DNA of 64,000 bases. Source: Anthracocystis setariae (Eukaryota > Basidiomycota > Ustilaginomycetes > Ustilaginales > Ustilaginaceae). Positions 1 through 64,000 of this stretch are shown here, piece after piece; the first letter of the stretch is position 1; each line of letters starts with the position of its first letter. The stretch is from assembly GCA_928724745.1 (NCBI GenBank), contig CAKMXJ010000022.1, positions 248,001 through 312,000 on the forward strand, read 5' to 3'. Under the pieces are notes generated by a model, which made no database searches, was not told where the DNA came from, and worked only from the letters and a program-made list of their open reading frames with translations. Made by a program: the position numbers and the translations under genes.

Positions 1-1917
1 TCTCGACGTGATCGCTCTTCCACCCTTTCCGTCTCGTCAGCCTGCTCAGCTCAATCCAAGAGCTCCGTCACACGACTTCTTGCATCACTCTGTACCTCTC
101 CTCAACGACCCAATAGCGCTACCTCGTCTCCCTCAGCCACACTTACCGTCATGTTGACCAACAAGTCGCCTACTCCTTCGTCACCTCTCTTTCCTCGTCG
201 CACGCTCATGCGCAGTCTCTCGTCTACATGCATCAACTCTTCTGCCAATCTGCCATCGTCCCCCGCATCTCGCTCTCCTGATTCCTCTCTTCGCAAACGC
301 ATGGGTTGGCGCGGAGTTTTGAGTGCCACTCGAGCGCAAGAGACAGCGATCCTCATGTCGCCCGGAAGCCCACTCACGCCGCGCAGAGCAGATGCGCTTC
401 ATACCCCCACCCAAGCTAGCATCTCTTCCATCCTCCACAACCGAACAGTCATGCCCGAGGATGGTCAAGGTCAGGTTGAACCTCTCAGTGCCACGCTCAG
501 AGCACTCGGCGCCAAGCGTCACACGGAGAGGTTCGCATCGACATGCGTGCCCCTCCAGTCACCCACCTTTTCCACCACTAGCGACTTGGATACCCTGCAT
601 TATCTCAAGAGCCCCGACAGCGACGCGGAGCTCACAGGCCAGGCAGATAAGTTTCAAGTCATGACGGCTACGCGCAAAATCTTTCACCTGCCCACTTGGG
701 TCCGATTCGAAGCCAACCATCACGCACGCACCCAGGCTGTCGAGCACAACCGTAAAGCCGCAGCCGAGTTTGAACAGCTCCAACGTCAGCTCGCTAGTGC
801 AAGAGTGGACGAGAAAAACGACGTGGTTGCGCACGCGACGCTTCCAAAGACAAGTCGTCTCGGCGATGTCGCACCCGACAGTCCCAACGGCGATCTCTTT
901 GCCGGCTTCGATCTACCCACCACCGATGCCCGTGTCTCGTTGCAAGTCTCGTCCCAAGAGGACAACCAAGATGGTGATCTTATGGTCAGTATTGTCCGTC
1001 GTCCCACGCTTGCCACTCTTCGGGAGATGGATAAATCGAAGAGTACGAATGCCGGCATGGTGGGTGCTCTTCGTTCCGCTTTGCCTGGCTTTCGGCCGCA
1101 GGGTCGGATAAAGTCGCCACGCTTGCCCGCTTCTCCCTCAATCTCTCGTCATGCTGACGAAACCGACCGTCGAGATGGTTGGGGTGGCATTCTGACGCGC
1201 TGCAGTTGGTTTCCCTCGCTTGCCAAAGGTCCGCTCGTATCGCCCACTTCCAACACTGCAGCTCCGACCACGAAAGGGTTGAAGACCATGCATCTCGTCC
1301 CCTCTCTCCCTGCAAAGTCGCGTAAGCTTTCCATGGACAACGACGAGGATAATGAGTGGGAGGATCTTCCTGCCGCCGTGTCAACGTTTCCCGCTGGAGA
1401 ACATGCGTCGTTTCTCGAGCTCAACGAAGCACCTCGGTTCAGCAGTCGTCCTCCACCGCCACGGGGATGGTTTCGATTCTTCTCTCGCGCCTCTCGCCCA
1501 AGTGCCAACAAGAAGCAAGGTCAATGGGTAGACGATACCGAGCTCAATGTCTGGCGAACGAAACCTCTCAACGCTCGCATTAAAGTTGACGACGTTGTTG
1601 CCAGCCAGTTGATCACCAAGGGTACCGAGTCGGTTGAGAATCGCCCTTTGCGTGGGCAGAAGAAGCAAAGCTCGCGTCGAGGAAAGGTAGCCATCATCGC
1701 GGTGACGGCGGTGCTGGTAGCTGCAATCGTGGGGAATGTGGTGATCCTCTCTCACACCATCCATGCGAGCAGCAAAGCAAACGGTCAGCCGCCCAAACAG
1801 CTTAACGCCACAGCTTCGGGTTGGGACGGATTAGGTCTGGGTTTGGGTGTTTCCAGTGGTGCAAGGGGGAACGAAAGCAGTGTGGTTGAAAAGGCAGCTC
1901 AGATGAGCCAGCGTTAA
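1..1917 (+). CDS. Uncharacterised protein with C-terminal membrane anchor (5' end outside window)
   Basis: The first ATG in the window is at 151 and gives 588 residues. The same frame stays open, without a stop, back to base 1, so the true start probably lies upstream and this is a 5'-partial gene. The protein is rich in Ser, Pro and Arg with no catalytic domain that I recognise. Near the C-terminus (about residues 513-538 counted from the ATG at 151) a basic Arg/Lys stretch is followed by one hydrophobic helix (IIAVTAVLVAAIVGNVVIL) and a short Ser/Gly-rich tail. This suggests a single-pass membrane protein with a long disordered side on the basic, probably cytosolic, face. The sequence does not show a function. 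It is convergent with the DIS3 gene. Confidence 0.6.
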   Translation, partial: SRRDRSSTLSVSSACSAQSKSSVTRLLASLCTSPQRPNSATSSPSATLTVMLTNKSPTPSSPLFPRRTLMRSLSSTCINSSANLPSSPASRSPDSSLRKRMGWRGVLSATRAQETAILMSPGSPLTPRRADALHTPTQASISSILHNRTVMPEDGQGQVEPLSATLRALGAKRHTERFASTCVPLQSPTFSTTSDLDTLHYLKSPDSDAELTGQADKFQVMTATRKIFHLPTWVRFEANHHARTQAVEHNRKAAAEFEQLQRQLASARVDEKNDVVAHATLPKTSRLGDVAPDSPNGDLFAGFDLPTTDARVSLQVSSQEDNQDGDLMVSIVRRPTLATLREMDKSKSTNAGMVGALRSALPGFRPQGRIKSPRLPASPSISRHADETDRRDGWGGILTRCSWFPSLAKGPLVSPTSNTAAPTTKGLKTMHLVPSLPAKSRKLSMDNDEDNEWEDLPAAVSTFPAGEHASFLELNEAPRFSSRPPPPRGWFRFFSRASRPSANKKQGQWVDDTELNVWRTKPLNARIKVDDVVASQLITKGTESVENRPLRGQKKQSSRRGKVAIIAVTAVLVAAIVGNVVILSHTIHASSKANGQPPKQLNATASGWDGLGLGLGVSSGARGNESSVVEKAAQMSQR

Positions 1918-2247
1918 CTCGACGGGTTCGGCCATGCTAGTTGTGATGGTGGTGGTGGTGGTGGTGTGAGAGAGGGGAGGAGGTTGTTCTGTGTTTCCGT
2001 GTTGTCACTACTACTGTCTTTACTTGTTGTATTGCCGCGGCTGTAGGAATCAAAAAGTAGTAATGTTAATTGGTTGCTCTCTTCCTCTTTCCGTGCTTGT
2101 TGGTCTGAATGTGATAGAATTCAAGCTTGACCTTCACTTCAAGACAAGCCTCATTGTCTTGAACGTCGACCAAGAGATATGGATTGCTCATTGTCTGTGC
2201 ATTCGATCATCTACTATACTGCTTGTGGGTTGTGTGTAGTTGATATG
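1918..2247. other. Intergenic, convergent 3' ends
   Basis: This is the shared 3' region of two convergent genes. It has a short GGT/GTG microsatellite near 1948-1970 and AT-rich sequence after about 2040. I see no gene. Confidence 0.5.
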
Positions 2248-5200
2248 TTACCCCACCAAATGCATCGAGACCTTGCTCCTCTTTGTCAATGCATCCTTCT
2301 CGACACCAATCTCGACCTGACACTGATCAAAGATGCCTAGCGTCAAGTCCCTCTCCAGCCCGGACACTTGCTTTGGAATGGTCACCTGATACTGTTCCTG
2401 ATCCAACTCCACTTCCTGCTTGAACGTAATCAACGCCTCCAAACCAAACTGGTTCACAAACACCGCCAACCCATTCCTAAACACCCTGATCACATATGCC
2501 CCGGCCTTCAACAACCCCTTCCCTCCGGCGTTCCTCTCGGCAATACTCAAGCCCACATAAAACTCTACACTTGCCCTGCCCGCCTGCTGAGCACTCCTAT
2601 GCCGCTTGTTCACCACCTTCAGCACATCATCCACATAATCCTTGCTATGCAAACTAGGATGCAAAGGCTCATACCCCACCGCCGCCGCCAGCTGCCTATG
2701 CACCAACACATCGGCATACCTGCGAATCGGCGAGGTGAAATGAGTATACATCCCAGCCGCCAAACCATAATGCGAAAAAGTATCCCGGGCAACACTACCG
2801 CTGCAAAAATACTCGGCACTCAACATACACCTTGTCGCCATGATCCTCACGAGCGTATTAAACGTCGGATCGCTCCCATCCACACACTTATCCAAACTAC
2901 TCGCCAACGCGCCCGACGAAGACACATCCAACTTCATCCCCCTTCGCTTCATCAACACATCCTCGAGCATCTCGAAATTCGTCCTGGGCGGCGCCATGTG
3001 TCGCCTCAACACCGCCGTCATCGGGAAAACCTCGTAGATCCTTTCGGCCACCGACACGTTGGCGAGCAGCATGAATTCCTCGACCAACGAGTTTGTTTCG
3101 CGCATTTCCTTCTGCTCGACATCGATGGGTGCGGCGGATTCGGACGAGTCCAGGTGGATGCGCACCTCGGGGGACGCCAAGTTGAGCGCACCCGCCTCCA
3201 TGCGTTTCTGCTTGAGCTTCTTGGCGAGCGAGTTGAGCAGCCGGATCGAATGGGTGATTTCATCGGTTTTGGACGCGTCGTCGTGGCGAATTTGGGCTTC
3301 TTCGTAGGTGAAGGCGGCTTTCGACGCGATAACCGATTTGTGGAAACGCACGCTGACGATCTCGGCCTCGGGCGTCATCTCCCAAACAGCACTGAAAGCC
3401 AAACGCTCAACATACGGGCGGAGCGAGCACAGGTTGGTACCGAGCAGATGCGGCAGCATGTCGATTCGCTTGTCGACCAGGTACACCGTCGTACCGCGCG
3501 AAGCCGCTTCGCTGTCCATCGGATTGTCTGGCCGCACAAAGTACGACACATCGGCAATGTGGACGCCCGCCTCGATGTTGCCGTTGGGCAGCATTTTCGC
3601 ATGCAGAGCATCATCGATATCTTGGCATCCAGGGGGATCGATGGAGCAGATGATTTCGTCCCGCATATCCACCCGATCGCGCCATGTACGGTGCGTCATA
3701 TCCTTGGGTGGGACTACCCAGCTGTCTCCCTCGGGCGGTAGACAATCCAAGATCGCCTTGCTGAATGGTCGGTAGGGCACATCGTGTTCGAGCAGCAAAG
3801 ACTCTTGCTCTGCCTCCTTGGATTCGGCCTTGCCCAGCGCCCGTACAAAGTGTCCGTCCGGGTAGCGCGACGTGGGCCGCCAAGCATCGAGCGCAACGAG
3901 GATCTTCTGGCCGATCAAATCCTTGGCTTGGCGTGTGCGGATGCGAATTCGCGGAAGCTTACGATCGACGGGGGTGGCAAATACAGTCTGTGCTCCGAGA
4001 CCGGAGAGGGCTGACGAATTGACCGAGTTGACGTCGACATGGGCGACGTACGAGCGCCAATTGCGGCGAACGATGCCAACCACTTTTCCCGTGGGTTGCG
4101 GCTCACCACGCGACGACCGAGCGTTGGCTTCAGCATCCGCTTGCTCCTTCCTCGCCAAACGGGCTTCAATATCATCATCGGCGCCACCCTCGCCGTCGCC
4201 AGCTTCGGCGTCATCGTCCTTGAGCGCATCATCGGCATCGATCACCTCTTCCGTCGCTGCCTTCCATTGATCCTTGGGTAGCATCTGGACTGCAACCACA
4301 TCGCCGTCCACAGCGCGATTCATCGCTTCGCGTCCCACCAGCAGGATAGGTCGTGTCAAGGCGCCCGAGCGGACGGTAGCTTCAAGGTAGTTGTATGGGT
4401 TGGCGTTGAAGTAGCCTGACAAGAGCTGACCAGACTTGACACCGGCGGTGAGTTGGTTTTGCGCGAGGTGCTCGGGGTAGAGTACAGCTCGCTTCTCGCC
4501 TCCGCCCGAGCCGGATACCATTGAGCGAGATGAAAGGAGGTCGAGCAGTTGGTCGGTATTGTCGAGGCCTTCGATGTAGTCGCGAACGGACATGGCGCGA
4601 ATGTCATCCTTGAGTGCACGTTGAACGTTGTCGTGGTCATCGCTGATCAAGAGGACGTCGAGGTTGGCCTTGGTGGAGGAGCCGGGCCCGGTCGAAGCCA
4701 TAAGATGTGTTCTGTACCACTTGGCTGCAGTTCGGATAGCCCTGTCGTTTCGATCGTTGGGTGACTCGTCTTGGTGCTGCAGAACAGCGGTGTCGCGGCC
4801 GAAATCGTTGTAGAATACGAAAAATCTTCGGTCCGAATCAGCAATGAGATTCTTGAGACGATTGAAGAGAGGCAAACTCCTGTGGCGCACTTCATCTGCG
4901 ACGGTCTGAAGGACGATGACGTCGGTGAAGCTTGGGTTCTCGATGAGGTCCATCTGATGCAAGAAGGCGTTGGTGTCGAGGATGAGGTAGTGATTTCGCT
5001 CGACTTTGTTGTTTTTGAGGCCTTTTGGATCGAGGAAGATCTTCTTCTGGGCACCGTTGTCGTTGGCCTGCTTTTGCATATCCGCATGGAGGTGTTGACA
5101 GTTGTGGCAAGCTCGACTACCGCAAGCGATGTCTTCACGGAGATAACGTTCGCGAAGAATCTTGAGCACCTTGCCGCGAGCGGTTTTGCGGAAGAATTTG

Positions 5201-5262
5201 TGTTGGGCGGATTCGAGCTCGACGCCGGCAAGCGGACGCTTCTGAATGCTGATCTCGACCAT
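2248..5262 (-). CDS. DIS3: Exosome ribonuclease DIS3/RRP44
   Basis: This is the catalytic subunit of the nuclear and cytoplasmic RNA exosome, with 3'-5' exoribonuclease and endonuclease activities. I start it at the ATG at 5262 (1004 residues, close to the usual length for the family) because the conserved N-terminus begins there; the frame stays open upstream but that part looks like leader. Order: CR3 cysteines (C47, C52, C55); PIN domain with the acidic LILDTN motif (D96) and a later SDDHD; two cold-shock-like domains with a fungal acidic insert; RNB domain with IDPPGCQDIDD at about 541-551, whose aspartates bind the catalytic metal; C-terminal S1 domain. All key residues are present and no intron is needed. 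Confidence 0.95.
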   Translation of the reverse strand: MVEISIQKRPLAGVELESAQHKFFRKTARGKVLKILRERYLREDIACGSRACHNCQHLHADMQKQANDNGAQKKIFLDPKGLKNNKVERNHYLILDTNAFLHQMDLIENPSFTDVIVLQTVADEVRHRSLPLFNRLKNLIADSDRRFFVFYNDFGRDTAVLQHQDESPNDRNDRAIRTAAKWYRTHLMASTGPGSSTKANLDVLLISDDHDNVQRALKDDIRAMSVRDYIEGLDNTDQLLDLLSSRSMVSGSGGGEKRAVLYPEHLAQNQLTAGVKSGQLLSGYFNANPYNYLEATVRSGALTRPILLVGREAMNRAVDGDVVAVQMLPKDQWKAATEEVIDADDALKDDDAEAGDGEGGADDDIEARLARKEQADAEANARSSRGEPQPTGKVVGIVRRNWRSYVAHVDVNSVNSSALSGLGAQTVFATPVDRKLPRIRIRTRQAKDLIGQKILVALDAWRPTSRYPDGHFVRALGKAESKEAEQESLLLEHDVPYRPFSKAILDCLPPEGDSWVVPPKDMTHRTWRDRVDMRDEIICSIDPPGCQDIDDALHAKMLPNGNIEAGVHIADVSYFVRPDNPMDSEAASRGTTVYLVDKRIDMLPHLLGTNLCSLRPYVERLAFSAVWEMTPEAEIVSVRFHKSVIASKAAFTYEEAQIRHDDASKTDEITHSIRLLNSLAKKLKQKRMEAGALNLASPEVRIHLDSSESAAPIDVEQKEMRETNSLVEEFMLLANVSVAERIYEVFPMTAVLRRHMAPPRTNFEMLEDVLMKRRGMKLDVSSSGALASSLDKCVDGSDPTFNTLVRIMATRCMLSAEYFCSGSVARDTFSHYGLAAGMYTHFTSPIRRYADVLVHRQLAAAVGYEPLHPSLHSKDYVDDVLKVVNKRHRSAQQAGRASVEFYVGLSIAERNAGGKGLLKAGAYVIRVFRNGLAVFVNQFGLEALITFKQEVELDQEQYQVTIPKQVSGLERDLTLGIFDQCQVEIGVEKDALTKRSKVSMHLVG

Positions 5263-6960
5263 ATTGGCTCGGACGTTTGGCTTTGAGTCGAGCCAACGGG
5301 TGAGAGAGTATGGTGGCAGAAAGTGTCGAAGAAGAGATGGCTGCTGCGCAAAAAGACAACAAATGAAAAGTGTGAAGTGTGTTGGTGCGAGTGATCCTTC
5401 TGAAAAAGTGGAGAATCCCGAAAAAAATTGGGATCGAAATCTGATCACATCGGTACAGTCACAGCCCGATATGAGGAGCTTCCGATTTTTAACTTCACAA
5501 TTCGACTTCCTCTTCCGATCAGCAGCTAGAATCGGGGAGGAGAGGTCTTGATAGCTCCGCCTTGAGACACGATCAGCCACACTGCAGTGTTGCGACTTGA
5601 CCGACACATTATTGCCGACGTCCGTCCGACAAAGCGCCTTCTGCAGCATCCGCTATTGGCTGACCAAGTCAGCTCGGTGTTCGTACCGAAGTGCTTCTGA
5701 TCGCGATCCGTGGTCTCGCATGGTTAGCAGCAAGTGAACTCGGTCAGCCGACCAGCGTATCCCGCATACATAGTACCGTTTGTGGTGCCTCATCAGTGCT
5801 CGTTCCACATCGCTCACCTATCCGCAAGCCTAGGCACAGAGGACAGCCATCATCCTGAAAATTCCTTCCGTTCGCACAATCGATGCGTCTGAAGAAAGCT
5901 ATCCGATGCGGTTTGCACCTGATCAGATCCTTGGCACTGATGATGAGCGGCCCCGGCTTTTGCCTACGATCAAGTCATCTACAGGCTCAATTGAGCCAGA
6001 TCTGCAACATGATTATCGGGTCCGAATTTAGGCTTTTAACCACAAAGTACTGTACTGTATACCCACAGAAGCTGTCGCTTGTCTCACTCTGCGAATTTTG
6101 GATTGGGATCGTGTGCTGCATGGATCAGAGACCCTACCTGCATCAGTGAGCTGACCACCCCTGTTTCCTTTCCATGTCGCCCTTTTCGGACGGTCGGATG
6201 GACATTCTGGAAAAGCGTGAGCCACACTAAGCGCAGGTCAAACGAGAACATCGCAACATTGCCGCGTTTCGTGGTGGCCTGCGGATAGCCTATGAGCAGT
6301 GGATGGCTCGCTCGGAACAACGGCAGCGCTAGCGGCAAAGAATGTTAGACACAGGTCTCAGACCAAGCAGCGTCATTCTAATGTCCGCTTAAGCGTCTTA
6401 TTTAAATGGAGCCAGCGGCTGTTTCACCAGCAACTACACGCGTCTTGCCCTGTCTTTCGGCGACCACACCCGACGAGATAGACTTTTGACACATTCCGCA
6501 TATGGTAGAATCCAAGCAAGCAAGCCATCAAGAAAGCAAGCACTTGTCTCAACGCTCCAACATCAGCCACCAACCAAGTCTTGTTCAACAACGCAGACTT
6601 AAAAAACTCTGCCAAGGTTTCTTCACGCCGTTGACGACAGCACTCCACTGTACTGCATTGTACAGTACTGTACCGTACAGTGTACTTGGCGTTATATGGT
6701 TGTTGCTTGTGCCATGCAAGTAAAAAAACAAAGGGAAGCAGGCGTCTGACACTTACACAATGCATTCACAGATGCAGACGCCCCAGAGTTGTCAAGCTTG
6801 AGCGAATGCAACAACTACGGTACATCAACATCGCAAGCGTAACATCGTGACCGTGCCGAATCAAATTGGATTGATTTTGATGGAAGAAAGGGCGATTTGC
6901 TTGCTTCCTTCTGTCGGCAAAACCGTCGAGCAACGCTGGCAGTGTAGTCGTCGAGCCCCC

Positions 6961-6993
<33 letters not shown>

Positions 6994-8803
6994 CCAAACC
7001 CCCCCCCCCCCTGATTTTTCATCTTGGTTAGAACAGACGTGTCCAGCGCCCGCCCACGCTACAAGGCCTCGTTTCTCGCCGTACCAACGACAGAACTGCC
7101 AAAGAATACCACTTTTTGGCGGTTTCGGAACAGCCGATTCATGGGAACGATGTCATGGGAATCATAAGAATCATCGTCGCCGAACCCGCCTGCCATCCAG
7201 AGAAAAGGTGGTGATGCGTCCGGGAAAAGACATGTGTGTGTCACTACTACCTCAGCAAAGAATCCACAAAACTCATATTATTTTAGTATTTTGTTTTTAT
7301 TGGCTGCAAGCACCAGTACAGCAGGAGGTGGCAAGGCAGTTACGGAGTCAAGGCACGATTGACTGTCGTGTTGAAACGCAAAAGCTGCAGATTGGCGTTA
7401 CTTGCATGCACTCGCGTGTTTCTCGTTTAAGGGAAGAAAAAAAAATTGGTTAAAATTCGATCAAAATAGTGTATTCGCTAAAAGACGACTCGTCGGCTGC
7501 TCCGTCTGACTGATTGTCTGCGTTTCTGTCTGTGTTCGGCTCGCGGTGGTGATGGGCGTTCGTTGGCGTGTGCTGGCTGGCTCTCGCTTGCAACGTTGCT
7601 GCTGCCTTTGGAGCCTTTGGCGGACTTTCACTTGGATCCCTACGGGCTCGTATCAGCCGTCCGTGTTCTCCTCCTCTCTCCAACCCTGATCCTGCTCTCC
7701 ATCCTCCCCATCACCATCGACGCCAAGACCAACACCAACACCAACAATCTCACTACTACCATTCATCGGCATCCATCGAAATACGCGCAGAAACTTCGAT
7801 CCACATCCCTCTTCGCTCTACGTGGTTTGTCTGCTGCCTCATCGGTCTCTACCAAGATCCTTATATCGCTTTACCGTCTCTGCATTCCCCTTGCCGCCGT
7901 CCGCTTTGCCTCAGTCTAGATCGTCGTCGTCTTCTTGTCAAGCACCTACTTCCGCTGCTCTGAACCAGTCAGAGCGCAACACTTTCGAACATAACGCACA
8001 AACGCAACCATCATCTCCTCAGTCCGCCTCGCCAAAGACCAGCACATTCATTGCGCGAGTCATCCGGTCTCACGTCTAGATCGAACCTCCTCCTGATTGA
8101 GCACAAGTGGTGACTATCGACGCAACAGCTTCTCCATTGCCAAGCTACGTCCTATTCCCTCTCTGCTTCGCTTGACCGACAACAGCATGTCTTCAGCTTA
8201 AAGGCTTCACCCGACTCCGAGATCGGCCAAGACTGTCGCTACTCCCGCCGGCAAAAGCGTCTCTTTCAATCCGCCGTCGCCTCGTTCTGGCTTCGACCGA
8301 CGAACCCCGCGCATTCACGAAGCACCGGGCTCAGTACATGGTTTGGTGCATGCGTGCGGCATCTAGTCGAAACTACTTCATATAGTGTGCAGCTCAGCTT
8401 GCATCACCACGGCGTCATCTTTTCATCACGAGTCGTTGCTGCCACGCATTCGTTCCCTCCAAGCACCTTTCTGTACAACGTCTTGGTCGACTGCACGCTC
8501 AAGGCAACCCACTTTGGCATCGATCGGGTTCGGTGCCTTTCATCGCCCACAGGCACTACTTGTTGCCAGCCTTCGGCTTCATTCTCCCACCCGATCTCTC
8601 CTTTTCGTAATTAACTTCAGCCCTACCCTCGTCCAAACTTCGTCTCATCTCCATCTGACCTCGTCCTCTCTTTGAGCCCCACTCGAACATCGGCCTCCAT
8701 CGCCTATATCTACCTCGACTCCAAAGCGCGCAACGCGGTGCAACCTTCCTTCTAGCTCCCTTAGCTCGTCTCACAGAGCAGACACAGTCCTCTTGACGTC
8801 ACC
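5263..8803. other. Long intergenic region and 5' leader of the phosphatase gene
   Basis: About 3.5 kb between the divergent DIS3 and phosphatase genes. No frame here shows a recognisable protein. It holds TACTGTAC-type palindromes (about 6048-6061 and 6648-6684), a long A tract followed by a C tract (6962-7011), and from about 7500 a pyrimidine-rich stretch with many short ATG frames that looks like a long 5' leader or promoter. Confidence 0.45.
6962..7011. repeat. Homopolymer tracts A31 and C13
   Basis: There are 31 consecutive A at 6962-6992 and 13 consecutive C at 6999-7011. It could be a microsatellite, or the A tail of an old retrotransposed transcript, but no recognisable body or target duplication accompanies it. 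Confidence 0.7.
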
Positions 8804-11800
8804 ATGAGCGACCTTGAGCTAGATCTCAGCCCACCGCCGACACCAGGCCCGAGCTCGTTTGCGCCGCGATCCGTGCACGCCGCCAATCGTCTCAGCTTGT
8901 TGCCAACCAGATCCCTCTCGCTCTGCATTCCTCAAGATGGCCAGGCCTTTGGTGGGCTCACCCAACCCTCGCTCCCTTCCGCACTTCCGCAGTCATCCGA
9001 GTTGCAGTTTTCGGGTCCGTCCATCACTCTTGAAGCTCCCACATGTCGGGGCGGTCCAAGCACCCTTGCTGCTCGGCCATCATCTAGGCTAGAACGCAAG
9101 CGACCTTCCAGGCTCAACTTGGCGCCTCCGTCAATTTACGATGAGCCAGGTCTCTCTTCACGCTCCATGCCCAGCTCACCCGTCGTGATGTCCAGGTCCA
9201 ATTCAGGCACCGAACAATCGGACAACACCGACTCCATGGCTTCAGCTTCAGCCATCTCCGAAGCCGTCAAGCATCTATCCAGCACGCTCAGAGGCACTCC
9301 GAGGCGTCGTCCAAGTATGCCATTCAAAAAGGCCGTGAACCCAGAATTGCCGTATCCCGAACCACCCAGCGCTGCCAGCTCCCGCACAAGGCCGCCTGAA
9401 GCTTTTCGTGATCCGTCCGAGCACATCTTGAGTGGCAAGGGCAGCACACTCCAGCATGCGCGCAGCGTCTACTCGCGTGGACCCGTCGAGATCCTTCCTG
9501 GCCTCTTTCTCGGTGACGAACACAACGCTCGCGACGACAGCATGCTCTCCGCACTCGGCATCACCACAATACTAAACGTAGCCAAGGAGACCGTTCTCAA
9601 TTTTCAACCCGACTCGAGCTACGGTGCGGCACAGGCCAAAGCATCACATTCAGCATGGGCCAATGCATCCAGCCGCATCGCAAACCAGGCCGAAGCTTCA
9701 GCTTCTGTCGTTGGTCAACGTCTACATCACAGTGCTGGACACGCGCCGGGCACAGCATCAGAGGAGCCTCAAACACCTAGTAGTTACTTTACTCCCCCGA
9801 CAACAGCCTCTTTAGCGCAAAATGGCCAAGGAGACTCGTCTTCACCGCGAAGCGCCATCAGCACTTCTGTTTTGCGCAACACGTCGTCGACTCCAAATCT
9901 TCTCACTCAGTTCCTCGAATCAGGGTTGGCTACCGCTCCCGAAGCCGCCGAATCTCAATCCAACGCTCCGGAATCGTCAGCATCGACCAATCTGCGAACG
10001 TTGACAGCACAGGACGTTTTACGGTACCTCTCACTTCGACGCAACAGTGGCTCGTCGTCGGAAGATGCCTTTGACACTGCTTCATCTCCCTCGTCTTCTC
10101 ATGCACCGAGCACCTGCACCTCGGCCGCCACCGAGCTGACACCACCCGTGGTCATGAGCTTGAAATCCAGCGACGATGTCGATGTCAACGACAGCAGTTG
10201 TACAGGCGCATACAACAGTCAGCAGGCCTCGCCTAGCTACGTCTTTGGTCACGATCCACGTTCGCCCTCTTCCTGGGTCACCCAGGTGGAGCTTCCACCC
10301 AATGCGACAGCCACCAGGGTCGCCGCCGATGCAGCCAAGGGCCGTTCGCGAGACATGCGCTACATCAAGCTGCCGTGGACGCACGATGAAACCGATTTGG
10401 CTTCGGGCTACGGCGGCTTTTCTCAAGGCTGCGCATTGATCGCAGAGGCACTCGCAATTGATGCCCGTTTCTGGTACGCAGCCAAGATAGCTGACGATCC
10501 AACCTCTTGCGCAGCATTGCAGAATGACACAAGCTCGGAGCATGTCCAGACGAGTCCAAACCCAGGCAAGATCCTTGTCCACTGCCAGTGTGGAGTCAGT
10601 CGCAGCGCTACCCTCGTCATTGCTTTCGTGATGCAAGCAGCAGCTATGCGCTACGGCTTTGAAGCTACACGCAATCTTCTTGGCATGCACGACTGCTACA
10701 ACATGGTGAAGGAGAAGAGCTCGAGCATTTCGCCCAACATTTCGCTCATCTATCAGCTCGTTGAGTGGGAACGCCACCTTTCGAGTGCAGCAGGCCGCCT
10801 TCGCGAATTGCTCGGCATGACGTCAAGTGCCGATGAAGACTATGCTGGTGCACAAACAATTGCAAGTGGACAAGCCAGCCTTGGGGCTGGTTGGTCCACT
10901 GAGACCATGGACGAGGCCATGTGGAGCAAGATGCGTCTCGAGGAGGAAGAGAAAGAAGCGGCAGAAGAAGCCAGGCGGCGCGAAGAGCGTCTCACTGAAG
11001 CCAAAAGGTCAGCAGCGGAAAGGAAAGCGGCTCAAGATCGGCTCGAGGGGATCGCACCTGACGTTCCGATCGGAAGCGACTTGGGTGTCGGATCGATCAT
11101 GCAAAGAAGGAGAAAGAAGGCAGCGCCTGCGCTACAGCTGCAGACTCCGGGCGGTTCTTCTGACGGCAATGCCTCTGCGTCCAAGCCTCTACCGAGTCCT
11201 GGACTCAACAGGCGTCGACCTCCAGCGTTGCAGCTTAACGGTGCTACCCATGACAATGGGCGATTAGAAGTCGAAACCCCTTTCCAAACGGCCAGGACAG
11301 GTCCGTGGACAGGTCACGACCACGATAGGGACGGCGACGTGATGATGTCCGAAGCGGAGGCGCCTCAGACACCTTTGCGATCTTCAGCAATGATTTCGGA
11401 TGCCGTCAGGACGCCAACCGCCAGAACGGCTTTGACTGCTCATGCACTCGACTCTTCGTCGCTTATCACACCGAATGCACGATCTGGCTCATTCCCTTCT
11501 GCGGATCCAACGCAACAGCGAGTGCGCCCTTCATCTGCATCGCATCTTCCTTCTCTGCACATGGGCGTTCCAGACGAAAACATGGGACCATCGACCCTTG
11601 GCCCTGCGGAAAGCATGACGGCATCCGTCTCGCCCAGCTCCCGACTCAACGGCTTCAATTTCGGCGGAGCAAACATGAGCAGCAATCTCCTGGCTCGAGT
11701 GGAATCCGACTCGGCTCAAGTCAGCGGTTCGAAAACACGGCCTGATTCGATGCAAAGCATCATGTCATTGTCTTCCTCGTCGACTGGCTTGTTCGGCGTG

Positions 11801-11986
11801 ACAGCACTGTCTCGGGAAGAGAGGAAGAAGCAGCATCGAAGGACATTCTCGTCGGACTGGCCCACCCTGCAGGCCAACCTCGCTTCGCAGAGGAGGAAGA
11901 GCAAGGTGGATGCTGGACTCTTGCCATCCCTAACCGCAGATGCGACGACTGGCACGAAGGGTGCTGGCTCCACGGAGGGGGTATAA
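8804..11986 (+). CDS. Dual-specificity protein phosphatase with large in-domain insertion (Rok1/Msg5-like)
   Basis: 1060 residues with no intron. The phosphatase domain starts at about residue 226 (EILPGLFLGDEHNA, then ITTILNVAKE), is interrupted by about 255 low-complexity residues, and resumes at about 520 (RYIKLPWTHDETD). The signature HCQCGVSRS gives the catalytic C594 and R600, and the domain ends near 665. The rest is Ser/Thr/Pro-rich with a charged helix at about 705-745. Such enzymes dephosphorylate MAP kinases on Tyr and Thr. By family knowledge the likely counterpart is smut Rok1 (yeast Msg5), which restrains mating and pathogenicity MAPK signalling; that assignment is inference from fold and organism type. 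The start (ACCATGAGC) has a good context after a long leader. Confidence 0.8.
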   Translation: MSDLELDLSPPPTPGPSSFAPRSVHAANRLSLLPTRSLSLCIPQDGQAFGGLTQPSLPSALPQSSELQFSGPSITLEAPTCRGGPSTLAARPSSRLERKRPSRLNLAPPSIYDEPGLSSRSMPSSPVVMSRSNSGTEQSDNTDSMASASAISEAVKHLSSTLRGTPRRRPSMPFKKAVNPELPYPEPPSAASSRTRPPEAFRDPSEHILSGKGSTLQHARSVYSRGPVEILPGLFLGDEHNARDDSMLSALGITTILNVAKETVLNFQPDSSYGAAQAKASHSAWANASSRIANQAEASASVVGQRLHHSAGHAPGTASEEPQTPSSYFTPPTTASLAQNGQGDSSSPRSAISTSVLRNTSSTPNLLTQFLESGLATAPEAAESQSNAPESSASTNLRTLTAQDVLRYLSLRRNSGSSSEDAFDTASSPSSSHAPSTCTSAATELTPPVVMSLKSSDDVDVNDSSCTGAYNSQQASPSYVFGHDPRSPSSWVTQVELPPNATATRVAADAAKGRSRDMRYIKLPWTHDETDLASGYGGFSQGCALIAEALAIDARFWYAAKIADDPTSCAALQNDTSSEHVQTSPNPGKILVHCQCGVSRSATLVIAFVMQAAAMRYGFEATRNLLGMHDCYNMVKEKSSSISPNISLIYQLVEWERHLSSAAGRLRELLGMTSSADEDYAGAQTIASGQASLGAGWSTETMDEAMWSKMRLEEEEKEAAEEARRREERLTEAKRSAAERKAAQDRLEGIAPDVPIGSDLGVGSIMQRRRKKAAPALQLQTPGGSSDGNASASKPLPSPGLNRRRPPALQLNGATHDNGRLEVETPFQTARTGPWTGHDHDRDGDVMMSEAEAPQTPLRSSAMISDAVRTPTARTALTAHALDSSSLITPNARSGSFPSADPTQQRVRPSSASHLPSLHMGVPDENMGPSTLGPAESMTASVSPSSRLNGFNFGGANMSSNLLARVESDSAQVSGSKTRPDSMQSIMSLSSSSTGLFGVTALSREERKKQHRRTFSSDWPTLQANLASQRRKSKVDAGLLPSLTADATTGTKGAGSTEGV

Positions 11987-12541
11987 GTTGTGGTGTTGGA
12001 AGCGATTCTTTACATGATAGCTGTCGCATCATTTGGCTCAAAGGGAGCTCTCGGATGTTCTTTCTGAAATGGACAGTGTCAAATCAATTCTGTCGACACC
12101 CTCTTCCTTGTGAGTTTGAGCTCGAGTTTCTGAGTTTGTCCTCGAGGCGCGGCTGAGGACCGGGTGTTTTTTGATTCTGCCAGACGGTCACCGGTTCGTC
12201 AGCTTTGTTGATCGTCTCTCTGAGCCAATGGAAGGCTGGGCCGGCAAGGGGGATGGGGAGAGAGGGTGGTTTAGGGGTATACAGTTCTTTCCGAAGGCTA
12301 CTGATTTGTTCGCGTTCACGTTTCGGATGAATAGTTGCCGTACTGCACATGATGTAGTCACCGGATTTCAAGCTTCAACCTGATGGTGTTGGCAGGTCTC
12401 AAGCTCTGAGTTGCATGGTCTTAGCAGACAATTTGTATGAAAAATAAATGATTTACATAAACTGTTTGTAATGTGTTGATTGTAGACGCAAAGCAACCAG
12501 ACAGTGGTTAGTGGATTTGAATCCTACGTGATTCCAGAAGA
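11987..12541. other. Intergenic, convergent 3' ends
   Basis: The downstream regions of the phosphatase (+) and PPCS (-) genes meet here. It is AT-rich around 12420-12480, and I see no gene or RNA. Confidence 0.4.
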
Positions 12542-13690
12542 TTAGATCTTGGAACGATCGGCGTCGTTGGACGACGGAGAGGTTGATGTTGCTTTTGCGA
12601 TCCACAATTCATGTCTTCTACAAAGCTCCCGAATGATGTCCTCCTCAAGTTCTTTCTCTCCACCCTTACCTCCACCCTGATTGCTGCCGCCGTCCATCGA
12701 GGTTGACTCTGCCAACCGCATCCACGTGGCGGTAAACTCTTCTGACTCCACCTTGATCTCTTGCACCTTTGCCTCGACGTGCTCCGGCACAGGATTGCTC
12801 GACTTCCTCTCGACAAAGACGACCTCGAACTTCCTCCTATTCAAATCGTTGCCGATCACGAGCTGATGACCATACCTCTGCAACGCTGCCACGGCCTTTG
12901 GGATGAGCAGCTTGGGATCGGTTTCCAGCTTGAAACTGACCAGATACCCCTCGGGAACCCACTTTTCGACCATGGGTTTGAGCACTTTGGGCACCTGGTC
13001 CATTTGGATCACGAGCGATCCTTTTCCGGACTGGATCTTGTGTTCGGGTACGTTGGTAGATGGGATGAAGAAGTCGGACACGGCAGCGGCGAGGTAGTAC
13101 ATGCCGTTGCGACCGAGAGGTTGCATGACTCGTGACATTTCGCGCAGCAGCCAGAGGTAGTCGTTGACGGTGACAAAGGGGACTGTGTGAAGGAGACCGG
13201 AGGTGCGTGCATGGTGGTAGGCCGAGAGGATGGGACGAAGATGCTTGACGTGCTGTTTGAGCACGGTGATGTCGTCCTCACCCGAGGGCGAGGCGGGTGA
13301 GTCGGTATGAACGTGAGTGGCAGGATCAGCAAGCAGATCAAGGAACGGATTTGTGGTGTGCGAATAGTGGCGTGTATAGGGTGCCAGGGAGTGCTGACGA
13401 CTCATAAAGATGACGGCATAACCGGCAGAGAGAAAGTATTCGGCCGACGTGGCTCCTCGAGTCCCTGCAGAAAAGTTGTCGAGGAAACGCACGACGTTTT
13501 TTTCGAGAGGCACAGTGGTACCACCAGAAGTGACGAGGACGACTCTACGGTTTTCTTTGATATGACGTTGGACGAATTCGGAAGCGGCCGAGGCGACTTC
13601 GGCGAGATTCGAAGGAGGTTGTTGTGTCTGGAAGAAGCGATCGCTTGACCATTTGGGCGATGTGGACGACGAAGCGGATGCATCGGACAT
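12542..13690 (-). CDS. CAB2: Phosphopantothenate-cysteine ligase (PPCS)
   Basis: 382 residues. It joins 4'-phosphopantothenate to cysteine in the second step of coenzyme A synthesis; the fungal and animal enzymes are stand-alone ligases. The N-terminal nucleotide-binding motif is clear (VTSGGTTVPLEKNVVRFLDN, then FSAGTRGA), followed by AEYFLSAGYAVIFMSR and, later, YLAAAVSDFF and VSFKLETD typical of the CoaB/PPCS fold. A short Gly/Ser-rich insert lies near the C-terminus, before the final helix. The length is typical for fungal members and no intron is needed. Confidence 0.9.
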   Translation of the reverse strand: MSDASASSSTSPKWSSDRFFQTQQPPSNLAEVASAASEFVQRHIKENRRVVLVTSGGTTVPLEKNVVRFLDNFSAGTRGATSAEYFLSAGYAVIFMSRQHSLAPYTRHYSHTTNPFLDLLADPATHVHTDSPASPSGEDDITVLKQHVKHLRPILSAYHHARTSGLLHTVPFVTVNDYLWLLREMSRVMQPLGRNGMYYLAAAVSDFFIPSTNVPEHKIQSGKGSLVIQMDQVPKVLKPMVEKWVPEGYLVSFKLETDPKLLIPKAVAALQRYGHQLVIGNDLNRRKFEVVFVERKSSNPVPEHVEAKVQEIKVESEEFTATWMRLAESTSMDGGSNQGGGKGGEKELEEDIIRELCRRHELWIAKATSTSPSSNDADRSKI

Positions 13691-14408
13691 GACGATGCAG
13701 CGTCTCTTCTAGCGATACAGAGAGAGAGAAATAAAGCGCTCAGGAGAGAGGATGCGAGCAGATCGAGTCTACGTGACACCAAGAGGGTCAATGTTCGGAT
13801 GTACCGACCAAGCAGGAAAACGATGCCAAAGCGTCCGTCCAAAGATGCGTAAGCAGACTTCGGAAGATGCCGATGTCGATGGTGTTGAGCCCAAGTTGCA
13901 AAAGGGTGTGGTCGAATTGCAAAGATTGTAGTGTTGGCAAAGATGAATCCAAGCAACCAAAGTCGAAGGTCGAGGTTTCTCTTGCCAAGCACCGAACGCG
14001 GCTCGTGCGTGCGTCTACAATAATATGCTCTCTTTCTTCTGCTTGGCTGCTGTGTTCTTTCCGGTTGCGGGGGAAATTCTGTCGCTGCTGAGTGTTGGAA
14101 TCCTTCTGATTTGTGCAGTGCACTAACCCTAACATCGGCAGATCCGTCAAAACAAAAATAAAAAAATGCACACGCCAGAAATTCTCGGAACTCGAAAGTC
14201 AGTGTCGCCAGGGGGGGGGGCTAATCCTCCATCTCATGCCGTCTTTCGAGCTTTTGGCTGTTTGGCCGTTTTCGGAGGGCGGCGCGTGCAATCTCATACG
14301 GCGACGGCGACAAGAACACGTCTCATCGCGTCCGATTACCATATCAGCGTCCCGAAGCCGCCACGAATTTTTCCCAGCGACCCCCTCGTTTACGTCGCTG
14401 CGTCCAAG
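13691..14408. other. Divergent promoter region between PPCS and zinc-finger gene
   Basis: Shared upstream region of two divergent genes. It contains a G tract at about 14210-14219. An in-frame ATG at 14166 would extend the zinc-finger protein by 81 residues without conserved features; I treat that part as leader. Confidence 0.4.
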
Positions 14409-16139
14409 ATGCCACGCAAGAAGCATCCCGACAGCAACGCCGCAGGTCCATCCTCGGCCGCTGCAACCCCGTCTCGTCGACATGGCTCGTCCGCTGCGCC
14501 AGATCGATCGCCATCCCCAACATCATCGCTCGGAGCAGGCGGCAGAGTCTCCAATCCACCATCCTCCCCAACCAAACCTCCTCCCAGCACCAGCAACCGA
14601 ACAAAAGCCGCGGGCAACATGACCAACCGCGCACCTTCACCCACTTTGTCCGAGATCTCCACATCAGCATCCGAAGCCGAAGACAGCGCAGCAGCCAACA
14701 ATCAGCAGCGAATCCGCTCTGCCTCACCGGAGGGTGATGAGCTTGCGGACGAATCCACGCGCGAGCCTGCCGCCAACAACGACGCCCAAGTCACCTGTCA
14801 ATGGAACGACTGCGGCGAGACCTTCAACAGCCTGCAACCTTTTATCGACCATTTGCATCATGAGCATATCGGCATTCACAAGAGCAAATACATGTGCGAA
14901 TGGACCGGCTGCATACGTAAAGGCAAGCCTCAAACCTCTCGCTTTGCACTACTCAGTCATTTGAGAAGTCATACGGGCGAGAAACCTTTCACATGTCCAC
15001 GACCAGAGTGCGATAAGAGCTTCACGCGATCGGATGCGCTCAGCAAGCACATGCGTGTACAGCACAACATCATCACCGCCGGTTCGCGCAAGGCTGCAGC
15101 CTCAGCTAATGCCAACGAAGACGGAGGCGCCGAAGATGCGTCGATGCTCGCCGAGGCAGGTGAAGCTTCTACGCCCGCCAAAACGAGTGCAGCCGCCAGC
15201 GGTGATGTTCTAGGCGACGAGCTGTTGGAGCTCGCTGAGGGGGAGGGCTCCGAATTTGGCCTCTCCAAGGGGGCCGGGGGGGAATCGAACCTGTATACCA
15301 TGTCGGCTGAGGAGTTGGGCATTCAAGATCGCCTCCAGGCAGAGAGCGACACGGAGGAGGCCAAACGTACGGAAGCCATCCTTGGACGCGCACTACGGAC
15401 CTGGGCCAAAGATATGCGCGAACGTGAACGCAGTCGCAAATTGCGCGAATCGTCCACCCGCGCGCGCAACGGTGCGGGAGTAGCAGCGGGCGCTGAGGAT
15501 TCTCTCAACGGCGCCGGAGCTTCCAATGCCGTGGGAGCAAAACGTGCGCGCAACAACGACTACGACAGCGACTCTGGCGATTCCATGCCGGATGTGAGCG
15601 AGCTTCGACGTCGTCAGCGTAACCGTTCCTCATCTGCTGCTGCTGCTGCTGCGACGGGGGCCAATGGTTCGCGACGACGCTCTCCGCGCTTGAGCACCGG
15701 TGATGGCGAAGGGGATGACGACGCGGATGCGCCTCTTGCTGTTAGCTCGGCCTTGGCGGGTAACTCGATGGAGGCTGCACAAGCCGCGATCCGAAGCGCA
15801 CGCCATCGGTATCTGGTTGAGAAAGCCAAGCTGCGGTATGCACGGTCGGAGAATGCACGTCTGTGGGCACATGTGCAACAACTCGAGGCGGACGAAAAAC
15901 GACTGAATCGACAATGCATGAGTGCACTTGAACAAGCGCTCGTGGTGGAATTGGGTCAGGATGTTGATGCGATCTTTAGTCCACCCACTTCTCCCGCCCG
16001 GCTAGTAGAACATGCCACGCTCGCCGACCAACATGCACTGCGAACCGAGGTACAGCTCCAAGAGTCTGCCGCCAAAGGTACGTTGATTGATGATGATGAG
16101 AAGAATAGGGCTAGGCAGACGAGTGTCGCGGCTGTTTGA
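14409..16139 (+). CDS. C2H2 zinc-finger protein (possible INO80 subunit, Iec1-like)
   Basis: 576 residues from the ATG at 14409 (MPRKKHPDS). Three C2H2-type fingers lie at about residues 130-230: CQWNDC with HLHHEH; CEWTGC with a long loop and HLRSH; and CPRPEC with HMRVQH, joined by a canonical HTGEKPF linker. Fungal proteins with this finger arrangement and a C-terminal helical stretch (about 465-520 here, RYLVEKAKLRYARSENARL) include S. pombe Iec1, a zinc-finger subunit of the INO80 chromatin remodeller. I offer that as the best candidate, not as proven. The middle is low-complexity and acidic. A general sequence-specific transcription factor is the alternative. Confidence 0.7.
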   Translation: MPRKKHPDSNAAGPSSAAATPSRRHGSSAAPDRSPSPTSSLGAGGRVSNPPSSPTKPPPSTSNRTKAAGNMTNRAPSPTLSEISTSASEAEDSAAANNQQRIRSASPEGDELADESTREPAANNDAQVTCQWNDCGETFNSLQPFIDHLHHEHIGIHKSKYMCEWTGCIRKGKPQTSRFALLSHLRSHTGEKPFTCPRPECDKSFTRSDALSKHMRVQHNIITAGSRKAAASANANEDGGAEDASMLAEAGEASTPAKTSAAASGDVLGDELLELAEGEGSEFGLSKGAGGESNLYTMSAEELGIQDRLQAESDTEEAKRTEAILGRALRTWAKDMRERERSRKLRESSTRARNGAGVAAGAEDSLNGAGASNAVGAKRARNNDYDSDSGDSMPDVSELRRRQRNRSSSAAAAAATGANGSRRRSPRLSTGDGEGDDDADAPLAVSSALAGNSMEAAQAAIRSARHRYLVEKAKLRYARSENARLWAHVQQLEADEKRLNRQCMSALEQALVVELGQDVDAIFSPPTSPARLVEHATLADQHALRTEVQLQESAAKGTLIDDDEKNRARQTSVAAV

Positions 16140-16403
16140 GAGCGAACGGGGTCGGGTGCGGGTTTTGTTATTGTTAGCATTCAAAAGCATTTCGTTTGTT
16201 TGCATCGTTTGTGTGAATGTGTGTAGAGGGGAGCGCAGACGACACATTGCCAACTCTGCCTCGGATAACCACACACAAGATGAAATGTGATCCCAGACAT
16301 TGGTACAACAGTGAAAAGTTTACAAACGCGAACGAATAGTACAGCAGCGCGAACGACCCGACGGAAAAGAGCGTTGGAGGGAGGAGGGGAAGGGATAAGG
16401 GGA

Positions 16404-18341
16404 TTAAGCGAGTCTTGGATCGAATCTGAACCTGTTTGACTTGGTTGGGGTTCTATGCGCCAACGTTGCATAGGGCGGTGGGAATCTACCTGAGGATGGG
16501 GGTTGTGGGGAGGGGGAGACGTTGACAAAGTCGGCGTAGTGGAAGGTTGTATCGCCTCCGGGTGCGTTCGGGGGTGTGCAGGGGAACATGGGTGGTGCGC
16601 CATCGAACGTGGCCGAATGCGTGAGTTGCGATGATGACGATGGAGGTGTGCGCGGACTCCGAGGCGTACGCAGCAACATGTACTCTTCCGCATTGGCCGC
16701 GCTCCTCTTCTCCAGCACCCCACTAGCGCCAGCAGTGCCGAGCGGAGAACTCGAAGCGGAGAGTGTGTCGGCATCAAATCCCAACCCCACCATCTCGGCG
16801 CTTTTGGCAAGCTTTCGAGTCGACGGCGGAGGAGTGAGCGGCGTGGGATTCGAGGCGTTCGTATGGCGCTGCGGTGCGGGAGCACCGGCGTGAGATTGGT
16901 TGCGACTGCGACGCCCACCCGCACCCGCACCCGCCCCGGCGAGCGAATCGTTCGAGTGGTTGAACGGATCCCACAGCGAAGTCTGTGCTGGCGTTGAAAG
17001 GATCCCGTTCGTCGAGACGGGTTCAGCATCACTGCTAAACCGCTTGATCGAGGATGGCGATGGACTGGAAGCGAGGAAGAGCAGGTAATCGGCTGCAGCT
17101 CGGTCGTCCTCGCCATCGGCGTGCGTAACGGCAGCATGCTCGATAACCTCAGCCTTGTTGCTCTCCCGCTCCTCATCGTCGTCGTCACGAAACTCAGACG
17201 GGAGAATACCCCAGGAGACATTGCGACGATGCTTTTTGGCACGCACACCAGCTGGATGCGCCAATGCCGACGAACGTCGGATCGAGGGACTTGCGAACCC
17301 CAACCCCAGCGCCGCATGCGAAGCCGCGGCAGGTGGCGGCGTGTGTGGTCGATCCGAACCCGAACTGGAATCCGAACTGCTACTTGCGCTTTTGTCACCG
17401 TTTCTTGCTTCGGCGAGAGCGGCGAGCGCGTTGGCTACGCGGTCGCGCTCTGCTTGGTCTTGCTCTGCCAAAGGTTGCGACTGGACAGCAAAGACATGAC
17501 GGCCGGATGCATGGCGGGAGCGTGGGGTGCGTGGTGCGGTGAGACCGAGATCTTGAGCAAGCGACGAAGCCGGATGACCGTTGGGTAGGAAGCCACTAGA
17601 CTGCATCCTCAACCTGCGTGGTGTGGATGGCTGCCCACCACCACCAACACCAACGAGATGACTTGAAGAGGAAGCACTGTGGCTGGCTTCCCTACGCCTC
17701 TTACTCGGTGAGCCAGTGGGGAGAGCGAACGAGTCCTGAGCAGCGAGCTTGGATTCATGCGCTACCATGGCAGGCGTGGGGTTGTTGTGCCAGTCAAACT
17801 TTCCGTTGTTGCGCTCAGGAGATCCGAGCTGTGGTGACGATGCGGTCTTGTCCAACAACGACCGTGTAGACGATGATGATGAGGACGCCGAGGTGGATGC
17901 ACAAGACGAAGCTGGACATTTGGAAGGTGTCGAGGTGGAGGTGGCAAACGAAGTTGCTCTGGAAAAGGTCTTGACAGATGATGTCGAGGAAGTGGAAGAT
18001 GTGGGGCGGAAGTCGGTACCGAAAATGTCGAGGTAGATGGATCGGGTGGATCGTGCAGATGACTGCGAGCTGGAAGGGAGGGATTCAGCTTGGGACAGAG
18101 CAGGGGTGGTTGAGGTGGAGCCGATGCCAAGTCCAAGCTGGGTCTGCGAGTCTTTGTTCTCGACGAGACTTGTGGAAAGTGGTTTGACGGGTGGAGGTGA
18201 GAGTGAAGCGTCGAGTTGGGAGAAGGATGTGTTGCCCATACCGTTGAGTGCTTTGAAAGAGGCCAACTGGAGACGAGTGCGCAGGGCATTGGCATATATC
18301 TCGACGTCATGCCGCCTGTGAAGAGGACTTGATGAAGTCAT
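16404..18341 (-). CDS. Whi5/Nrm1-like G1/S regulator candidate
   Basis: 645 residues from the ATG at 18341. The N-terminus has EIYANALRTRLQLASFKALN, which resembles the short GTB motif of the Whi5/Nrm1 family (LRxRLxLAxFKxxxG), the element by which these repressors bind SBF/MBF transcription factors. The rest is long, disordered and Ser/Pro-rich with many SP/TP sites, as expected for a CDK-regulated inhibitor. If the call is right, it acts in the nucleus to restrain G1/S genes. An in-frame ATG at 18422 would add 27 residues, mostly polyproline; frames further upstream are His/Pro microsatellite translation and are probably leader. The call rests on one short motif. Confidence 0.6.
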   Translation of the reverse strand: MTSSSPLHRRHDVEIYANALRTRLQLASFKALNGMGNTSFSQLDASLSPPPVKPLSTSLVENKDSQTQLGLGIGSTSTTPALSQAESLPSSSQSSARSTRSIYLDIFGTDFRPTSSTSSTSSVKTFSRATSFATSTSTPSKCPASSCASTSASSSSSSTRSLLDKTASSPQLGSPERNNGKFDWHNNPTPAMVAHESKLAAQDSFALPTGSPSKRRREASHSASSSSHLVGVGGGGQPSTPRRLRMQSSGFLPNGHPASSLAQDLGLTAPRTPRSRHASGRHVFAVQSQPLAEQDQAERDRVANALAALAEARNGDKSASSSSDSSSGSDRPHTPPPAAASHAALGLGFASPSIRRSSALAHPAGVRAKKHRRNVSWGILPSEFRDDDDEERESNKAEVIEHAAVTHADGEDDRAAADYLLFLASSPSPSSIKRFSSDAEPVSTNGILSTPAQTSLWDPFNHSNDSLAGAGAGAGGRRSRNQSHAGAPAPQRHTNASNPTPLTPPPSTRKLAKSAEMVGLGFDADTLSASSSPLGTAGASGVLEKRSAANAEEYMLLRTPRSPRTPPSSSSQLTHSATFDGAPPMFPCTPPNAPGGDTTFHYADFVNVSPSPQPPSSGRFPPPYATLAHRTPTKSNRFRFDPRLA

Positions 18342-19263
18342 TGTAGATGATGATGATGATGGTGGTGGTGGTGGTGGTGGTGGTGGAGTGAATGCGTCGG
18401 TGTGTACTCTGGAAGCGAGCATGCGTGTATCAAAGAGGAAGCATCCAAGATCGAGTTGGGCTGGGTCGAGGCGATGGCGCGGCGAAGGGATGTGTAGAGA
18501 GTTGGAGGTGAGTGGTCGAAGATGGTGGAGGTGATGGTGATGATGATGATGATGGAGGAGGTGAATGTGAAATGTACGGAACGCGGATTGGGCAGTGATT
18601 GGGGGGAATGAGTTTGTGGTTCGATGATACCACACAGCGGATGCGGAATGCTGTCTAAATAAAATGGCATTGCAGAGTGCAGATTGCAGATTGCAGACTG
18701 CACAGTCTTGGTTTCCTCGTTTTTTCTTTTGACACGAAATGAAAAAATTGCCGAGAGCTTTGTTGTGCCACTCTTTGCTTTGGGCGGCAAAGCATCGCAT
18801 TCCATGCACAGCATTCAGCATTCAGCATTCAGCATTCAGCATCCAAGCAGTGTCAGCGTGTGGCTTTAAATTTGGTTCCACCCGACACTGACGCGTTGTC
18901 GCGTTTATGACTGTGCAAGTGCCTGGCATCCTCGCGTTCGTTCGTTTTCTCGACGCTAATTAACGCGTCGCGTACTGAAGCTTTCCACGTTGATCGAGTC
19001 GCTTTATGCAAAATTATCTCCGCTATGTTAGGCCGCGGGTGGCATGACACTTCCCTTGGTTAGCCCTGCCCAAAGACTACACTGACTCTACAACCATACT
19101 TGTACATAGCTAGCGTAGCGAGTACAGTATTAAAAATACATTCCAGGCTCATCATACAACGTCCACAGCAGGTCGCATGTTGGTTGGCTTGCAAGCAGCT
19201 CACAGCTGGCTGAATTGACACGTAGAATGCTACCTCATCTTCTCTCCTCTTAGATGCGAACCA
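18342..19263. other. Intergenic with short tandem repeats
   Basis: Upstream of the Whi5-like gene and downstream of the SUMO ligase. It contains CCA/TGG and GAT microsatellites (18350-18560), an imperfect GCAGATT repeat (about 18672-18705), a CATTCAG heptamer repeated about five times (about 18808-18842), and a TACAGTA motif near 19122. I see no gene. Confidence 0.5.
18808..18842 (+). repeat. Heptamer tandem repeat (CATTCAG)n
   Basis: About five head-to-tail copies of the 7-mer CATTCAG, readable directly in the sequence. Confidence 0.75.
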
Positions 19264-21807
19264 CTACTGAGCCCACCAGTCATCCTCATTCAGATACTGA
19301 TCGTGGTCGTTGGTGTCGTTGTCAATCCACGAATCATCCCCATCTCCGCCAGCTCCTTCTGCTGCAATCGATCTTGCACCTTGCGCACCGTTGCTCTTGC
19401 TCCCGTTGCTACTCCTTGCTCCATTCGCGCCCATGTCAAGGTACGATGCTGGCATTGGCACCGATGTCCTCCTTGACGCCGCTAAAATCTCCGCATTCGT
19501 GCTGCTCATTGGCCTTCTGCCATCTACCAAACGTGGGTCCGTTGGCACCTCTGTCCGGATGCGCTTGCCAGGTCGACGCACCTGTTCCTCCTCCGGCGTC
19601 TCGTTAACTCGCGACGATACTGCTGCAAATCCTCCCGCTCGATTCGGCGTTCCTGCATGATTGGCGTGTCCAGCAAATCCAACTCGAATACCGCTACTGC
19701 TGTTGCTGTTGTTGTTTGCGTTCCTGCTGCTGCTGCTGCTGCTGCTGCTGCGACAAACATGCGTGTCAATGTGATTGCAATTGCTCGCGTCAGGACGCGT
19801 TGGAACCGTTGGCTCACTCTCGTCGTCGCTGTCCAGTGTCAGATCAATCACTTCGCCTGCGTTGCTCGCTGGAGATTGGCGTGCGCTGTTGTTGGTGCTG
19901 CTGCTCAGAAGCTCGATACGCTCATGACGTACGGCCGGCGCTGCTGTCAATGCTGCATTTCCGCTTGGCACAGATGCCGGCGTCGATCCGTTCCGCACTG
20001 GATTTGCTGTCGCGCTTGTGCTCAAGGCACGTATTGGCTGCGTAGAACTCGACGCTGCACCGCTCTCTTCCAACTGTGCTGGTGGTGGTGGAGAAGGCGT
20101 ATCCAAAAGTACAATCTCGGCAGGTGAGCCCTTCCGAGTACTGTTGGTTGTGCCATTGAGGCTCGTCGTAGGTTTGACATCCTCTGATTCACGCCTAGAC
20201 AAGATGTCTTGCAATGGTGCAGCTTCTGCAGCCGGTGATGTTTGTGCCGTTCCGCTCGAGCTGATTTTACCATCCGCTGTCCTCCAAGCACCATCCGGCT
20301 CGACAATCACCGACTCTTCATCCTGAGGCACCCTCTTGAGGATATCATCCACGTAGCCATCCATCAGCAATTCCTCCGCCTTGATCGCCTTGTGGCAGAT
20401 CGGGCACGCCCAGGATGGCGTCTGTTCATTGACTGAAAAGAAGCTCTCGGCATCGAAGCACTGCACGTGCGAGCAGTTTTCCGAACGACACGGTGTCACG
20501 ATGCGCATGTAGCTGAAAGGACATTTCAAGCTCATGGTTGCTGCCCCGGCTTCGACTTCGTCGTCCTCGGCCTCTTTCCGCATCCTCGACAGCACATCTT
20601 CCTTGCTACGCAATTGCTTTGAACGAAGGCGCTCGACCAGAGTCTCTACTGTAGTGATCTCGCAGATGGCTGCGACAAGAACGTGCCTCTTGGGCGCGTT
20701 GGTGTACGTCAGGTCGATACGATTCGGTCGTCCACTTGTCAAAGCCAAGGCACCATCCTTGTTGAGATTGGGAGGCGGTACTCGGCCCACATTCTTCTTG
20801 CTTCCACGCAGATTCGTCGATAGCGTCTGGTTGTTGACGCGAGCTTCGCATGTCAGCGGGTATTCGACCGTGGCAGGGTTTCTTCCGGACAGAGAAGCAG
20901 CATGTCCCTCAGCTGTCGTGCAAAAGAGCCGTAGCTGATGTTTTGATCCTTTTAGCAACTCGGCTTGTTCCGGCGTTAAGTTGACGAACAGAGTGGCGTT
21001 CTTGCGGTCCGCCTGGGTTGGCGCTTCGGGGCATTGGACCAGCGGTGACACAAACTGCTTGATCTCGTAGAATGGAGAGGGGCGAAAGTTGATGCGCACT
21101 GAGCCTGCGGAGCCGACAGGACGAGCGACGGGTGTGACGGCTGGTGCTGTATGAGCGTATGAGGAGGAGGCAACGTGGGATGGTTTGTTGGCTGGAACTC
21201 CCCCGAAACGTTGTCCTCCGAGATAGGCTCCAGGACCAGTGGTAGAACCATACGCACCTGCAGTTGGATTGAGACTGATGTTACAAAGAAGGGCAAGCAA
21301 GTCGACAGAGCGGCATGCATGCGTAAAAGTCAGTAAAGCTGTATCGGCGATTGTATCGAGGGAAGACAGCGGTCTGTCAGACGGATCAGAAGCAGCTCAG
21401 TAGACTTACCCATTCCGATACGCCGGTAGCGCCACGGGTGGACCTTTGTATCTAAGTATGAGATTGCGGAACTTCTGGTATCCGCGGATGTCGCCCTGGT
21501 TCTTGCGTTCTGTCAACGATGTAACGAGGCGATGGATGATTTCGGGTTTGTTTCCAGACAGCGCCAAGCGTCCACATGCTGTCTCGGGTTCATTGTTGAC
21601 GTCCTTGATGAGCGCCTTTGCTTGTGCCACTGTCAAGGCTCGTATTGTCTCCGCAAGCAACTGCAGTATGCGGATGTGGAGGGCAGTTGGAGACGTTATT
21701 CGGTCAGCACAAACATCAATACGAGGCGGCACACGGAGTGAATGTGCATTGTATAGGAAACTTACGGCGAAGTCGGCAAAGCCGCTCGAAGCTGCTTCGG
21801 TGGCCAT
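19264..21807 (-). CDS. SIZ1: SUMO E3 ligase, Siz/PIAS family (three exons)
   Basis: The predicted protein has 767 residues, joined from exons 21807-21766, 21660-21410 and 21274-19264. Both introns begin GTAAGT and have CTGAC branch sites; the first ends CTGCAG and the second ATCAG, and only these choices keep the frame. SAP domain at about 15-65 (DNA/scaffold binding), PINIT domain at about 120-260, then the SP-RING at about 345-400 (CPFSYMRIVTPCRSENCSHV, later CPICHK), which recruits the SUMO-loaded E2 Ubc9. The C-terminal half is disordered and contains acidic VIDLTLDSDDE and IVLLDTP stretches that look like SUMO-interacting motifs. It acts in the nucleus, attaching SUMO to chromatin and septin-type targets (family knowledge). 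Confidence 0.92.
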
Positions 21808-22435
21808 CGCTCCGTCGCGAGCATCAATTTAGGGGTTGTAAGGGTGAGTCAGACGAGGTGGAGGAGAAGATGCGTGACCAAAGGTGGTGATTGGAAAGAG
21901 ACCGAGATGATGATACCCGGCCAAGGGTTTGATTACGGCTTAGGATGGTAAGCGCAGCATGAGAGGTTGTGGCGATGATGAGGATAGGACAGGAAGCGAA
22001 GGGAAGGGAAGGGAAGCGAAGGGGAACAAGTAGGTGGCGGAACGAGAGAAGATGTGATGATACTGAATCGAATCAGCTCAGTTCCAAGAATTGCCCGATT
22101 TACTCAGTTCGTTGTGTAGAAAGTCATTTTCAGTGCTCAATTTCGGTCAAAACCCGAGTTGCGGAACACGGAAATCACTCTCGTACTTTGAAAAAAAATC
22201 CTCAAAAAAAAAATATTCAATGCCCACCCGATGCCTTTTCTGCACCATAACAACGGAATCGGGAAGACTGTAAGACTCTCAAGTGAGTGCTGTGCCCGCT
22301 GTGCTGACGACTCGACAGTCCCGAGTTACACATACAATGACCATCGTTGATCAGACGAGTGACTCATGAAGGATCGATTATGATGATGATGATGATCGAA
22401 ATACAAATACATTGATATGGTTGAGCTTCTTTGAG
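21808..22435. other. Intergenic
   Basis: Promoter side of the SUMO ligase and downstream side of REX3. It has a purine-rich AAGGG tandem near 21995-22022 and A tracts near 22190-22212. I see no gene. Confidence 0.4.
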
Positions 22436-24445
22436 CTACTTTTGAAAAACCGAACGAGCACTCTCGTTGGCCAGTGAAGCACCAAATAGGCTGGTGCGAG
22501 GAGGAGCCGATGCCGGTTTGGTGTTGGACTCGAGCGGCTTGCTCTGCGAAGCCTCGACATCAACCCCAGTTGCCTTTCCCTTATCATTCACTTCATCCTG
22601 CGATTCGTTACTCGCAAAGGGGGAAATCGGGTCGTTGACCATCTTGTATCTGACCAATTCGAGCGACATGATTGCATCCTCCAACGACGAATGTCCCAGA
22701 CTTGTACCATTCTGGATGATCTTGCCCAGATACTTGGCCGTCAGATCGCGCAACGAAGTACGGAAGGGGAAGCCTCTTGCATGCGGAAACAGCATCACCG
22801 TGTCAACCACTTTGGTGTGTACCAGCCTAATGGCGCGTAGATCGTTCTCAAGCCCATGTCCAACAAGAATGGTATCCTCGCCAACAAAGCGTGCCATGGT
22901 TTTGCGCACCTCCTCTAGAGTGAAGATCGCTTTCGACTCGTACTCTTCGGCAGTGATGCCAGAGAAGCGTGTGTTGTAGTCAACAATATCAGTGCGCGTT
23001 CGCACGAGCTCGTCCAAGATCATCTGGCCCTCCTCGTCGATCAGCGTCAATCGGGTCAAGGTGAGACCAGCAGTGGTGTAAGACAACTCGCAGTCGAGAG
23101 CAACAATCTCGAGCGGATTACGAACACTCTCCTTATCCTCGATAGAGGCTACGAGATCCTTGGTGGTGATGAATGCTTCTCGTCGATGAAGATCCAGTCC
23201 TGAGGTCTCCTTGAAGACGTGTGGACCAAAGCAACAGCTATCGTCACCGAGAGCACTTCCACCGACTTGCTTACTGCAGCAGGTCCACACTTGAACACGG
23301 CCTTTGATTCCAGGCAGCTTTTCGAACCGCCGCTTACCCCAGTGATAGCGACATTCCTTGGCGTCTTGCGCGATTCTCTCGGTACCGGCGCCATTCATCT
23401 CTCCCCCCACAGTGAATTTTTTGCCGCAGCGTTCGCATTCTTTCACTTCACCAACAGCATCCGGCTTGCTGCCTCCCTCTGCGTGCCAGTCGGCTGGAAT
23501 CGTTGCTGTGTACTCGAATTTCTCGAGCTGATCCGCAGGACAAACGAAGCCAGCTCTCTCCAACCTGTCCGCGTCCAATTTTCCCGACCGACGTGCTGCT
23601 GCCGCTTTCCTCTTGTCATCCACCTGGGATGTGGTTCCCGTTTCGGTGCACTTGTCAAGAAGGGTTTTCATGACAAGTTCGCGAAGCTCTGATTTGCCTT
23701 GATGCGAACGAGCTTGGGCAGCAGCGGCGATCGAAGCTGCTTCAATTGCTTCTTTGTCTCGTTTCTTGAGGGCAACGAGGATCGTGATACTGCTATTCTT
23801 GAATGAATCCTTGTTAGCCTTGGCAAACAGCTCGTGCTCCTGAGCTAAAGCATGATTGTGGCAGATTTCTTGTCCGCAGCCTGCTACAATGGGGTCGAGG
23901 CTCTGCAAAATGGGTTCATAAGCTGCCACAAAAGCGTTGTAGAAAGCTTTGATTGCGCCTTGTCGTGCGGAAAGCGGAACCTTGGACGAAACCGGGTGGT
24001 CCTTAAATCCGATCGTGGGCGGCTTGAGACCAACGAGCGACCATTCGGTGCTGCGGTTCGCTGTGTTGGTTGTCGAGGCGGGCGAGGAAGCAGAAGAGGA
24101 CGAAGCGAGCCTGGAGGCAGCATAGGCATTTTTAGCCTTCTTTAAGGGCGGACCGGAAGATGCACTGGCCTTGGAGCCAGAGCTTGAGGTGGTAGATGCT
24201 GTGGTTGGTGCGGCCCTCTTGATACTGGATGTCGCTGTTGTTGGCGGAGCGCCTGAGACTGTGCGTGAAGGCATGGCGCTTTGAAGGACCGTTCGACTGC
24301 TGGAAGCTGTGGGTGAAGGCGCGGTCGCGGAGAGCTGGACTATCTGCTTGTGTGAAAAGGGGCAGAGCGCCCTGTTGCTGTCACACTCCCCCTTGGCATG
24401 ATCTGGGCATGGAAGCTTGGCCAGCAAGCCGAGTGATTTGAACAT
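22436..24445 (-). CDS. REX3: RNA exonuclease, REX3/REXO1 family
   Basis: 669 residues from the ATG at 24445 ([14 protein letters not shown]). The N-terminus holds a CCCH-like finger ([20 protein letters not shown]), usual for fungal Rex3. The C-terminal third is a DEDDh exonuclease: ALDCE (D451, E453), then [10 protein letters not shown], and HSSLEDA with the final His and Asp. A Cys-rich segment ([23 protein letters not shown]) precedes the nuclease and probably binds zinc. Yeast Rex3 trims the RNA of RNase MRP and acts in processing of small RNAs (family knowledge). A frame upstream of 24445 contains a Ser/Lys microsatellite and is not coding in my view. Confidence 0.88.
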
Positions 24446-24860
24446 GGTCGCCCACTTGCGCCATCCAGACGTCGATGGAGAGCAAGAAGAAGAAGAAGAA
24501 GAAGAAGAAGAAGACGACGACGAAAGCACAGAAAAGTGGAGGTAAAAAAGGGTCCCACAAATATTGCGCATTTTTTGAGACTTTTTTTTTGGGCAATAAA
24601 CTGTGAAACCCAAATTTCGTATAGAGTCGGTCTTAGAGCTTGCCTCTTCATACCACCCACCTACCGCGACCGTGAGGTCTGTGCTGTTGGGACGATGATA
24701 GAGAATAAGGATCAGGCGAGTCATGGTACTCAGAACGGGACATACCCGCGGCCGACACATTGACACCTGATAGCCGTCAAATGTTACTACCGGTCAACTT
24801 TACGAGCAGGTGTTGCTATCCTATCCTACAATGAAACAAATAGATACCAAAACTCCATGT
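24446..24860. other. Intergenic
   Basis: Short region between two same-strand genes. It contains a GAA microsatellite at about 24483-24512 and T tracts. No gene. Confidence 0.4.
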
Positions 24861-26117
24861 TTATGCGCGAACGAGCATCTCGATCTTGAAACTGAGATAG
24901 AGCGCCTCTACAATGGTCATGCCATAGTAGCGGTTGACTGTGGCCGGTTGCCACTTTTGCTTGACGGTGGTCACTACAGGCGGAAGGCCATCCTTGACCT
25001 CCTTGACGTTGATGGTCCTGGCAGGAACCCTCTCGTAGCCGTATTGCTCGCCGTGTGCAGTGGTCCTGATTCCTGCAAGATCCTTGTCCACCGTTCCTGC
25101 CATGTCACGAAGGTCATTGACGATGCCTCCAAACACTCGGAGCATCAAGACGCAGCTTCCCGAGCCAGCCAAACTCTGCCATACGCTGACGCTGTACTGC
25201 GGATTAGCCTTTTTGCATTCCTGGCGACGAATACGAACGTCACGGGCAAATTCGCGTTCGCTGATTCTTGGCTTGGGCTTGCCGTTTTTGAGGTATGATG
25301 GGAACCACCGATCGATGAGCTCCTGGTGAGGTCGGCTCATGGTGATAATATCGTCCTTGGAGTCGGCAGAGTACATGTCGGGCCTGAGCAGACTTGCATC
25401 ATGCTCAATGACGTTGAGAATGCCAAGATCGCCGAGATCAAACACATTGTCACGTTCGCCCATAGTGGCATACATGGGAGAATATAGCTGAATCGCCATG
25501 GTAGGGCAAATGTTGTATGCTCGTGCAAGGCTGGCACACAGCTTGGACGCTGGGATCTTGCGTCCGGACTTGTGGACGATACCGTGAGAGGCGAGAATGT
25601 TGAGACCTGGGCAAGGCGAGCGCGAGTCGGCATCGGTGGCTGGGTACGGCGTACCCCACTCGCCCTTGTTTCCGATGCCCTCCCAATAGGCAAAGTCGCG
25701 AATCCAGTCGTTCTTGGGCTTCCTGTCGTACAGTTCGTGATGCAATCGCAGCTCATCATTGTAGCCGGTGAGAAAGTTGTACACGTGAACCATTCGGCAG
25801 TAGATGTGCGTGTATGGATACTGCGAAAATGGAGGCGGGCTCGTGGGCGAAAAAGCGGGCGGTACGCAGTTGTTGGAAAGCGGAGAAAAGATGCCAATCT
25901 TGATGAGGAGCGAATGGAAGATTTCCAGGAAGAAGATGAGAAAGTCGATCGAGTAGATGAAGACCAGAGCGATGTTCATGGCCAACATGGGCCGATTTTG
26001 CTTCATTAGCTGTGCGCTGAGGCGCAGGAAGGACGAGTTGGACTTGTGCATCTTGGGCCTGCTGTCACGGACAGGTTTGGTCGCCAAGGGCTTGAGCTTG
26101 GCCTTGAATTGATGCAT
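24861..26117 (-). CDS. Heme-thiolate peroxidase (chloroperoxidase family)
   Basis: 418 residues from the ATG at 26117, which has a strong context (CCACAATG); a longer frame would need a TTG start. The signature PCPGLNILASHG gives the proximal heme ligand C169, and EHD (E238-D240) is the distal acid-base site of the chloroperoxidase/unspecific peroxygenase family (Pfam Peroxidase_2). Such enzymes use H2O2 to halogenate or oxygenate organic substrates. Unlike the classic secreted enzymes, this one has no cleavable signal peptide at the very N-terminus; instead a basic stretch is followed by one long hydrophobic segment (about residues 40-80). It may therefore be membrane-anchored. The substrate is not inferable. 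Confidence 0.85.
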   Translation of the reverse strand: MHQFKAKLKPLATKPVRDSRPKMHKSNSSFLRLSAQLMKQNRPMLAMNIALVFIYSIDFLIFFLEIFHSLLIKIGIFSPLSNNCVPPAFSPTSPPPFSQYPYTHIYCRMVHVYNFLTGYNDELRLHHELYDRKPKNDWIRDFAYWEGIGNKGEWGTPYPATDADSRSPCPGLNILASHGIVHKSGRKIPASKLCASLARAYNICPTMAIQLYSPMYATMGERDNVFDLGDLGILNVIEHDASLLRPDMYSADSKDDIITMSRPHQELIDRWFPSYLKNGKPKPRISEREFARDVRIRRQECKKANPQYSVSVWQSLAGSGSCVLMLRVFGGIVNDLRDMAGTVDKDLAGIRTTAHGEQYGYERVPARTINVKEVKDGLPPVVTTVKQKWQPATVNRYYGMTIVEALYLSFKIEMLVRA

Positions 26118-27762
26118 TGTGGCGGGGGAGGGGTCGGAAGGGCTGCTAAACAATGAAGACAAACGACAATGGGGGCAACACGAGATCTGCAGAGATACAA
26201 GAAGAGCTGAAACATATATACGATTCTGTTACAGATCCAGATTCAGTGAAGACAAGGCGATCGGTGAGAGACCGGGGCGCCTTAGATTGGCATCAAGGCT
26301 AGGTATAGTAAGAAGCACGGGACTGCAATAAACGGAACGGGCAGAAGCGCTGTACGACGTCGACCGTCGGCAATAGTGCACAAGGTCGAGGAGAGTCGGC
26401 GTTCGTACATCCTCCATCGGCACATGAGCCCCAGAAGAACAGAGGAGCAAGAGATCAGCCACATGGAGCACCGACGCAAACGGGTAAGGAGAAACACAAA
26501 TTAGGCGAGAAGCAAAGAGAAAAAAAAAACCCTTGCTTGGACCCTGAACAGTCAGGTCCTGATGTAGTTTCACGGTTCCCACGAAAGGGTTCCTCGGGCC
26601 TGCCATGTTTGTTTTCCTGTTCGCTTCGGGGCAAACAGGACTGTGTGGCTGTCGAGCTAGGAAGCGCCGGAAGGAGGAGCGAGTACGAGTTGCTCTCAAG
26701 GATTTTGTCGTGACGGTGCAAGGACAAACCTTATCGGCGCGGACAGTTGCAAAGGCCCAATCATGAAATCCATGCGTCCTCTATTGGTCATGGTACCGGT
26801 TCTGTACTGCAGTATGCTGTATAGTACAGTACTGTATGTGTGGCTATTCATTCAATAACATTTTGACACACAGGAGATTTCAATCTCAGCTGGCCGTGTG
26901 TCATTGCATTTCACAACCGTTGCACTTGACCCTTCATGCCTCGTCCGTTTTGGGGTCTTGCTGCTGCTGCTGCTGCTGCCTCGAGTACTGTACCGTACTG
27001 GTAGAGCTCCAAGACAGCGCCATCATCAGTGTCACTCAAGCTCCACCAAGCGCGAGATCTAGGTTGCATCTGGTCTGACCGAGAGCTCGCTTCGAGGTGT
27101 CATGTTCATTATATAGCTTTTTGTTATTTTTTTTTTTTTCCGATTTTCCCCCACGCTATGCCTTCTCGATTTCGATCCGGGATTCGCGTCAACAATGATC
27201 ATCGACGATACATCGACCTTCGCAACGCTGGCAATTGGTCAGACACATCGCTTCAGCAAGCGAGGTCGAGCAGATATGAAAGAGCAGGAGCGGGACAACG
27301 AATCGGGTGCATGAGATTAGACCTTGATCTTTCACTCAGCCCATGTAACGAGAACAGAAGGCTAGAAGATGGTAATGCAATACTGTACAACTCCTGTAAC
27401 GCAGCCTCGGGAGCGGCAAAATACGAAACAGTGAGTTTCCTTGTCCAAAGCAGGGAAAAAGTTTTTCCTGGTCCTGCAGCAGTCATGCACACCGGGACTT
27501 AAATCTTGTCGTCTTCATAATCGGGCCTGTGCCAGAAAACTCTCTGTCTCTCTCTCTCTTTGCTCCTAGCGCAACGTCCTGTGAACCGTGCCCTCGACCT
27601 TTCGGTTTCTTCCGAGTGAATACCGAATAGGGCAAGCTGAGCATGCAGGCAGTTGGGACAACATGTCATCTTTGTTGCCTCGCGGCTGGGTCGAATCAAG
27701 TAAATACAGCAGTCAATTCCCAACAAACATGTTTTTCACACGAGCCAACCAGACACTCGCCT
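26118..27762. other. Intergenic
   Basis: About 1.6 kb. It contains TACTGTAC-type palindromes (about 26801-26836, 26984-26999, 27379-27387), a CTG repeat near 26962-26979 and a CT repeat near 27545-27562. A frame on the + strand at 27159-27502 has no recognisable features and I do not call it. Confidence 0.4.
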
Positions 27763-28014
27763 CTAGTCGTAAAAGGCCGCGTGATTGCAGATGTCCGCAT
27801 CGCAGAGCGGCTTGGAGTGTTTGACTATCTTGGCAGGCGTTGACGAGGGAGCCGAGATGCGTTTAGCAATTTGTTCTCCACCGAGACGGTCCAGGTTGCT
27901 CCGGCTCCAGAGATCGAGGCTTTCCGACGAGCTGTGAATCGGGGCACACAGCCGTCCCTGGATGAGGGACAGCAGCATGAGCGCGCACGTCATAACGAGA
28001 GAAACTCCAGTCAT
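27763..28014 (-). CDS. Possible small secreted protein
   Basis: 83 residues from the ATG at 28014. The N-terminus looks like a signal peptide: a short start, hydrophobic core VSLVMTCALMLLSLI, then small residues with a possible cleavage after GRLCA. The mature part is short, with two cysteines near the C-terminus and no known domain. Smuts secrete many small effectors of this general appearance, so it may be one, but length and composition alone could also arise by chance. A potential splice donor (GGTATGT) lies just upstream of the start, so the true 5' end may differ. Confidence 0.35.
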   Translation of the reverse strand: MTGVSLVMTCALMLLSLIQGRLCAPIHSSSESLDLWSRSNLDRLGGEQIAKRISAPSSTPAKIVKHSKPLCDADICNHAAFYD

Positions 28015-28308
28015 AGCTAAGGTATGTCGAGAGGCTTGCGTTGTGCAACAGCTCGCGATGGGCTCGATAACATCGATGGTGAACATCAAACAGGCGGATC
28101 ATCCCCTCCTGTACATATATACAGAATCGTGATCTCAAAATTGACTCGGCATGTCACCAGCCCTAGACGTCTCGAGCTCGATTGAGCTGTACTTCATCTC
28201 GGTCGTTACAGTGACGATGCTGCAGACCCACACTCCCACATTCGGCGCGGCAACTAGCCCTTGATCTCCCGCGTTCGTGACTTCATTTCGGGTTGATCGG
28301 AGGCAACG

Positions 28309-28575
28309 CTACATGCCCAGCCTGATGAACCCGGCACCGATACACCCTACGCCAAATACTACCAGACTCGCGCCCCAGATGGGCCTTGGCTTGATCCCTG
28401 CTGGCAGCGGAGAGCGGCGGAAAGTGCCAAGTCGGTACGCTTCGACGAAAGAATAAGCGCCAAGTCCAGTCATGGCAGCAAACCCCGTCAGACGGCAGGC
28501 CAAGCAGTCGGAGCCTGGTAGCCGATTCGAAGATGTGGATGCAGAATTGGACGATTCGATGACCGAGTGGACCAT
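28309..28575 (-). CDS. DMAC1/Dmo2-like mitochondrial membrane protein (DUF4536)
   Basis: 88 residues. The motif DCLACRLTGFAAMTGLGAY matches the DUF4536 family (human DMAC1, yeast Dmo2): a Cys-x2-Cys at the start of the first membrane helix, a short loop, and a second hydrophobic helix (WGASLVVFGVGCIGAGFI). Animal DMAC1 assists assembly of the distal membrane arm of respiratory complex I. The same role here is inference, plausible because most basidiomycetes retain complex I. No cleavable presequence is evident. It lies 353 bp downstream of MIC10 on the same strand, so two small inner-membrane proteins are neighbours. Confidence 0.75.
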   Translation of the reverse strand: MVHSVIESSNSASTSSNRLPGSDCLACRLTGFAAMTGLGAYSFVEAYRLGTFRRSPLPAGIKPRPIWGASLVVFGVGCIGAGFIRLGM

Positions 28576-28928
28576 GTACTATATCAAAGCGTTGGAGAAC
28601 AAGCAGAGTAAAAAGGGAAAAGGAGACAGACAAAGCGTCAACACAGCCATTCTCAGATGCGTCCGGACGCCCCAGTACATGTCGCACGTCAAGCGAGGAA
28701 ACTTTTGCGAGATGAACGGCCTGGACAAGCAGCTAGCGGAGATACGTCCACCATCCGTGGCAATGACAGCAAGGGCCAAGCTCGACACGCTTGAGCATGC
28801 GAATGCCTTGGCCTCTCCTATCTGTGACTGTCCAAGACCTTCGATCTTTCACAATTTTCGATCGCTGATCCCGTAGAATGAGGTACGACTTGTATTGATG
28901 AAAGCTGAGAGGAAACGGAAAATACGCT
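28576..28928. other. Intergenic
   Basis: Spacer between MIC10 and the DMAC1-like gene (same strand). I see no further gene. Confidence 0.4.
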
Positions 28929-29616
28929 CTAGACTCTGCGCACCTTATCCTCGATCTTCTTTGCCTCAGCCTTGGCCGAGTCGAGAGCCTGCTGGCCCTT
29001 TTGTTGCGCCTTGTCGGCAAGGTCGGAGCTCTTGTCCTGAGCCTTTTCGAGTCCTTCGGATGCCTTGTCCTTGGCAGTGGCAAAAGCCTCACCCGCTTTC
29101 TGCTGGAGTTTCTCGAAGGTGGTCTGTGGTGCCGAGCTGGTTGCCGAGATGTTGGCGGAAGAGGAGGAAGGGACAACGCGCACACCGGGAACGGCGACAG
29201 GGTTGAACGAGCGCTCGCAATCAGTGTATGCGGATCCGAGACCGAAACCAGTTCCGAGCCACACGGGGAAAGCACGTCCTGCAGAGTCGAAAGAAAGGAG
29301 AAAGAGCGAGTGTAAGGGTAACGCAGCGTATTGATAGGCTGGTCCAAACTGAGAAACTTACGTCGGAAGAGAAGAACCGAGAGTACGACACCGGCAGAGA
29401 ATCCGATTCCAGTCTTGACTACGGCATTGCTGATACAGAGGTCAGTCTGTTGTGAGTGTGCGTCGGGTAGTTGTGTTCCAAAAAGTAGGTGAGCATTCTG
29501 AGTCAGTCTTGGTTCGGCAATACGGCCTATGCTAGTTTTGTTGCGCTTACCTTCTGGGAGAGGATGTCCTCGGACGAGACCTTGGAGTTGGATGTGGAAG
29601 CCTGTTGCGAAGCCAT
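28929..29616 (-). CDS. MIC10: MICOS subunit MIC10 with long C-terminal extension (three exons)
   Basis: The predicted protein has 166 residues, joined from exons 29616-29551, 29446-29362 and 29278-28929; donors are GTAAGC and GTAAGT, acceptors CAACAG and CTGCAG, and the frame is preserved. MIC10 shapes crista junctions in the mitochondrial inner membrane. The core matches the family: ISNAVVKTGIGFSAGVVLSV (first helix with glycine motif), FRRRAFPVWLGTGFGLGSAY (positive loop and second glycine-rich helix). Most MIC10 proteins end soon after; here about 90 further residues follow, ending in a Lys/Ala/Glu/Asp-rich amphipathic helix (about 105-166) that resembles LEA or apolipoprotein repeats. The threonine before Asp in TDLC replaces the usual Trp. 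Confidence 0.88.
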
Positions 29617-30236
29617 TTTGTCGATCGTTCCAGGAATGATGGATGGTTGAAGCAAGAGAGAGGTACGGCAAGAGGCACCAACGATGATGGAGTCGCACTG
29701 ACCGCATCGCAGACTTGCTTCCATTCTTCCGAAACCGACTCGAGTCGCGATGTTCTCCGATCGTCATTTTGCAACAAACCTCCACCGTTGAGCCGGCCGG
29801 AAGGAAGCCGGACGGAAAAAAGGAATAAACTGTTACACTTCTTTCAACTAACACGCTATTGCAGCGGCGCCACCTTTCTGTCTTCGGCGTTGGAGGCAAA
29901 GAAATTGACCGATGGCATGCGGACCACTGAGCTAAGCCCGGTGCAAGACGCTCTTGAATGCCAAGCAACAGTGCGCCGCTCAATTTTCGCCTCCATGCTT
30001 GGAAGTTGCAAGTCCCCAGTCACAAATCAAAACCGCAGCTTTCAAGGAAAGGTACCTCCGGCAATCTTGGATCGCATTGTTCGGCGCGAGTTCGGTGGTG
30101 AAGTCGAGCTTCCCGGGAGCACAACAGTACGCCAGTACCAGGATTCACACAGGACTGTGCTGGAAGTGCGGGGTTGCAGCTCTCCTCACTTCTCCATCTT
30201 GGCCCCCTACATCGTCGTCAAGAAGCTCACGTTGAC
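29617..30236. other. Divergent promoter region MIC10 / alpha-glucosidase
   Basis: About 620 bp upstream of both genes. A tRNA-like A box occurs on the minus strand near 29938 but without a B box (rejected). No gene. Confidence 0.4.
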
Positions 30237-32018
30237 ATGCCTTCAAACGAAATGGTTGGCGATGCTCGCAAGGATGCGCGCACTTTCTGGTGGCGCGACG
30301 CAGTGGTATACCAGATCTGGCCAGCTTCGTACAAGGACAGCAACAATGATGGTATAGGCGACATCCGTGGTATCATCTCGACGCTCGACTATGTTGCCTC
30401 GCTTGGGGTCAATGTGATCTGGCTCTCCCCCATGTATGACTCGCCACAGGTGGACATGGGATACGACATCTCTGACTATCAGAATGTCTATCCGCCTTAC
30501 GGCACCTTGCAAGACATGGACGACCTGATTAGTGAATGCAACGCCCGCGGCATCAAGCTTATCCTAGACCTTGTCATCAACCACTGTTCGGACCAGCATG
30601 TTTGGTTCCAGGAATCAAGGAAGAGCAAAGACAATCCAAAGAGGGATTGGTTCATCTGGCGACCAGCCAAGTACGATGGTCAAGGCAATCGAATGCCTCC
30701 CAACAACTGGAGAGGCGCGCTGGAACAGTCTGCGTGGACCTGGGACGAAGCAACACAAGAATACTACCTGCATCTGTTCACTCCAGAGCAGCCCGACCTG
30801 AATTGGACCAACGACGAATGCAGAAAGACGCTGTACAGCGATGCGATTGAGTTTTGGTTGAAAAGGGGGATCAGTGGCTTCAGGGTGGATACGGTCAACC
30901 TGTACAGCAAGCCTATGGACTTTCCGGACGCTCCCATTACCGACCCTAATTCCAAGTGGCAGATTGGCGACAGCGTCTTTTGCAACGGCCCGCGCATGCA
31001 CGAGTACATGCAAGAGATGGGCGCCATCTTTGCCAAATACGACGCCTTGACGGTGGGAGAACTACCTTCGACGCCCGACGTCAAAGATGTGCTCAAGTAC
31101 ATTTCGGCGTCGCGGAATGAGCTGAGTCAGGTGTTCCAATTTGACATCTCGAAACTCGGAAGGGACGACCAAGACTTCTATGCGAACCATTCCTTCGCAC
31201 TCAAGGAGCTCAAGGAGGTGGTAGAAAAATGGCAACGCTTCTCTGAGGGAACGGATGCGTGGCCGACGGTGTTCTTGGAGAATCACGATCTGCCTCGCTG
31301 CATCTCGAAATACGCAAGCGACAAGGAAGAGCATTTGGCGTCAAGCGGCAAAATGCTGGCGTTGATGTTGGCTGGGTTGACGGGAACGCTGTACGTCTAC
31401 CAGGGGCAAGAGATCGGTATGACCAACGTGCCTGTCAGTTGGGGACACGAGGAGTACAAAGACGTGATCGCCGTCAACTACTACCGCGATGTTGCTGCTA
31501 GATGCGGAGGAAAGGCCGATGTGCTTAAAAAGACAGTCGAGAACATCAACAAACAGGGAAGAGACAGCGCTCGAACGCCGGTTCAGTGGAGCTCGGAGCC
31601 CAACGGAGGATTCAGTACTGACCCCAACACGGCGCCGTGGATGAGGACCAACGACAATTACACCAGCATCAACGTGGCAGATCAAGAGAAGGACAAGAAC
31701 TCGGTGCTCGCTTTCTACCGCAGGGCATTGAAAGCGAGAAAAGAGCATCTGCGATTGCTTGGAAGAGGAGAATTTCGGCTGCTAGACCGAGACGACCCAA
31801 AGTTGTTTCAGTATCTCAAGCTGCCTGAAGGCGGCAAAGATGACGACGCAGGTGAGAGAGCATTTGTGGTGCTCAACTTTTCCGATGAGACACAGGCATA
31901 CCAAGTGCCAAAGGAGGCAGGCGGGAGCGAAGCACGAGTACTTCTGCAGACGCAGCCAGATGGCGTGGAAGGCAAACTAGGTGCGTGGGAAGGCAGGATG
32001 TACGTCTATACGCCATAG
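30237..32018 (+). CDS. GH13 alpha-glucosidase (maltase)
   Basis: 593 residues from the ATG at 30237; the frame upstream would need a TTG start. A GH13 barrel starts almost at once (WWRDAVVYQIWPASYKDSNN). Conserved regions: DLVINHCSDQH, GFRVDTVN with the nucleophile D218, VGELPST with the acid/base E275, and LENHDLPR with the transition-state D351; QGQEIGMTN follows. It hydrolyses alpha-1,4 (maltase) or alpha-1,6 (isomaltase) glucosides; the sequence alone does not settle which. There is no signal peptide, so it is probably cytosolic and would work with a sugar importer. It shares an upstream region with MIC10. Confidence 0.93.
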   Translation: MPSNEMVGDARKDARTFWWRDAVVYQIWPASYKDSNNDGIGDIRGIISTLDYVASLGVNVIWLSPMYDSPQVDMGYDISDYQNVYPPYGTLQDMDDLISECNARGIKLILDLVINHCSDQHVWFQESRKSKDNPKRDWFIWRPAKYDGQGNRMPPNNWRGALEQSAWTWDEATQEYYLHLFTPEQPDLNWTNDECRKTLYSDAIEFWLKRGISGFRVDTVNLYSKPMDFPDAPITDPNSKWQIGDSVFCNGPRMHEYMQEMGAIFAKYDALTVGELPSTPDVKDVLKYISASRNELSQVFQFDISKLGRDDQDFYANHSFALKELKEVVEKWQRFSEGTDAWPTVFLENHDLPRCISKYASDKEEHLASSGKMLALMLAGLTGTLYVYQGQEIGMTNVPVSWGHEEYKDVIAVNYYRDVAARCGGKADVLKKTVENINKQGRDSARTPVQWSSEPNGGFSTDPNTAPWMRTNDNYTSINVADQEKDKNSVLAFYRRALKARKEHLRLLGRGEFRLLDRDDPKLFQYLKLPEGGKDDDAGERAFVVLNFSDETQAYQVPKEAGGSEARVLLQTQPDGVEGKLGAWEGRMYVYTP

Positions 32019-32787
32019 ACGAGTGGCCACTGCATGTATGATAGATCAAGGCATCGGAAGGGCATCTTAGGAAAATGTAGAGATTCGAAGAGTAGCAGAA
32101 ACAAGGCATCGAAGTGATCCGCCACCCGGATTCGCCGCCAAGATTTTCACGATTTAATTCCGAAGGTTGACTGCTGCCGACGGTGCAAATACAGTACGGC
32201 GCCTCGAGTGGCGCTCAAAAGTGTTGCAATTCGACCAAAATGGCGTCTTTTCTTTGTTTGATTGTTATTCCGCACCAATTCAAATTCAGCCGTCGGTCAA
32301 CTCTGTCTGAAAAAGTGTCACTTCGCTCAATTCGCCGAATGTCAAAACGACTCTGTCAAAATTTCATATTTTATTGCTTTCTGTACTGTACCGTATTTGT
32401 TGCCTTGGGTCTTACGGTATTTGGTGCGGCTCCTATCCGTAGCTTGATTGGTGGTACCGCTCGATCCCACTTGTTTGCTGAGTTGGACAGCTTCCTGCAT
32501 GCCTACAAAACTTGGCAAAGCACGCCATCTTATTTCTCACTGACGAATGTTGAACCCTGTTCCGAACCATCGTTTCTGTCCTTCAGTTGGCTCTCGCCCT
32601 TGCCTCTCCTGCCATCCCCGTGTGCCTGAGAACCGTGCTTCAAGATGGTTATAACCGAGCTACACCACATGGCCAAGCCGTTCGCTTTCTTGCATTTAAA
32701 CAAGTCATCCATCTCGTCCTTCTTCCTTGCTTCCATCAACGTCTCAGTAACAGTGCAGGCCCTTGCGTCGCTAGCTTACCCATCATC
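32019..32787. other. Intergenic and permease leader
   Basis: Upstream of the permease. It holds TACTGTACCGTA near 32381-32395 and ACAGTACGG near 32190. The CT-rich end is probably the leader of the permease mRNA. A frame at 32183-32629 has no recognisable features. Confidence 0.4.
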
Positions 32788-34629
32788 ATGTTGGGCCCCA
32801 CCGACTCCACCAACAACAATGACATCGTCGTAGACCAAGCTCCTCAGCCTCGCCCTCCGATGAACACCAACACTTCGGTTCTTACTTCTGCTTCAGACAT
32901 CAAGGACGACGAATCCTCTTTGGCCAAGATCGGTTCCCGCACCACCAGCTCCCATTATTTCCATCCTCCTATCACTGATGCAGCACTTCAACAGGTACGC
33001 CTGCGTCGCGCACTCAGCGCGCGCACCATTCAGATGATCGCCCTGGCCGGAACCATCGGCACTGGTCTCTTCCTCGGTTCCGGAAAGGCTCTCGCCAAAT
33101 CGGGTCCCGCATCCATTCTTATCTCCTACTCGCTCGTCGGTGTCATCGTCTACCTCACCATGGTTGCTTTGGGTGAAATGTCCACCCTCGTTCCCGCATC
33201 TGGTGCCTTTTGTACCTTCAGCACCCGATTCGTCGATGAGGCCTTTGGGTTTTCTGTATCGCTCAACTACTGGATCAACGATGCAGTCACGGTCGCCAGT
33301 GATCTCACCGCCTGCCAGATCTTGCTCGCCTTCTGGGTTTCAAATGACGTCTTCCCTGGTTGGGCCCTCTCGCTCATCTTCCTCACTTTCCTCATTTCCG
33401 TCAACGTCGTTTCCGTCCGCGGCTACGCAGAGCTCGAATATCTGCTTTCGCTCCTCAAGATCTGCACCATCATCATCTTCATCATCGTCGGTATCGTCGT
33501 CAACGCAGGCGTCAATCAATCCCATTCCTACCTTGGCTTCAAATACTGGACCATTGGTGACGCACCTTTCGTCGGTGGCTTTGGTGGTTGGGTCTCTGCC
33601 TTTATAACAGCATCCTACGCCTTTGGCGGGGTAGAAGCTCTCGCAATCACGGCGGGAGAGACTCGCAACCCTTCCAAGACGATCCCCAAAACAATCAGGA
33701 ACGTCTTCTGGCGCATTCTCATCTTCTACGTTGTCTCCTTGTTCATCATCGGTATCAATGTTCCCTACAACATGCCCGGTCTCAAGTCCAAATCCGCTGC
33801 TGTTTCTCCCTTCACCCTCGTCTTCGAGCAGGCAGGCTCACGCGTTGCCGCCAGCTTCATGAATGCTGTCGTCATGACCTCGGCCCTGTCTGCTGGTAAC
33901 CACGCTCTCTTTGCTGGTACACGTGTCCTCCACGGCATGGCCACCACTGGTCAAGCTCCCAAGTTCCTCAGTACCGTCTCGAAAAACACCCGCGTTCCTT
34001 GGGTCGCACTGGCTTGCACTGCCAGTATCTCTGGTCTATGCTTCGGCTCGAGCTACATAGGAGCTGGTGATCTCTGGAACTGGCTTCAGAATCTTGTTGG
34101 TGTCAGTAATCAGCTGTCTTGGGCCGCCATCGGCTTCTCTTCCATCCGATTCCGCAAGGCCATCATTAAGCAGGGCAAGCAAGATCAGCTTGTCTACAAG
34201 AACTGGACGCAGCCTTGGGGCCCTTACGTTGTTGTCGTAGGATCCATCCTCATGATTCTCGTCCAGGGTTGGACTGCCTTCAGTCCTTTCGACGTCTCGG
34301 ACTTCTTCTCGTACTACATTGAGCTCGGCTTCTTTGCCGTCGCCTATGCAGGCTGGAAGCTTTGGAAGCGATCCAAGGTGGTGTCCATCGAGGAGATGGA
34401 CCTCTACACCGACACGCTCCAGTGGGAGAAGGATGTCCGAAGACAGAGAAGGAACCTCATCCGCGAGGGCGCTGGAGAGAAACTCGCCGTGCTCTTGGAG
34501 GAAGACGAACAGGACGAGGAGGATCAGGACGAAGCCTCCGCTTCAGAAGAGAACGTAGAAAGGCAGACCACAAAAGCGCACAAGGTCAAGGCCTTCGCAA
34601 GCCGATCCTCACAATATCTCTGCTTCTAG
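32788..34629 (+). CDS. Amino-acid permease (fungal YAT/APC family)
   Basis: 613 residues from the ATG at 32788 (MLGPTDS); the frame continues upstream but only to a TTG. After a hydrophilic N-terminus comes LRRALSARTIQMIALAGTIGTGLFLGSG, the first membrane helix and substrate-binding signature of fungal amino-acid permeases. About 12 hydrophobic helices follow, with GEMSTLVPASGAF, ITAGETRNPSKTIPK and FAGTRVLHGMATTGQAP typical of the family. It imports amino acids with protons across the plasma membrane. Substrate range (basic or general) cannot be told from sequence. The cytosolic C-terminus is unusually acidic (EEDEQDEEDQDEAS), and its lysines could serve ubiquitin-driven turnover. Confidence 0.9.
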   Translation: MLGPTDSTNNNDIVVDQAPQPRPPMNTNTSVLTSASDIKDDESSLAKIGSRTTSSHYFHPPITDAALQQVRLRRALSARTIQMIALAGTIGTGLFLGSGKALAKSGPASILISYSLVGVIVYLTMVALGEMSTLVPASGAFCTFSTRFVDEAFGFSVSLNYWINDAVTVASDLTACQILLAFWVSNDVFPGWALSLIFLTFLISVNVVSVRGYAELEYLLSLLKICTIIIFIIVGIVVNAGVNQSHSYLGFKYWTIGDAPFVGGFGGWVSAFITASYAFGGVEALAITAGETRNPSKTIPKTIRNVFWRILIFYVVSLFIIGINVPYNMPGLKSKSAAVSPFTLVFEQAGSRVAASFMNAVVMTSALSAGNHALFAGTRVLHGMATTGQAPKFLSTVSKNTRVPWVALACTASISGLCFGSSYIGAGDLWNWLQNLVGVSNQLSWAAIGFSSIRFRKAIIKQGKQDQLVYKNWTQPWGPYVVVVGSILMILVQGWTAFSPFDVSDFFSYYIELGFFAVAYAGWKLWKRSKVVSIEEMDLYTDTLQWEKDVRRQRRNLIREGAGEKLAVLLEEDEQDEEDQDEASASEENVERQTTKAHKVKAFASRSSQYLCF

Positions 34630-35008
34630 AGAATCTCATCTCGCAACCGCCTTGCGATACGAGAGGATCCCATACCACTTTGTCTTTACTCAAAATCCGC
34701 ATCCATGTATACTATTCTTGTCGAAAGGGACTCGGTTGCTAAGGAATCGTTCGACCATCCTTTTCCAACATTCATGTCAGTCGTGACCGTTCGTGACTCC
34801 AATCAGTCTGGTTACTGTGGCGGCTGTTGTTTGAACCCGTTCTGAAGACTGAGAGGGTCCCAAGTCTCAAGAGTGACGCACTCTCACGCCTCGGGATAGA
34901 CTCTTTAAAATCACAGATCGGAGCAATGAGGGACAATGAGAAGATTGGCTCGTTGTGAATAAGTTAAGGGAGATAACTAGGATATGATGGATCAAATACC
35001 TGCAACAA
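34630..35008. other. Intergenic, convergent 3' ends
   Basis: 3' regions of the permease (+) and WASP (-) genes. I see no gene. Confidence 0.4.
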
Positions 35009-36358
35009 CTACCAGTCATCATCGGAAGCCTCGTCGTCCGAATCACCCATATGTTCCTTACGCTGGCTCAGAGCGGCAGCTAAAGCACTGGCCAGATCAC
35101 CATCTCCACCGCCGGCATTCGGCGACTCGGAGCCAGAGGCAGTCATTGCAGCACCTGCCGCGGCACCAACAGCGGCGCCGGCCACGCCAGCTGCAGCAGT
35201 TCGACCGACCGGAGGTGGAGCAGACGAATTGGCCTTCTTGAGGTTGTGGACACCCTTGCCCTGAATGGAGGCGAGCAGGGCGCCGCGACCATCTTGAGGA
35301 GGTGGTAAGGCAGTCGAGCCTCCGGCGGGCGGCGGCGGCGGCGGGGGAGGGGGAGCGCCGCCGCCAGCCATGGGCGGAGGGGGTGGTGGAGGAGGTGGTG
35401 CGCCTCCTCCCGCTGTGGGCCGCATGGGAGGAGGTGGGGGCGGTGGTGGTGCACTGGAAGCCGCCGCAGGTCGTGCTGGAGGTGCTGGAGGTGGCGGAGG
35501 AGCGGCTGCGCTCGTGGCGATCGAGCGTGGAGGAGGCGGCGGAGGAGGTACAGAACTTGCAGATGCGGTAGAGGCAGTTGCTGCGTGGCGAGACCTTGGC
35601 GCAGGAGGCGGAGGAGGTGCTTTGCGCTTGCTGGTAGGAGCAGGCGGTGGCACTTTTTTGGCCTTGGGTGCAGCTGGGGGAGTTGGCTTGGCGGCGGCGC
35701 CAGGACCTCCACGTTTACCGACAAAGTCTTTGATAAAGCTCTCGTTTTGGCGAATATCCTTTTCGCTGATACCGAGGTTGCCGAGCTGTTCTAGGAGGGC
35801 TTGCCATGTGGGGTCAACGTTCTGGGAACTGAAACCGTTCTCGGCAGTAAAGCCCATGTGAGCCACGTGCTTAAAGCCGGAAGGAGCACCGATCATGGAC
35901 TTGTCGATCTTGCCACCGACAGTGCCCTTCTTCTTCTTGGTAGCGGATGAACTGCTGGATTTTGACTTTGCATACTTTGAGCGGTTGTTGACCTTTTTGA
36001 ACAGATCGTTGCCTTCGCCCTCATCGGCGAGAGAAAAGCCGATCAGGCATTCGTCGCCTTCAAAAGAGTGGAAAAAGGTGCGATCCTGGTTGTACTGGAA
36101 ACCCTCGTAGAGCTCATGCTCCCAGATGACGCCTCGAGTACCTTTGAGGTCGACCACCTTGAAGTAAAAAGTCGCTTTGAGGAGGTCACGGACAAAGGCG
36201 ATGGCGCCTTCGATGCCAGTGTAGCTCCATGACGGTTGGTTGGGGTGAGCGGCGTACACCCTTCCGACGGTAGCGGTGATGATCTTGTTGTTGGAGGAGG
36301 GGATGGCAGACTTGACCTTGGATTTGTCGGATGACGAGATGGTAGACGAGGACGGCAT
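35009..36358 (-). CDS. WSP1: WASP/Las17 actin nucleation-promoting factor
   Basis: 449 residues. It activates the Arp2/3 complex at endocytic actin patches. Domain order: WH1 (about 20-130; IITATVGRVYAAHP, WSYTGIEGAIAFV), basic Lys/Ser stretch, a CRIB/GBD-like motif (IGAPSGFKHVAHMGF), a long polyproline region binding SH3 proteins and profilin, a WH2 motif (GRGALLASIQGKGVHNLKK, about 350-370), a short linker and an acidic tail ending in DDDW, the Arp2/3-binding tryptophan. The presence of a CRIB-like motif differs from S. cerevisiae Las17, which lacks it, and would allow Cdc42 control. The start codon lies 3 nt after the stop of the PIG-Y-like gene on the same strand and in the same frame. 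Confidence 0.93.
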   Translation of the reverse strand: MPSSSTISSSDKSKVKSAIPSSNNKIITATVGRVYAAHPNQPSWSYTGIEGAIAFVRDLLKATFYFKVVDLKGTRGVIWEHELYEGFQYNQDRTFFHSFEGDECLIGFSLADEGEGNDLFKKVNNRSKYAKSKSSSSSATKKKKGTVGGKIDKSMIGAPSGFKHVAHMGFTAENGFSSQNVDPTWQALLEQLGNLGISEKDIRQNESFIKDFVGKRGGPGAAAKPTPPAAPKAKKVPPPAPTSKRKAPPPPPAPRSRHAATASTASASSVPPPPPPPRSIATSAAAPPPPPAPPARPAAASSAPPPPPPPPMRPTAGGGAPPPPPPPPPMAGGGAPPPPPPPPPAGGSTALPPPQDGRGALLASIQGKGVHNLKKANSSAPPPVGRTAAAGVAGAAVGAAAGAAMTASGSESPNAGGGDGDLASALAAALSQRKEHMGDSDDEASDDDW

Positions 36359-36361
36359 GGC

Positions 36362-36676
36362 TTAAGAGTGGCGGTAGTGCTTCTCGCCGGTCCAGCGCGC
36401 AATGACGAGATACGTGGATAGCGGTATGAGCAAGGGTAAGAAGAAGACGCAGCTGTAAGGGAAGCGGAGGTAGACTGGCGTGGAGCGACCAGAGGCAACT
36501 TCTGCAGCGAGGAAGAAAGGAGACGTTCCGATCAGCAGGAGCAAGATGCTTGCTGCGATGAGGATGTTGGCGGTTCGCAGAAGCGCGCGTGGGTTGTTCG
36601 GAATCGGCTGGTTGGGTGGGGGTGCGTTGATGGAGAACGAGTTATGTCGGCGTCGATGCTCGTCCCGAGGCTGCAT
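36362..36676 (-). CDS. PIG-Y-like subunit of GPI-GlcNAc transferase
   Basis: 104 residues with two membrane helices (ILIAASILLLLIGTSPFFL and FFLPLLIPLSTYLVIARW). The C-terminal half, PYSCVFFLPLLIPLSTYLV then WTGEKHYRHS, matches the PIG-Y pattern (helix followed by W-x-G-x-K-x-x-R-H). PIG-Y is a tiny ER-membrane subunit of the complex that starts GPI-anchor synthesis by adding GlcNAc to phosphatidylinositol; yeast Eri1 is a distant counterpart. The N-terminal 35 residues are basic and not conserved. The gene ends TAA-GCC-ATG into WASP, in the same frame. Small size makes the family call moderate. Confidence 0.65.
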   Translation of the reverse strand: MQPRDEHRRRHNSFSINAPPPNQPIPNNPRALLRTANILIAASILLLLIGTSPFFLAAEVASGRSTPVYLRFPYSCVFFLPLLIPLSTYLVIARWTGEKHYRHS

Positions 36677-37356
36677 ACGTTTTGACGCCGAAGGGCGGTC
36701 AGCAAGCGAGAATACGAGTGTGCAGGAGAAGATCCGTCAAGCTCGCAGAAGGATGGATGATGATGTTGGCGAAGGTGTAGACCAACGCTGATTGCTGAGT
36801 CGAAATGTCGGCAATTGCGAAATCGAGTCGAGTCGAGTGGAGTGTGCGTGTGACGGTCAGCTTTCCGTTTCGAGGGGGGGCTTGGGCCCTCTGCTGCGTT
36901 TGCGGTGGATTTGCGGCTAGACTCTAGAGGATGCTGTCTGCATCTAAAATCTAATATTGCCTGGGGATCTGATCTCGACTTGATTGCATCGCACTTCCGA
37001 TTCCACCGACGCACACATCCACACTACTGTGACATTATTATTTCTTTTCGTTGTGAAGACAAACAGTCGAACAGACTTGCTCTGTATTTCGTGTTTCTGG
37101 TGAGTTTGGGCAATCAGCGAGAGCCTTGGAACACCAAAGGCCGTGTGGAGAGAGCGACGGCAACGGTCCATCCCGACGCAATCACGCACACATGCACACG
37201 ACCATTAACGCTTCCGCTCTCATCACCTTGATTTCGTCTTTCGTCTTCACCACGTTCCTTCATTACCTGCGCAAGCAAATTGCTATCGATTCGGCTCATC
37301 CGTCCTCCTCTGACAAGCAGTCATACCAGTATACCGACGGATCCACCGGTACATCC
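36677..37356. other. Divergent promoter region PIG-Y/WASP and UBC13
   Basis: About 680 bp upstream of both transcription units. It contains a GAGTC repeat near 36824-36838 and a G tract near 36873. An ATG at 37192 is in frame with UBC13 but would add residues not found in the family. Confidence 0.4.
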
Positions 37357-38125
37357 ATGTCTCTCCCAAAACGTATCATCAAGGTAAGTAGCCTTCACTC
37401 TTGTTCATAGCAGCGCATCCGAGCACCTCGATCCAAGACTTACATGCCCTCGTCTTCATTTTCTGTTCATCTCCATCTTGACAATCTACAGGAGACCGAA
37501 AGGCTCATCGCCGATCCCGCACCCGGCATCAGCGCAACTCCGCATGAGGATAACCTGCGATACTTTGACGTCGTTATCTCCGGTCCGTCTCAGAGTCCCT
37601 TTGAGGGTGAGTTTTGCAGCCCCCATGATTGATCTTGCAACCTACAGCGACCCCTGACCAGACTATCTTCCAACCCTCTACAATCCTAAATTCGACGGCG
37701 CCCAATTGCAGGCGGTGTATTCCGACTCGAGCTCTTCTTGCCAGAGGAATACCCAATGTCCGCCCCCAAGGTCCGCTTCCTCACCAAGATCTACCACCCA
37801 AATATCGACAAGCTTGGTCGCATCTGCCTCGACATTCTCAAAGATAAGTGGTCACCAGCGCTACAGATTCGCACCGTTCTTCTGTCCGTCCAAGCTCTCC
37901 TCTCGGCACCAAACCCGGACGATCCGCTTGCAAACGACGTGGCCGAACACTACAAGAAGGATGAAAAGGGGTAAGTTCTTTTCTTTGTCACAGCTCACTT
38001 CAGCCTCACACATGCTTGGACAGCCCACTGACCGCCACCTGCTTTTCTTTCTCTCGCTACTTTGACTCCATCCAAACAGAGCGATCGAAGTCAGCAGACA
38101 GTGGACAGCCTTGTATGCCAAGTAA
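37357..38125 (+). CDS. UBC13: Ubiquitin-conjugating enzyme E2 UBC13 (four exons)
   Basis: The predicted protein has 148 residues, joined from exons 37357-37383, 37492-37606, 37712-37970 and 38080-38125, all with GT-AG introns that keep the frame. UBC13 with the Mms2 variant builds K63-linked ubiquitin chains, for example on PCNA in DNA-damage tolerance. Features: [14 protein letters not shown] start, [20 protein letters not shown] with active-site C86, and the final WTALYAK. The C-terminus is slightly shorter than in yeast or human, which may reflect the predicted exon 4 junction. Three introns in a gene this small is unusual for the window and typical of conserved smut housekeeping genes. 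Confidence 0.93.
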
Positions 38126-38265
38126 AGTACCTGGATCTTGTAGCCACATCGCACCTGCTTCGCTTCAATCGACAGCACGGCCACAGATCATGAATTCAAC
38201 GACATCGTAAATTGACTTTCGTTTCTTCGCACACCCGAGGTCGCGGAACCATGCTTCGATTGAGC

Positions 38266-40032
38266 TTACTTTTCGCGTTGGATCATGTTGACAATGTCGT
38301 CGAACTTGGTTCGAGAGATCTGCATTCCACCGCTGCCTTCCATTTCAGGCACGATCGGATCCTCATGCGTACCGTCCAACACTGTACCGATTGGATCTTC
38401 CTCATTCTCGTCCAGCAGAGGCAGTCGAATCGTGCCACCGTTGCGTGCTGCTCGGCTCTCGTAGAACGCGATGCACATCAATGGCAATGCGAACAGAACC
38501 GACTGCACAGAGCGATTGAGCTTGGCGTACGTTTCGTGGGAAAGCACCCATTCCAGCGGTGCAATCACGAACGCTTCCAGCAGGTTGAACGGCGGAAGGT
38601 AAACAAACTGATCCGGTGCTCGCACCATGGCAATCACCTTTTGAGAGAAAAAGGCAGCGTACACCTCGTCTGCCGAGTCGACCACGTCACTGTAAGCAGT
38701 ACCGAAGAAGGCGATCAGAATGTTGAGTAGAATCACCGCCGTGACGAAGCAGTACGCGTAGTACAGGATGTGGCCGTACGGATAGCCGAATGCATCTTCA
38801 CTCGTCAGATCAAAGTCGGCTCCGCCCAACAGTGCCTGCGTCAACACATCGACAACCTTGACCAGCACATTGTCTACTCGAGACTCGTCTGCAGCATCCA
38901 GTGCTAGGAACGCGTGTCCGAACCCGATCATGACTAGAGCCAACAAGGTAAAGAAGATGGCACTTTCCTTAAACATGCGCAGGATGATCACCGTCAGAGT
39001 TCCAAAATAGACAACCCCGTCAAAGACTTTGAGAAGCTGCACCCAGATCAGAGGTGCCACGCACGCCAGAAACTGGAACGCACGCAGCTCGTAAGACTCT
39101 GCCTTTTTGTCGTGGGCGATGAAGCTGGCCACTCGGAAGCAGAAAGAGACGAAGAGCAACCCATCTGTGAAGAGATCGATGACCGTCCAAAACTCGATCG
39201 CGCCAAGACCGTTGAGTTTGATCCAGCGCGAAGCGTCTTCGACTAGATAGCCTGCAGCCATTACCCACAGAATCCCCTCGAACAGGTCGAATTCCTTGTA
39301 TGTTCTGGTCTGCACAGTGAAGATGGCCAGAAAGAAGATCCAGAGCACCATGTTGGCGATGTACGAGTATTTAGGCACCCCTGACCGCGAAGGATGGAAA
39401 TGCGATAGAAAGGCCCCATCGTCCTGCTTGTCGTAGGGTTCAAAATAGGTGTAACCGTGGGCTGAGTACCTCTGCACAAGTGTGCCGTTCCAGATAGCCT
39501 GAGTCGCTCTCCTTGCTTCTATTGACGCCAGGACTGACACACAATTCTGATCGATGGCAGCTTCGAGTGCTGAAGTCGGAAGCGCAACGTCGCCGTCACT
39601 TTCGTAATACCGGAACTTCTTGGTCAAACATAGATGGTGGCTGCGCGTGTTGTCTGCGCTTGTCTCGATCGTACTTCGCTCGATGTGAGCCACGAGACGT
39701 TGCACGAGAACTTCGCATGCAATCACTCGTTTTCGGTTGATTCCGTGGTCCAGCAGCTGTTTCTCGGCATCGTGTGCGAATGTCTTGCGGGCTTCCAACA
39801 AAGCAAACGGAATTGCGTCACCGAAGTCACCCCCAAGCTCGTGGAAAGCGGAGACCACTTTGGCATCGATGATTCCTTCTGGGCCAGTGATCCTCTTCTC
39901 GTCGATCTCGCGGTCGATGAGCCGAGCGACCAACGACCTCACCCTACGAACGAGCGCAGAAATGATGGCCGGATGGACATCGAGCTCGGCGTCCAGCTTT
40001 CGGAGCGGCTGATGCTGGTCAAGCGAAGTCAT
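38266..40032 (-). CDS. YVC1: YVC1-type TRP cation channel
   Basis: 588 residues from the ATG at 40032 (MTSLDQHQ); an alternative in-frame ATG at 40209 would add 59 residues without clear conservation. It is a vacuolar, calcium-permeable channel of the fungal TRP family, releasing Ca2+ from the vacuole on osmotic shock. A cytosolic N-terminal helical domain (about 1-230) is followed by hydrophobic helices (YIANMVLWIFFLAIF, IEFWTVIDLFTDGLLFVSF and so on), a pore region with LTQALLGGADFDL and a last helix ILLNILIAFFGTAYSDV ending in the conserved VDSADEVYAAFF. An acidic C-terminal stretch follows. It is the last conventional gene before the transposon region. Confidence 0.85.
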   Translation of the reverse strand: MTSLDQHQPLRKLDAELDVHPAIISALVRRVRSLVARLIDREIDEKRITGPEGIIDAKVVSAFHELGGDFGDAIPFALLEARKTFAHDAEKQLLDHGINRKRVIACEVLVQRLVAHIERSTIETSADNTRSHHLCLTKKFRYYESDGDVALPTSALEAAIDQNCVSVLASIEARRATQAIWNGTLVQRYSAHGYTYFEPYDKQDDGAFLSHFHPSRSGVPKYSYIANMVLWIFFLAIFTVQTRTYKEFDLFEGILWVMAAGYLVEDASRWIKLNGLGAIEFWTVIDLFTDGLLFVSFCFRVASFIAHDKKAESYELRAFQFLACVAPLIWVQLLKVFDGVVYFGTLTVIILRMFKESAIFFTLLALVMIGFGHAFLALDAADESRVDNVLVKVVDVLTQALLGGADFDLTSEDAFGYPYGHILYYAYCFVTAVILLNILIAFFGTAYSDVVDSADEVYAAFFSQKVIAMVRAPDQFVYLPPFNLLEAFVIAPLEWVLSHETYAKLNRSVQSVLFALPLMCIAFYESRAARNGGTIRLPLLDENEEDPIGTVLDGTHEDPIVPEMEGSGGMQISRTKFDDIVNMIQREK

Positions 40033-40273
40033 CCTCAGACCACCCTTCGCCGCGATAGCAGTTGAGATGGTGTAGATTACGGAAGACGCGAGTCGATTGC
40101 TGTCAACTGGTCCCGGGTGGCCAGAAGCGCCAGTTGATTGTCTTGGATCGGACGAAAACTTGAACGAGACCGTCAGCTGCCAGTTTCCGTCACAGTGCTT
40201 CGTGCACATGCCAGTCAAAAGTCCTTCTTAGTAGTGCCAAGACTTGATACCCTGATTTGGGCTCGGTAAGGAC

Positions 40274-40509
40274 TGTTGGAAATCGGACTCCAATTTCCCA
40301 CTCTTTCAATACAACAAGCCAAGTTTAACATGCAGCTTTGACAAATGGCACCTCAACCTCAAGGTGCCATCCTTGCCACAATCATGGTCCAACATAATGT
40401 GATTCACACACTCTACAACAATGACTCCAGGCCCTTGCCTGGCAACTCACACAGTCCTGGCATCCAACATATTGGAGACACAAGGAGTCTAGACACCTGT
40501 CAACCCAGG
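40274..40509. repeat. Older repeat, copy 1, left part
   Basis: Starts TGTTGGAAATC and runs to the target duplication of gypsy-A. It is alignable by eye with 50470-50695 (shared stretches such as TCTAACATG/TTTAACATG, GGCTTTGAC/AGCTTTGAC, AAGGTGC, CCAGG). Together with 50221-50440 it forms one diverged copy split by gypsy-A. A TG start suggests an old LTR, but no internal genes or clear end were found. Confidence 0.6.
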
Positions 40510-41624
40510 TGTCAGCGGTCGGGCGCCTGGTAAATAGGCCGAACTCGATTTGAGCGCGGTGCGGTCCTGTTGGGCTGGGCCGCCAAGTTTGTGTTACGCG
40601 CCTGTGCAACTGGGAGGTACGAGGTGGGTTGCGCAGGTACGCCGGCGGCCCGAAGAGGACTATTAAGCCGCACTCGATCTAGCGGCGGCGGAGTGAGAGT
40701 TTCTTGACCGCGTTCGACCCTTTACCGACTGACCGATGTCGGCGCTCCGTTCAGAGGCAGCACGGCGTACTCGGTACAGCGGCGTGATGGCCTAATGTCT
40801 CGTGAGCGCTCTTGACGAGACAGAAGGCGGGTTGATTGGTTAGATGGTCACTGGAAGTGATCACTAAGCTGTTACGGCGACGACTTAGGGCCTGACGTCC
40901 CGATGTCAGCTTGTAGGCAGCGTTTACGCGCTGCGGTGTCGATACCGGTACCGACGAGGTCTAGCTGTTCTCCGACTTGAACGGAGGCACGCGAGGAAGC
41001 TGCAATGCTACTTGTATTGCAACTTACTGAACTAGAAACTGAATGATCGTGAAGACGACGTTAAGAAGCTATACTGAGCTGAAGACTGGTGTTGTAAGAA
41101 GTAGAGTGGATGAGGAGCTCATCCACTGCGAGTCAGAGGAGGAGGCCTTAAGTAAGACAGCTCCAAACCCCTATGACAAGGCCGATCCGGCGCTAGCCTA
41201 TTGTCTAGCTGCATGGCCTGCGTGTGCGCATGTACTGACCGTGGTACAAGCAGCTGATCACCTCCAAGCCTCTGAGAGCGCCGGAGATGGTGTCCCTCAC
41301 CTGCTGATCACCTCGAGATGGCGTTTGTCGCGATCCGGCGTCTCTGCGCCGTCGAACTGCCGCAATCCGATCGCTATGGGCGAAAACGGCTGAAAGAGAC
41401 TCTCTGAGCCGCACTCACTCCGAACGCGGCCGAGAAGCGTGTTTCCCACCGCTCCAACTTTGCCCCCCGTGAGTAACGCCACTACCAAATTCGGCGCACT
41501 GCTGGTCACGTATCTTCCCTCACTCGAATGCGAGGGCGGTTGACTGTAGCCCTCTTAACCGCGCTCGAGCCGAAAGCGGCCGAAAAACCAGCTTTCCGCC
41601 GCCTCAGCTTCTCTGCCTGTGACA
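40510..41624 (-). repeat. gypsy-A LTR (3' LTR in element sense)
   Basis: 1115 bp, starting TGTCAGCGG and ending CTGTGACA on the plus strand. It is preceded by target duplication CCAGG. Short frames inside it are repeated in the other LTR and have no family resemblance. Confidence 0.93.
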
Positions 41625-41637
41625 TTACCCCCCGTCC
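41625..41637 (-). other. gypsy-A polypurine tract
   Basis: On the minus strand GGACGGGGGGTAA lies directly before the 3' LTR, the usual site of plus-strand DNA priming. gypsy-B has the same G-run followed by TAA at its LTR. Confidence 0.7.
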
Positions 41638-41770
41638 GAGACCCGAGCTCCTGCGAGGCGAAATGAAATGGGCTGCGCATCTTCCAGCCGTTGTGAGCTT
41701 GACGGCGGCTAAGTGATGAGGCTGAAAGTCTACCATCATCACTTTCAGCCCCCTCGTCGCCATCAGCACT

Positions 41771-43408
41771 ATGGCGCCCAAGAAGAAACCTTCTCCTGCT
41801 TCGACCATTCCCTCGCGTCGATCGGCTCGGCTTGCCAAGACGCCAGCCGATGCCGATTCCGCCTCCAACTTGTCGTCCAGCGCCAGTGATGCCCCGGTGG
41901 CGTCAAACAGTAATACCACGCCGGCTGTAACCGTCGTCGCCGCCACTGCTGACGTGCCTGACCCCATGCCTTCGGTTGCTGATGCTATCCCATCTGACGG
42001 AGGGACCGAGGTTGCCGCTGTTACCGCGCCGGCAGTCGTGGCCGTAGATACTGTGACTGCCGCTTCCGACGTTGTGGCTCAATCTGTTGTTGATGCTCCG
42101 CCTGACGCCATTGCGTCCCCTATCGACATCGCTGCGCCCGCACCCGTGACCCCTCCACCGAACCGGATTCCGTCTGCTGGGGTTGGCTCTTTGCTGGTAC
42201 CATTGTTCCTTGGGCCGTCGCGCTCGCCATCGTCGAGAGGTTCAATCTCGCCCCCTCGCTCGCCGGTCTACGTACGTTCCTCGCCGGACCTGTACGCGCC
42301 CCCCACCTCTCCTTCCCGAATTCCTACCTCTCCGGTGAGGTTCACGGCCGAGGAGCTGCGTGTGATGACTAGCGCGCAGCTCCATGAGCATGGTCTAACG
42401 CCCGCCTCGCCCGTGATGCCCCGCTCGCCCGTCTATGGTGCGGAATCTACCGAGTCTGCTGGTCCCGGGCGCACTGATACGCCTGTGGGATCTTGGGAAT
42501 CGTCCAGCCGCCAGACGCCTGGTCTTGGCCCGCTCCTGGGATCACCCGGCCGCCGAACGCCCGAGATCGGCCCGCCGCCTATTCGTCGAGCCGAAGACGT
42601 GGTGCCGCAACGCACAGGTCCACGCAAGCCAACTCTAGTCGAGATGCTGGAATGGACCGAACGTTTTACTGCCCCTGCCTTGCTCATTGCGATCGTCAAC
42701 GAGGCCTGGGACCGCGATTGGCAGCTGGACGATGCCGGTAAAGTCTGGTTGCACCGAACGATGGTGCGACGCTTGACCGAGGGTAGTTCTCCATGGCCGA
42801 ACTACAGCTGCCAGCACTGTGCCGACTTGGATGTGCCGTAAGTATCGCTCTCGACATAAGTGGTTTTTGGACAACACTAACATTTTGCCTTGTTTCTTGA
42901 TGGTACTAGGTGCTTTCCGGTCACATATGGTGATCCCACGGGTCCTCGTCCCCGACCCGCCGCCTCGTCATGCTGCCATTGCTTGACGAGCAAGAAGAAG
43001 TGTGGTGGCCGCACGATCTGGCGCTCCACACGTCACGAGTACGTCGGCGATAGCCCGTACACAACGCTGGGCACACACGAGCGAGCTGTGGTGCGGGCCC
43101 ACCTATCGTACTCTGGTGGTCTCGGCTTGGGTGCGGTGCGGCGTCGCGACCGCCTGGTGGATTGGTACAAGGAGCGATCCTTTTACCTCGACGCTCGCGA
43201 CGCCTTCTCAGCGGAGGGCACAATCGGTACCCAAGTGCGTGAGACCTTGGCGCGGTACCACCGCGAGAATCGCTCCCTGCTCGGCCAATACCTTCCGTGC
43301 GAAGTCATGGAAGAGGAGCCGAACTTCGAGGGTCTAGGCTGGTTCGTGGAGAGCCGCGGTGACGATGAGGATGAGGTGCGATACCACCGCCCTGAGGTCT
43401 TCCGCTAA
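41771..43408 (+). CDS. Antisense accessory gene of gypsy-A, Cys-cluster protein (two exons)
   Basis: The predicted protein has 521 residues, joined from exons 41771-42837 and 42910-43408. The 72-nt intron has donor GTAAGT, branch site CACTAAC and acceptor TACTAG, and the frame is kept across it. It runs opposite to gag-pol and is tail-to-tail with pol. The N-terminus is basic (MAPKKK, RRSARLAK), followed by about 230 residues rich in Ala, Pro, Ser and Val, then a more ordered segment (EMLEWTERFTAPALLIAIVN). The splice junction falls in a cysteine module: CQHCADLDVPC and, after about 20 residues, CCHCLTSKKKC, that is two CX2CX6C triplets. A helical, charged C-terminus follows. It recalls a Zn2Cys6 DNA-binding cluster with a longer linker. 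No known family recognised. Confidence 0.7.
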
Positions 43409-43629
43409 ATGTTGTCCAGCAATTCCAGGTCGTTTATGTCTATTCGTTGTGTTTGAAACCCTTCTGCATTGGTCGTGATGTCTTGAAACTTGAGAAAAGA
43501 GTGTGAGTGTGTGGCGACGGATGTCGATGGCGGCTAGTTAAATGGCTCACACACCGCAATCGCGTCACGGCGGCTGAGTGACCCGCACTGCGCCGCCAAA
43601 TCATTGAGCGCGGCTGGGCAGCTAGGCAG

Positions 43630-46600
43630 TTAATTCGCCTGCCGTCTTCCAGCGCTTCGGAGTCGTCCCCCCCGCTTTTCCTCATACTCCCGAATGAGGT
43701 CTGGGCAGGCGAGAAGCTCCTCATACTCCCAAGACGCTTGCTCCTCCGGGTAGCCTTTCCAGAGTACGCGGTATTGACGCCTGCCGTTGACGGCACGGTG
43801 TCCAGTGATCGCCTCGACCTCGTACTTGAGGTCTTCGTCGGGTAACGGCGGTACTGCCACACGCTCTTCCCGACCAGCTAATTCGCTGGGTCGCCGCTTC
43901 TCAAGCATCGAGACGTGGAAAACGTCATGGACCCGTAGTGTCGCTGGTAACTGGAGGCGGTACGCTCGAACGCCGATACGCTCGACAATGGGGTACGGTC
44001 CTGCGAAACGGGTGTCGAGCTTGGGACTCGGTCGACGAGTCTTCCAATTACGTCGATTGACGTAGACGAGCTCACCGACCTTGAACTCGACATCCAAGCG
44101 CTTCCTGTTGTACTGCTCAACCGCACGAGCTTGAGCCAATCGAACTTGGTTTTGCAGATAGGCAGTGAGCTCCGCTTCCGAACAAGCGAACTCCGCTCGT
44201 TGAGGGTCAAGCACGCCAGCACGCTCCGGTACTTCAGGATGCATCTTAGGATTCCACCCGTAGCACGCAAAGAATGGCGAGACGCCGAGGCTGCTGTGGA
44301 CCGCGTTGTTGTAGACGAACTCGGCGTTGGCCAGCAGCGAGGCCCAGTTGTCTTGTTCGTAGTTGCAATACATTCGGAGGTACTGCTCGACGACTTGGTT
44401 GACCCGTTCAGTCTGTCCGTCTGTCTGAGGATGGTACGCCGTCGATAGAGAGTGCTGAATAGAGAGAGATTCGATGTACCGCTTCCAGACCGCGGAGATG
44501 AACTGACGACCGCGGTCCGAGACGATATGCTCGGGTGTTCCGAACCGTCGGTACACATGTTGCTGGAGGAGCTCGGCTGTGCGAGCCGAGGTGACGGTCT
44601 TGACTGTCGGCGTGAGCACCGCGAGCTTGGTGAGCCGATCGACGACAACGAGGATTGAGTCATAGCCATCGGAGAGTGGCAGACCCTCAATGAAGTCCAT
44701 GGATATCGACCCCCATGGTCTCGAGGGAGTGGCCAACGGCTTGAGGAGGCCGTACAGCCGATGTCGGGGTGCCTTGTAGCGAGCACAGACTGGACAGCTC
44801 GCTACATAGTCAGCGATCCAAGCACGCATTCCCGGCCACCAGTAGTGACGCTGTGTGAGGGCTAGCGTTGCATCACGGCCCGGGTGGCCGGCGGTGATGC
44901 CGTCATGGCACTGTGTCATCACCATGAAGCGCAAGTGCTCCACCGAGAGGGACTGCTCGCTGACGATCTTAGCTGAGCGTGTATCGCGGCGACCCTGTTT
45001 TCCGGCGAGCGTGACCTTGGGAATGACAAGTCGGCCCTCGCGATGCCAAAGACCGTCTTTGACTTCGAAAGGCGTGTGCTTGTGGAGCTCTTGGAGCTCA
45101 GTATCGAGTGGTTGGAAAGTGCGAGCCAGCTCCGGCAGGCCACCTTTCACTATTGCCGCCATCGGCGACTGCGGCCGAATGGCCCCCACTAAGCCGCTGT
45201 CGGATCCATTTCGGCTCGGTAACTGATTTCCCGGTAATGCAGTTCCAAAAATGCGGGGGTGGAGGAGCTGCCGTACGTTATGTTCGCGCTCTTCAGCCGA
45301 CGGCTCCATGTCACTGCGTCGTGTCAGGGAGTCGGGCTCGCCAGCCTTGTCTCCTGGTCGATACTGAACAACGAAGTCGAAGTCGGCCAGTAACACGGCC
45401 CACCGAGCCTGTCGGCCGCTAATTCGACGTTGCACGGTGAAGTACTTGAGCGCCTCGTGATCCGAAAGAACAGCGAACTGAGACGGGAGCCCCGCCAGCA
45501 TATGTCGCCACTGATGGAGGCAGGCAACGATGGCGAGGAGCTCCTTGTCGTGAATCTCGTAGTTCCTCTCTGCAGACGTCATTTTACGCGAATAGAAAGC
45601 CACCGGATGCCATCTGTTTTCTGTCTCCTGCTTGAGGACGCCGGCGATGGCGAAGTCGCTGGCGTCGGTCTCGAGGCGGGTTGGTTTGTGATAGTCGAAA
45701 TGTCGTAGTACTCCGGCCGTCGTGAACGCTTCGATGAGCTTGTGGAAGGCCTCGACCGCCTCCTCCGGCAGGTGGAACTTCTTGAAACGCTCCGTAGGTT
45801 TGATGAGCGTTGTGAGGGGCTTCGAGATCCGAGCGAAATGTGAGATGAATCGGCGGTAGAAGTTCGCAAAGCCAAGGAAGCGCTGGATATCATGAATCGT
45901 CTGCGGCAACGGCCACTCTTTGATGATTCGTACCTTTTCTTGATCCATTTCGATACCTCCTGGCGTGATGATGTAGCCGAGGAACTCGACGGTGTCAGTG
46001 TGGAAAGTACACTTCGACAGTTTGGCGAAAAGTCGGTTTGCTTGCAAACGCCGCAATACCTCGCGGACGTGCTCAACGTGCTCGTCTTCATTGTTGCTGA
46101 AGATGAGGAAGTCATCGAGGTACACCACAACGTAAACGCCGATGATGTCACGAAAGATGCCGTTGACCAGAGACTGGAAGTGTGACGGTGCGTTTGCCAG
46201 CCCGAAAGGCATGACGAGATACTCGTACAGGCCGAGCTGTGTGCCGAATGCCGTCTTCCATTCGTCGCCGTCGGCTATACGTACCAAGTTGTACGCTGCC
46301 TTGAGATCGAGCTTGCTAAACACCTTGGCGTTCCTGAGTAGGAACAGCTGCTCCTCGATGAGCGGTAGTGGCGCTCGATTCTTGACTGTGACCTCATTGA
46401 GCCCTTGGTAGTCTACACAGAGACGGAGGCCTCCGTCCTTCTTGGGCACAAACAGCACTGGCGAGCGCGCTGGGCTCTTTGATGGTCGAATGAATCCCTT
46501 CGTGAGGTTCTCGTCGAGATACCTGCGAAGTTCTTCCATCTCCTTAGGCCCCTTGAGGTAGAGTGGACCCTGAGGAGGTTTGGCTCCCGGCACGAGCTCG

Positions 46601-47397
46601 ATGGGTAGGTCAGTGCTGGTGCGCGGGGGCAGCTTGTCAGCCTCGACTTCACTGAACACCGCCTCGAGATCCCGATATTGCTCTGGAACCGACGCCGGAG
46701 TAGGTGGCTCCGGCTCCACCTCAATCTCGATGCCCTTGTCTTCGCCGGTAGGGACGAAACCGAAGCTAGGCAGCGATGAGGGTGGAGCATCGATCAGCAT
46801 AATGCCAATCGGTCCGTCCTGATAGGACGCCTGAACAAGTCGTTGGAACGAGACGAACTCGTTTCCGTGGACTGTGATAGCCGGCTCATTAGATGGTAAG
46901 GCGCGGCTGGTGACGTTATGGGACAGGCCGAAGTTGCGCTCAACGCGGTCCGATGGATCTCGCTGAGCCGCGGTGAATTTAATTCGGCCCAAAATCCAGT
47001 CGATCCTCGGCTGAAGTGTGCGAAGCTCCTGATAGCCAATAATGAGGTCGAAATCACTGATGTCCGCGACATAGGCCTGCAGCGGCGGTAAGGACTGCTC
47101 GCCGATGTCGACCGTCAGCGTCGCAACGTGTGTGATGGCTAGACGATGGCCGCTGACGCCGTGGACCGCGGTGGGCTGGGGAGTGGTCTTGATGTTAATA
47201 CAATATGTACGAGCGTAAGCGCTTGAAAGAAGAGACAGTGAGGCTCCGGTGTCGGCCAGGATGCGAGCCGGGCACCCGTTGATGGTGCCGGTGACTTCGA
47301 GGACCGATGGATTGGAGTTGGCAGAGAAACACAACGAACAGTTCCGATATATACAGGGTGATGGCGAGGGCGGTTGTAGGGCAAGACAAGCCATCAT
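43630..47397 (-). CDS. pol: gypsy-A pol polyprotein with chromodomain
   Basis: 1255 residues. It carries an aspartic protease (ILADTGAS, about residue 46), reverse transcriptase with YLDDFLIFS (about 420), RNase H (ETDASDFAIAGVL), integrase with an HHCC zinc domain (about 825-880) and catalytic Asp/Asp/Glu (SMDFIEG, VSDRGRQF, ERVNQV), and a C-terminal chromodomain (YEVEAITGHR, YRVLWKGYPEEQASWEY; about 1190-1245). The chromodomain marks it as a chromovirus and may steer integration to histone-marked chromatin. Its ATG overlaps the gag stop as ATGA, so pol is in the -1 frame and could be made by frameshifting or by stop-restart. All frames are open. Confidence 0.95.
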   Translation of the reverse strand: MMACLALQPPSPSPCIYRNCSLCFSANSNPSVLEVTGTINGCPARILADTGASLSLLSSAYARTYCINIKTTPQPTAVHGVSGHRLAITHVATLTVDIGEQSLPPLQAYVADISDFDLIIGYQELRTLQPRIDWILGRIKFTAAQRDPSDRVERNFGLSHNVTSRALPSNEPAITVHGNEFVSFQRLVQASYQDGPIGIMLIDAPPSSLPSFGFVPTGEDKGIEIEVEPEPPTPASVPEQYRDLEAVFSEVEADKLPPRTSTDLPIELVPGAKPPQGPLYLKGPKEMEELRRYLDENLTKGFIRPSKSPARSPVLFVPKKDGGLRLCVDYQGLNEVTVKNRAPLPLIEEQLFLLRNAKVFSKLDLKAAYNLVRIADGDEWKTAFGTQLGLYEYLVMPFGLANAPSHFQSLVNGIFRDIIGVYVVVYLDDFLIFSNNEDEHVEHVREVLRRLQANRLFAKLSKCTFHTDTVEFLGYIITPGGIEMDQEKVRIIKEWPLPQTIHDIQRFLGFANFYRRFISHFARISKPLTTLIKPTERFKKFHLPEEAVEAFHKLIEAFTTAGVLRHFDYHKPTRLETDASDFAIAGVLKQETENRWHPVAFYSRKMTSAERNYEIHDKELLAIVACLHQWRHMLAGLPSQFAVLSDHEALKYFTVQRRISGRQARWAVLLADFDFVVQYRPGDKAGEPDSLTRRSDMEPSAEEREHNVRQLLHPRIFGTALPGNQLPSRNGSDSGLVGAIRPQSPMAAIVKGGLPELARTFQPLDTELQELHKHTPFEVKDGLWHREGRLVIPKVTLAGKQGRRDTRSAKIVSEQSLSVEHLRFMVMTQCHDGITAGHPGRDATLALTQRHYWWPGMRAWIADYVASCPVCARYKAPRHRLYGLLKPLATPSRPWGSISMDFIEGLPLSDGYDSILVVVDRLTKLAVLTPTVKTVTSARTAELLQQHVYRRFGTPEHIVSDRGRQFISAVWKRYIESLSIQHSLSTAYHPQTDGQTERVNQVVEQYLRMYCNYEQDNWASLLANAEFVYNNAVHSSLGVSPFFACYGWNPKMHPEVPERAGVLDPQRAEFACSEAELTAYLQNQVRLAQARAVEQYNRKRLDVEFKVGELVYVNRRNWKTRRPSPKLDTRFAGPYPIVERIGVRAYRLQLPATLRVHDVFHVSMLEKRRPSELAGREERVAVPPLPDEDLKYEVEAITGHRAVNGRRQYRVLWKGYPEEQASWEYEELLACPDLIREYEEKRGGRLRSAGRRQAN

Positions 47398-49067
47398 TCG
47401 GTTGTCCCACGCCCGTTTCCCTCAACGTCGTGTTCATCGTCGACCCCGTCGTCGTCAGCGAGGGGTGGGAGATCTTCATAACCAAGCGTCTCCTCCTCAT
47501 CTTGGTCTTCGACGTCCTCTTGTGCCACGGCGTCCTCTTGTGCTACATAGGCCCGAGGTCCAGGCCGTCGTGGAGCTCCGGTGGCCGTCTCGCGGGCGGG
47601 CTGGGGGCAGTCACGCACCCAATGGCCCTCCTTACCGCATCGCTTGCACGTGGTGGCGCCGAACGTCGTCGGCGAACGATCGTAGACGACGGGCAGGCGT
47701 TGGGCCAGATGGGGCGGCAAAGGCCGAGGACGCGCTGGGGAGGGTGTGGCTGCAGCCGGCCGAGCCTCCACGGCGGACGGTGCCAATACCCGCCCGGCCG
47801 CTTTTGCACCGTCGGCGGTCGGGGCATGAGTTCTTCCAGCCGCCGAGGGGAAATCGTACCGCAATGAGTTTGAGATCGGCTGAGCGAGGGTCGCTGCGCC
47901 GCCTTGGTACGTCTGTTGCGCTAAGACCCGGTTGCGATCCAAATCCTCCACCTCGCGGTAGAACTCCCACAACGTCTTCGGCGACGTACGCTCGAATTGA
48001 CGCTGGAGAACTGGGGTCAAGCCCCGCCGGAAGAGGTGGAGTTTGAGGTGCTCGTCACTCATGCCAGCTCGCTCCTCGAGGGTCCTGAACGCTTCGACAT
48101 ACTCGCTTGCAGCGCCTGGCTTGTCGGTTGCGAGGCGCAGGGCGTAGAGCTTATTGAAGGCGTCCAGCTTCTCGTCGTGAACGCCGTAGAGCTGCTTGAG
48201 CCGGTTGACGAAAAGGGTCCAGTCACCGAACAATGCACCCGACTGAGATGGATCGGCGCGTAGCTTCGACCGGTACCAAGTGAGGGCCCGACCCTTGAGA
48301 TGCGGTCCCAGGAATTGGATCCTCTTGCGGCCGTCGGACATCTCCTGATACCGGAACCAGGCCTCGACCTGAATGAGCGACATCTCCAAGTCATTCTCTT
48401 GCCAGTCGGGGAAGTCAAGCTTCGGGTCGCTCTTGGTAGTATTGCGCTCGAAGGTTGCTTCCCGTGCTGTCGCTATAGGATGATCCCAGGCGGGGCGCCG
48501 GCCGGTGGAGGTCGAGTACAAGTCCTCCTGACTGTACTCGTCGTTCCAGCGTAGGGCTGACGCCACTGGGCGACGGGCGGGGGTGGAACTGCCCAGCGGA
48601 ACAGAGCGCCGTGGGTCATCGTGCATGCTATACGATCCCATCTCTTGCGAGCCGAGTCCAGAAGCAACGGTGGCGACCTCAGGCTCACCTCCACGGCGTA
48701 GTGCTGGCTTGATCTGTTCCCTGAGGTCCGAGATCTCAGCCTTGAGCGCGAGGATCTCTTCCTGGTGTGCCATTAGAGGTCGCGCCGAAGCTGGGGTAGT
48801 AGTCAGGGGCGTGGACGACGGCTTCGAGCCTGTTGCTTGGTCCATGAGCGTGTAGAGCTTCTCCTGGAAGCGGAGTCGGTCTTGGCTCTCCTTTAGCATG
48901 GCCTCCTGACGACTAGTTTCGTAAATCATACGTTGGGTATGGATCTCCCTCATCTGTAGTCGTAGGTCCTCAATTAAGCCTTGCAGCAATGGCTCTGGGT
49001 TGGCTGCAGGAGGCGACGAAGCCCGACTGCGAGGAGTGCTGCCTCGCGGCGCGGTTGCGTCGGACAT
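47394..49067 (-). CDS. gag: gypsy-A gag protein
   Basis: 557 residues. The N-terminal part has a predicted coiled coil (QGLIEDLRLQMREI, EILALKAEISDLREQIKP). The central region WFRYQEMSDGRKRIQFLGPH to LYALRLATDKPGAASEYVEA resembles the retrotransposon gag (capsid) domain, and one zinc knuckle, CKRCGKEGHWVRDC, lies at about 466-479. The tail is acidic. It packages the genomic RNA. The start lies 37 nt inside the 5' LTR end; a TGG 6 nt inside that LTR could begin a primer-binding site, but I could not assign a tRNA. Confidence 0.93.
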   Translation of the reverse strand: MSDATAPRGSTPRSRASSPPAANPEPLLQGLIEDLRLQMREIHTQRMIYETSRQEAMLKESQDRLRFQEKLYTLMDQATGSKPSSTPLTTTPASARPLMAHQEEILALKAEISDLREQIKPALRRGGEPEVATVASGLGSQEMGSYSMHDDPRRSVPLGSSTPARRPVASALRWNDEYSQEDLYSTSTGRRPAWDHPIATAREATFERNTTKSDPKLDFPDWQENDLEMSLIQVEAWFRYQEMSDGRKRIQFLGPHLKGRALTWYRSKLRADPSQSGALFGDWTLFVNRLKQLYGVHDEKLDAFNKLYALRLATDKPGAASEYVEAFRTLEERAGMSDEHLKLHLFRRGLTPVLQRQFERTSPKTLWEFYREVEDLDRNRVLAQQTYQGGAATLAQPISNSLRYDFPSAAGRTHAPTADGAKAAGRVLAPSAVEARPAAATPSPARPRPLPPHLAQRLPVVYDRSPTTFGATTCKRCGKEGHWVRDCPQPARETATGAPRRPGPRAYVAQEDAVAQEDVEDQDEEETLGYEDLPPLADDDGVDDEHDVEGNGRGTTE

Positions 49068-49104
49068 GTCGAGTACGGGGCGCTGCTTGAACGATCCACT
49101 CTAA

Positions 49105-50220
49105 TGTCAGCGGTCGGGCGCCTGGTAAATAGGCCGAACTCGATTTGAGCGCGGTGCGGTCCTGTTGGGCTGGGCCGCCGAGTTTGTGTTACGCGCCTGT
49201 GCAACTGGGAGGTACGAGGTGGGTTGCGCAGGTACGCCGGCGGCCCGAAGAGGACTATTAAGCCGCACTTGATCTAGCGGCGGCGGAGTGAGAGTTTCTC
49301 GACCGCGTTCGACCCTTTACCGACTGACCGATGTCGGCGCTCCGTTCAGAGGCAGCACGGCGTACTCGGTACAGCGGCGTGATGGCCTAATGTCTCGTGA
49401 GCGCTCTTGACGAGACAGAAGGCGGGTTGATTGGTTAGATGGTCACTGGAAGTGATCACTAAGCTGTTACGGCGACGACTTAGGGCCTGACGTCCCGATG
49501 TCAGCTTGTAGGCAGCGTTTACGCGCTGCGGTGTCGATACCGGTACCGACGAGGTCTAGCTGTTCTCCGACTTGAACGGAGGCACGCGAGGAAGCTGCAA
49601 TGCTACTTGTATTGCAACTTACTGAACTAGAAACTGAATGATCGTGAAGACGACGTTAAGAAGCTATACTGAGCTGAAGACTGGTGTTGTAAGAAGTAGA
49701 GTGGATGAGGAGCTCATCCACTGCGAGTCAGAGGAGGAGGCCTTAAGTAAGACAGCTCCAAACCCCCTATGACAAGGCCGATCCGGCGCTAGCCTATTGT
49801 CTAGCTGCATGGCCTGCGTGTGCGCATGTACTGACCGTGGTACAAGCAGCTGATCACCTCCAAGCCTCTGAGAGCGCCGGAGATGGTGTCCCTCACCTGC
49901 TGATCACCTCGAGATGGCGTTTGTCGCGATCCGGCGTCTCTGCGCCGTCGAACTGCCGCAATCCGATCGCTATGGGCGAAAACGGCTGAAAGAGACTCTC
50001 TGAGCCGCACTCACTCCGAACGCGGCCGAGAAGCGTGTTTCCCACCGCTCCAACTTTGCCCCCCGTGAGTAACGCCACTACCAAATTCGGCGCACTGCTG
50101 GTCACGTATCTTCCCTCACTCGAATGCGAGGGCGGTTGACTGTAGCCCTCTTAACCGCGCTCGAGCCGAAAGCGGCCGAAAAACCAGCTTTCCGCCGCCT
50201 CAGCTTCTCTGCCTGTGACA
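49105..50220 (-). repeat. gypsy-A LTR (5' LTR in element sense)
   Basis: 1116 bp, nearly identical to 40510-41624. It is followed by target duplication CCAGG at 50221-50225. Confidence 0.93.
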
Positions 50221-50440
50221 CCAGGGGGAGTCTGAACCTGAACACACTTGCAATGGTCCAGACTTTGTTGATACTTTAGAGAACATTTTCTAGTTCCATC
50301 ATGAGGTATAGATAGCACCTGATGTGTTGTACTTAGCATTTGTCAAATCATCAAATCAATTCCCATCTTCCCCTATAGCTAACCAGGACACTTCAATGGC
50401 AAGCCATTTCTTCTAACCTACAATATTTTTTTTAAAAATC
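50221..50440. repeat. Older repeat, copy 1, right part
   Basis: Continues copy 1 after the gypsy-A insertion. It matches part of copy 2 (GAACATTTT, AGTTCCATCAT, CATTTGTCAAATCA shared). The right boundary is not defined. Confidence 0.55.
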
Positions 50441-50469
50441 AGGACTGCGCAGGAGGATGGGTTTGCAAA

Positions 50470-51080
50470 TGTTGGAAATCTGAGACCAATTTCTGTCATT
50501 TTTCCTATGCAACAAGCAAAAGTCTAACATGTGGCTTTGACCAGAAGCACCTCACTGGCAAGGTGCTATCCTTGATGTTGGCACTCCTGTTCTACAGTCA
50601 CAGACCCATGCTTGGTGATTTCCATGGTCCTGATGTTCAACATGTTGGGGACGCCAGGGATCTAGGCTTCTGGTGTTCCAGGGGGAGTCTGGACTTGCCC
50701 CAGGTGGCAAGGTTCCAGACTCAATGGTGACTTGCAGGAAATGCCAGCAAGTTATTTGAGGTTCCCCACAAGGTTGCGTCCCTCAACGTTGAGGTGATCA
50801 CATCTTTGAGAGTTGGAGCCCCATGGGTAATGTATGGAGCTTTTACAGCAAACATTGATACTTAGAAGAACATTTTGCAGTTCCATCATTGTGTACAAGT
50901 AGCACTCAATGTATCCTAGTGAGTGTTTGCCATTTGTCAAATCAAAATTCCACTTCCCTTGATATCTACACAAGTCACCTCAACAGCAAGCTACTCACCC
51001 TCACCATCAACCTCATCACATATCCCAATTCATATCCTTTGCATTCCTCAAGGAGTGCCAAGCTACCCCTGCGTTACAAG
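50470..51080. repeat. Older repeat, copy 2
   Basis: Starts TGTTGGAAATC like copy 1 and contains the CCAGGGGGAGTCTG stretch in which gypsy-A inserted in copy 1. It is clearly diverged from copy 1, hence old. Perhaps a solo LTR of an unrecognised family. No coding capacity. Confidence 0.55.
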
Positions 51081-51152
51081 TTAAAAATACAAGTATGTTG
51101 ATAACCCTTGCTGCTACTAGGCCACAGGCATAACAGCTGTGAGGCTGCAACA

Positions 51153-51813
51153 TGTTATACTCCTGGGGTCTGAGAACCTCGGAACGTGGTTGTGCGTCTG
51201 TATTGAGGCCAGGGGCATGGTACTGGGTGTTGCTCCCGGGATTGTTGCCAAGATAGCGGAGCAGGAGAGCGGGGGAACGGGAGAAGGTCTGATATTTCCA
51301 CCTACTAGAGTGAGTAAGCTAAAATACAATCAACATCCTGTCGTGAGTGTACTGGGGTCAGATCATGAGAATATGTGGTCTCCCGGATACCCCCTGGGAG
51401 ATGCCGCAGCCTACCCCGATCCCCAATCCGGCGTCCTATTGGGGTTGCTCCTTGTTACGCTCCTGGGGTCTGGGAACCTCGGAACGTGGCGGTGCGTCTG
51501 TATCGAGGCCAGGGGCGTGGTACCGGGTGTTGCTCCCGGGATTGTTGCCTAGATAGCGGAGCGGGTGAGCGGGAGATCGGGAGAAGGTCTGATATTTCCA
51601 CCTACTATAGTGAGTAAGCTAAAATACAATCGACGTCCTCTCGTGAGTGTGATGGGATCTAGCCGTGAGATTATGTGGCCTCCCGGATACCCCCCGGGAG
51701 ATGCCGCAGTCCGTCCTGATCCCCAATCCGGGACTATATCGGGGGAGGACTACCCACGCCCAGGTTAAGACTAAAACCAATCACGAACCCTCCCGATATT
51801 CCTATTCATAACA
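51153..51813 (-). repeat. gypsy-B LTR with internal 300-bp tandem duplication
   Basis: Begins TGTTATAC and ends CATAACA on the plus strand, so the termini are inverted (TGTTAT/ATAACA), and the polypurine tract follows directly. Two 300-bp units (51153-51452, 51453-51752) are head-to-tail, each starting TGTTA with CTCCTGGGGTCTG shortly after; a unique 61-bp end follows. The partner LTR is outside the window, so the target duplication cannot be checked. Confidence 0.75.
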
Positions 51814-51825
51814 TTACCCCCCCCC
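51814..51825 (-). other. gypsy-B polypurine tract
   Basis: Nine G followed by TAA on the minus strand, abutting the LTR exactly as in gypsy-A. Confidence 0.65.
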
Positions 51826-52100
51826 GGGAAGGCCGACGTCCTCGTGGCCTGCCTGGTGCTCCCGGGTCTTAACCTCCACCCGGGAGGCCCCCGGACCCAC
51901 CACGCGTGGTCCGCGCTGAGAACAAAGGAGTCAGGAACGAACGCTTTGTGTGCCTGGCGGGGCGTGCGCGGCGGAGCGTGCGCAGCGGGCTGAGCGCTAA
52001 CTTCTCGTTTGTATATAAGACTCGCCTCGTTCCCGTTCCTGGTTCCTTCCCTTCCCCCACAACCTCGTTCCTCAACACCCGGGACGTTATTTTCATCAAC
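51826..52100 (+). promoter_or_regulatory. Promoter region of the gypsy-B antisense gene
   Basis: A TATA-like GTATATAAG at 52011-52019 lies about 80 bp upstream of the predicted ATG at 52101, with a CT-rich stretch between. It points along the plus strand, into the accessory gene and against pol. Confidence 0.5.
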
Positions 52101-54022
52101 ATGCCTAGTAGGTACTGACCAGGACCCGGGAAACGGATTGCGATCATATGCTGACGTCTTTTGTTTTTGCCTTTTACCGGGACAGCAACACGGTCCTCCA
52201 CCCGGCGCGGTGGCCCCGACTCTGGGGTAGCGGGAGGCTCTGCCCCCGCCCCCAATCAAGCAATGGCCGTGGACGAGTCCCGGGGCGTTAGTGCCCCGGA
52301 GGTCGTGGACGAGTCCCGGGGAGTGAGTGCCCCGGAGGTTGCGGATGAGTCGGGCCACTATGTGGCCCAAGAGGGAGATGTCGTCTCCCTGTATGTGGAC
52401 GAGTCCCCCGTGCTCCCGCGCGGGGAAGCTGGCCCCAATTTGGTCCCGGGCGCCAGGGGTGTGGACAAGTCCCCGGCACAGGCTTCGGCCTCGTGCCGGG
52501 AAGAAGGGCAACGGGCTCCCGGGCCCCCGGACAATGGCTCCGGCAGCGTGGTGGTCCCCCTAGTGGGGCTGTCCCCGGGTCCTCGAACGTGACCACCCCG
52601 ACTCCCGGGCGTGGCGTACCGATCGGGGATCCCGGTAGGCTGGCCGAGCTGGTCCGGGAGGTGAGAGCGCGGGGTGCCCCTCCTGCCACGGAGGGGTACG
52701 GGCAGTGCTGGTCTTGCGCGAATAGCAAGAAGAAGCCGCACCCGCAATGCTCCCTGGGGTTTGCGCACCGGGACGTTGGGGGTCCGGAGGACCCCCGGGG
52801 CGGTCAGCCTGCCGCGTGTGAGAGGTGCCACGTCGCGGGGTATCCCTGTGACTGGCAGGGGCGCGTCCCGGACATCACGGGACGCCAGGAGGGCGGCTTC
52901 CTTATGGAAGCCTATCTTGTCCTCCGGGCCCGGGGTCAACGTCCAAACCCCGGGATGCCCTTCACCTCGTTCTCCGCGGCCGACCTCCCGGGCTACCTGG
53001 CGGCCGAGTACGCCCCCGCGCGTGCTCGGTACGAGGCTCGGCGTCAAGCCAAAGCGGGGAGTCGTCCCCGGGCTCCCGAGTCTCCTGCTGGGCCGTCTAC
53101 CGGTGGGGGCAGCACTGCCCCGGGCTCCCGGCCCCCTCGGGGTCAACGGGGGTGGAAACAAACCACCCTTGTCCCCGACGCTCCCTTGGCCCTGCGCCAA
53201 GTTTGTCCCTTCGACGCTCCGGGGGACCAACATGTGGCCGGGGCCCGGGAGGCAGCATCCCACGTGGCGGGAGTAATCGCCGCGCTGGTGCAGGTCCTTT
53301 GCCGGACCGCTGCTGTGGGGGCGGAGCGTCGCCTGGAGTGGTCCTCCCGGGACAAGAGCATCCTCCGGTACCTGGAGGGTGTGAGTGGTGCTTTCGAGAG
53401 CATCACCCGGGAGCTTGGCGTCCCGCTCCCTCCCCCGCCCCCGGTGGTGCCCGTGCCTGCACCTGCCCCTGTCCCGGCCCCCGCCCCTGCGCCTCCTCGT
53501 GCGGCGGCTCCACGGCGACCCAATGCCGAAGCTGGGCCGTCTCGCCCCCGGGGTTCTCCTCTCCCCGGTTACACCCCGGCGACCCCGGAGATGGCTCGTG
53601 CCAAAAGGCAGGGTCCCGGGACGCCAACGCGGGAGCGGGCTCCCCGGGCGAGTGGCTCCCGGCCGCAGACGGGGGGAAAGCGCCCTCCTCAGACGGGGGG
53701 TAAGCGCCTCCCGGGGAGCTTCCAGACGGGCGGGAAGCGTCTCCCGGTGGGTGGACTCCGCCCTCCCTCTCCCGAGCCGGAGAGGCGTGCCCAGCGCCGC
53801 CGCGCTCAGGCGGTGGTGCGGGACATGCGGGCCCCAATCCGTTCCCGCCGTCGGGGGAGCTCCCGGGACGACTCCCCGGGCAACTCCCGCGACGAGGGGT
53901 CCTCGGGGGCGGAGGAACGCAGCCGGGAGTCCGGGGAGGACTCCGACGAGGATGTGGTGATGGTGGACTCGGACGTATACGAGCCCCGTCCCCGCACCCC
54001 TCCTCGTAAGAAACGGAGGTAG
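52101..54022 (+). CDS. Antisense accessory gene of gypsy-B, Cys-cluster protein (spliced, 5' structure uncertain)
   Basis: Predicted exon 1 is 52101-52107 (MP plus one base); an intron 52108-52185 (GTAGGT donor, GCTGAC branch site, GGGACAG acceptor) leads into a frame reading TTRSSTRRGG. That frame ends at 52592, while the main frame (open to 54022) is shifted, so a second intron or a frameshift is required. GTGAGT at 52323 to CAG at 52456 is one possible second intron. The main part has CWSCANSKKKPHPQC and, about 25 residues later, CERCHVAGYPC, then a helical stretch (RAASHVAGVIAALVQVL), polyproline, Lys/Arg-rich repeats (QTGGKR) and a C-terminal PPRKKRR nuclear-localisation-like end. A repeated VDESRGVSAPEV peptide lies near the start. 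Opposite to pol. Confidence 0.55.
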
Positions 54023-54322
54023 GCGCCCGGGAGTTCGGTCTGGTCGTGTGTCCGGGGTCATTAGGACCCCGGGAATGAAATTGTTTTTCCCTCGAGTCCC
54101 TGCGTGTTGAGTGTGTGTGTGTGTGAGTGTGTCGGTGAGCCTTCTGTCCCCTGGGCGCGATGGCCGGGTCGGGGGAAAACCTGGGACAAGCTGGGTTTGG
54201 CGGGGCGCATGACTCCCGACTACTGGTCCGTTCCCCGGATCGGGGCAGTGCGTCGTCCGTTCCCTTGCCGTTGCTCCCCAAGGTGGCCGAGCTGGCGTCC
54301 GGAAGGCGGGGGCAGCCGGGAG
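54023..54322. other. gypsy-B spacer between convergent pol and accessory gene
   Basis: About 300 bp between the ends of the antisense gene and pol. It contains a GTGTGTGT microsatellite near 54111-54124. No gene. Confidence 0.4.
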
Positions 54323-54749
54323 TCAGCAGTCCCGGGAGCTAACTTGGCTCCCGGACTGCCGCTGATGGAATTCCTGGAGCAACTCCTGGCTGTTCTCTAA
54401 GTGAACCGCTGGCTCCCACGTGGGTTGGGTGTAGCCTGCCCACTTTACTCGGTACTGCCGCCCCCGACGTGTCTTGCGGGAGGCCAGGATGTCTTCCACT
54501 TCGAAGTCCTGCCGGTCGTCCTCCAGGCGCCGGGACGTTGGGGCGTGCTCGGAGGGCCGGGTGTCCGGGGAATGCGGCTCCAGGAGGCTGACGTGAAACA
54601 CCGGGTGGATTTTCCAGGCGGGCGGGAGGTCCAACTTGTAGGCCCGGGAGCCTACCGCCTGGAGAATCCGGAACGGCCCCGCTAACGGATTCCCTAACTT
54701 CCGGGAGGGTCGATCTTGACGCAGATGTCGGGTGCGGAGTAGCACCATG
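54323..54749 (-). pseudogene. gypsy-B pol, 3' end (integrase tail and chromodomain), cut by copia
   Basis: This is the C-terminal piece of pol. It contains the GPF-type integrase end (GNPLAGPFRILQAVGSRAYKL) and a chromodomain (FEVEDILASR, YRVKWAGYTQPTWEP). It joins in frame with the piece at 63171-64000 once the copia insert and one copy of CCATG are discounted, so pol was open here before insertion. Confidence 0.88.
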
Positions 54750-55464
54750 TATTGGAAGTCGACTGCGTCAAGGGGCGACCTTGACGGTAGGCAGCCAGGT
54801 ACGATGAGTCTATCGTCTGCCAAAGATACTATAACAAGTAGCTAAGTCGCTATAGACCTCACACTGGTGGATGGGCGTATAGAGCTGGCTCTGTTGTTAT
54901 GTCAGGCCAGTTAGATCCGTAACCAAGAGCGGGCGGTGACGTTAGGCAGCAGGCACGAAGGGGAGAGACCTATGTCGATACAACAGTAGCGACGTCGGTA
55001 AGGATCTGTAAGTAGCAGGCGTTATGATACGGAGAAGTTGGTAATGAATCGATTGAGGGATCATCAACTGTGCGCTCGAAGTACGCCCTATAAATACACT
55101 TAGTCCCCTACACCGTTGTTGCCCGTAGCGGTGTAGGGAACCCCATAGCGTCGACGTTAGTGACAAGATTCTACGCTAAGTGTAAACAACAGTTGATCAT
55201 CAACATAAACAACGATGTTGATAATAACATGACCCGACGAGTAACATCCCGGTCAGAGATGTGATGAGGCACCATGTCAACGTCACGTGGGAACGCACAG
55301 TGCCAGCATTGGCATTGGCACGCGTATAGTTTCCCCGCTGCCGAGTCCCGAGGAATTGTATTGTCGGCAACTATGTCGGAATATTACCGCCCTAGTTATG
55401 GACATACCGACGTCTGTAGTGTCACGTCGATAGCTGACGCAGCAGGTGACCATATATTTCAACA
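54750..55464 (-). repeat. copia LTR (3' LTR in element sense)
   Basis: 715 bp. In element sense it runs TGTTGAAATA to CCAATA, so it ends TG/TA and not the common TG/CA. It contains a plus-strand TATAAATA at 55089-55096. Confidence 0.93.
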
Positions 55465-55474
55465 GTCCCCTTCA
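55465..55474 (-). other. copia polypurine tract
   Basis: GATGAAGGGGAC on the minus strand directly before the 3' LTR. Short, with one C at the LTR edge. Confidence 0.5.
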
Positions 55475-55853
55475 TCTGCTAAGTCATTGAGGCCATCGAC
55501 CATGACATGAGACATATACAAACCTCACACGCATAGCTGTGTTTAAGTGATCGCACTTGAATTTGCTAGAGAGCAAGCGATCAGGGAACTTGAAGAGACA
55601 ACTATAGACACTAGCGCCAGCGCTAAGTTACTACAGTGAGCGGAAGGACCGGAACGAGACATCGAGAACTACCTGAATGAAGTTGAGACCTATTGCGCCG
55701 AAAGGGAAAGGGGCCGTTAATAGAACGGCGGCGACATGAAAGTCATCAGCGACGATGAGGAAACAACTACATACAAGGGAGTCGTTGGCCTAAGGCCCAA
55801 GGAAAACGGATCGGGGAAAGGAAAAGGCAAAATACTACAGCTAGCTGCAGTGA
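55475..55853. other. copia 3' non-coding region
   Basis: About 380 bp between the accessory gene and the 3' LTR. I see nothing recognisable in it. Confidence 0.4.
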
Positions 55854-57014
55854 TTATCGCGACAAGCTACCCACGTACTCGTCGTCGTCATCGTCATAAA
55901 GATGGATGAGGTGTTCATCATCCTCGTCGGAGCTATTTTCGCCTTCCGTTTCCTCTGCCTCCTCTTCTTCGTCGTTATCGGCGACGGGAGTTGGGTTACG
56001 AGGGCGGCGAGGACGAGGGAAGCTAGCGGAGGGACGAGCAGGCGACGGCGACATAGGAGTGGTGGGAGCGGCGGCGAGTTGTCGGTTGTTGGAAGGAGCG
56101 GCTCCAGACGCGGTACCTTCAGCGGTAGGGCGAGGTCGACGTGGAGCAGAACGACGAGGACGGCGATGAGGGAGCAGAACGTCGGCAACATTACCACCAG
56201 TAAGAATGTCCGGCATGTCAATGTTGAGCAGGGACGAGAGCAAATTGATGTCCACGATAGCTGCATCGAATTCCAGCTGGCGAGTAAGTCCGTTCACATG
56301 CATCCGCAGTCGAGCCAACGCATTAGCGATGGCGGCACGGTCCTGCCGTCCACGCGTCTTGCGGTGGTTGTCGCCGATCAAGGTACAGGACTTGCCATGT
56401 CTGTGACACAGATCACAGCTGTCCGTACGCTGCTTGCCAGTCATGTCGAACCCGGTACCCGTAGTGCAGATGACGCCCTTCTTCATGCAATAATCGCATC
56501 CAGGCAATTTGACCCAATATCCTTGTCGAATTACCTCTTGCTCGTCGGAAGGGAAGTCGGCAAGGGTCTCCCGCTGATTGGTAGTCCCTGCAGGCAACGG
56601 GAACGCGAAGCGTCTACGCTTGCCCGGCGTTTCAGGGGAAGCGGTACGCCCTTGGCGACGACTGGAGGACGATGCATTAACAGGGGGAGTGGAAGTCTGA
56701 CCAGGGATTTGGTCTTCGGCAGGAATTGGCTCACCACGAACGATCGATCTCGTATAAGGAGTACCACCCCTCAAGCGGCGCTGTGAAGGGGGCGGGGGAG
56801 ATGGCGTTCGGACGTCAGCTAAGTCGATTACTTCAGGCGGAGCGCTCTCACGTGCTTTTCCTGCACGGGTAAGTGCAGGGCGAGAGCTGGAGGCGGCTGC
56901 CGACGTCGGGGGAGCGCTTGAAGATGGGGCGGAGTTACGGGAAGCGGAATTAGTGCTGGACTTAGTCTTGCCGTTGTTGTTCCCTTTGCCGCGACCGCGG
57001 CCTCGTTTAGGCAT
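55854..57014 (-). CDS. Sense accessory gene of copia, Cys-cluster protein
   Basis: 386 residues from the ATG at 57014 (MPKRGRGRGKG), one exon, same strand as gag-pol and about 800 bp downstream. The N-terminus is basic and Ser/Ala-rich. PPEVIDLADV looks like a SUMO-interacting motif, and PGKRRRF like a nuclear signal. The core is CDYCMKKGVIC and, 16 residues later, CDLCHRHGKSC, two CX2CX6C triplets, followed by RKTRGRQDRAAIANALARLR, a basic helix that could bind DNA or dimerise. The tail alternates Pro/Arg-rich and strongly acidic stretches (EEEEAEETEGE, YDDDDDEY). The layout is like a transcription factor. No known family recognised; resembles the antisense genes of gypsy-A and -B. Confidence 0.7.
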   Translation of the reverse strand: MPKRGRGRGKGNNNGKTKSSTNSASRNSAPSSSAPPTSAAASSSRPALTRAGKARESAPPEVIDLADVRTPSPPPPSQRRLRGGTPYTRSIVRGEPIPAEDQIPGQTSTPPVNASSSSRRQGRTASPETPGKRRRFAFPLPAGTTNQRETLADFPSDEQEVIRQGYWVKLPGCDYCMKKGVICTTGTGFDMTGKQRTDSCDLCHRHGKSCTLIGDNHRKTRGRQDRAAIANALARLRMHVNGLTRQLEFDAAIVDINLLSSLLNIDMPDILTGGNVADVLLPHRRPRRSAPRRPRPTAEGTASGAAPSNNRQLAAAPTTPMSPSPARPSASFPRPRRPRNPTPVADNDEEEEAEETEGENSSDEDDEHLIHLYDDDDDEYVGSLSR

Positions 57015-57813
57015 AGTGAGACAAGAGTAACAGATGCGGTACAAGGTAAAACAGCAGGGGAAATCTTGAGAATGCAACGGTAAGAGCGTATATGCACCGT
57101 GACGGAATTATCGACGTAGGTAATGACTTGCAGCGACCGGAAGAAAAGATAGTCGTGTGAATCCAACCGAAGAGGCGAACCGCGAGAGGAAGAAGACACC
57201 AGCTCCTAGTCGAGGAGGCTGGCAACCGAGGGGAGATGTGGATTGAGGCCACGAGGCGTTGAGCGACAATGGCAACGAATAAGCGTTGGCGTTGTTGAAC
57301 GCGCGTGAGAGGGAATGAGACAACCGATGCTTGATGATGATCACCGACAGCTACAGATGTAGTGCCGGGTCGCTTGAGGAGTGATTGAGGAGGAACGGGA
57401 AGGGAAGTGGCGGCGGTTGTTGAAATCGAGTAGACCCTGCGTCGGCTAGCTCGTGCTAGAGTCCAGAAAAAAATTTTCTCGCTTGATCGGCATGAGATGC
57501 CGCAGTTTTATTTTTATTTTTAATTTTACTTGCCGCTGCTGAAGAGGTTCGGCCGAAGTCTGGAACTGTAAATCGGAATCGGAAAATATTTACCTGAATC
57601 GGGAATTCGAGAATTATCGCGCGATAATATTTTAACGGCGATGTTATGTTGTTCCAGTAACGCTATATGTACTAACGACGTTGTTAAGTCGGTTGCGTTT
57701 ACGCGACACGTCGAATTAGGATTTTTGACGTGATAATTAGTGATTTTCACGCTACCCATTACTGTTAGGTTGGGAATAATTTGCGCGTCACGTCAATTTG
57801 AATTTCGGCGCGT
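57015..57813. other. copia spacer between gag-pol and accessory gene
   Basis: About 800 bp, AT-rich around 57470-57680. It could hold the promoter or a splice acceptor for the accessory gene. I see no further frame of interest. Confidence 0.4.
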
Positions 57814-60800
57814 TTAGTTTGCACGCGCCTCGGAAGTCGGCATATCGATCCTGCCGATACCGAGTAGTTGTCGGTGGGTTTGAACTTTTGACCGATCAAG
57901 GGCTTTGGTAAAGCAGTCTGCAGCTTGTTCCGCTGTCGGTACATACGTAGCGACGACTGTACCCTTCGTTTGCTGCTCTCTGACAAAATGATATTTGATG
58001 TCAATGTGCTTGTTCCTTTGGTGGTCCTTTGGATCCTTTGAGAGGTATATAGCTGCCTGATTATCAACCATTAACGGTGTCGGTAGCTTGATAACGAAGC
58101 CCAATTCGGCCAGCAGGCGCCTGGTCCACACAACTTCCTTGCATCCTTCAGCCATTGCAACGTATTCTGCGAAGCAAGTGGATGTTGCAACGAGTGTCTG
58201 ACGTTTTGAAAACCAACTGTAAGGCATGCCGAGAACGGTATTAGCTAACCCTGTTGTTGATCTCCTAGTCACTGTGTCACCACCGAAATCTGCATCTGAA
58301 AAGGTGTAAATCTTGGGACCCCAGTCTTCCGACATGGGAGATTTGATACCTTTGTCGGTAAAGGTGAGACCGTGATCTGCAGTGCCTTTCAGATATCGCA
58401 GCAAGTGCTTGGCTGCAACCATAGCATCCTTAGTGGGGGATGCCAGGTGTCTGCTTAGCTTGCTTACTGCAAATGCTATATCGGGCCGTGTGCAGGTCGC
58501 TATATATAGGATTGATCCCACAATAGTTCGGTAGGTGGAGTGATCGTCTTCGTTGAGCTTATCGCCGCCGGTAAGGTCCTTACCGTCAGCGGGAGTGTGC
58601 ACTGTGTTTGCCTGGGATAGGCCGAATCGGTCAATCAATCGGAGGATGTTGGCTGTTTGGGACAGGTGGATCATGCCGTTGTCGTGTTTCACTTGGATTC
58701 CTAGGATGAACGACACCGGGTCGCCTCCAGTCATCTTGAACTTGGAGCGTAGTGTTTCAATGATTCGTTCTGCTTGTCTCTTGTCCTTGCAGAAGATGAG
58801 GACATCATCTACGTATAGGGAAAGCAATACCGGTGGAGCGTTGTCGTTAACGATGTAGTATAGTGCTGTATCGTAGTTGCTCCTCGTGAAACCTATATCG
58901 ATCAAGGTACTGTCGGCCTTCTGGTACCATGCTCTTCCTGACTGTTTCAGGCCATATAGGGCCTTATTTAGTCGACAAACACGACCAAGTGAGATGCCTT
59001 CCGACGTCGCCATGCTGTCTGGAAGAGGGGGAGGTCTCATATAGAGATCTTTGTCAACTGTACCGTTCAGGTAGGCTGTGACGACGTCTAGTTGGTAGAT
59101 CTGCATCTTGCACTGGAGGGCAATGATCATTAACATCCTGAGCGTAGCGATCTTAACGACAGGGGCAAAGGTCTCTTCATAGTCGATACCATGAATTTGA
59201 GTGAAACCTTGTGCTACCAATCTCGCCTTGTACTTATCGATGGAGCCATCACCTTTACGTTTGACCTTGAACACCCAACGACAGCCAATGATATGGGCGT
59301 CGTTTGGAGGGGTGACTACGGTCCAGGTGTTGTTTTCCTTATGCAAATCGAGCTCCTTTTGGATTGCTTCTTGCCACTTGGGCCAGTCCGGTCGTCGTTG
59401 GGCCTGTTTTATATGTAGGGGCTCGTCGTCAGTTGTCGGTATGGCAATGCCTTTGTCTGCACAGGCTGCCTCAGTGAATTCCTGCCCCCCCTCCTCTGCA
59501 ACCGTAGTGTAAGCCATTCCGGCCATTTCTGTAGCTGTAGGTAAGGGAGGAGTGGAGATACCCTGAGCACGCTCCTCGTCTGTAAGGAGAGGATAGCCTG
59601 TGTAATAAGGGTCATTGTTAACAGATGACGTGGTGTCGATGCCGTCTGAGGCAATTTCATCTTGTGGGGAGTCGAGTGCGAGTGGCTCGGAAGTGCGAGT
59701 GGCCACAGGCTGGTGGACATTGGCCTGTGGTTCTTGGCTTGGCGATGACGTCGCGTTGCCGACGTCGGCAGTAGCTGCATCCGTAGGGATGGGCCTGTCG
59801 TTGAAGGGGAAGGATTTTTCGTCGAAGGTAGCATGATGAGCGGACATTATAGTGTTGTGGTTTGTCTGAAACAACTTGAATGCCTTAGAGCCTTCGGTAA
59901 CTCCAATGTAGGCTGCGGGAATAGCTCTGTCGCTTAATTTATCGCGATTTGCTGCTGGGATGTGTGCCCAGGCCTTGCATCCAAATACCTTGACCTTGGA
60001 GAGGTCGGGATCTTGGTTGAAGAGTCTCTTGTACGGTGAGACCATGCCAATGGCCTTACTTGGAAGACGATTGTTAAGGTACACTGCATAGAGAGCTGCT
60101 TCACCCCATAGGTAACGGGGTGCAGAGCTGTGGATGAGCATAGCTCGAACTTGATTGAAGATGGTCAAGTTCAAGCGTTCAGCAACGCCATTCTGTTCAG
60201 GGGTGTACGGTGACGACGTCTGGTGGATGATACCTGCGTCGGCAAGGGACTTGGCGAAGGGCCGATTACAATACTCGCTACCATGATCGGTGCGGAAGCG
60301 TTTTATCTTCTTTCCGGTCTGAGTCTCCATGAGGGTCTTGTAGTTCTGGAAATGAGAAAGCGCTTCCGACTTCTGTATCATCAAGTAGATGACGGAGAAT
60401 CGAGTATAGTCATCTGTGAAGGAGATGAGGTATCGGTGTCCTTCGGGAGTAACGTCAGGTAGCTTACCGACGACGTCAGAGTGCACTAATTCCAGTGGCT
60501 CCGTTGTACGAGTCGTCCGAGTAGGGAACGGTTGTTTGTGGGACTTGGCGACCTCGCAGGAGTTGCATTTACCAATGGGGACGCCTTTACTGAATTCGGG
60601 AATGAGCTGGGCCATTCCTTTCATCCTAGCGTCCCCTGGATGACCTAAACGATCATGCCATAGGCTTGCAGATGTCGTTGTGACTCCGGCGAATTCGAGT
60701 TTAGGTTGGACGAGGTACGTAAGCATCCCATTCGTAGTTGTTCCTTTGAAGACGATTTTACCACCTTGGCGAGCTGTGAGCGTATTCTTGAAGATGCTGA

Positions 60801-62451
60801 TCTGTGCAGTCTTGGCGACCAAGTTAAGGGACATAAGATTGGCGGCATATGTCGGTACGTATAAAACATTGTGGAGGATGAGGGTATGCGTTTTCCCGTT
60901 ACCGAGATCGGCAAGTACCTTAACGGTCCCCTTGCCCTCTGTCTTTACGTGATCACGACTGCCGCTCAGCAGAGGAGGGAACTCCTCAAGGCTGAGATCT
61001 GTAAAGAGATCACGATTGATACAAACGTGAACAGTGGACGCGGAATCGATAATCCATTGCGTCTCAATGCCGTAACCGCTGTCGGTAGTGGACAAAGCGA
61101 TGTCGGCAATGGCAAGGCCGGTGAAGAAGGAGGATTGTGACTTCTTGTCGGAGGGTTGTGCTGCTTTATCCTTAGCCAAGGTAGGGCAATCAGGTCTATA
61201 ATGACCCTTTTCATGGCAATGATGGCAGGACACTTCCGACAAGGGACGGCGTGGTTTGATCCCTTTGTTGGTCTTGCCGCGTCTGTTGTTGCGTTGGCGC
61301 TTATCTGGAGATGATGAAGATGTCGACTTGTGTCTCCATTTGCCGTTACGATTCTTGGCAGATTTGGAGCTGGAATCATCCGTCTTGGTGTCGGTCAGGA
61401 ACGCGGAAGTGTACTGCCGAGGTCGGGCAGCTAAACCAAAGGTATGTAACCCCTGTCTTATTTCCTCGGCCTTGAGTTGGTCAAGGTAGCTGTCGTACTC
61501 AATCTTCTCGTCCAAGGGGGTCCCTTGGAAGTTGAACGTCCTAACGGTACCGTCAGGGTCCATAGAGGTGAAGGTTTGTACATCCCGACGTCGTCTGTAA
61601 CTTTCCTCGAGCTGACTTCGAACGGTATGGTATTCCGATCGGAGACCCTTCATTAAGACGGTGAAGCGCTTATTCCAGCTGACTTCAATACCTCCAAGCT
61701 TAAGTTGTTCAACTAGCTTGGTGATTCGCGTGTTATAGGCGGAGATAGTAGTCTTGTCTTGCTTAATGCTATTGAGCTGTGTTTCGAACTCTTCAATCTT
61801 GTATCGTAGCTTAGCGCTAAACGACTTCTCCAGATGCTTCCATATTCCGTTAGCCGTTTCATGGTGGTTTACCATGGTTGCGATTTCGAGTGACATGCTC
61901 GACAGTAGGATACCGCGAGCGATAAGGTTGTAACGACGCCAGTCTCGATACTCGTCAGTACCGGGAGCAGGTATAGGCGTTTCTGTCATGATGGCATCAT
62001 AGATGTCTGGGCCCTTTTGCATTAGAGTTGTGATGCAGGTGGCACGCCATTTGAAATAGTCGACAGAGTCGTCAAGGTCCGGGAGTTTTTGCCCGTTGGA
62101 GAGAAGCTGCGTAGCGAAATCGGAAGTAACCTTAGACATGTTGACAGATCTGTAAGGTTGTAACGGAGTTGATACCGTGCGTACCGACGAAGGTAGGGGC
62201 TCTTGAATAGGAACTTCGCTGTCTTGTACAGCGGAGACGATATTTTGTGTTGCAGATGAGGCTTCGCTGGTCACTACAGCGGGAACAGTGTTTTCGTTAT
62301 TGCGAACTGTATGGTCTCTCGAGCGTCGCGATTGTGCGGATCGAGGAGGTACTGGGTCTCCGACGTCTGGAATCGAAAGAAGAGATCTTACTGGATTGTT
62401 TCTTGTGTTGTAGCGTCGGTATTCTCCCAGTCGTGAAGCCGTTGGGCTCAT
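57814..62451 (-). CDS. copia gag-pol polyprotein
   Basis: 1545 residues in one frame. Order typical of Ty1/copia: gag (WRATCITTLMQKG to AYNTRITKLVEQLK), zinc knuckle CHHCHEKGHYRPDC at about 404, aspartic protease WIIDSASTVH (about 464), integrase with HHCC (HDRLGHPGD, CNSCEVAKSHKQPF, about 600-650) and Asp/Asp/Glu (LVHSDVVG, RTDHGSEY, ERLNLT), reverse transcriptase with YVDDVLIF (about 1211), RNase H (TFSDADFGGDTVTRRSTTG, about 1387). No frameshift or stop is seen. The start codon lies inside the primer-binding site, 4 nt from the LTR. Confidence 0.95.
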   Translation of the reverse strand: MSPTASRLGEYRRYNTRNNPVRSLLSIPDVGDPVPPRSAQSRRSRDHTVRNNENTVPAVVTSEASSATQNIVSAVQDSEVPIQEPLPSSVRTVSTPLQPYRSVNMSKVTSDFATQLLSNGQKLPDLDDSVDYFKWRATCITTLMQKGPDIYDAIMTETPIPAPGTDEYRDWRRYNLIARGILLSSMSLEIATMVNHHETANGIWKHLEKSFSAKLRYKIEEFETQLNSIKQDKTTISAYNTRITKLVEQLKLGGIEVSWNKRFTVLMKGLRSEYHTVRSQLEESYRRRRDVQTFTSMDPDGTVRTFNFQGTPLDEKIEYDSYLDQLKAEEIRQGLHTFGLAARPRQYTSAFLTDTKTDDSSSKSAKNRNGKWRHKSTSSSSPDKRQRNNRRGKTNKGIKPRRPLSEVSCHHCHEKGHYRPDCPTLAKDKAAQPSDKKSQSSFFTGLAIADIALSTTDSGYGIETQWIIDSASTVHVCINRDLFTDLSLEEFPPLLSGSRDHVKTEGKGTVKVLADLGNGKTHTLILHNVLYVPTYAANLMSLNLVAKTAQISIFKNTLTARQGGKIVFKGTTTNGMLTYLVQPKLEFAGVTTTSASLWHDRLGHPGDARMKGMAQLIPEFSKGVPIGKCNSCEVAKSHKQPFPTRTTRTTEPLELVHSDVVGKLPDVTPEGHRYLISFTDDYTRFSVIYLMIQKSEALSHFQNYKTLMETQTGKKIKRFRTDHGSEYCNRPFAKSLADAGIIHQTSSPYTPEQNGVAERLNLTIFNQVRAMLIHSSAPRYLWGEAALYAVYLNNRLPSKAIGMVSPYKRLFNQDPDLSKVKVFGCKAWAHIPAANRDKLSDRAIPAAYIGVTEGSKAFKLFQTNHNTIMSAHHATFDEKSFPFNDRPIPTDAATADVGNATSSPSQEPQANVHQPVATRTSEPLALDSPQDEIASDGIDTTSSVNNDPYYTGYPLLTDEERAQGISTPPLPTATEMAGMAYTTVAEEGGQEFTEAACADKGIAIPTTDDEPLHIKQAQRRPDWPKWQEAIQKELDLHKENNTWTVVTPPNDAHIIGCRWVFKVKRKGDGSIDKYKARLVAQGFTQIHGIDYEETFAPVVKIATLRMLMIIALQCKMQIYQLDVVTAYLNGTVDKDLYMRPPPLPDSMATSEGISLGRVCRLNKALYGLKQSGRAWYQKADSTLIDIGFTRSNYDTALYYIVNDNAPPVLLSLYVDDVLIFCKDKRQAERIIETLRSKFKMTGGDPVSFILGIQVKHDNGMIHLSQTANILRLIDRFGLSQANTVHTPADGKDLTGGDKLNEDDHSTYRTIVGSILYIATCTRPDIAFAVSKLSRHLASPTKDAMVAAKHLLRYLKGTADHGLTFTDKGIKSPMSEDWGPKIYTFSDADFGGDTVTRRSTTGLANTVLGMPYSWFSKRQTLVATSTCFAEYVAMAEGCKEVVWTRRLLAELGFVIKLPTPLMVDNQAAIYLSKDPKDHQRNKHIDIKYHFVREQQTKGTVVATYVPTAEQAADCFTKALDRSKVQTHRQLLGIGRIDMPTSEARAN

Positions 62452-62455
62452 AACC
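62444..62455 (-). other. copia primer-binding site matching initiator tRNA-Met anticodon arm
   Basis: GGTTATGAGCCC, read on the minus strand, begins at the first base after the 5' LTR. It is complementary to the anticodon stem-loop of fungal initiator tRNA-Met (GGGCTCATAACC), not to a tRNA 3' end. Drosophila copia uses the same half-tRNA type of priming. The gag-pol ATG lies within it. Confidence 0.75.
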
Positions 62456-63170
62456 TATTGGAAGTCGACTGCGTCAAGGGGCGACCTTGACGGTAGGCAG
62501 CCAGGTACGATGAGTCTATCGTCTGCCAAAGATACTATAACAAGTAGCTAAGTCGCTATAGACCTCACACTGGTGGATGGGCGTATAGAGCTGGCTCTGT
62601 TGTTATGTCAGGCCAGTTAGATCCGTAACCAAGAGCGGGCGGTGACGTTAGGCAGCAGGCACGAAGGGGAGAGACCTATGTCGATACAACAGTAGCGACG
62701 TCGGTAAGGATCTGTAAGTAGCAGGCGTTATGATACGGAGAAGTTGGTAATGAATCGATTGAGGGATCATCAACTGTGCGCTCGAAGTACGCCCTATAAA
62801 TACACTTAGTCCCCTACACCGTTGTTGCCCGTAGCGGTGTAGGGAACCCCATAGCGTCGACGTTAGTGACAAGATTCTACGCTAAGTGTAAACAACAGTT
62901 GATCATCAACATAAACAACGATGTTGATAATAACATGACCCGACGAGTAACATCCCGGTCAGAGATGTGATGAGGCACCATGTCAACGTCACGTGGGAAC
63001 GCACAGTGCCAGCATTGGCATTGGCACGCGTATAGTTTCCCCGCTGCCGAGTCCCGAGGAATTGTATTGTCGGCAACTATGTCGGAATATTACCGCCCTA
63101 GTTATGGACATACCGACGTCTGTAGTGTCACGTCGATAGCTGACGCAGCAGGTGACCATATATTTCAACA
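62456..63170 (-). repeat. copia LTR (5' LTR in element sense)
   Basis: 715 bp, identical by eye to 54750-55464. It is followed on the plus strand by target duplication CCATG. Confidence 0.95.
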
Positions 63171-64000
63171 CCATGTCACCCCCGGAAAAAGACCGGTCCA
63201 TCCTGGAGCGGTTTGCGTATTTGGACATCAGGGAGGCAGCGTGGTTAATGTTGGCCTGGCAGTGTCGGAGGAGCTCCCGGAAAGCCGAATCGGAGGGCGG
63301 GATACCATCCGGGGAGAGGGCCGGCGAACCGGGGAGGGTTTTTGGGGTGAACCCAAACAAGGGTAGAGTAGCCGGGAGCCCGGTAGTAGCTGACACCCGA
63401 TTGTTAAGCGTAAGTTGGGCGTATGGCAGCCATGCAGCCCAGTCGTCTTGCTGGTAGTTGACATAGAATTGGAGGAAAACTTCTAGATTTTGGTTGACAC
63501 GTTCAGTTTGGCCATCGGTTTGGGGATGATAGGCCGTGGAGAGGGCCGGGGTGGTACCGAGGGCCGTTAAGATATCCTTCCACAGGGATGCTACAAAAGT
63601 GCGCCCCCGGTCCGAGACGATGGTGTCCGGGAGTCCAAAATAGGCAAAGACGCGGGAGAACAGCATGTGGGCGAGGTCTTTTGCCGTATCGGACTTCCGA
63701 GCCGGGAGGAAAAGGGAGTATTTGGTGAGTCGGTCGACGACGACGAGAATGGAGTCGAATGTGAGACCCCCGGCCCAGGAAGGCGGGAGACCTTCGATAT
63801 GATCCATTGTGATGGTCCCGAACGGCCGGGACGGGGCTGCAAGCGGGAGCAGCAGTCCGTAAGGCTTATGCCGGGGCGCTTTAGCGCGCTTACAGGCTCC
63901 ACAGGTCCGGACGTATTCCGTAACATCATGTTTGAGGGTCGGCCAGGAGTGGTGACGGCGGACCAGTTCGAGGGTCGCGGCCACCCCCGGGTGTCCCGCC
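63171..64000 (-). pseudogene. gypsy-B pol, integrase part, cut by copia and by window edge
   Basis: Integrase core: zinc-domain HH..C..C (GHPG, RRHHSWP, CGACKRAK), then TMDHIEGLPPSW, IVSDRGRTF and ERVNQNLEV with the catalytic Asp, Asp and Glu. The frame stays open to base 64000. The left end at 63171 continues in frame at 54749 across the copia insertion. Confidence 0.88.

Follow-up and report, generated by a model that had tools for sequence, protein, structure and literature searches.

Cysteine-cluster genes between pol and the 3′ LTR of gypsy and copia retrotransposons in Anthracocystis setariae, and candidate lineage-private target dyads

Foamy virus Tas/Bel1 and HTLV HBZ are accessory regulators of the LTR, HBZ being both antisense and spliced, and to our knowledge neither has dispersed private sites. 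Both are comparable to the element proteins described here as accessory LTR-acting regulators, but their domains are unrelated. VANC anti-silencing proteins are encoded by the VANDAL transposons of Arabidopsis; related VANDALs are self-enriched for different short target motifs, and coevolution of protein and motif has been proposed (PMC5735166). In LTR retrotransposons, additional ORFs (aORFs) in sense or antisense orientation occupy the pol-3′ LTR interval of plant Grande, RIRE2 and Retand and of Botrytis Boty (brtn), and their function, that of the antisense ones above all, is called unknown (PMC7264820, PMC11963269). In bdelloid LTR elements, ORF3 genes encoding enzymes or envelope-like proteins are common to several retroelement types (PMC5408684).

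The window analysed here, a stretch of 64,000 nt, contains three LTR elements, gypsy-A, gypsy-B and copia. In all three, the interval from pol to the 3′ LTR contains a gene unrelated to gag or pol that encodes two CX2C clusters. In both gypsy elements this gene is spliced and runs antisense to pol; in copia it is sense.

40510..41624, minus strand: gypsy-A 3′ LTR (element on the minus strand)
41771..42837, plus strand: gypsy-A extra gene, exon 1 (antisense to pol)
42838..42909, plus strand: gypsy-A extra gene, intron (GTAAGT...TAG here, GTAAGT...YAG across copies)
42809-43003, plus strand: gypsy-A Cys region, spanning the intron
42910..43408, plus strand: gypsy-A extra gene, exon 2
43630..47397, minus strand: gypsy-A pol (protease, RT, RNase H, integrase, chromodomain)
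47394..49067, minus strand: gypsy-A gag
49105..50220, minus strand: gypsy-A 5′ LTR
51140..51810, minus strand: gypsy-B 3′ LTR region; the window copy has a ~300-bp tandem duplication here
52101..52185, plus strand: gypsy-B extra gene, 5′ part (7-nt exon 1 and ~78-nt intron; antisense)
52186..54022, plus strand: gypsy-B extra gene, exon 2 (Cys region 52706-52849)
54323..54823, minus strand: gypsy-B pol, C-terminal part (SH3, chromodomain), interrupted by the copia insertion
54750..55464, minus strand: copia 3′ LTR
55854..57014, minus strand: copia extra gene, in the orientation of pol (Cys region 56385-56498)
57814..62451, minus strand: copia gag-pol
62456..63170, minus strand: copia 5′ LTR

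The gypsy-A LTRs are identical at 1112/1116 aligned columns and the copia LTRs at 715/715. A 5-bp target duplication, CCAGG, flanks gypsy-A (40505-40509 and 50221-50225), and the target duplication CCATG flanks copia (54745-54749 and 63171-63175). The cluster spacings that had been read in the preliminary description hold: the spliced gypsy-A product contains CX2CX6C-X19-CX2CX6C, with the intron interrupting the first cluster, the copia protein CX2CX6C-X16-CX2CX6C, and the gypsy-B gene (52101-54022) encodes CX2CX10C-X22-CX2CX6C.

Frame, splice sites and six cysteines of the gypsy-A gene are intact at 20 of 22 loci; the set of 20 omits L003, in which no exon 2 aligned, and L069, with eight internal stops. 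Throughout these 20 intact copies, exon 1 keeps its ATG, a length of 2 mod 3 and freedom from internal stops, and the intron keeps donor and acceptor over a length range of 68-75 nt. The window gypsy-B gene has a frame change upstream of the Cys region and an open frame of 557 aa; its relatives L027 and L028 have open frames of 546 aa, and frames of 622-676 aa are found in 9/12 aligned copies. The copia gene is stop-free in 16 close copies. In the six-frame test, only the claimed frame was both stop-free and of omega well below 1. Omega is 0.029 for the gypsy-A Cys region and 0.077 for its exon 2 (six-frame test, 20 copies), with 0.059 for the gypsy-A pol control (8 copies); 0.127 for the Cys half of gypsy-B (six-frame test, 12 copies), other values for parts of that gene being 0.057-0.24; 0.062 for the B2 core (six-frame test, 6 copies); and 0.041 for the copia gene (8 of the 16 close copies). 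The dN/dS check proposed earlier thus found purifying selection, with omega of 0.03-0.17 in cores. Intact frames, splice sites and cysteines together with low omega demonstrate that the extra genes are real and not chance frames, and their selection, position and orientation are established; the earlier claim of a CX2C-cluster gene in the pol-3′ LTR interval of each of three elements is confirmed by frames, splicing and omega.

A survey for elements with the gene, run in this genome, found it in most members of the carrying groups: as an antisense gene in 73/81 of the higher-scoring gypsy group, and in the copia census as a sense gene in 50/81 and an antisense gene in 0/81. The census omitted 2 of 114 SH3 rows, which are the other halves of split elements. 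Two more copia groups bear their own versions of the gene, and the rule of antisense in gypsy and sense in copia held except for two sense matches near gypsy hits. The orientations, the introns of the gypsy genes, the frame change in the window gypsy-B gene and the candidate target sites described below go beyond the preliminary description.

Lying antisense between pol and the 3′ LTR, conserved and present in most copies, the gypsy-A and gypsy-B genes can be classed as aORF-3R, whereas the copia gene, which is not antisense, is a sense aORF. Place, antisense orientation in gypsy, presence in most copies and a proposed nuclear regulatory role are shared with the described aORFs, among which Boty offers a fungal precedent (brtn, likened by description only); cognate sites are not noted in the available portions of those reports (PMC7264820, PMC11963269). 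The present genes differ in their paired CX2C clusters, in having conserved introns and private dyads, and in the sense-oriented counterpart found in copia. As with bdelloid ORF3, one type of extra gene occurs in unrelated retroelements, but here it encodes a Cys-cluster protein and there enzymes or envelope-like proteins (PMC5408684).

The suggestion that the three genes form one family stands in part. The Cys cores of gypsy-A and copia show mutual profile similarity (hhalign 92.6 %, E 4.4e-7; HMM E 4e-6), but the gypsy-B Cys region gave no convincing profile match (6 % with gypsy-A, 18 % with copia) and is not demonstrably related. Judged from these matches, exchange between elements is credible for gypsy-A and copia, and not demonstrated for gypsy-B.

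Zn2Cys6 factors have the spacing C-X2-C-X6-C-X5-12-C-X2-C-X6-8-C, and the site of Leu3, one of them, is CCG-N4-CGG. The element proteins resemble Gal4/Leu3-type factors in the two C-X2-C-X6-C halves of gypsy-A and copia, in a helix after the cluster and in CGG-type dyads, here as candidate sites. However, the canonical spacing is exceeded by linkers of 16 (copia), 19 (gypsy-A) and 22 (gypsy-B) residues and by the X10 of the first gypsy-B half; across the element proteins linkers are 15-22, as against 10 in group E, some first halves have X10-X11, and the DNA-contact signature in the first half is weak. Matches to Pfam PF00172 (Zn_clus), where listed at all, reached 8.3-11.8 bits and so fell short of the curated 21-bit cut-off; Zn2Cys6 membership by sequence is not supported. 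A circularly permuted cluster was considered and rejected: in gypsy-A the swapped order scored above the canonical one but not above shuffles (p 0.09-0.27), and in copia the majority of halves, whether first or second, scored better as a host second half. A search of 5.8 billion proteins, run without a positive control for fungal coverage, returned no homologue of gypsy-A or of the copia alignment at E 0.001, and a PDB sequence search gave no meaningful match. The AF2 model of the core from C2a, a sister copia, places a short helix after each CX2C, followed by a helix at 97-127; the model is modest (pLDDT 67), and the Cys region in the gypsy-B model is below 50. Fold searches, which did not extend to gypsy-A or to the gypsy-B model, returned helical-hairpin matches, and zinc-cluster chains were absent among the best 50 matches of each search, although the proteins may still have that fold.

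Family-specific motif enrichment was found in the C1, C2a, C2b and C2c copia lineages and in gypsy-A. The gypsy-A LTR contains six CGG-N19-CCG inverted repeats, arranged in pairs.

40646..40710, no strand: CGG-N19-CCG pair, starts 40646 and 40686, 40 bp apart
41387..41451, no strand: CGG-N19-CCG pair, starts 41387 and 41427, each kept in 15/15 copies
41537..41601, no strand: CGG-N19-CCG pair, starts 41537 and 41577, kept in 14/15 and 15/15 copies

This count was reached by 0 of 500 shuffles at any spacing of 0-60. In 15 of the 20 intact copies, half-site columns are 99.7 % conserved, compared with 76.5 % for spacers, 76.2 % for other columns and 83.4 % for other CGG/CCG triplets; the N19 signal alone has P 0.07 when all triplets are scanned and 0.01 over 4-mers. 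CCG-N4-CGG, also present in this LTR, was rejected as a candidate, being lost in diverged copies. No private dyad array was clearly seen in gypsy-B, only CCCGGG richness; TATATAAG at 52012-52019, 89 bp 5′ of the extra-gene ATG, is invariant in eight aligned copies. A GCTCCC-N19-GGGAGC array was set aside: the window copy has four, partly through its tandem duplication, and among seven relatives one site is kept in six and none in one. In GC-rich B2 the dyad count exceeds that of its shuffles, a result that is hard to read.

A new finding is that the four copia lineages with a C-type gene differ in palindrome, each bearing sites of its own kind along its length. The dyad of the window copia is TACCGAC/GTCGGTA, and those of its sister lineages are ACCCGAC/GTCGGGT, ACACGCAA-N2-TTGCGTGT and CAACATTC-N6-GAATGTTG. 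The window copia has 18 sites in 7.7 kb (3-5 in shuffles), and 20 sites are mapped for the element, 13 of them in gag-pol.

54987..55418, no strand: two TACCGACGTCGGTA-type sites in the copia LTR, at 54987 and 55405 (in the other LTR, 62693 and 63111)
57109..57122, no strand: TACCTACGTCGATA palindrome-like site, ~108 bp 5′ of the copia extra-gene ATG
57928, 57948, 58072, 58347, 58560, 58999: first six of the 13/20 window-copia sites in gag-pol
59757, 60231, 60364, 60465, 60900, 61074, 62182: other seven gag-pol sites

The best dyad counts of the four lineages are 18, 12, 10 and 9, against 2-5 in eight shuffles each; four 8-kb host stretches gave 4-6, one of them 6 against 4. Dyad density is 2.0-2.4 per kb in the own lineage and 0-0.07 in 40 kb of host DNA, and the copia dyads are also rare in other elements. 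A symmetry-free search ranked the same copia sites top, and genome-wide the window-copia motif has 84 matches against 5 for the reversed pattern. The TACCTACGTCGATA site is found within three mismatches in 4/8 copies. The pol dyads fall in two codon phases (5/13 and 8/13, the third having none), which points to selection at the DNA level. In C2b, spacers are nearly as conserved as arms (0.875, 0.938); the window-copia copies, 92-100 % identical in amino acids, are too alike for a site-conservation test. The D and E copia have the gene though an array is absent in the 4.5 kb examined. F copia, which has no CX2C gene, has a dyad count of 6 against 3-4, and F, L074 and L075 have neither a clear array nor a detected C-type gene. 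Among the papers listed by a literature search with few subscription papers, judged by title and abstract opening, none concerns a zinc-cluster protein encoded by a retrotransposon and having cognate LTR sites.

The extra proteins are probably self-specific, dimeric, zinc-cluster-like DNA-binding regulators of their own elements. They would be small, probably nuclear proteins with a six-cysteine head, then a helical segment that is probably a coiled coil, and low-complexity sequence on either side. We infer zinc binding, nuclear location, dimerisation and contact between protein and site; the gypsy-A and C-type copia proteins would each recognise the dyad private to their lineage and, on their own element, control transcription or the chromatin state of their own copies only. 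Purifying selection, the Cys-plus-helix layout and the family-specific dyads thus lend support to the regulators proposed in the preliminary description, for which DNA binding is predicted. Tentatively, the protein would keep host silencing at bay or activate the LTR; repression for copy-number control is the less likely effect, and a doubtful one.

The private dyads might instead be targets of host factors, such as a zinc-cluster regulator or a silencing protein, with the extra proteins serving, for example, nuclear import or integration. The host genome has 93 Zn_clus matches (E up to 0.1), making host binders of CGG dyads likely, and the D and E elements carry the gene without a visible array. 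However, a single host factor is not expected to be the cause of four different, host-rare motifs in four sister lineages, and clear arrays accompany 4/4 C-type lineages and not clearly F, L074 or L075; this alternative is unlikely. RNA- or cDNA-binding accessory factors, with the dyads as packaging or folding signals of genomic RNA, would accommodate sites distributed along the transcript, and CX2C clusters with basic flanks fit general nucleic-acid binding. Against this, two of the dyads, TACCGACGTCGGTA and ACCCGACGTCGGGT, are spacerless, which suits a DNA duplex over a hairpin, and the gypsy-A and gypsy-B proteins are encoded on the opposite strand by antisense genes with introns, leaving such a role improbable.

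The gypsy genes could act mainly as antisense transcripts feeding RNA interference, the protein being incidental: their splicing implies antisense transcription, and a strong Piwi-domain match occurs once in the genome. Protein-level selection on a par with pol and the sense orientation of the copia genes make this very improbable. Functionless passengers captured from host Zn2Cys6 genes are suggested by the copia half-clusters, which look like second halves of host zinc clusters, and by the E value of 2.6e-6, for a database size of 1000, with which the host Zn2Cys6 profile matches the copia core. The low core omega over many copies, frames that survive indels and the presence of the gene in most members of the groups that carry it stand against it, and the selection tests refute it.

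For the favoured regulators of their own elements, the best reading is that they work like VANC, to which they are likened by role and motif pattern. Both would be proteins of an element that is itself enriched in a short motif particular to its family, but VANDALs fall outside the LTR elements and their motifs, as described, lie in non-coding tandem repeats (PMC5735166). The copia sites are palindromic, also run through pol and are not confined to non-coding tandem repeats. There is a nearly even prospect that, in this fungal lineage, elements of both LTR superfamilies have lineage-private recognition, in which a zinc-cluster-like dimer and a diverging dyad code, in copia across the whole element including pol, coevolve, so that each element's protein would mark, protect or activate its own kind only and many families would coexist in one small genome without cross-control.

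Several aORF proteins now have candidate cognate sites, so the question of aORF function becomes directly testable. If the proposed regulation is true, self-specific control of transposable elements, known in Arabidopsis VANDAL, would extend to Ty1/copia and Ty3/gypsy elements, and these genes would constitute a natural collection of DNA-binding paralogues whose specificities have diverged.

Of the three LTR retrotransposons of the window, which lies in a genome of 21.5 Mb in 36 contigs, two, gypsy-A and gypsy-B, are gypsy elements of the chromodomain type, and both lie on the minus strand. The preliminary description had placed an additional gene, neither gag nor pol, between pol and the 3′ LTR, and such a gene is present in gypsy-A, gypsy-B and copia alike. 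The extra genes of the two gypsy elements run opposite to pol, which puts them on the plus strand; that of copia is in sense with pol. The paired LTRs are:

40510–41624 and 49105–50220, minus-strand element: gypsy-A LTRs, 1112/1116 columns identical, target duplication CCAGG
54750–55464 and 62456–63170: copia LTRs, 715/715 identical, 5-bp duplication CCATG

The window copia (54745–63175) is very young, as its identical LTRs and CCATG duplication indicate; it is inserted within gypsy-B pol, the remainder of which continues beyond 63175. The LTR of the window's gypsy-B copy contains a tandem duplication of ~300 bp (51140–51739), not evident in the three relatives compared.

The gypsy-A gene has two exons, and its 72-nt intron splits the first cysteine cluster; the spliced product reads CX2CX6C-X19-CX2CX6C, in agreement with the two triplets described previously. 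Among 22 distinct loci, 20 are intact (75–100 % nt identity), the others being L069, which is decayed, and L003, in which exon 2 is not alignable. All 20 intact copies retain the ATG, the GTAAGT donor and a YAG acceptor, with an intron of 68–75 nt, an exon 1 of 986–1070 nt that is always 2 mod 3, and no internal stops. In gypsy-B, a 7-nt exon 1 and an intron of ~78 nt precede a single long exon. The frame spanning the Cys region, the part with both cysteine clusters, is 546–557 aa in the window copy and two relatives, and 622–676 aa in 9 of 12 aligned copies; TATATAAG, 89 bp upstream of the ATG, is invariant across 8 aligned copies. The extra proteins are similar to Zn2Cys6 factors, but they fall short of the Pfam score and depart from the spacing rule; membership is not supported by sequence.

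Genome-wide counts of RT and SH3 matches and of genes are lower bounds. A gene of the copia (C) type lies 1.1–2.9 kb downstream, in sense, of at least 50 of 81 copia RT matches, and no antisense C-type gene was found among the 81 listed. Of 114 gypsy SH3 matches, 112 were used and separated into two groups by score, without a tree. In the higher-scoring group (81 matches), at least 24 have an antisense gene of the gypsy-A (A) type and at least 49 one of the gypsy-B (B) type, and 8 of the 81 lack both, among the matches listed; both SH3 fragments listed have a B gene. In the lower-scoring gypsy group, neither gene accompanies any of the 29 matches listed. Sense A/B matches lie within range of gypsy matches in at least 2 cases, a C gene is near at least 4 gypsy matches, and an A or B gene is near at least 5 copia matches. 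Unpaired gene matches number at least 11/61 (C), 1/25 (A) and 9/60 (B).

Three groups (D, E and F) were considered among the 31 copia matches without a C-type gene. All 7 group D loci have a sense gene of a type particular to the group (CX2CX6C-X15-CX2CX6C with a helix-like tail; in L077 a stop follows the Cys region), and group E has a sense gene in 5/6 (CX2CX11C-X10-CX2CX6C with a tail). No CX2C pair occurs within the large downstream frame of L076, the sole group F locus. Identity to the window copia pol is 55–58 % for the sister C2 lineages, 44 % for D, 43 % for F and 38 % for E. Of two lower-scoring gypsy loci inspected, L075 showed no CX2C pair; in L074, two CX2C motifs occur in a 141-aa frame of the opposite strand (3559–3981, minus strand), more than 3 kb past pol. 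L074 also contains, downstream of pol, a 562-aa antisense open frame (1005–2690, minus strand) without CX2C or Pfam match, perhaps an antisense gene of another kind, perhaps an adjacent gene of the host.

Purifying selection, named at the outset as a point to check, is borne out by dN/dS: no frame on either strand except the claimed one is at once open and constrained. Median Nei–Gojobori omega in gypsy-A is 0.029 for the Cys region, 0.046 for the helical part before it, 0.075 for exon 2 and 0.33 for the low-complexity N-terminus, with pol of 8 gypsy-A copies as control at 0.059. Values are 0.057–0.24 for the gypsy-B gene, depending on part, 0.041 for the window copia gene, 0.052 for the core of the B2 gene, and 0.10–0.17 (cores) and 0.35–0.47 (N-termini) for the sister copia lineages C2a and C2b, in which 3 of 14 gene copies have one stop. 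The overlapping open frame opposite the gypsy-B Cys half and the B2 core has an omega of ~1.9. In L037, an open frame of 914 aa that runs in the direction of pol (1578–4319, minus strand) overlaps the antisense B2 gene; this frame looks incidental given the 1.9 of the open frame opposite the B2 core.

An unbiased scan for dyads (7-base arms, spacer 0–20, counted within 3 mismatches) gave 18 TACCGACGTCGGTA sites in the window copia with one LTR counted (shuffles 3–5), the motifs being derived from the same sequences as counted, an objection countered in part by the shuffles, the host stretches, the matrix of motifs across elements and the conservation tests. The sister lineages C2a, C2b and C2c gave 12, 10 and 9 sites (shuffles 2–4), group F 6 (shuffles 3–4), the lower-scoring gypsy loci L074 and L075 3 each, and four 8-kb host stretches 4–6 (shuffles 4–6). 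Groups D (4 sites) and E (2) have the gene, with no array visible in the stretches examined, outside which their LTRs may fall. Short TACTGTAC-type repeats occur in a host stretch of the window at 6044–6672. Without a symmetry requirement, the same copia sites rank top.

At up to 3 mismatches, the entire window copia, with both LTRs, has 20 sites, compared with a mean of 0.38 and a maximum of 3 in 40 shuffles. Pol holds 13 of them, the LTRs 4, the extra gene 1 and the interval separating it from pol 2. Of these last two, one is 108 bp upstream of the gene's ATG and is found in 4/8 copies; the pol sites occupy two codon phases (5 and 8) and never the third. Window positions 1–40000 contain 1 site. 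The copia motifs are largely private to their own lineage, with densities (allowing 3 mismatches in a 14-base or 4 in a 16-base motif) of 2.0–2.4 per kb in the home element, at most 0.9 per kb in any other element examined and 0–0.07 per kb in 40 kb of host sequence. Genome-wide, the window-copia motif occurs within 1 mismatch at 84 places versus 5 for the reversed pattern; of 50 places among the matches listed, 38 are inside known copies of the window copia (assigned by eye), 6 are at LTR-pair spacing and 6 elsewhere. Conservation of arms, spacers and other columns is 0.938, 0.875 and 0.607 in C2b (7 copies) and 0.888, 0.633 and 0.623 in C2a (6 copies, one without the sites).

The gypsy-A LTR contains six CGG-N19-CCG sites in three pairs, the starts within a pair being exactly 40 bp apart; a count of six was reached in 0/500 dinucleotide shuffles (spacings 0–60). 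The four closest to the gene are retained in 15, 15, 14 and 15 of 15 copies. Conservation is 99.7 % in the half-site columns (0/20,000 random draws), 76.5 % in spacers, 76.2 % in columns elsewhere and 83.4 % in other CGG/CCG triplets. Since the N19 signal has P 0.07 when all triplets are scanned, which pays for picking CGG, and 0.01 over 4-mers, conservation outweighs site count as evidence. The 7-base-arm scan gave 9 sites in gypsy-A (shuffles 5–7) and, in GC-rich sequence, 15 each in gypsy-B (shuffles 7–12) and B2 (shuffles 6–10). In gypsy-B (51811–54022), CCCGGG occurs 4 times in the leader versus 0.5 expected and 21 times in the extra gene versus 6.4; this enrichment could reflect a site, or a codon or GC effect.

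In its way of working, the extra-gene system appears to resemble the VANC anti-silencing proteins of Arabidopsis VANDAL transposons (PMC5735166), a likeness by analogy. By place, the gypsy extra genes correspond to the antisense additional ORFs of plant elements and Boty (PMC7264820, PMC11963269); the Boty gene brtn is mentioned in PMC8365987.

Within this single genome, and judged from sequence, the extra protein would probably be a self-specific dimeric DNA-binding regulator of its own element, the reading that most simply links the private dyads to a protein under selection with a Cys cluster and a helix. RNA-based silencing is possible in the host, as the genome has a single strong Piwi-domain match (G000:C11:421877-422797). 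The direction of regulation is a guess. Candidate sites along the copia element suggest a whole-element effect and not promoter control alone; protein on these dispersed sites might act element-wide, for example by holding silencing off. Concentration of the gypsy-A candidate sites in the LTR would suit control at the promoter level, for gag-pol as well as for the antisense gene.
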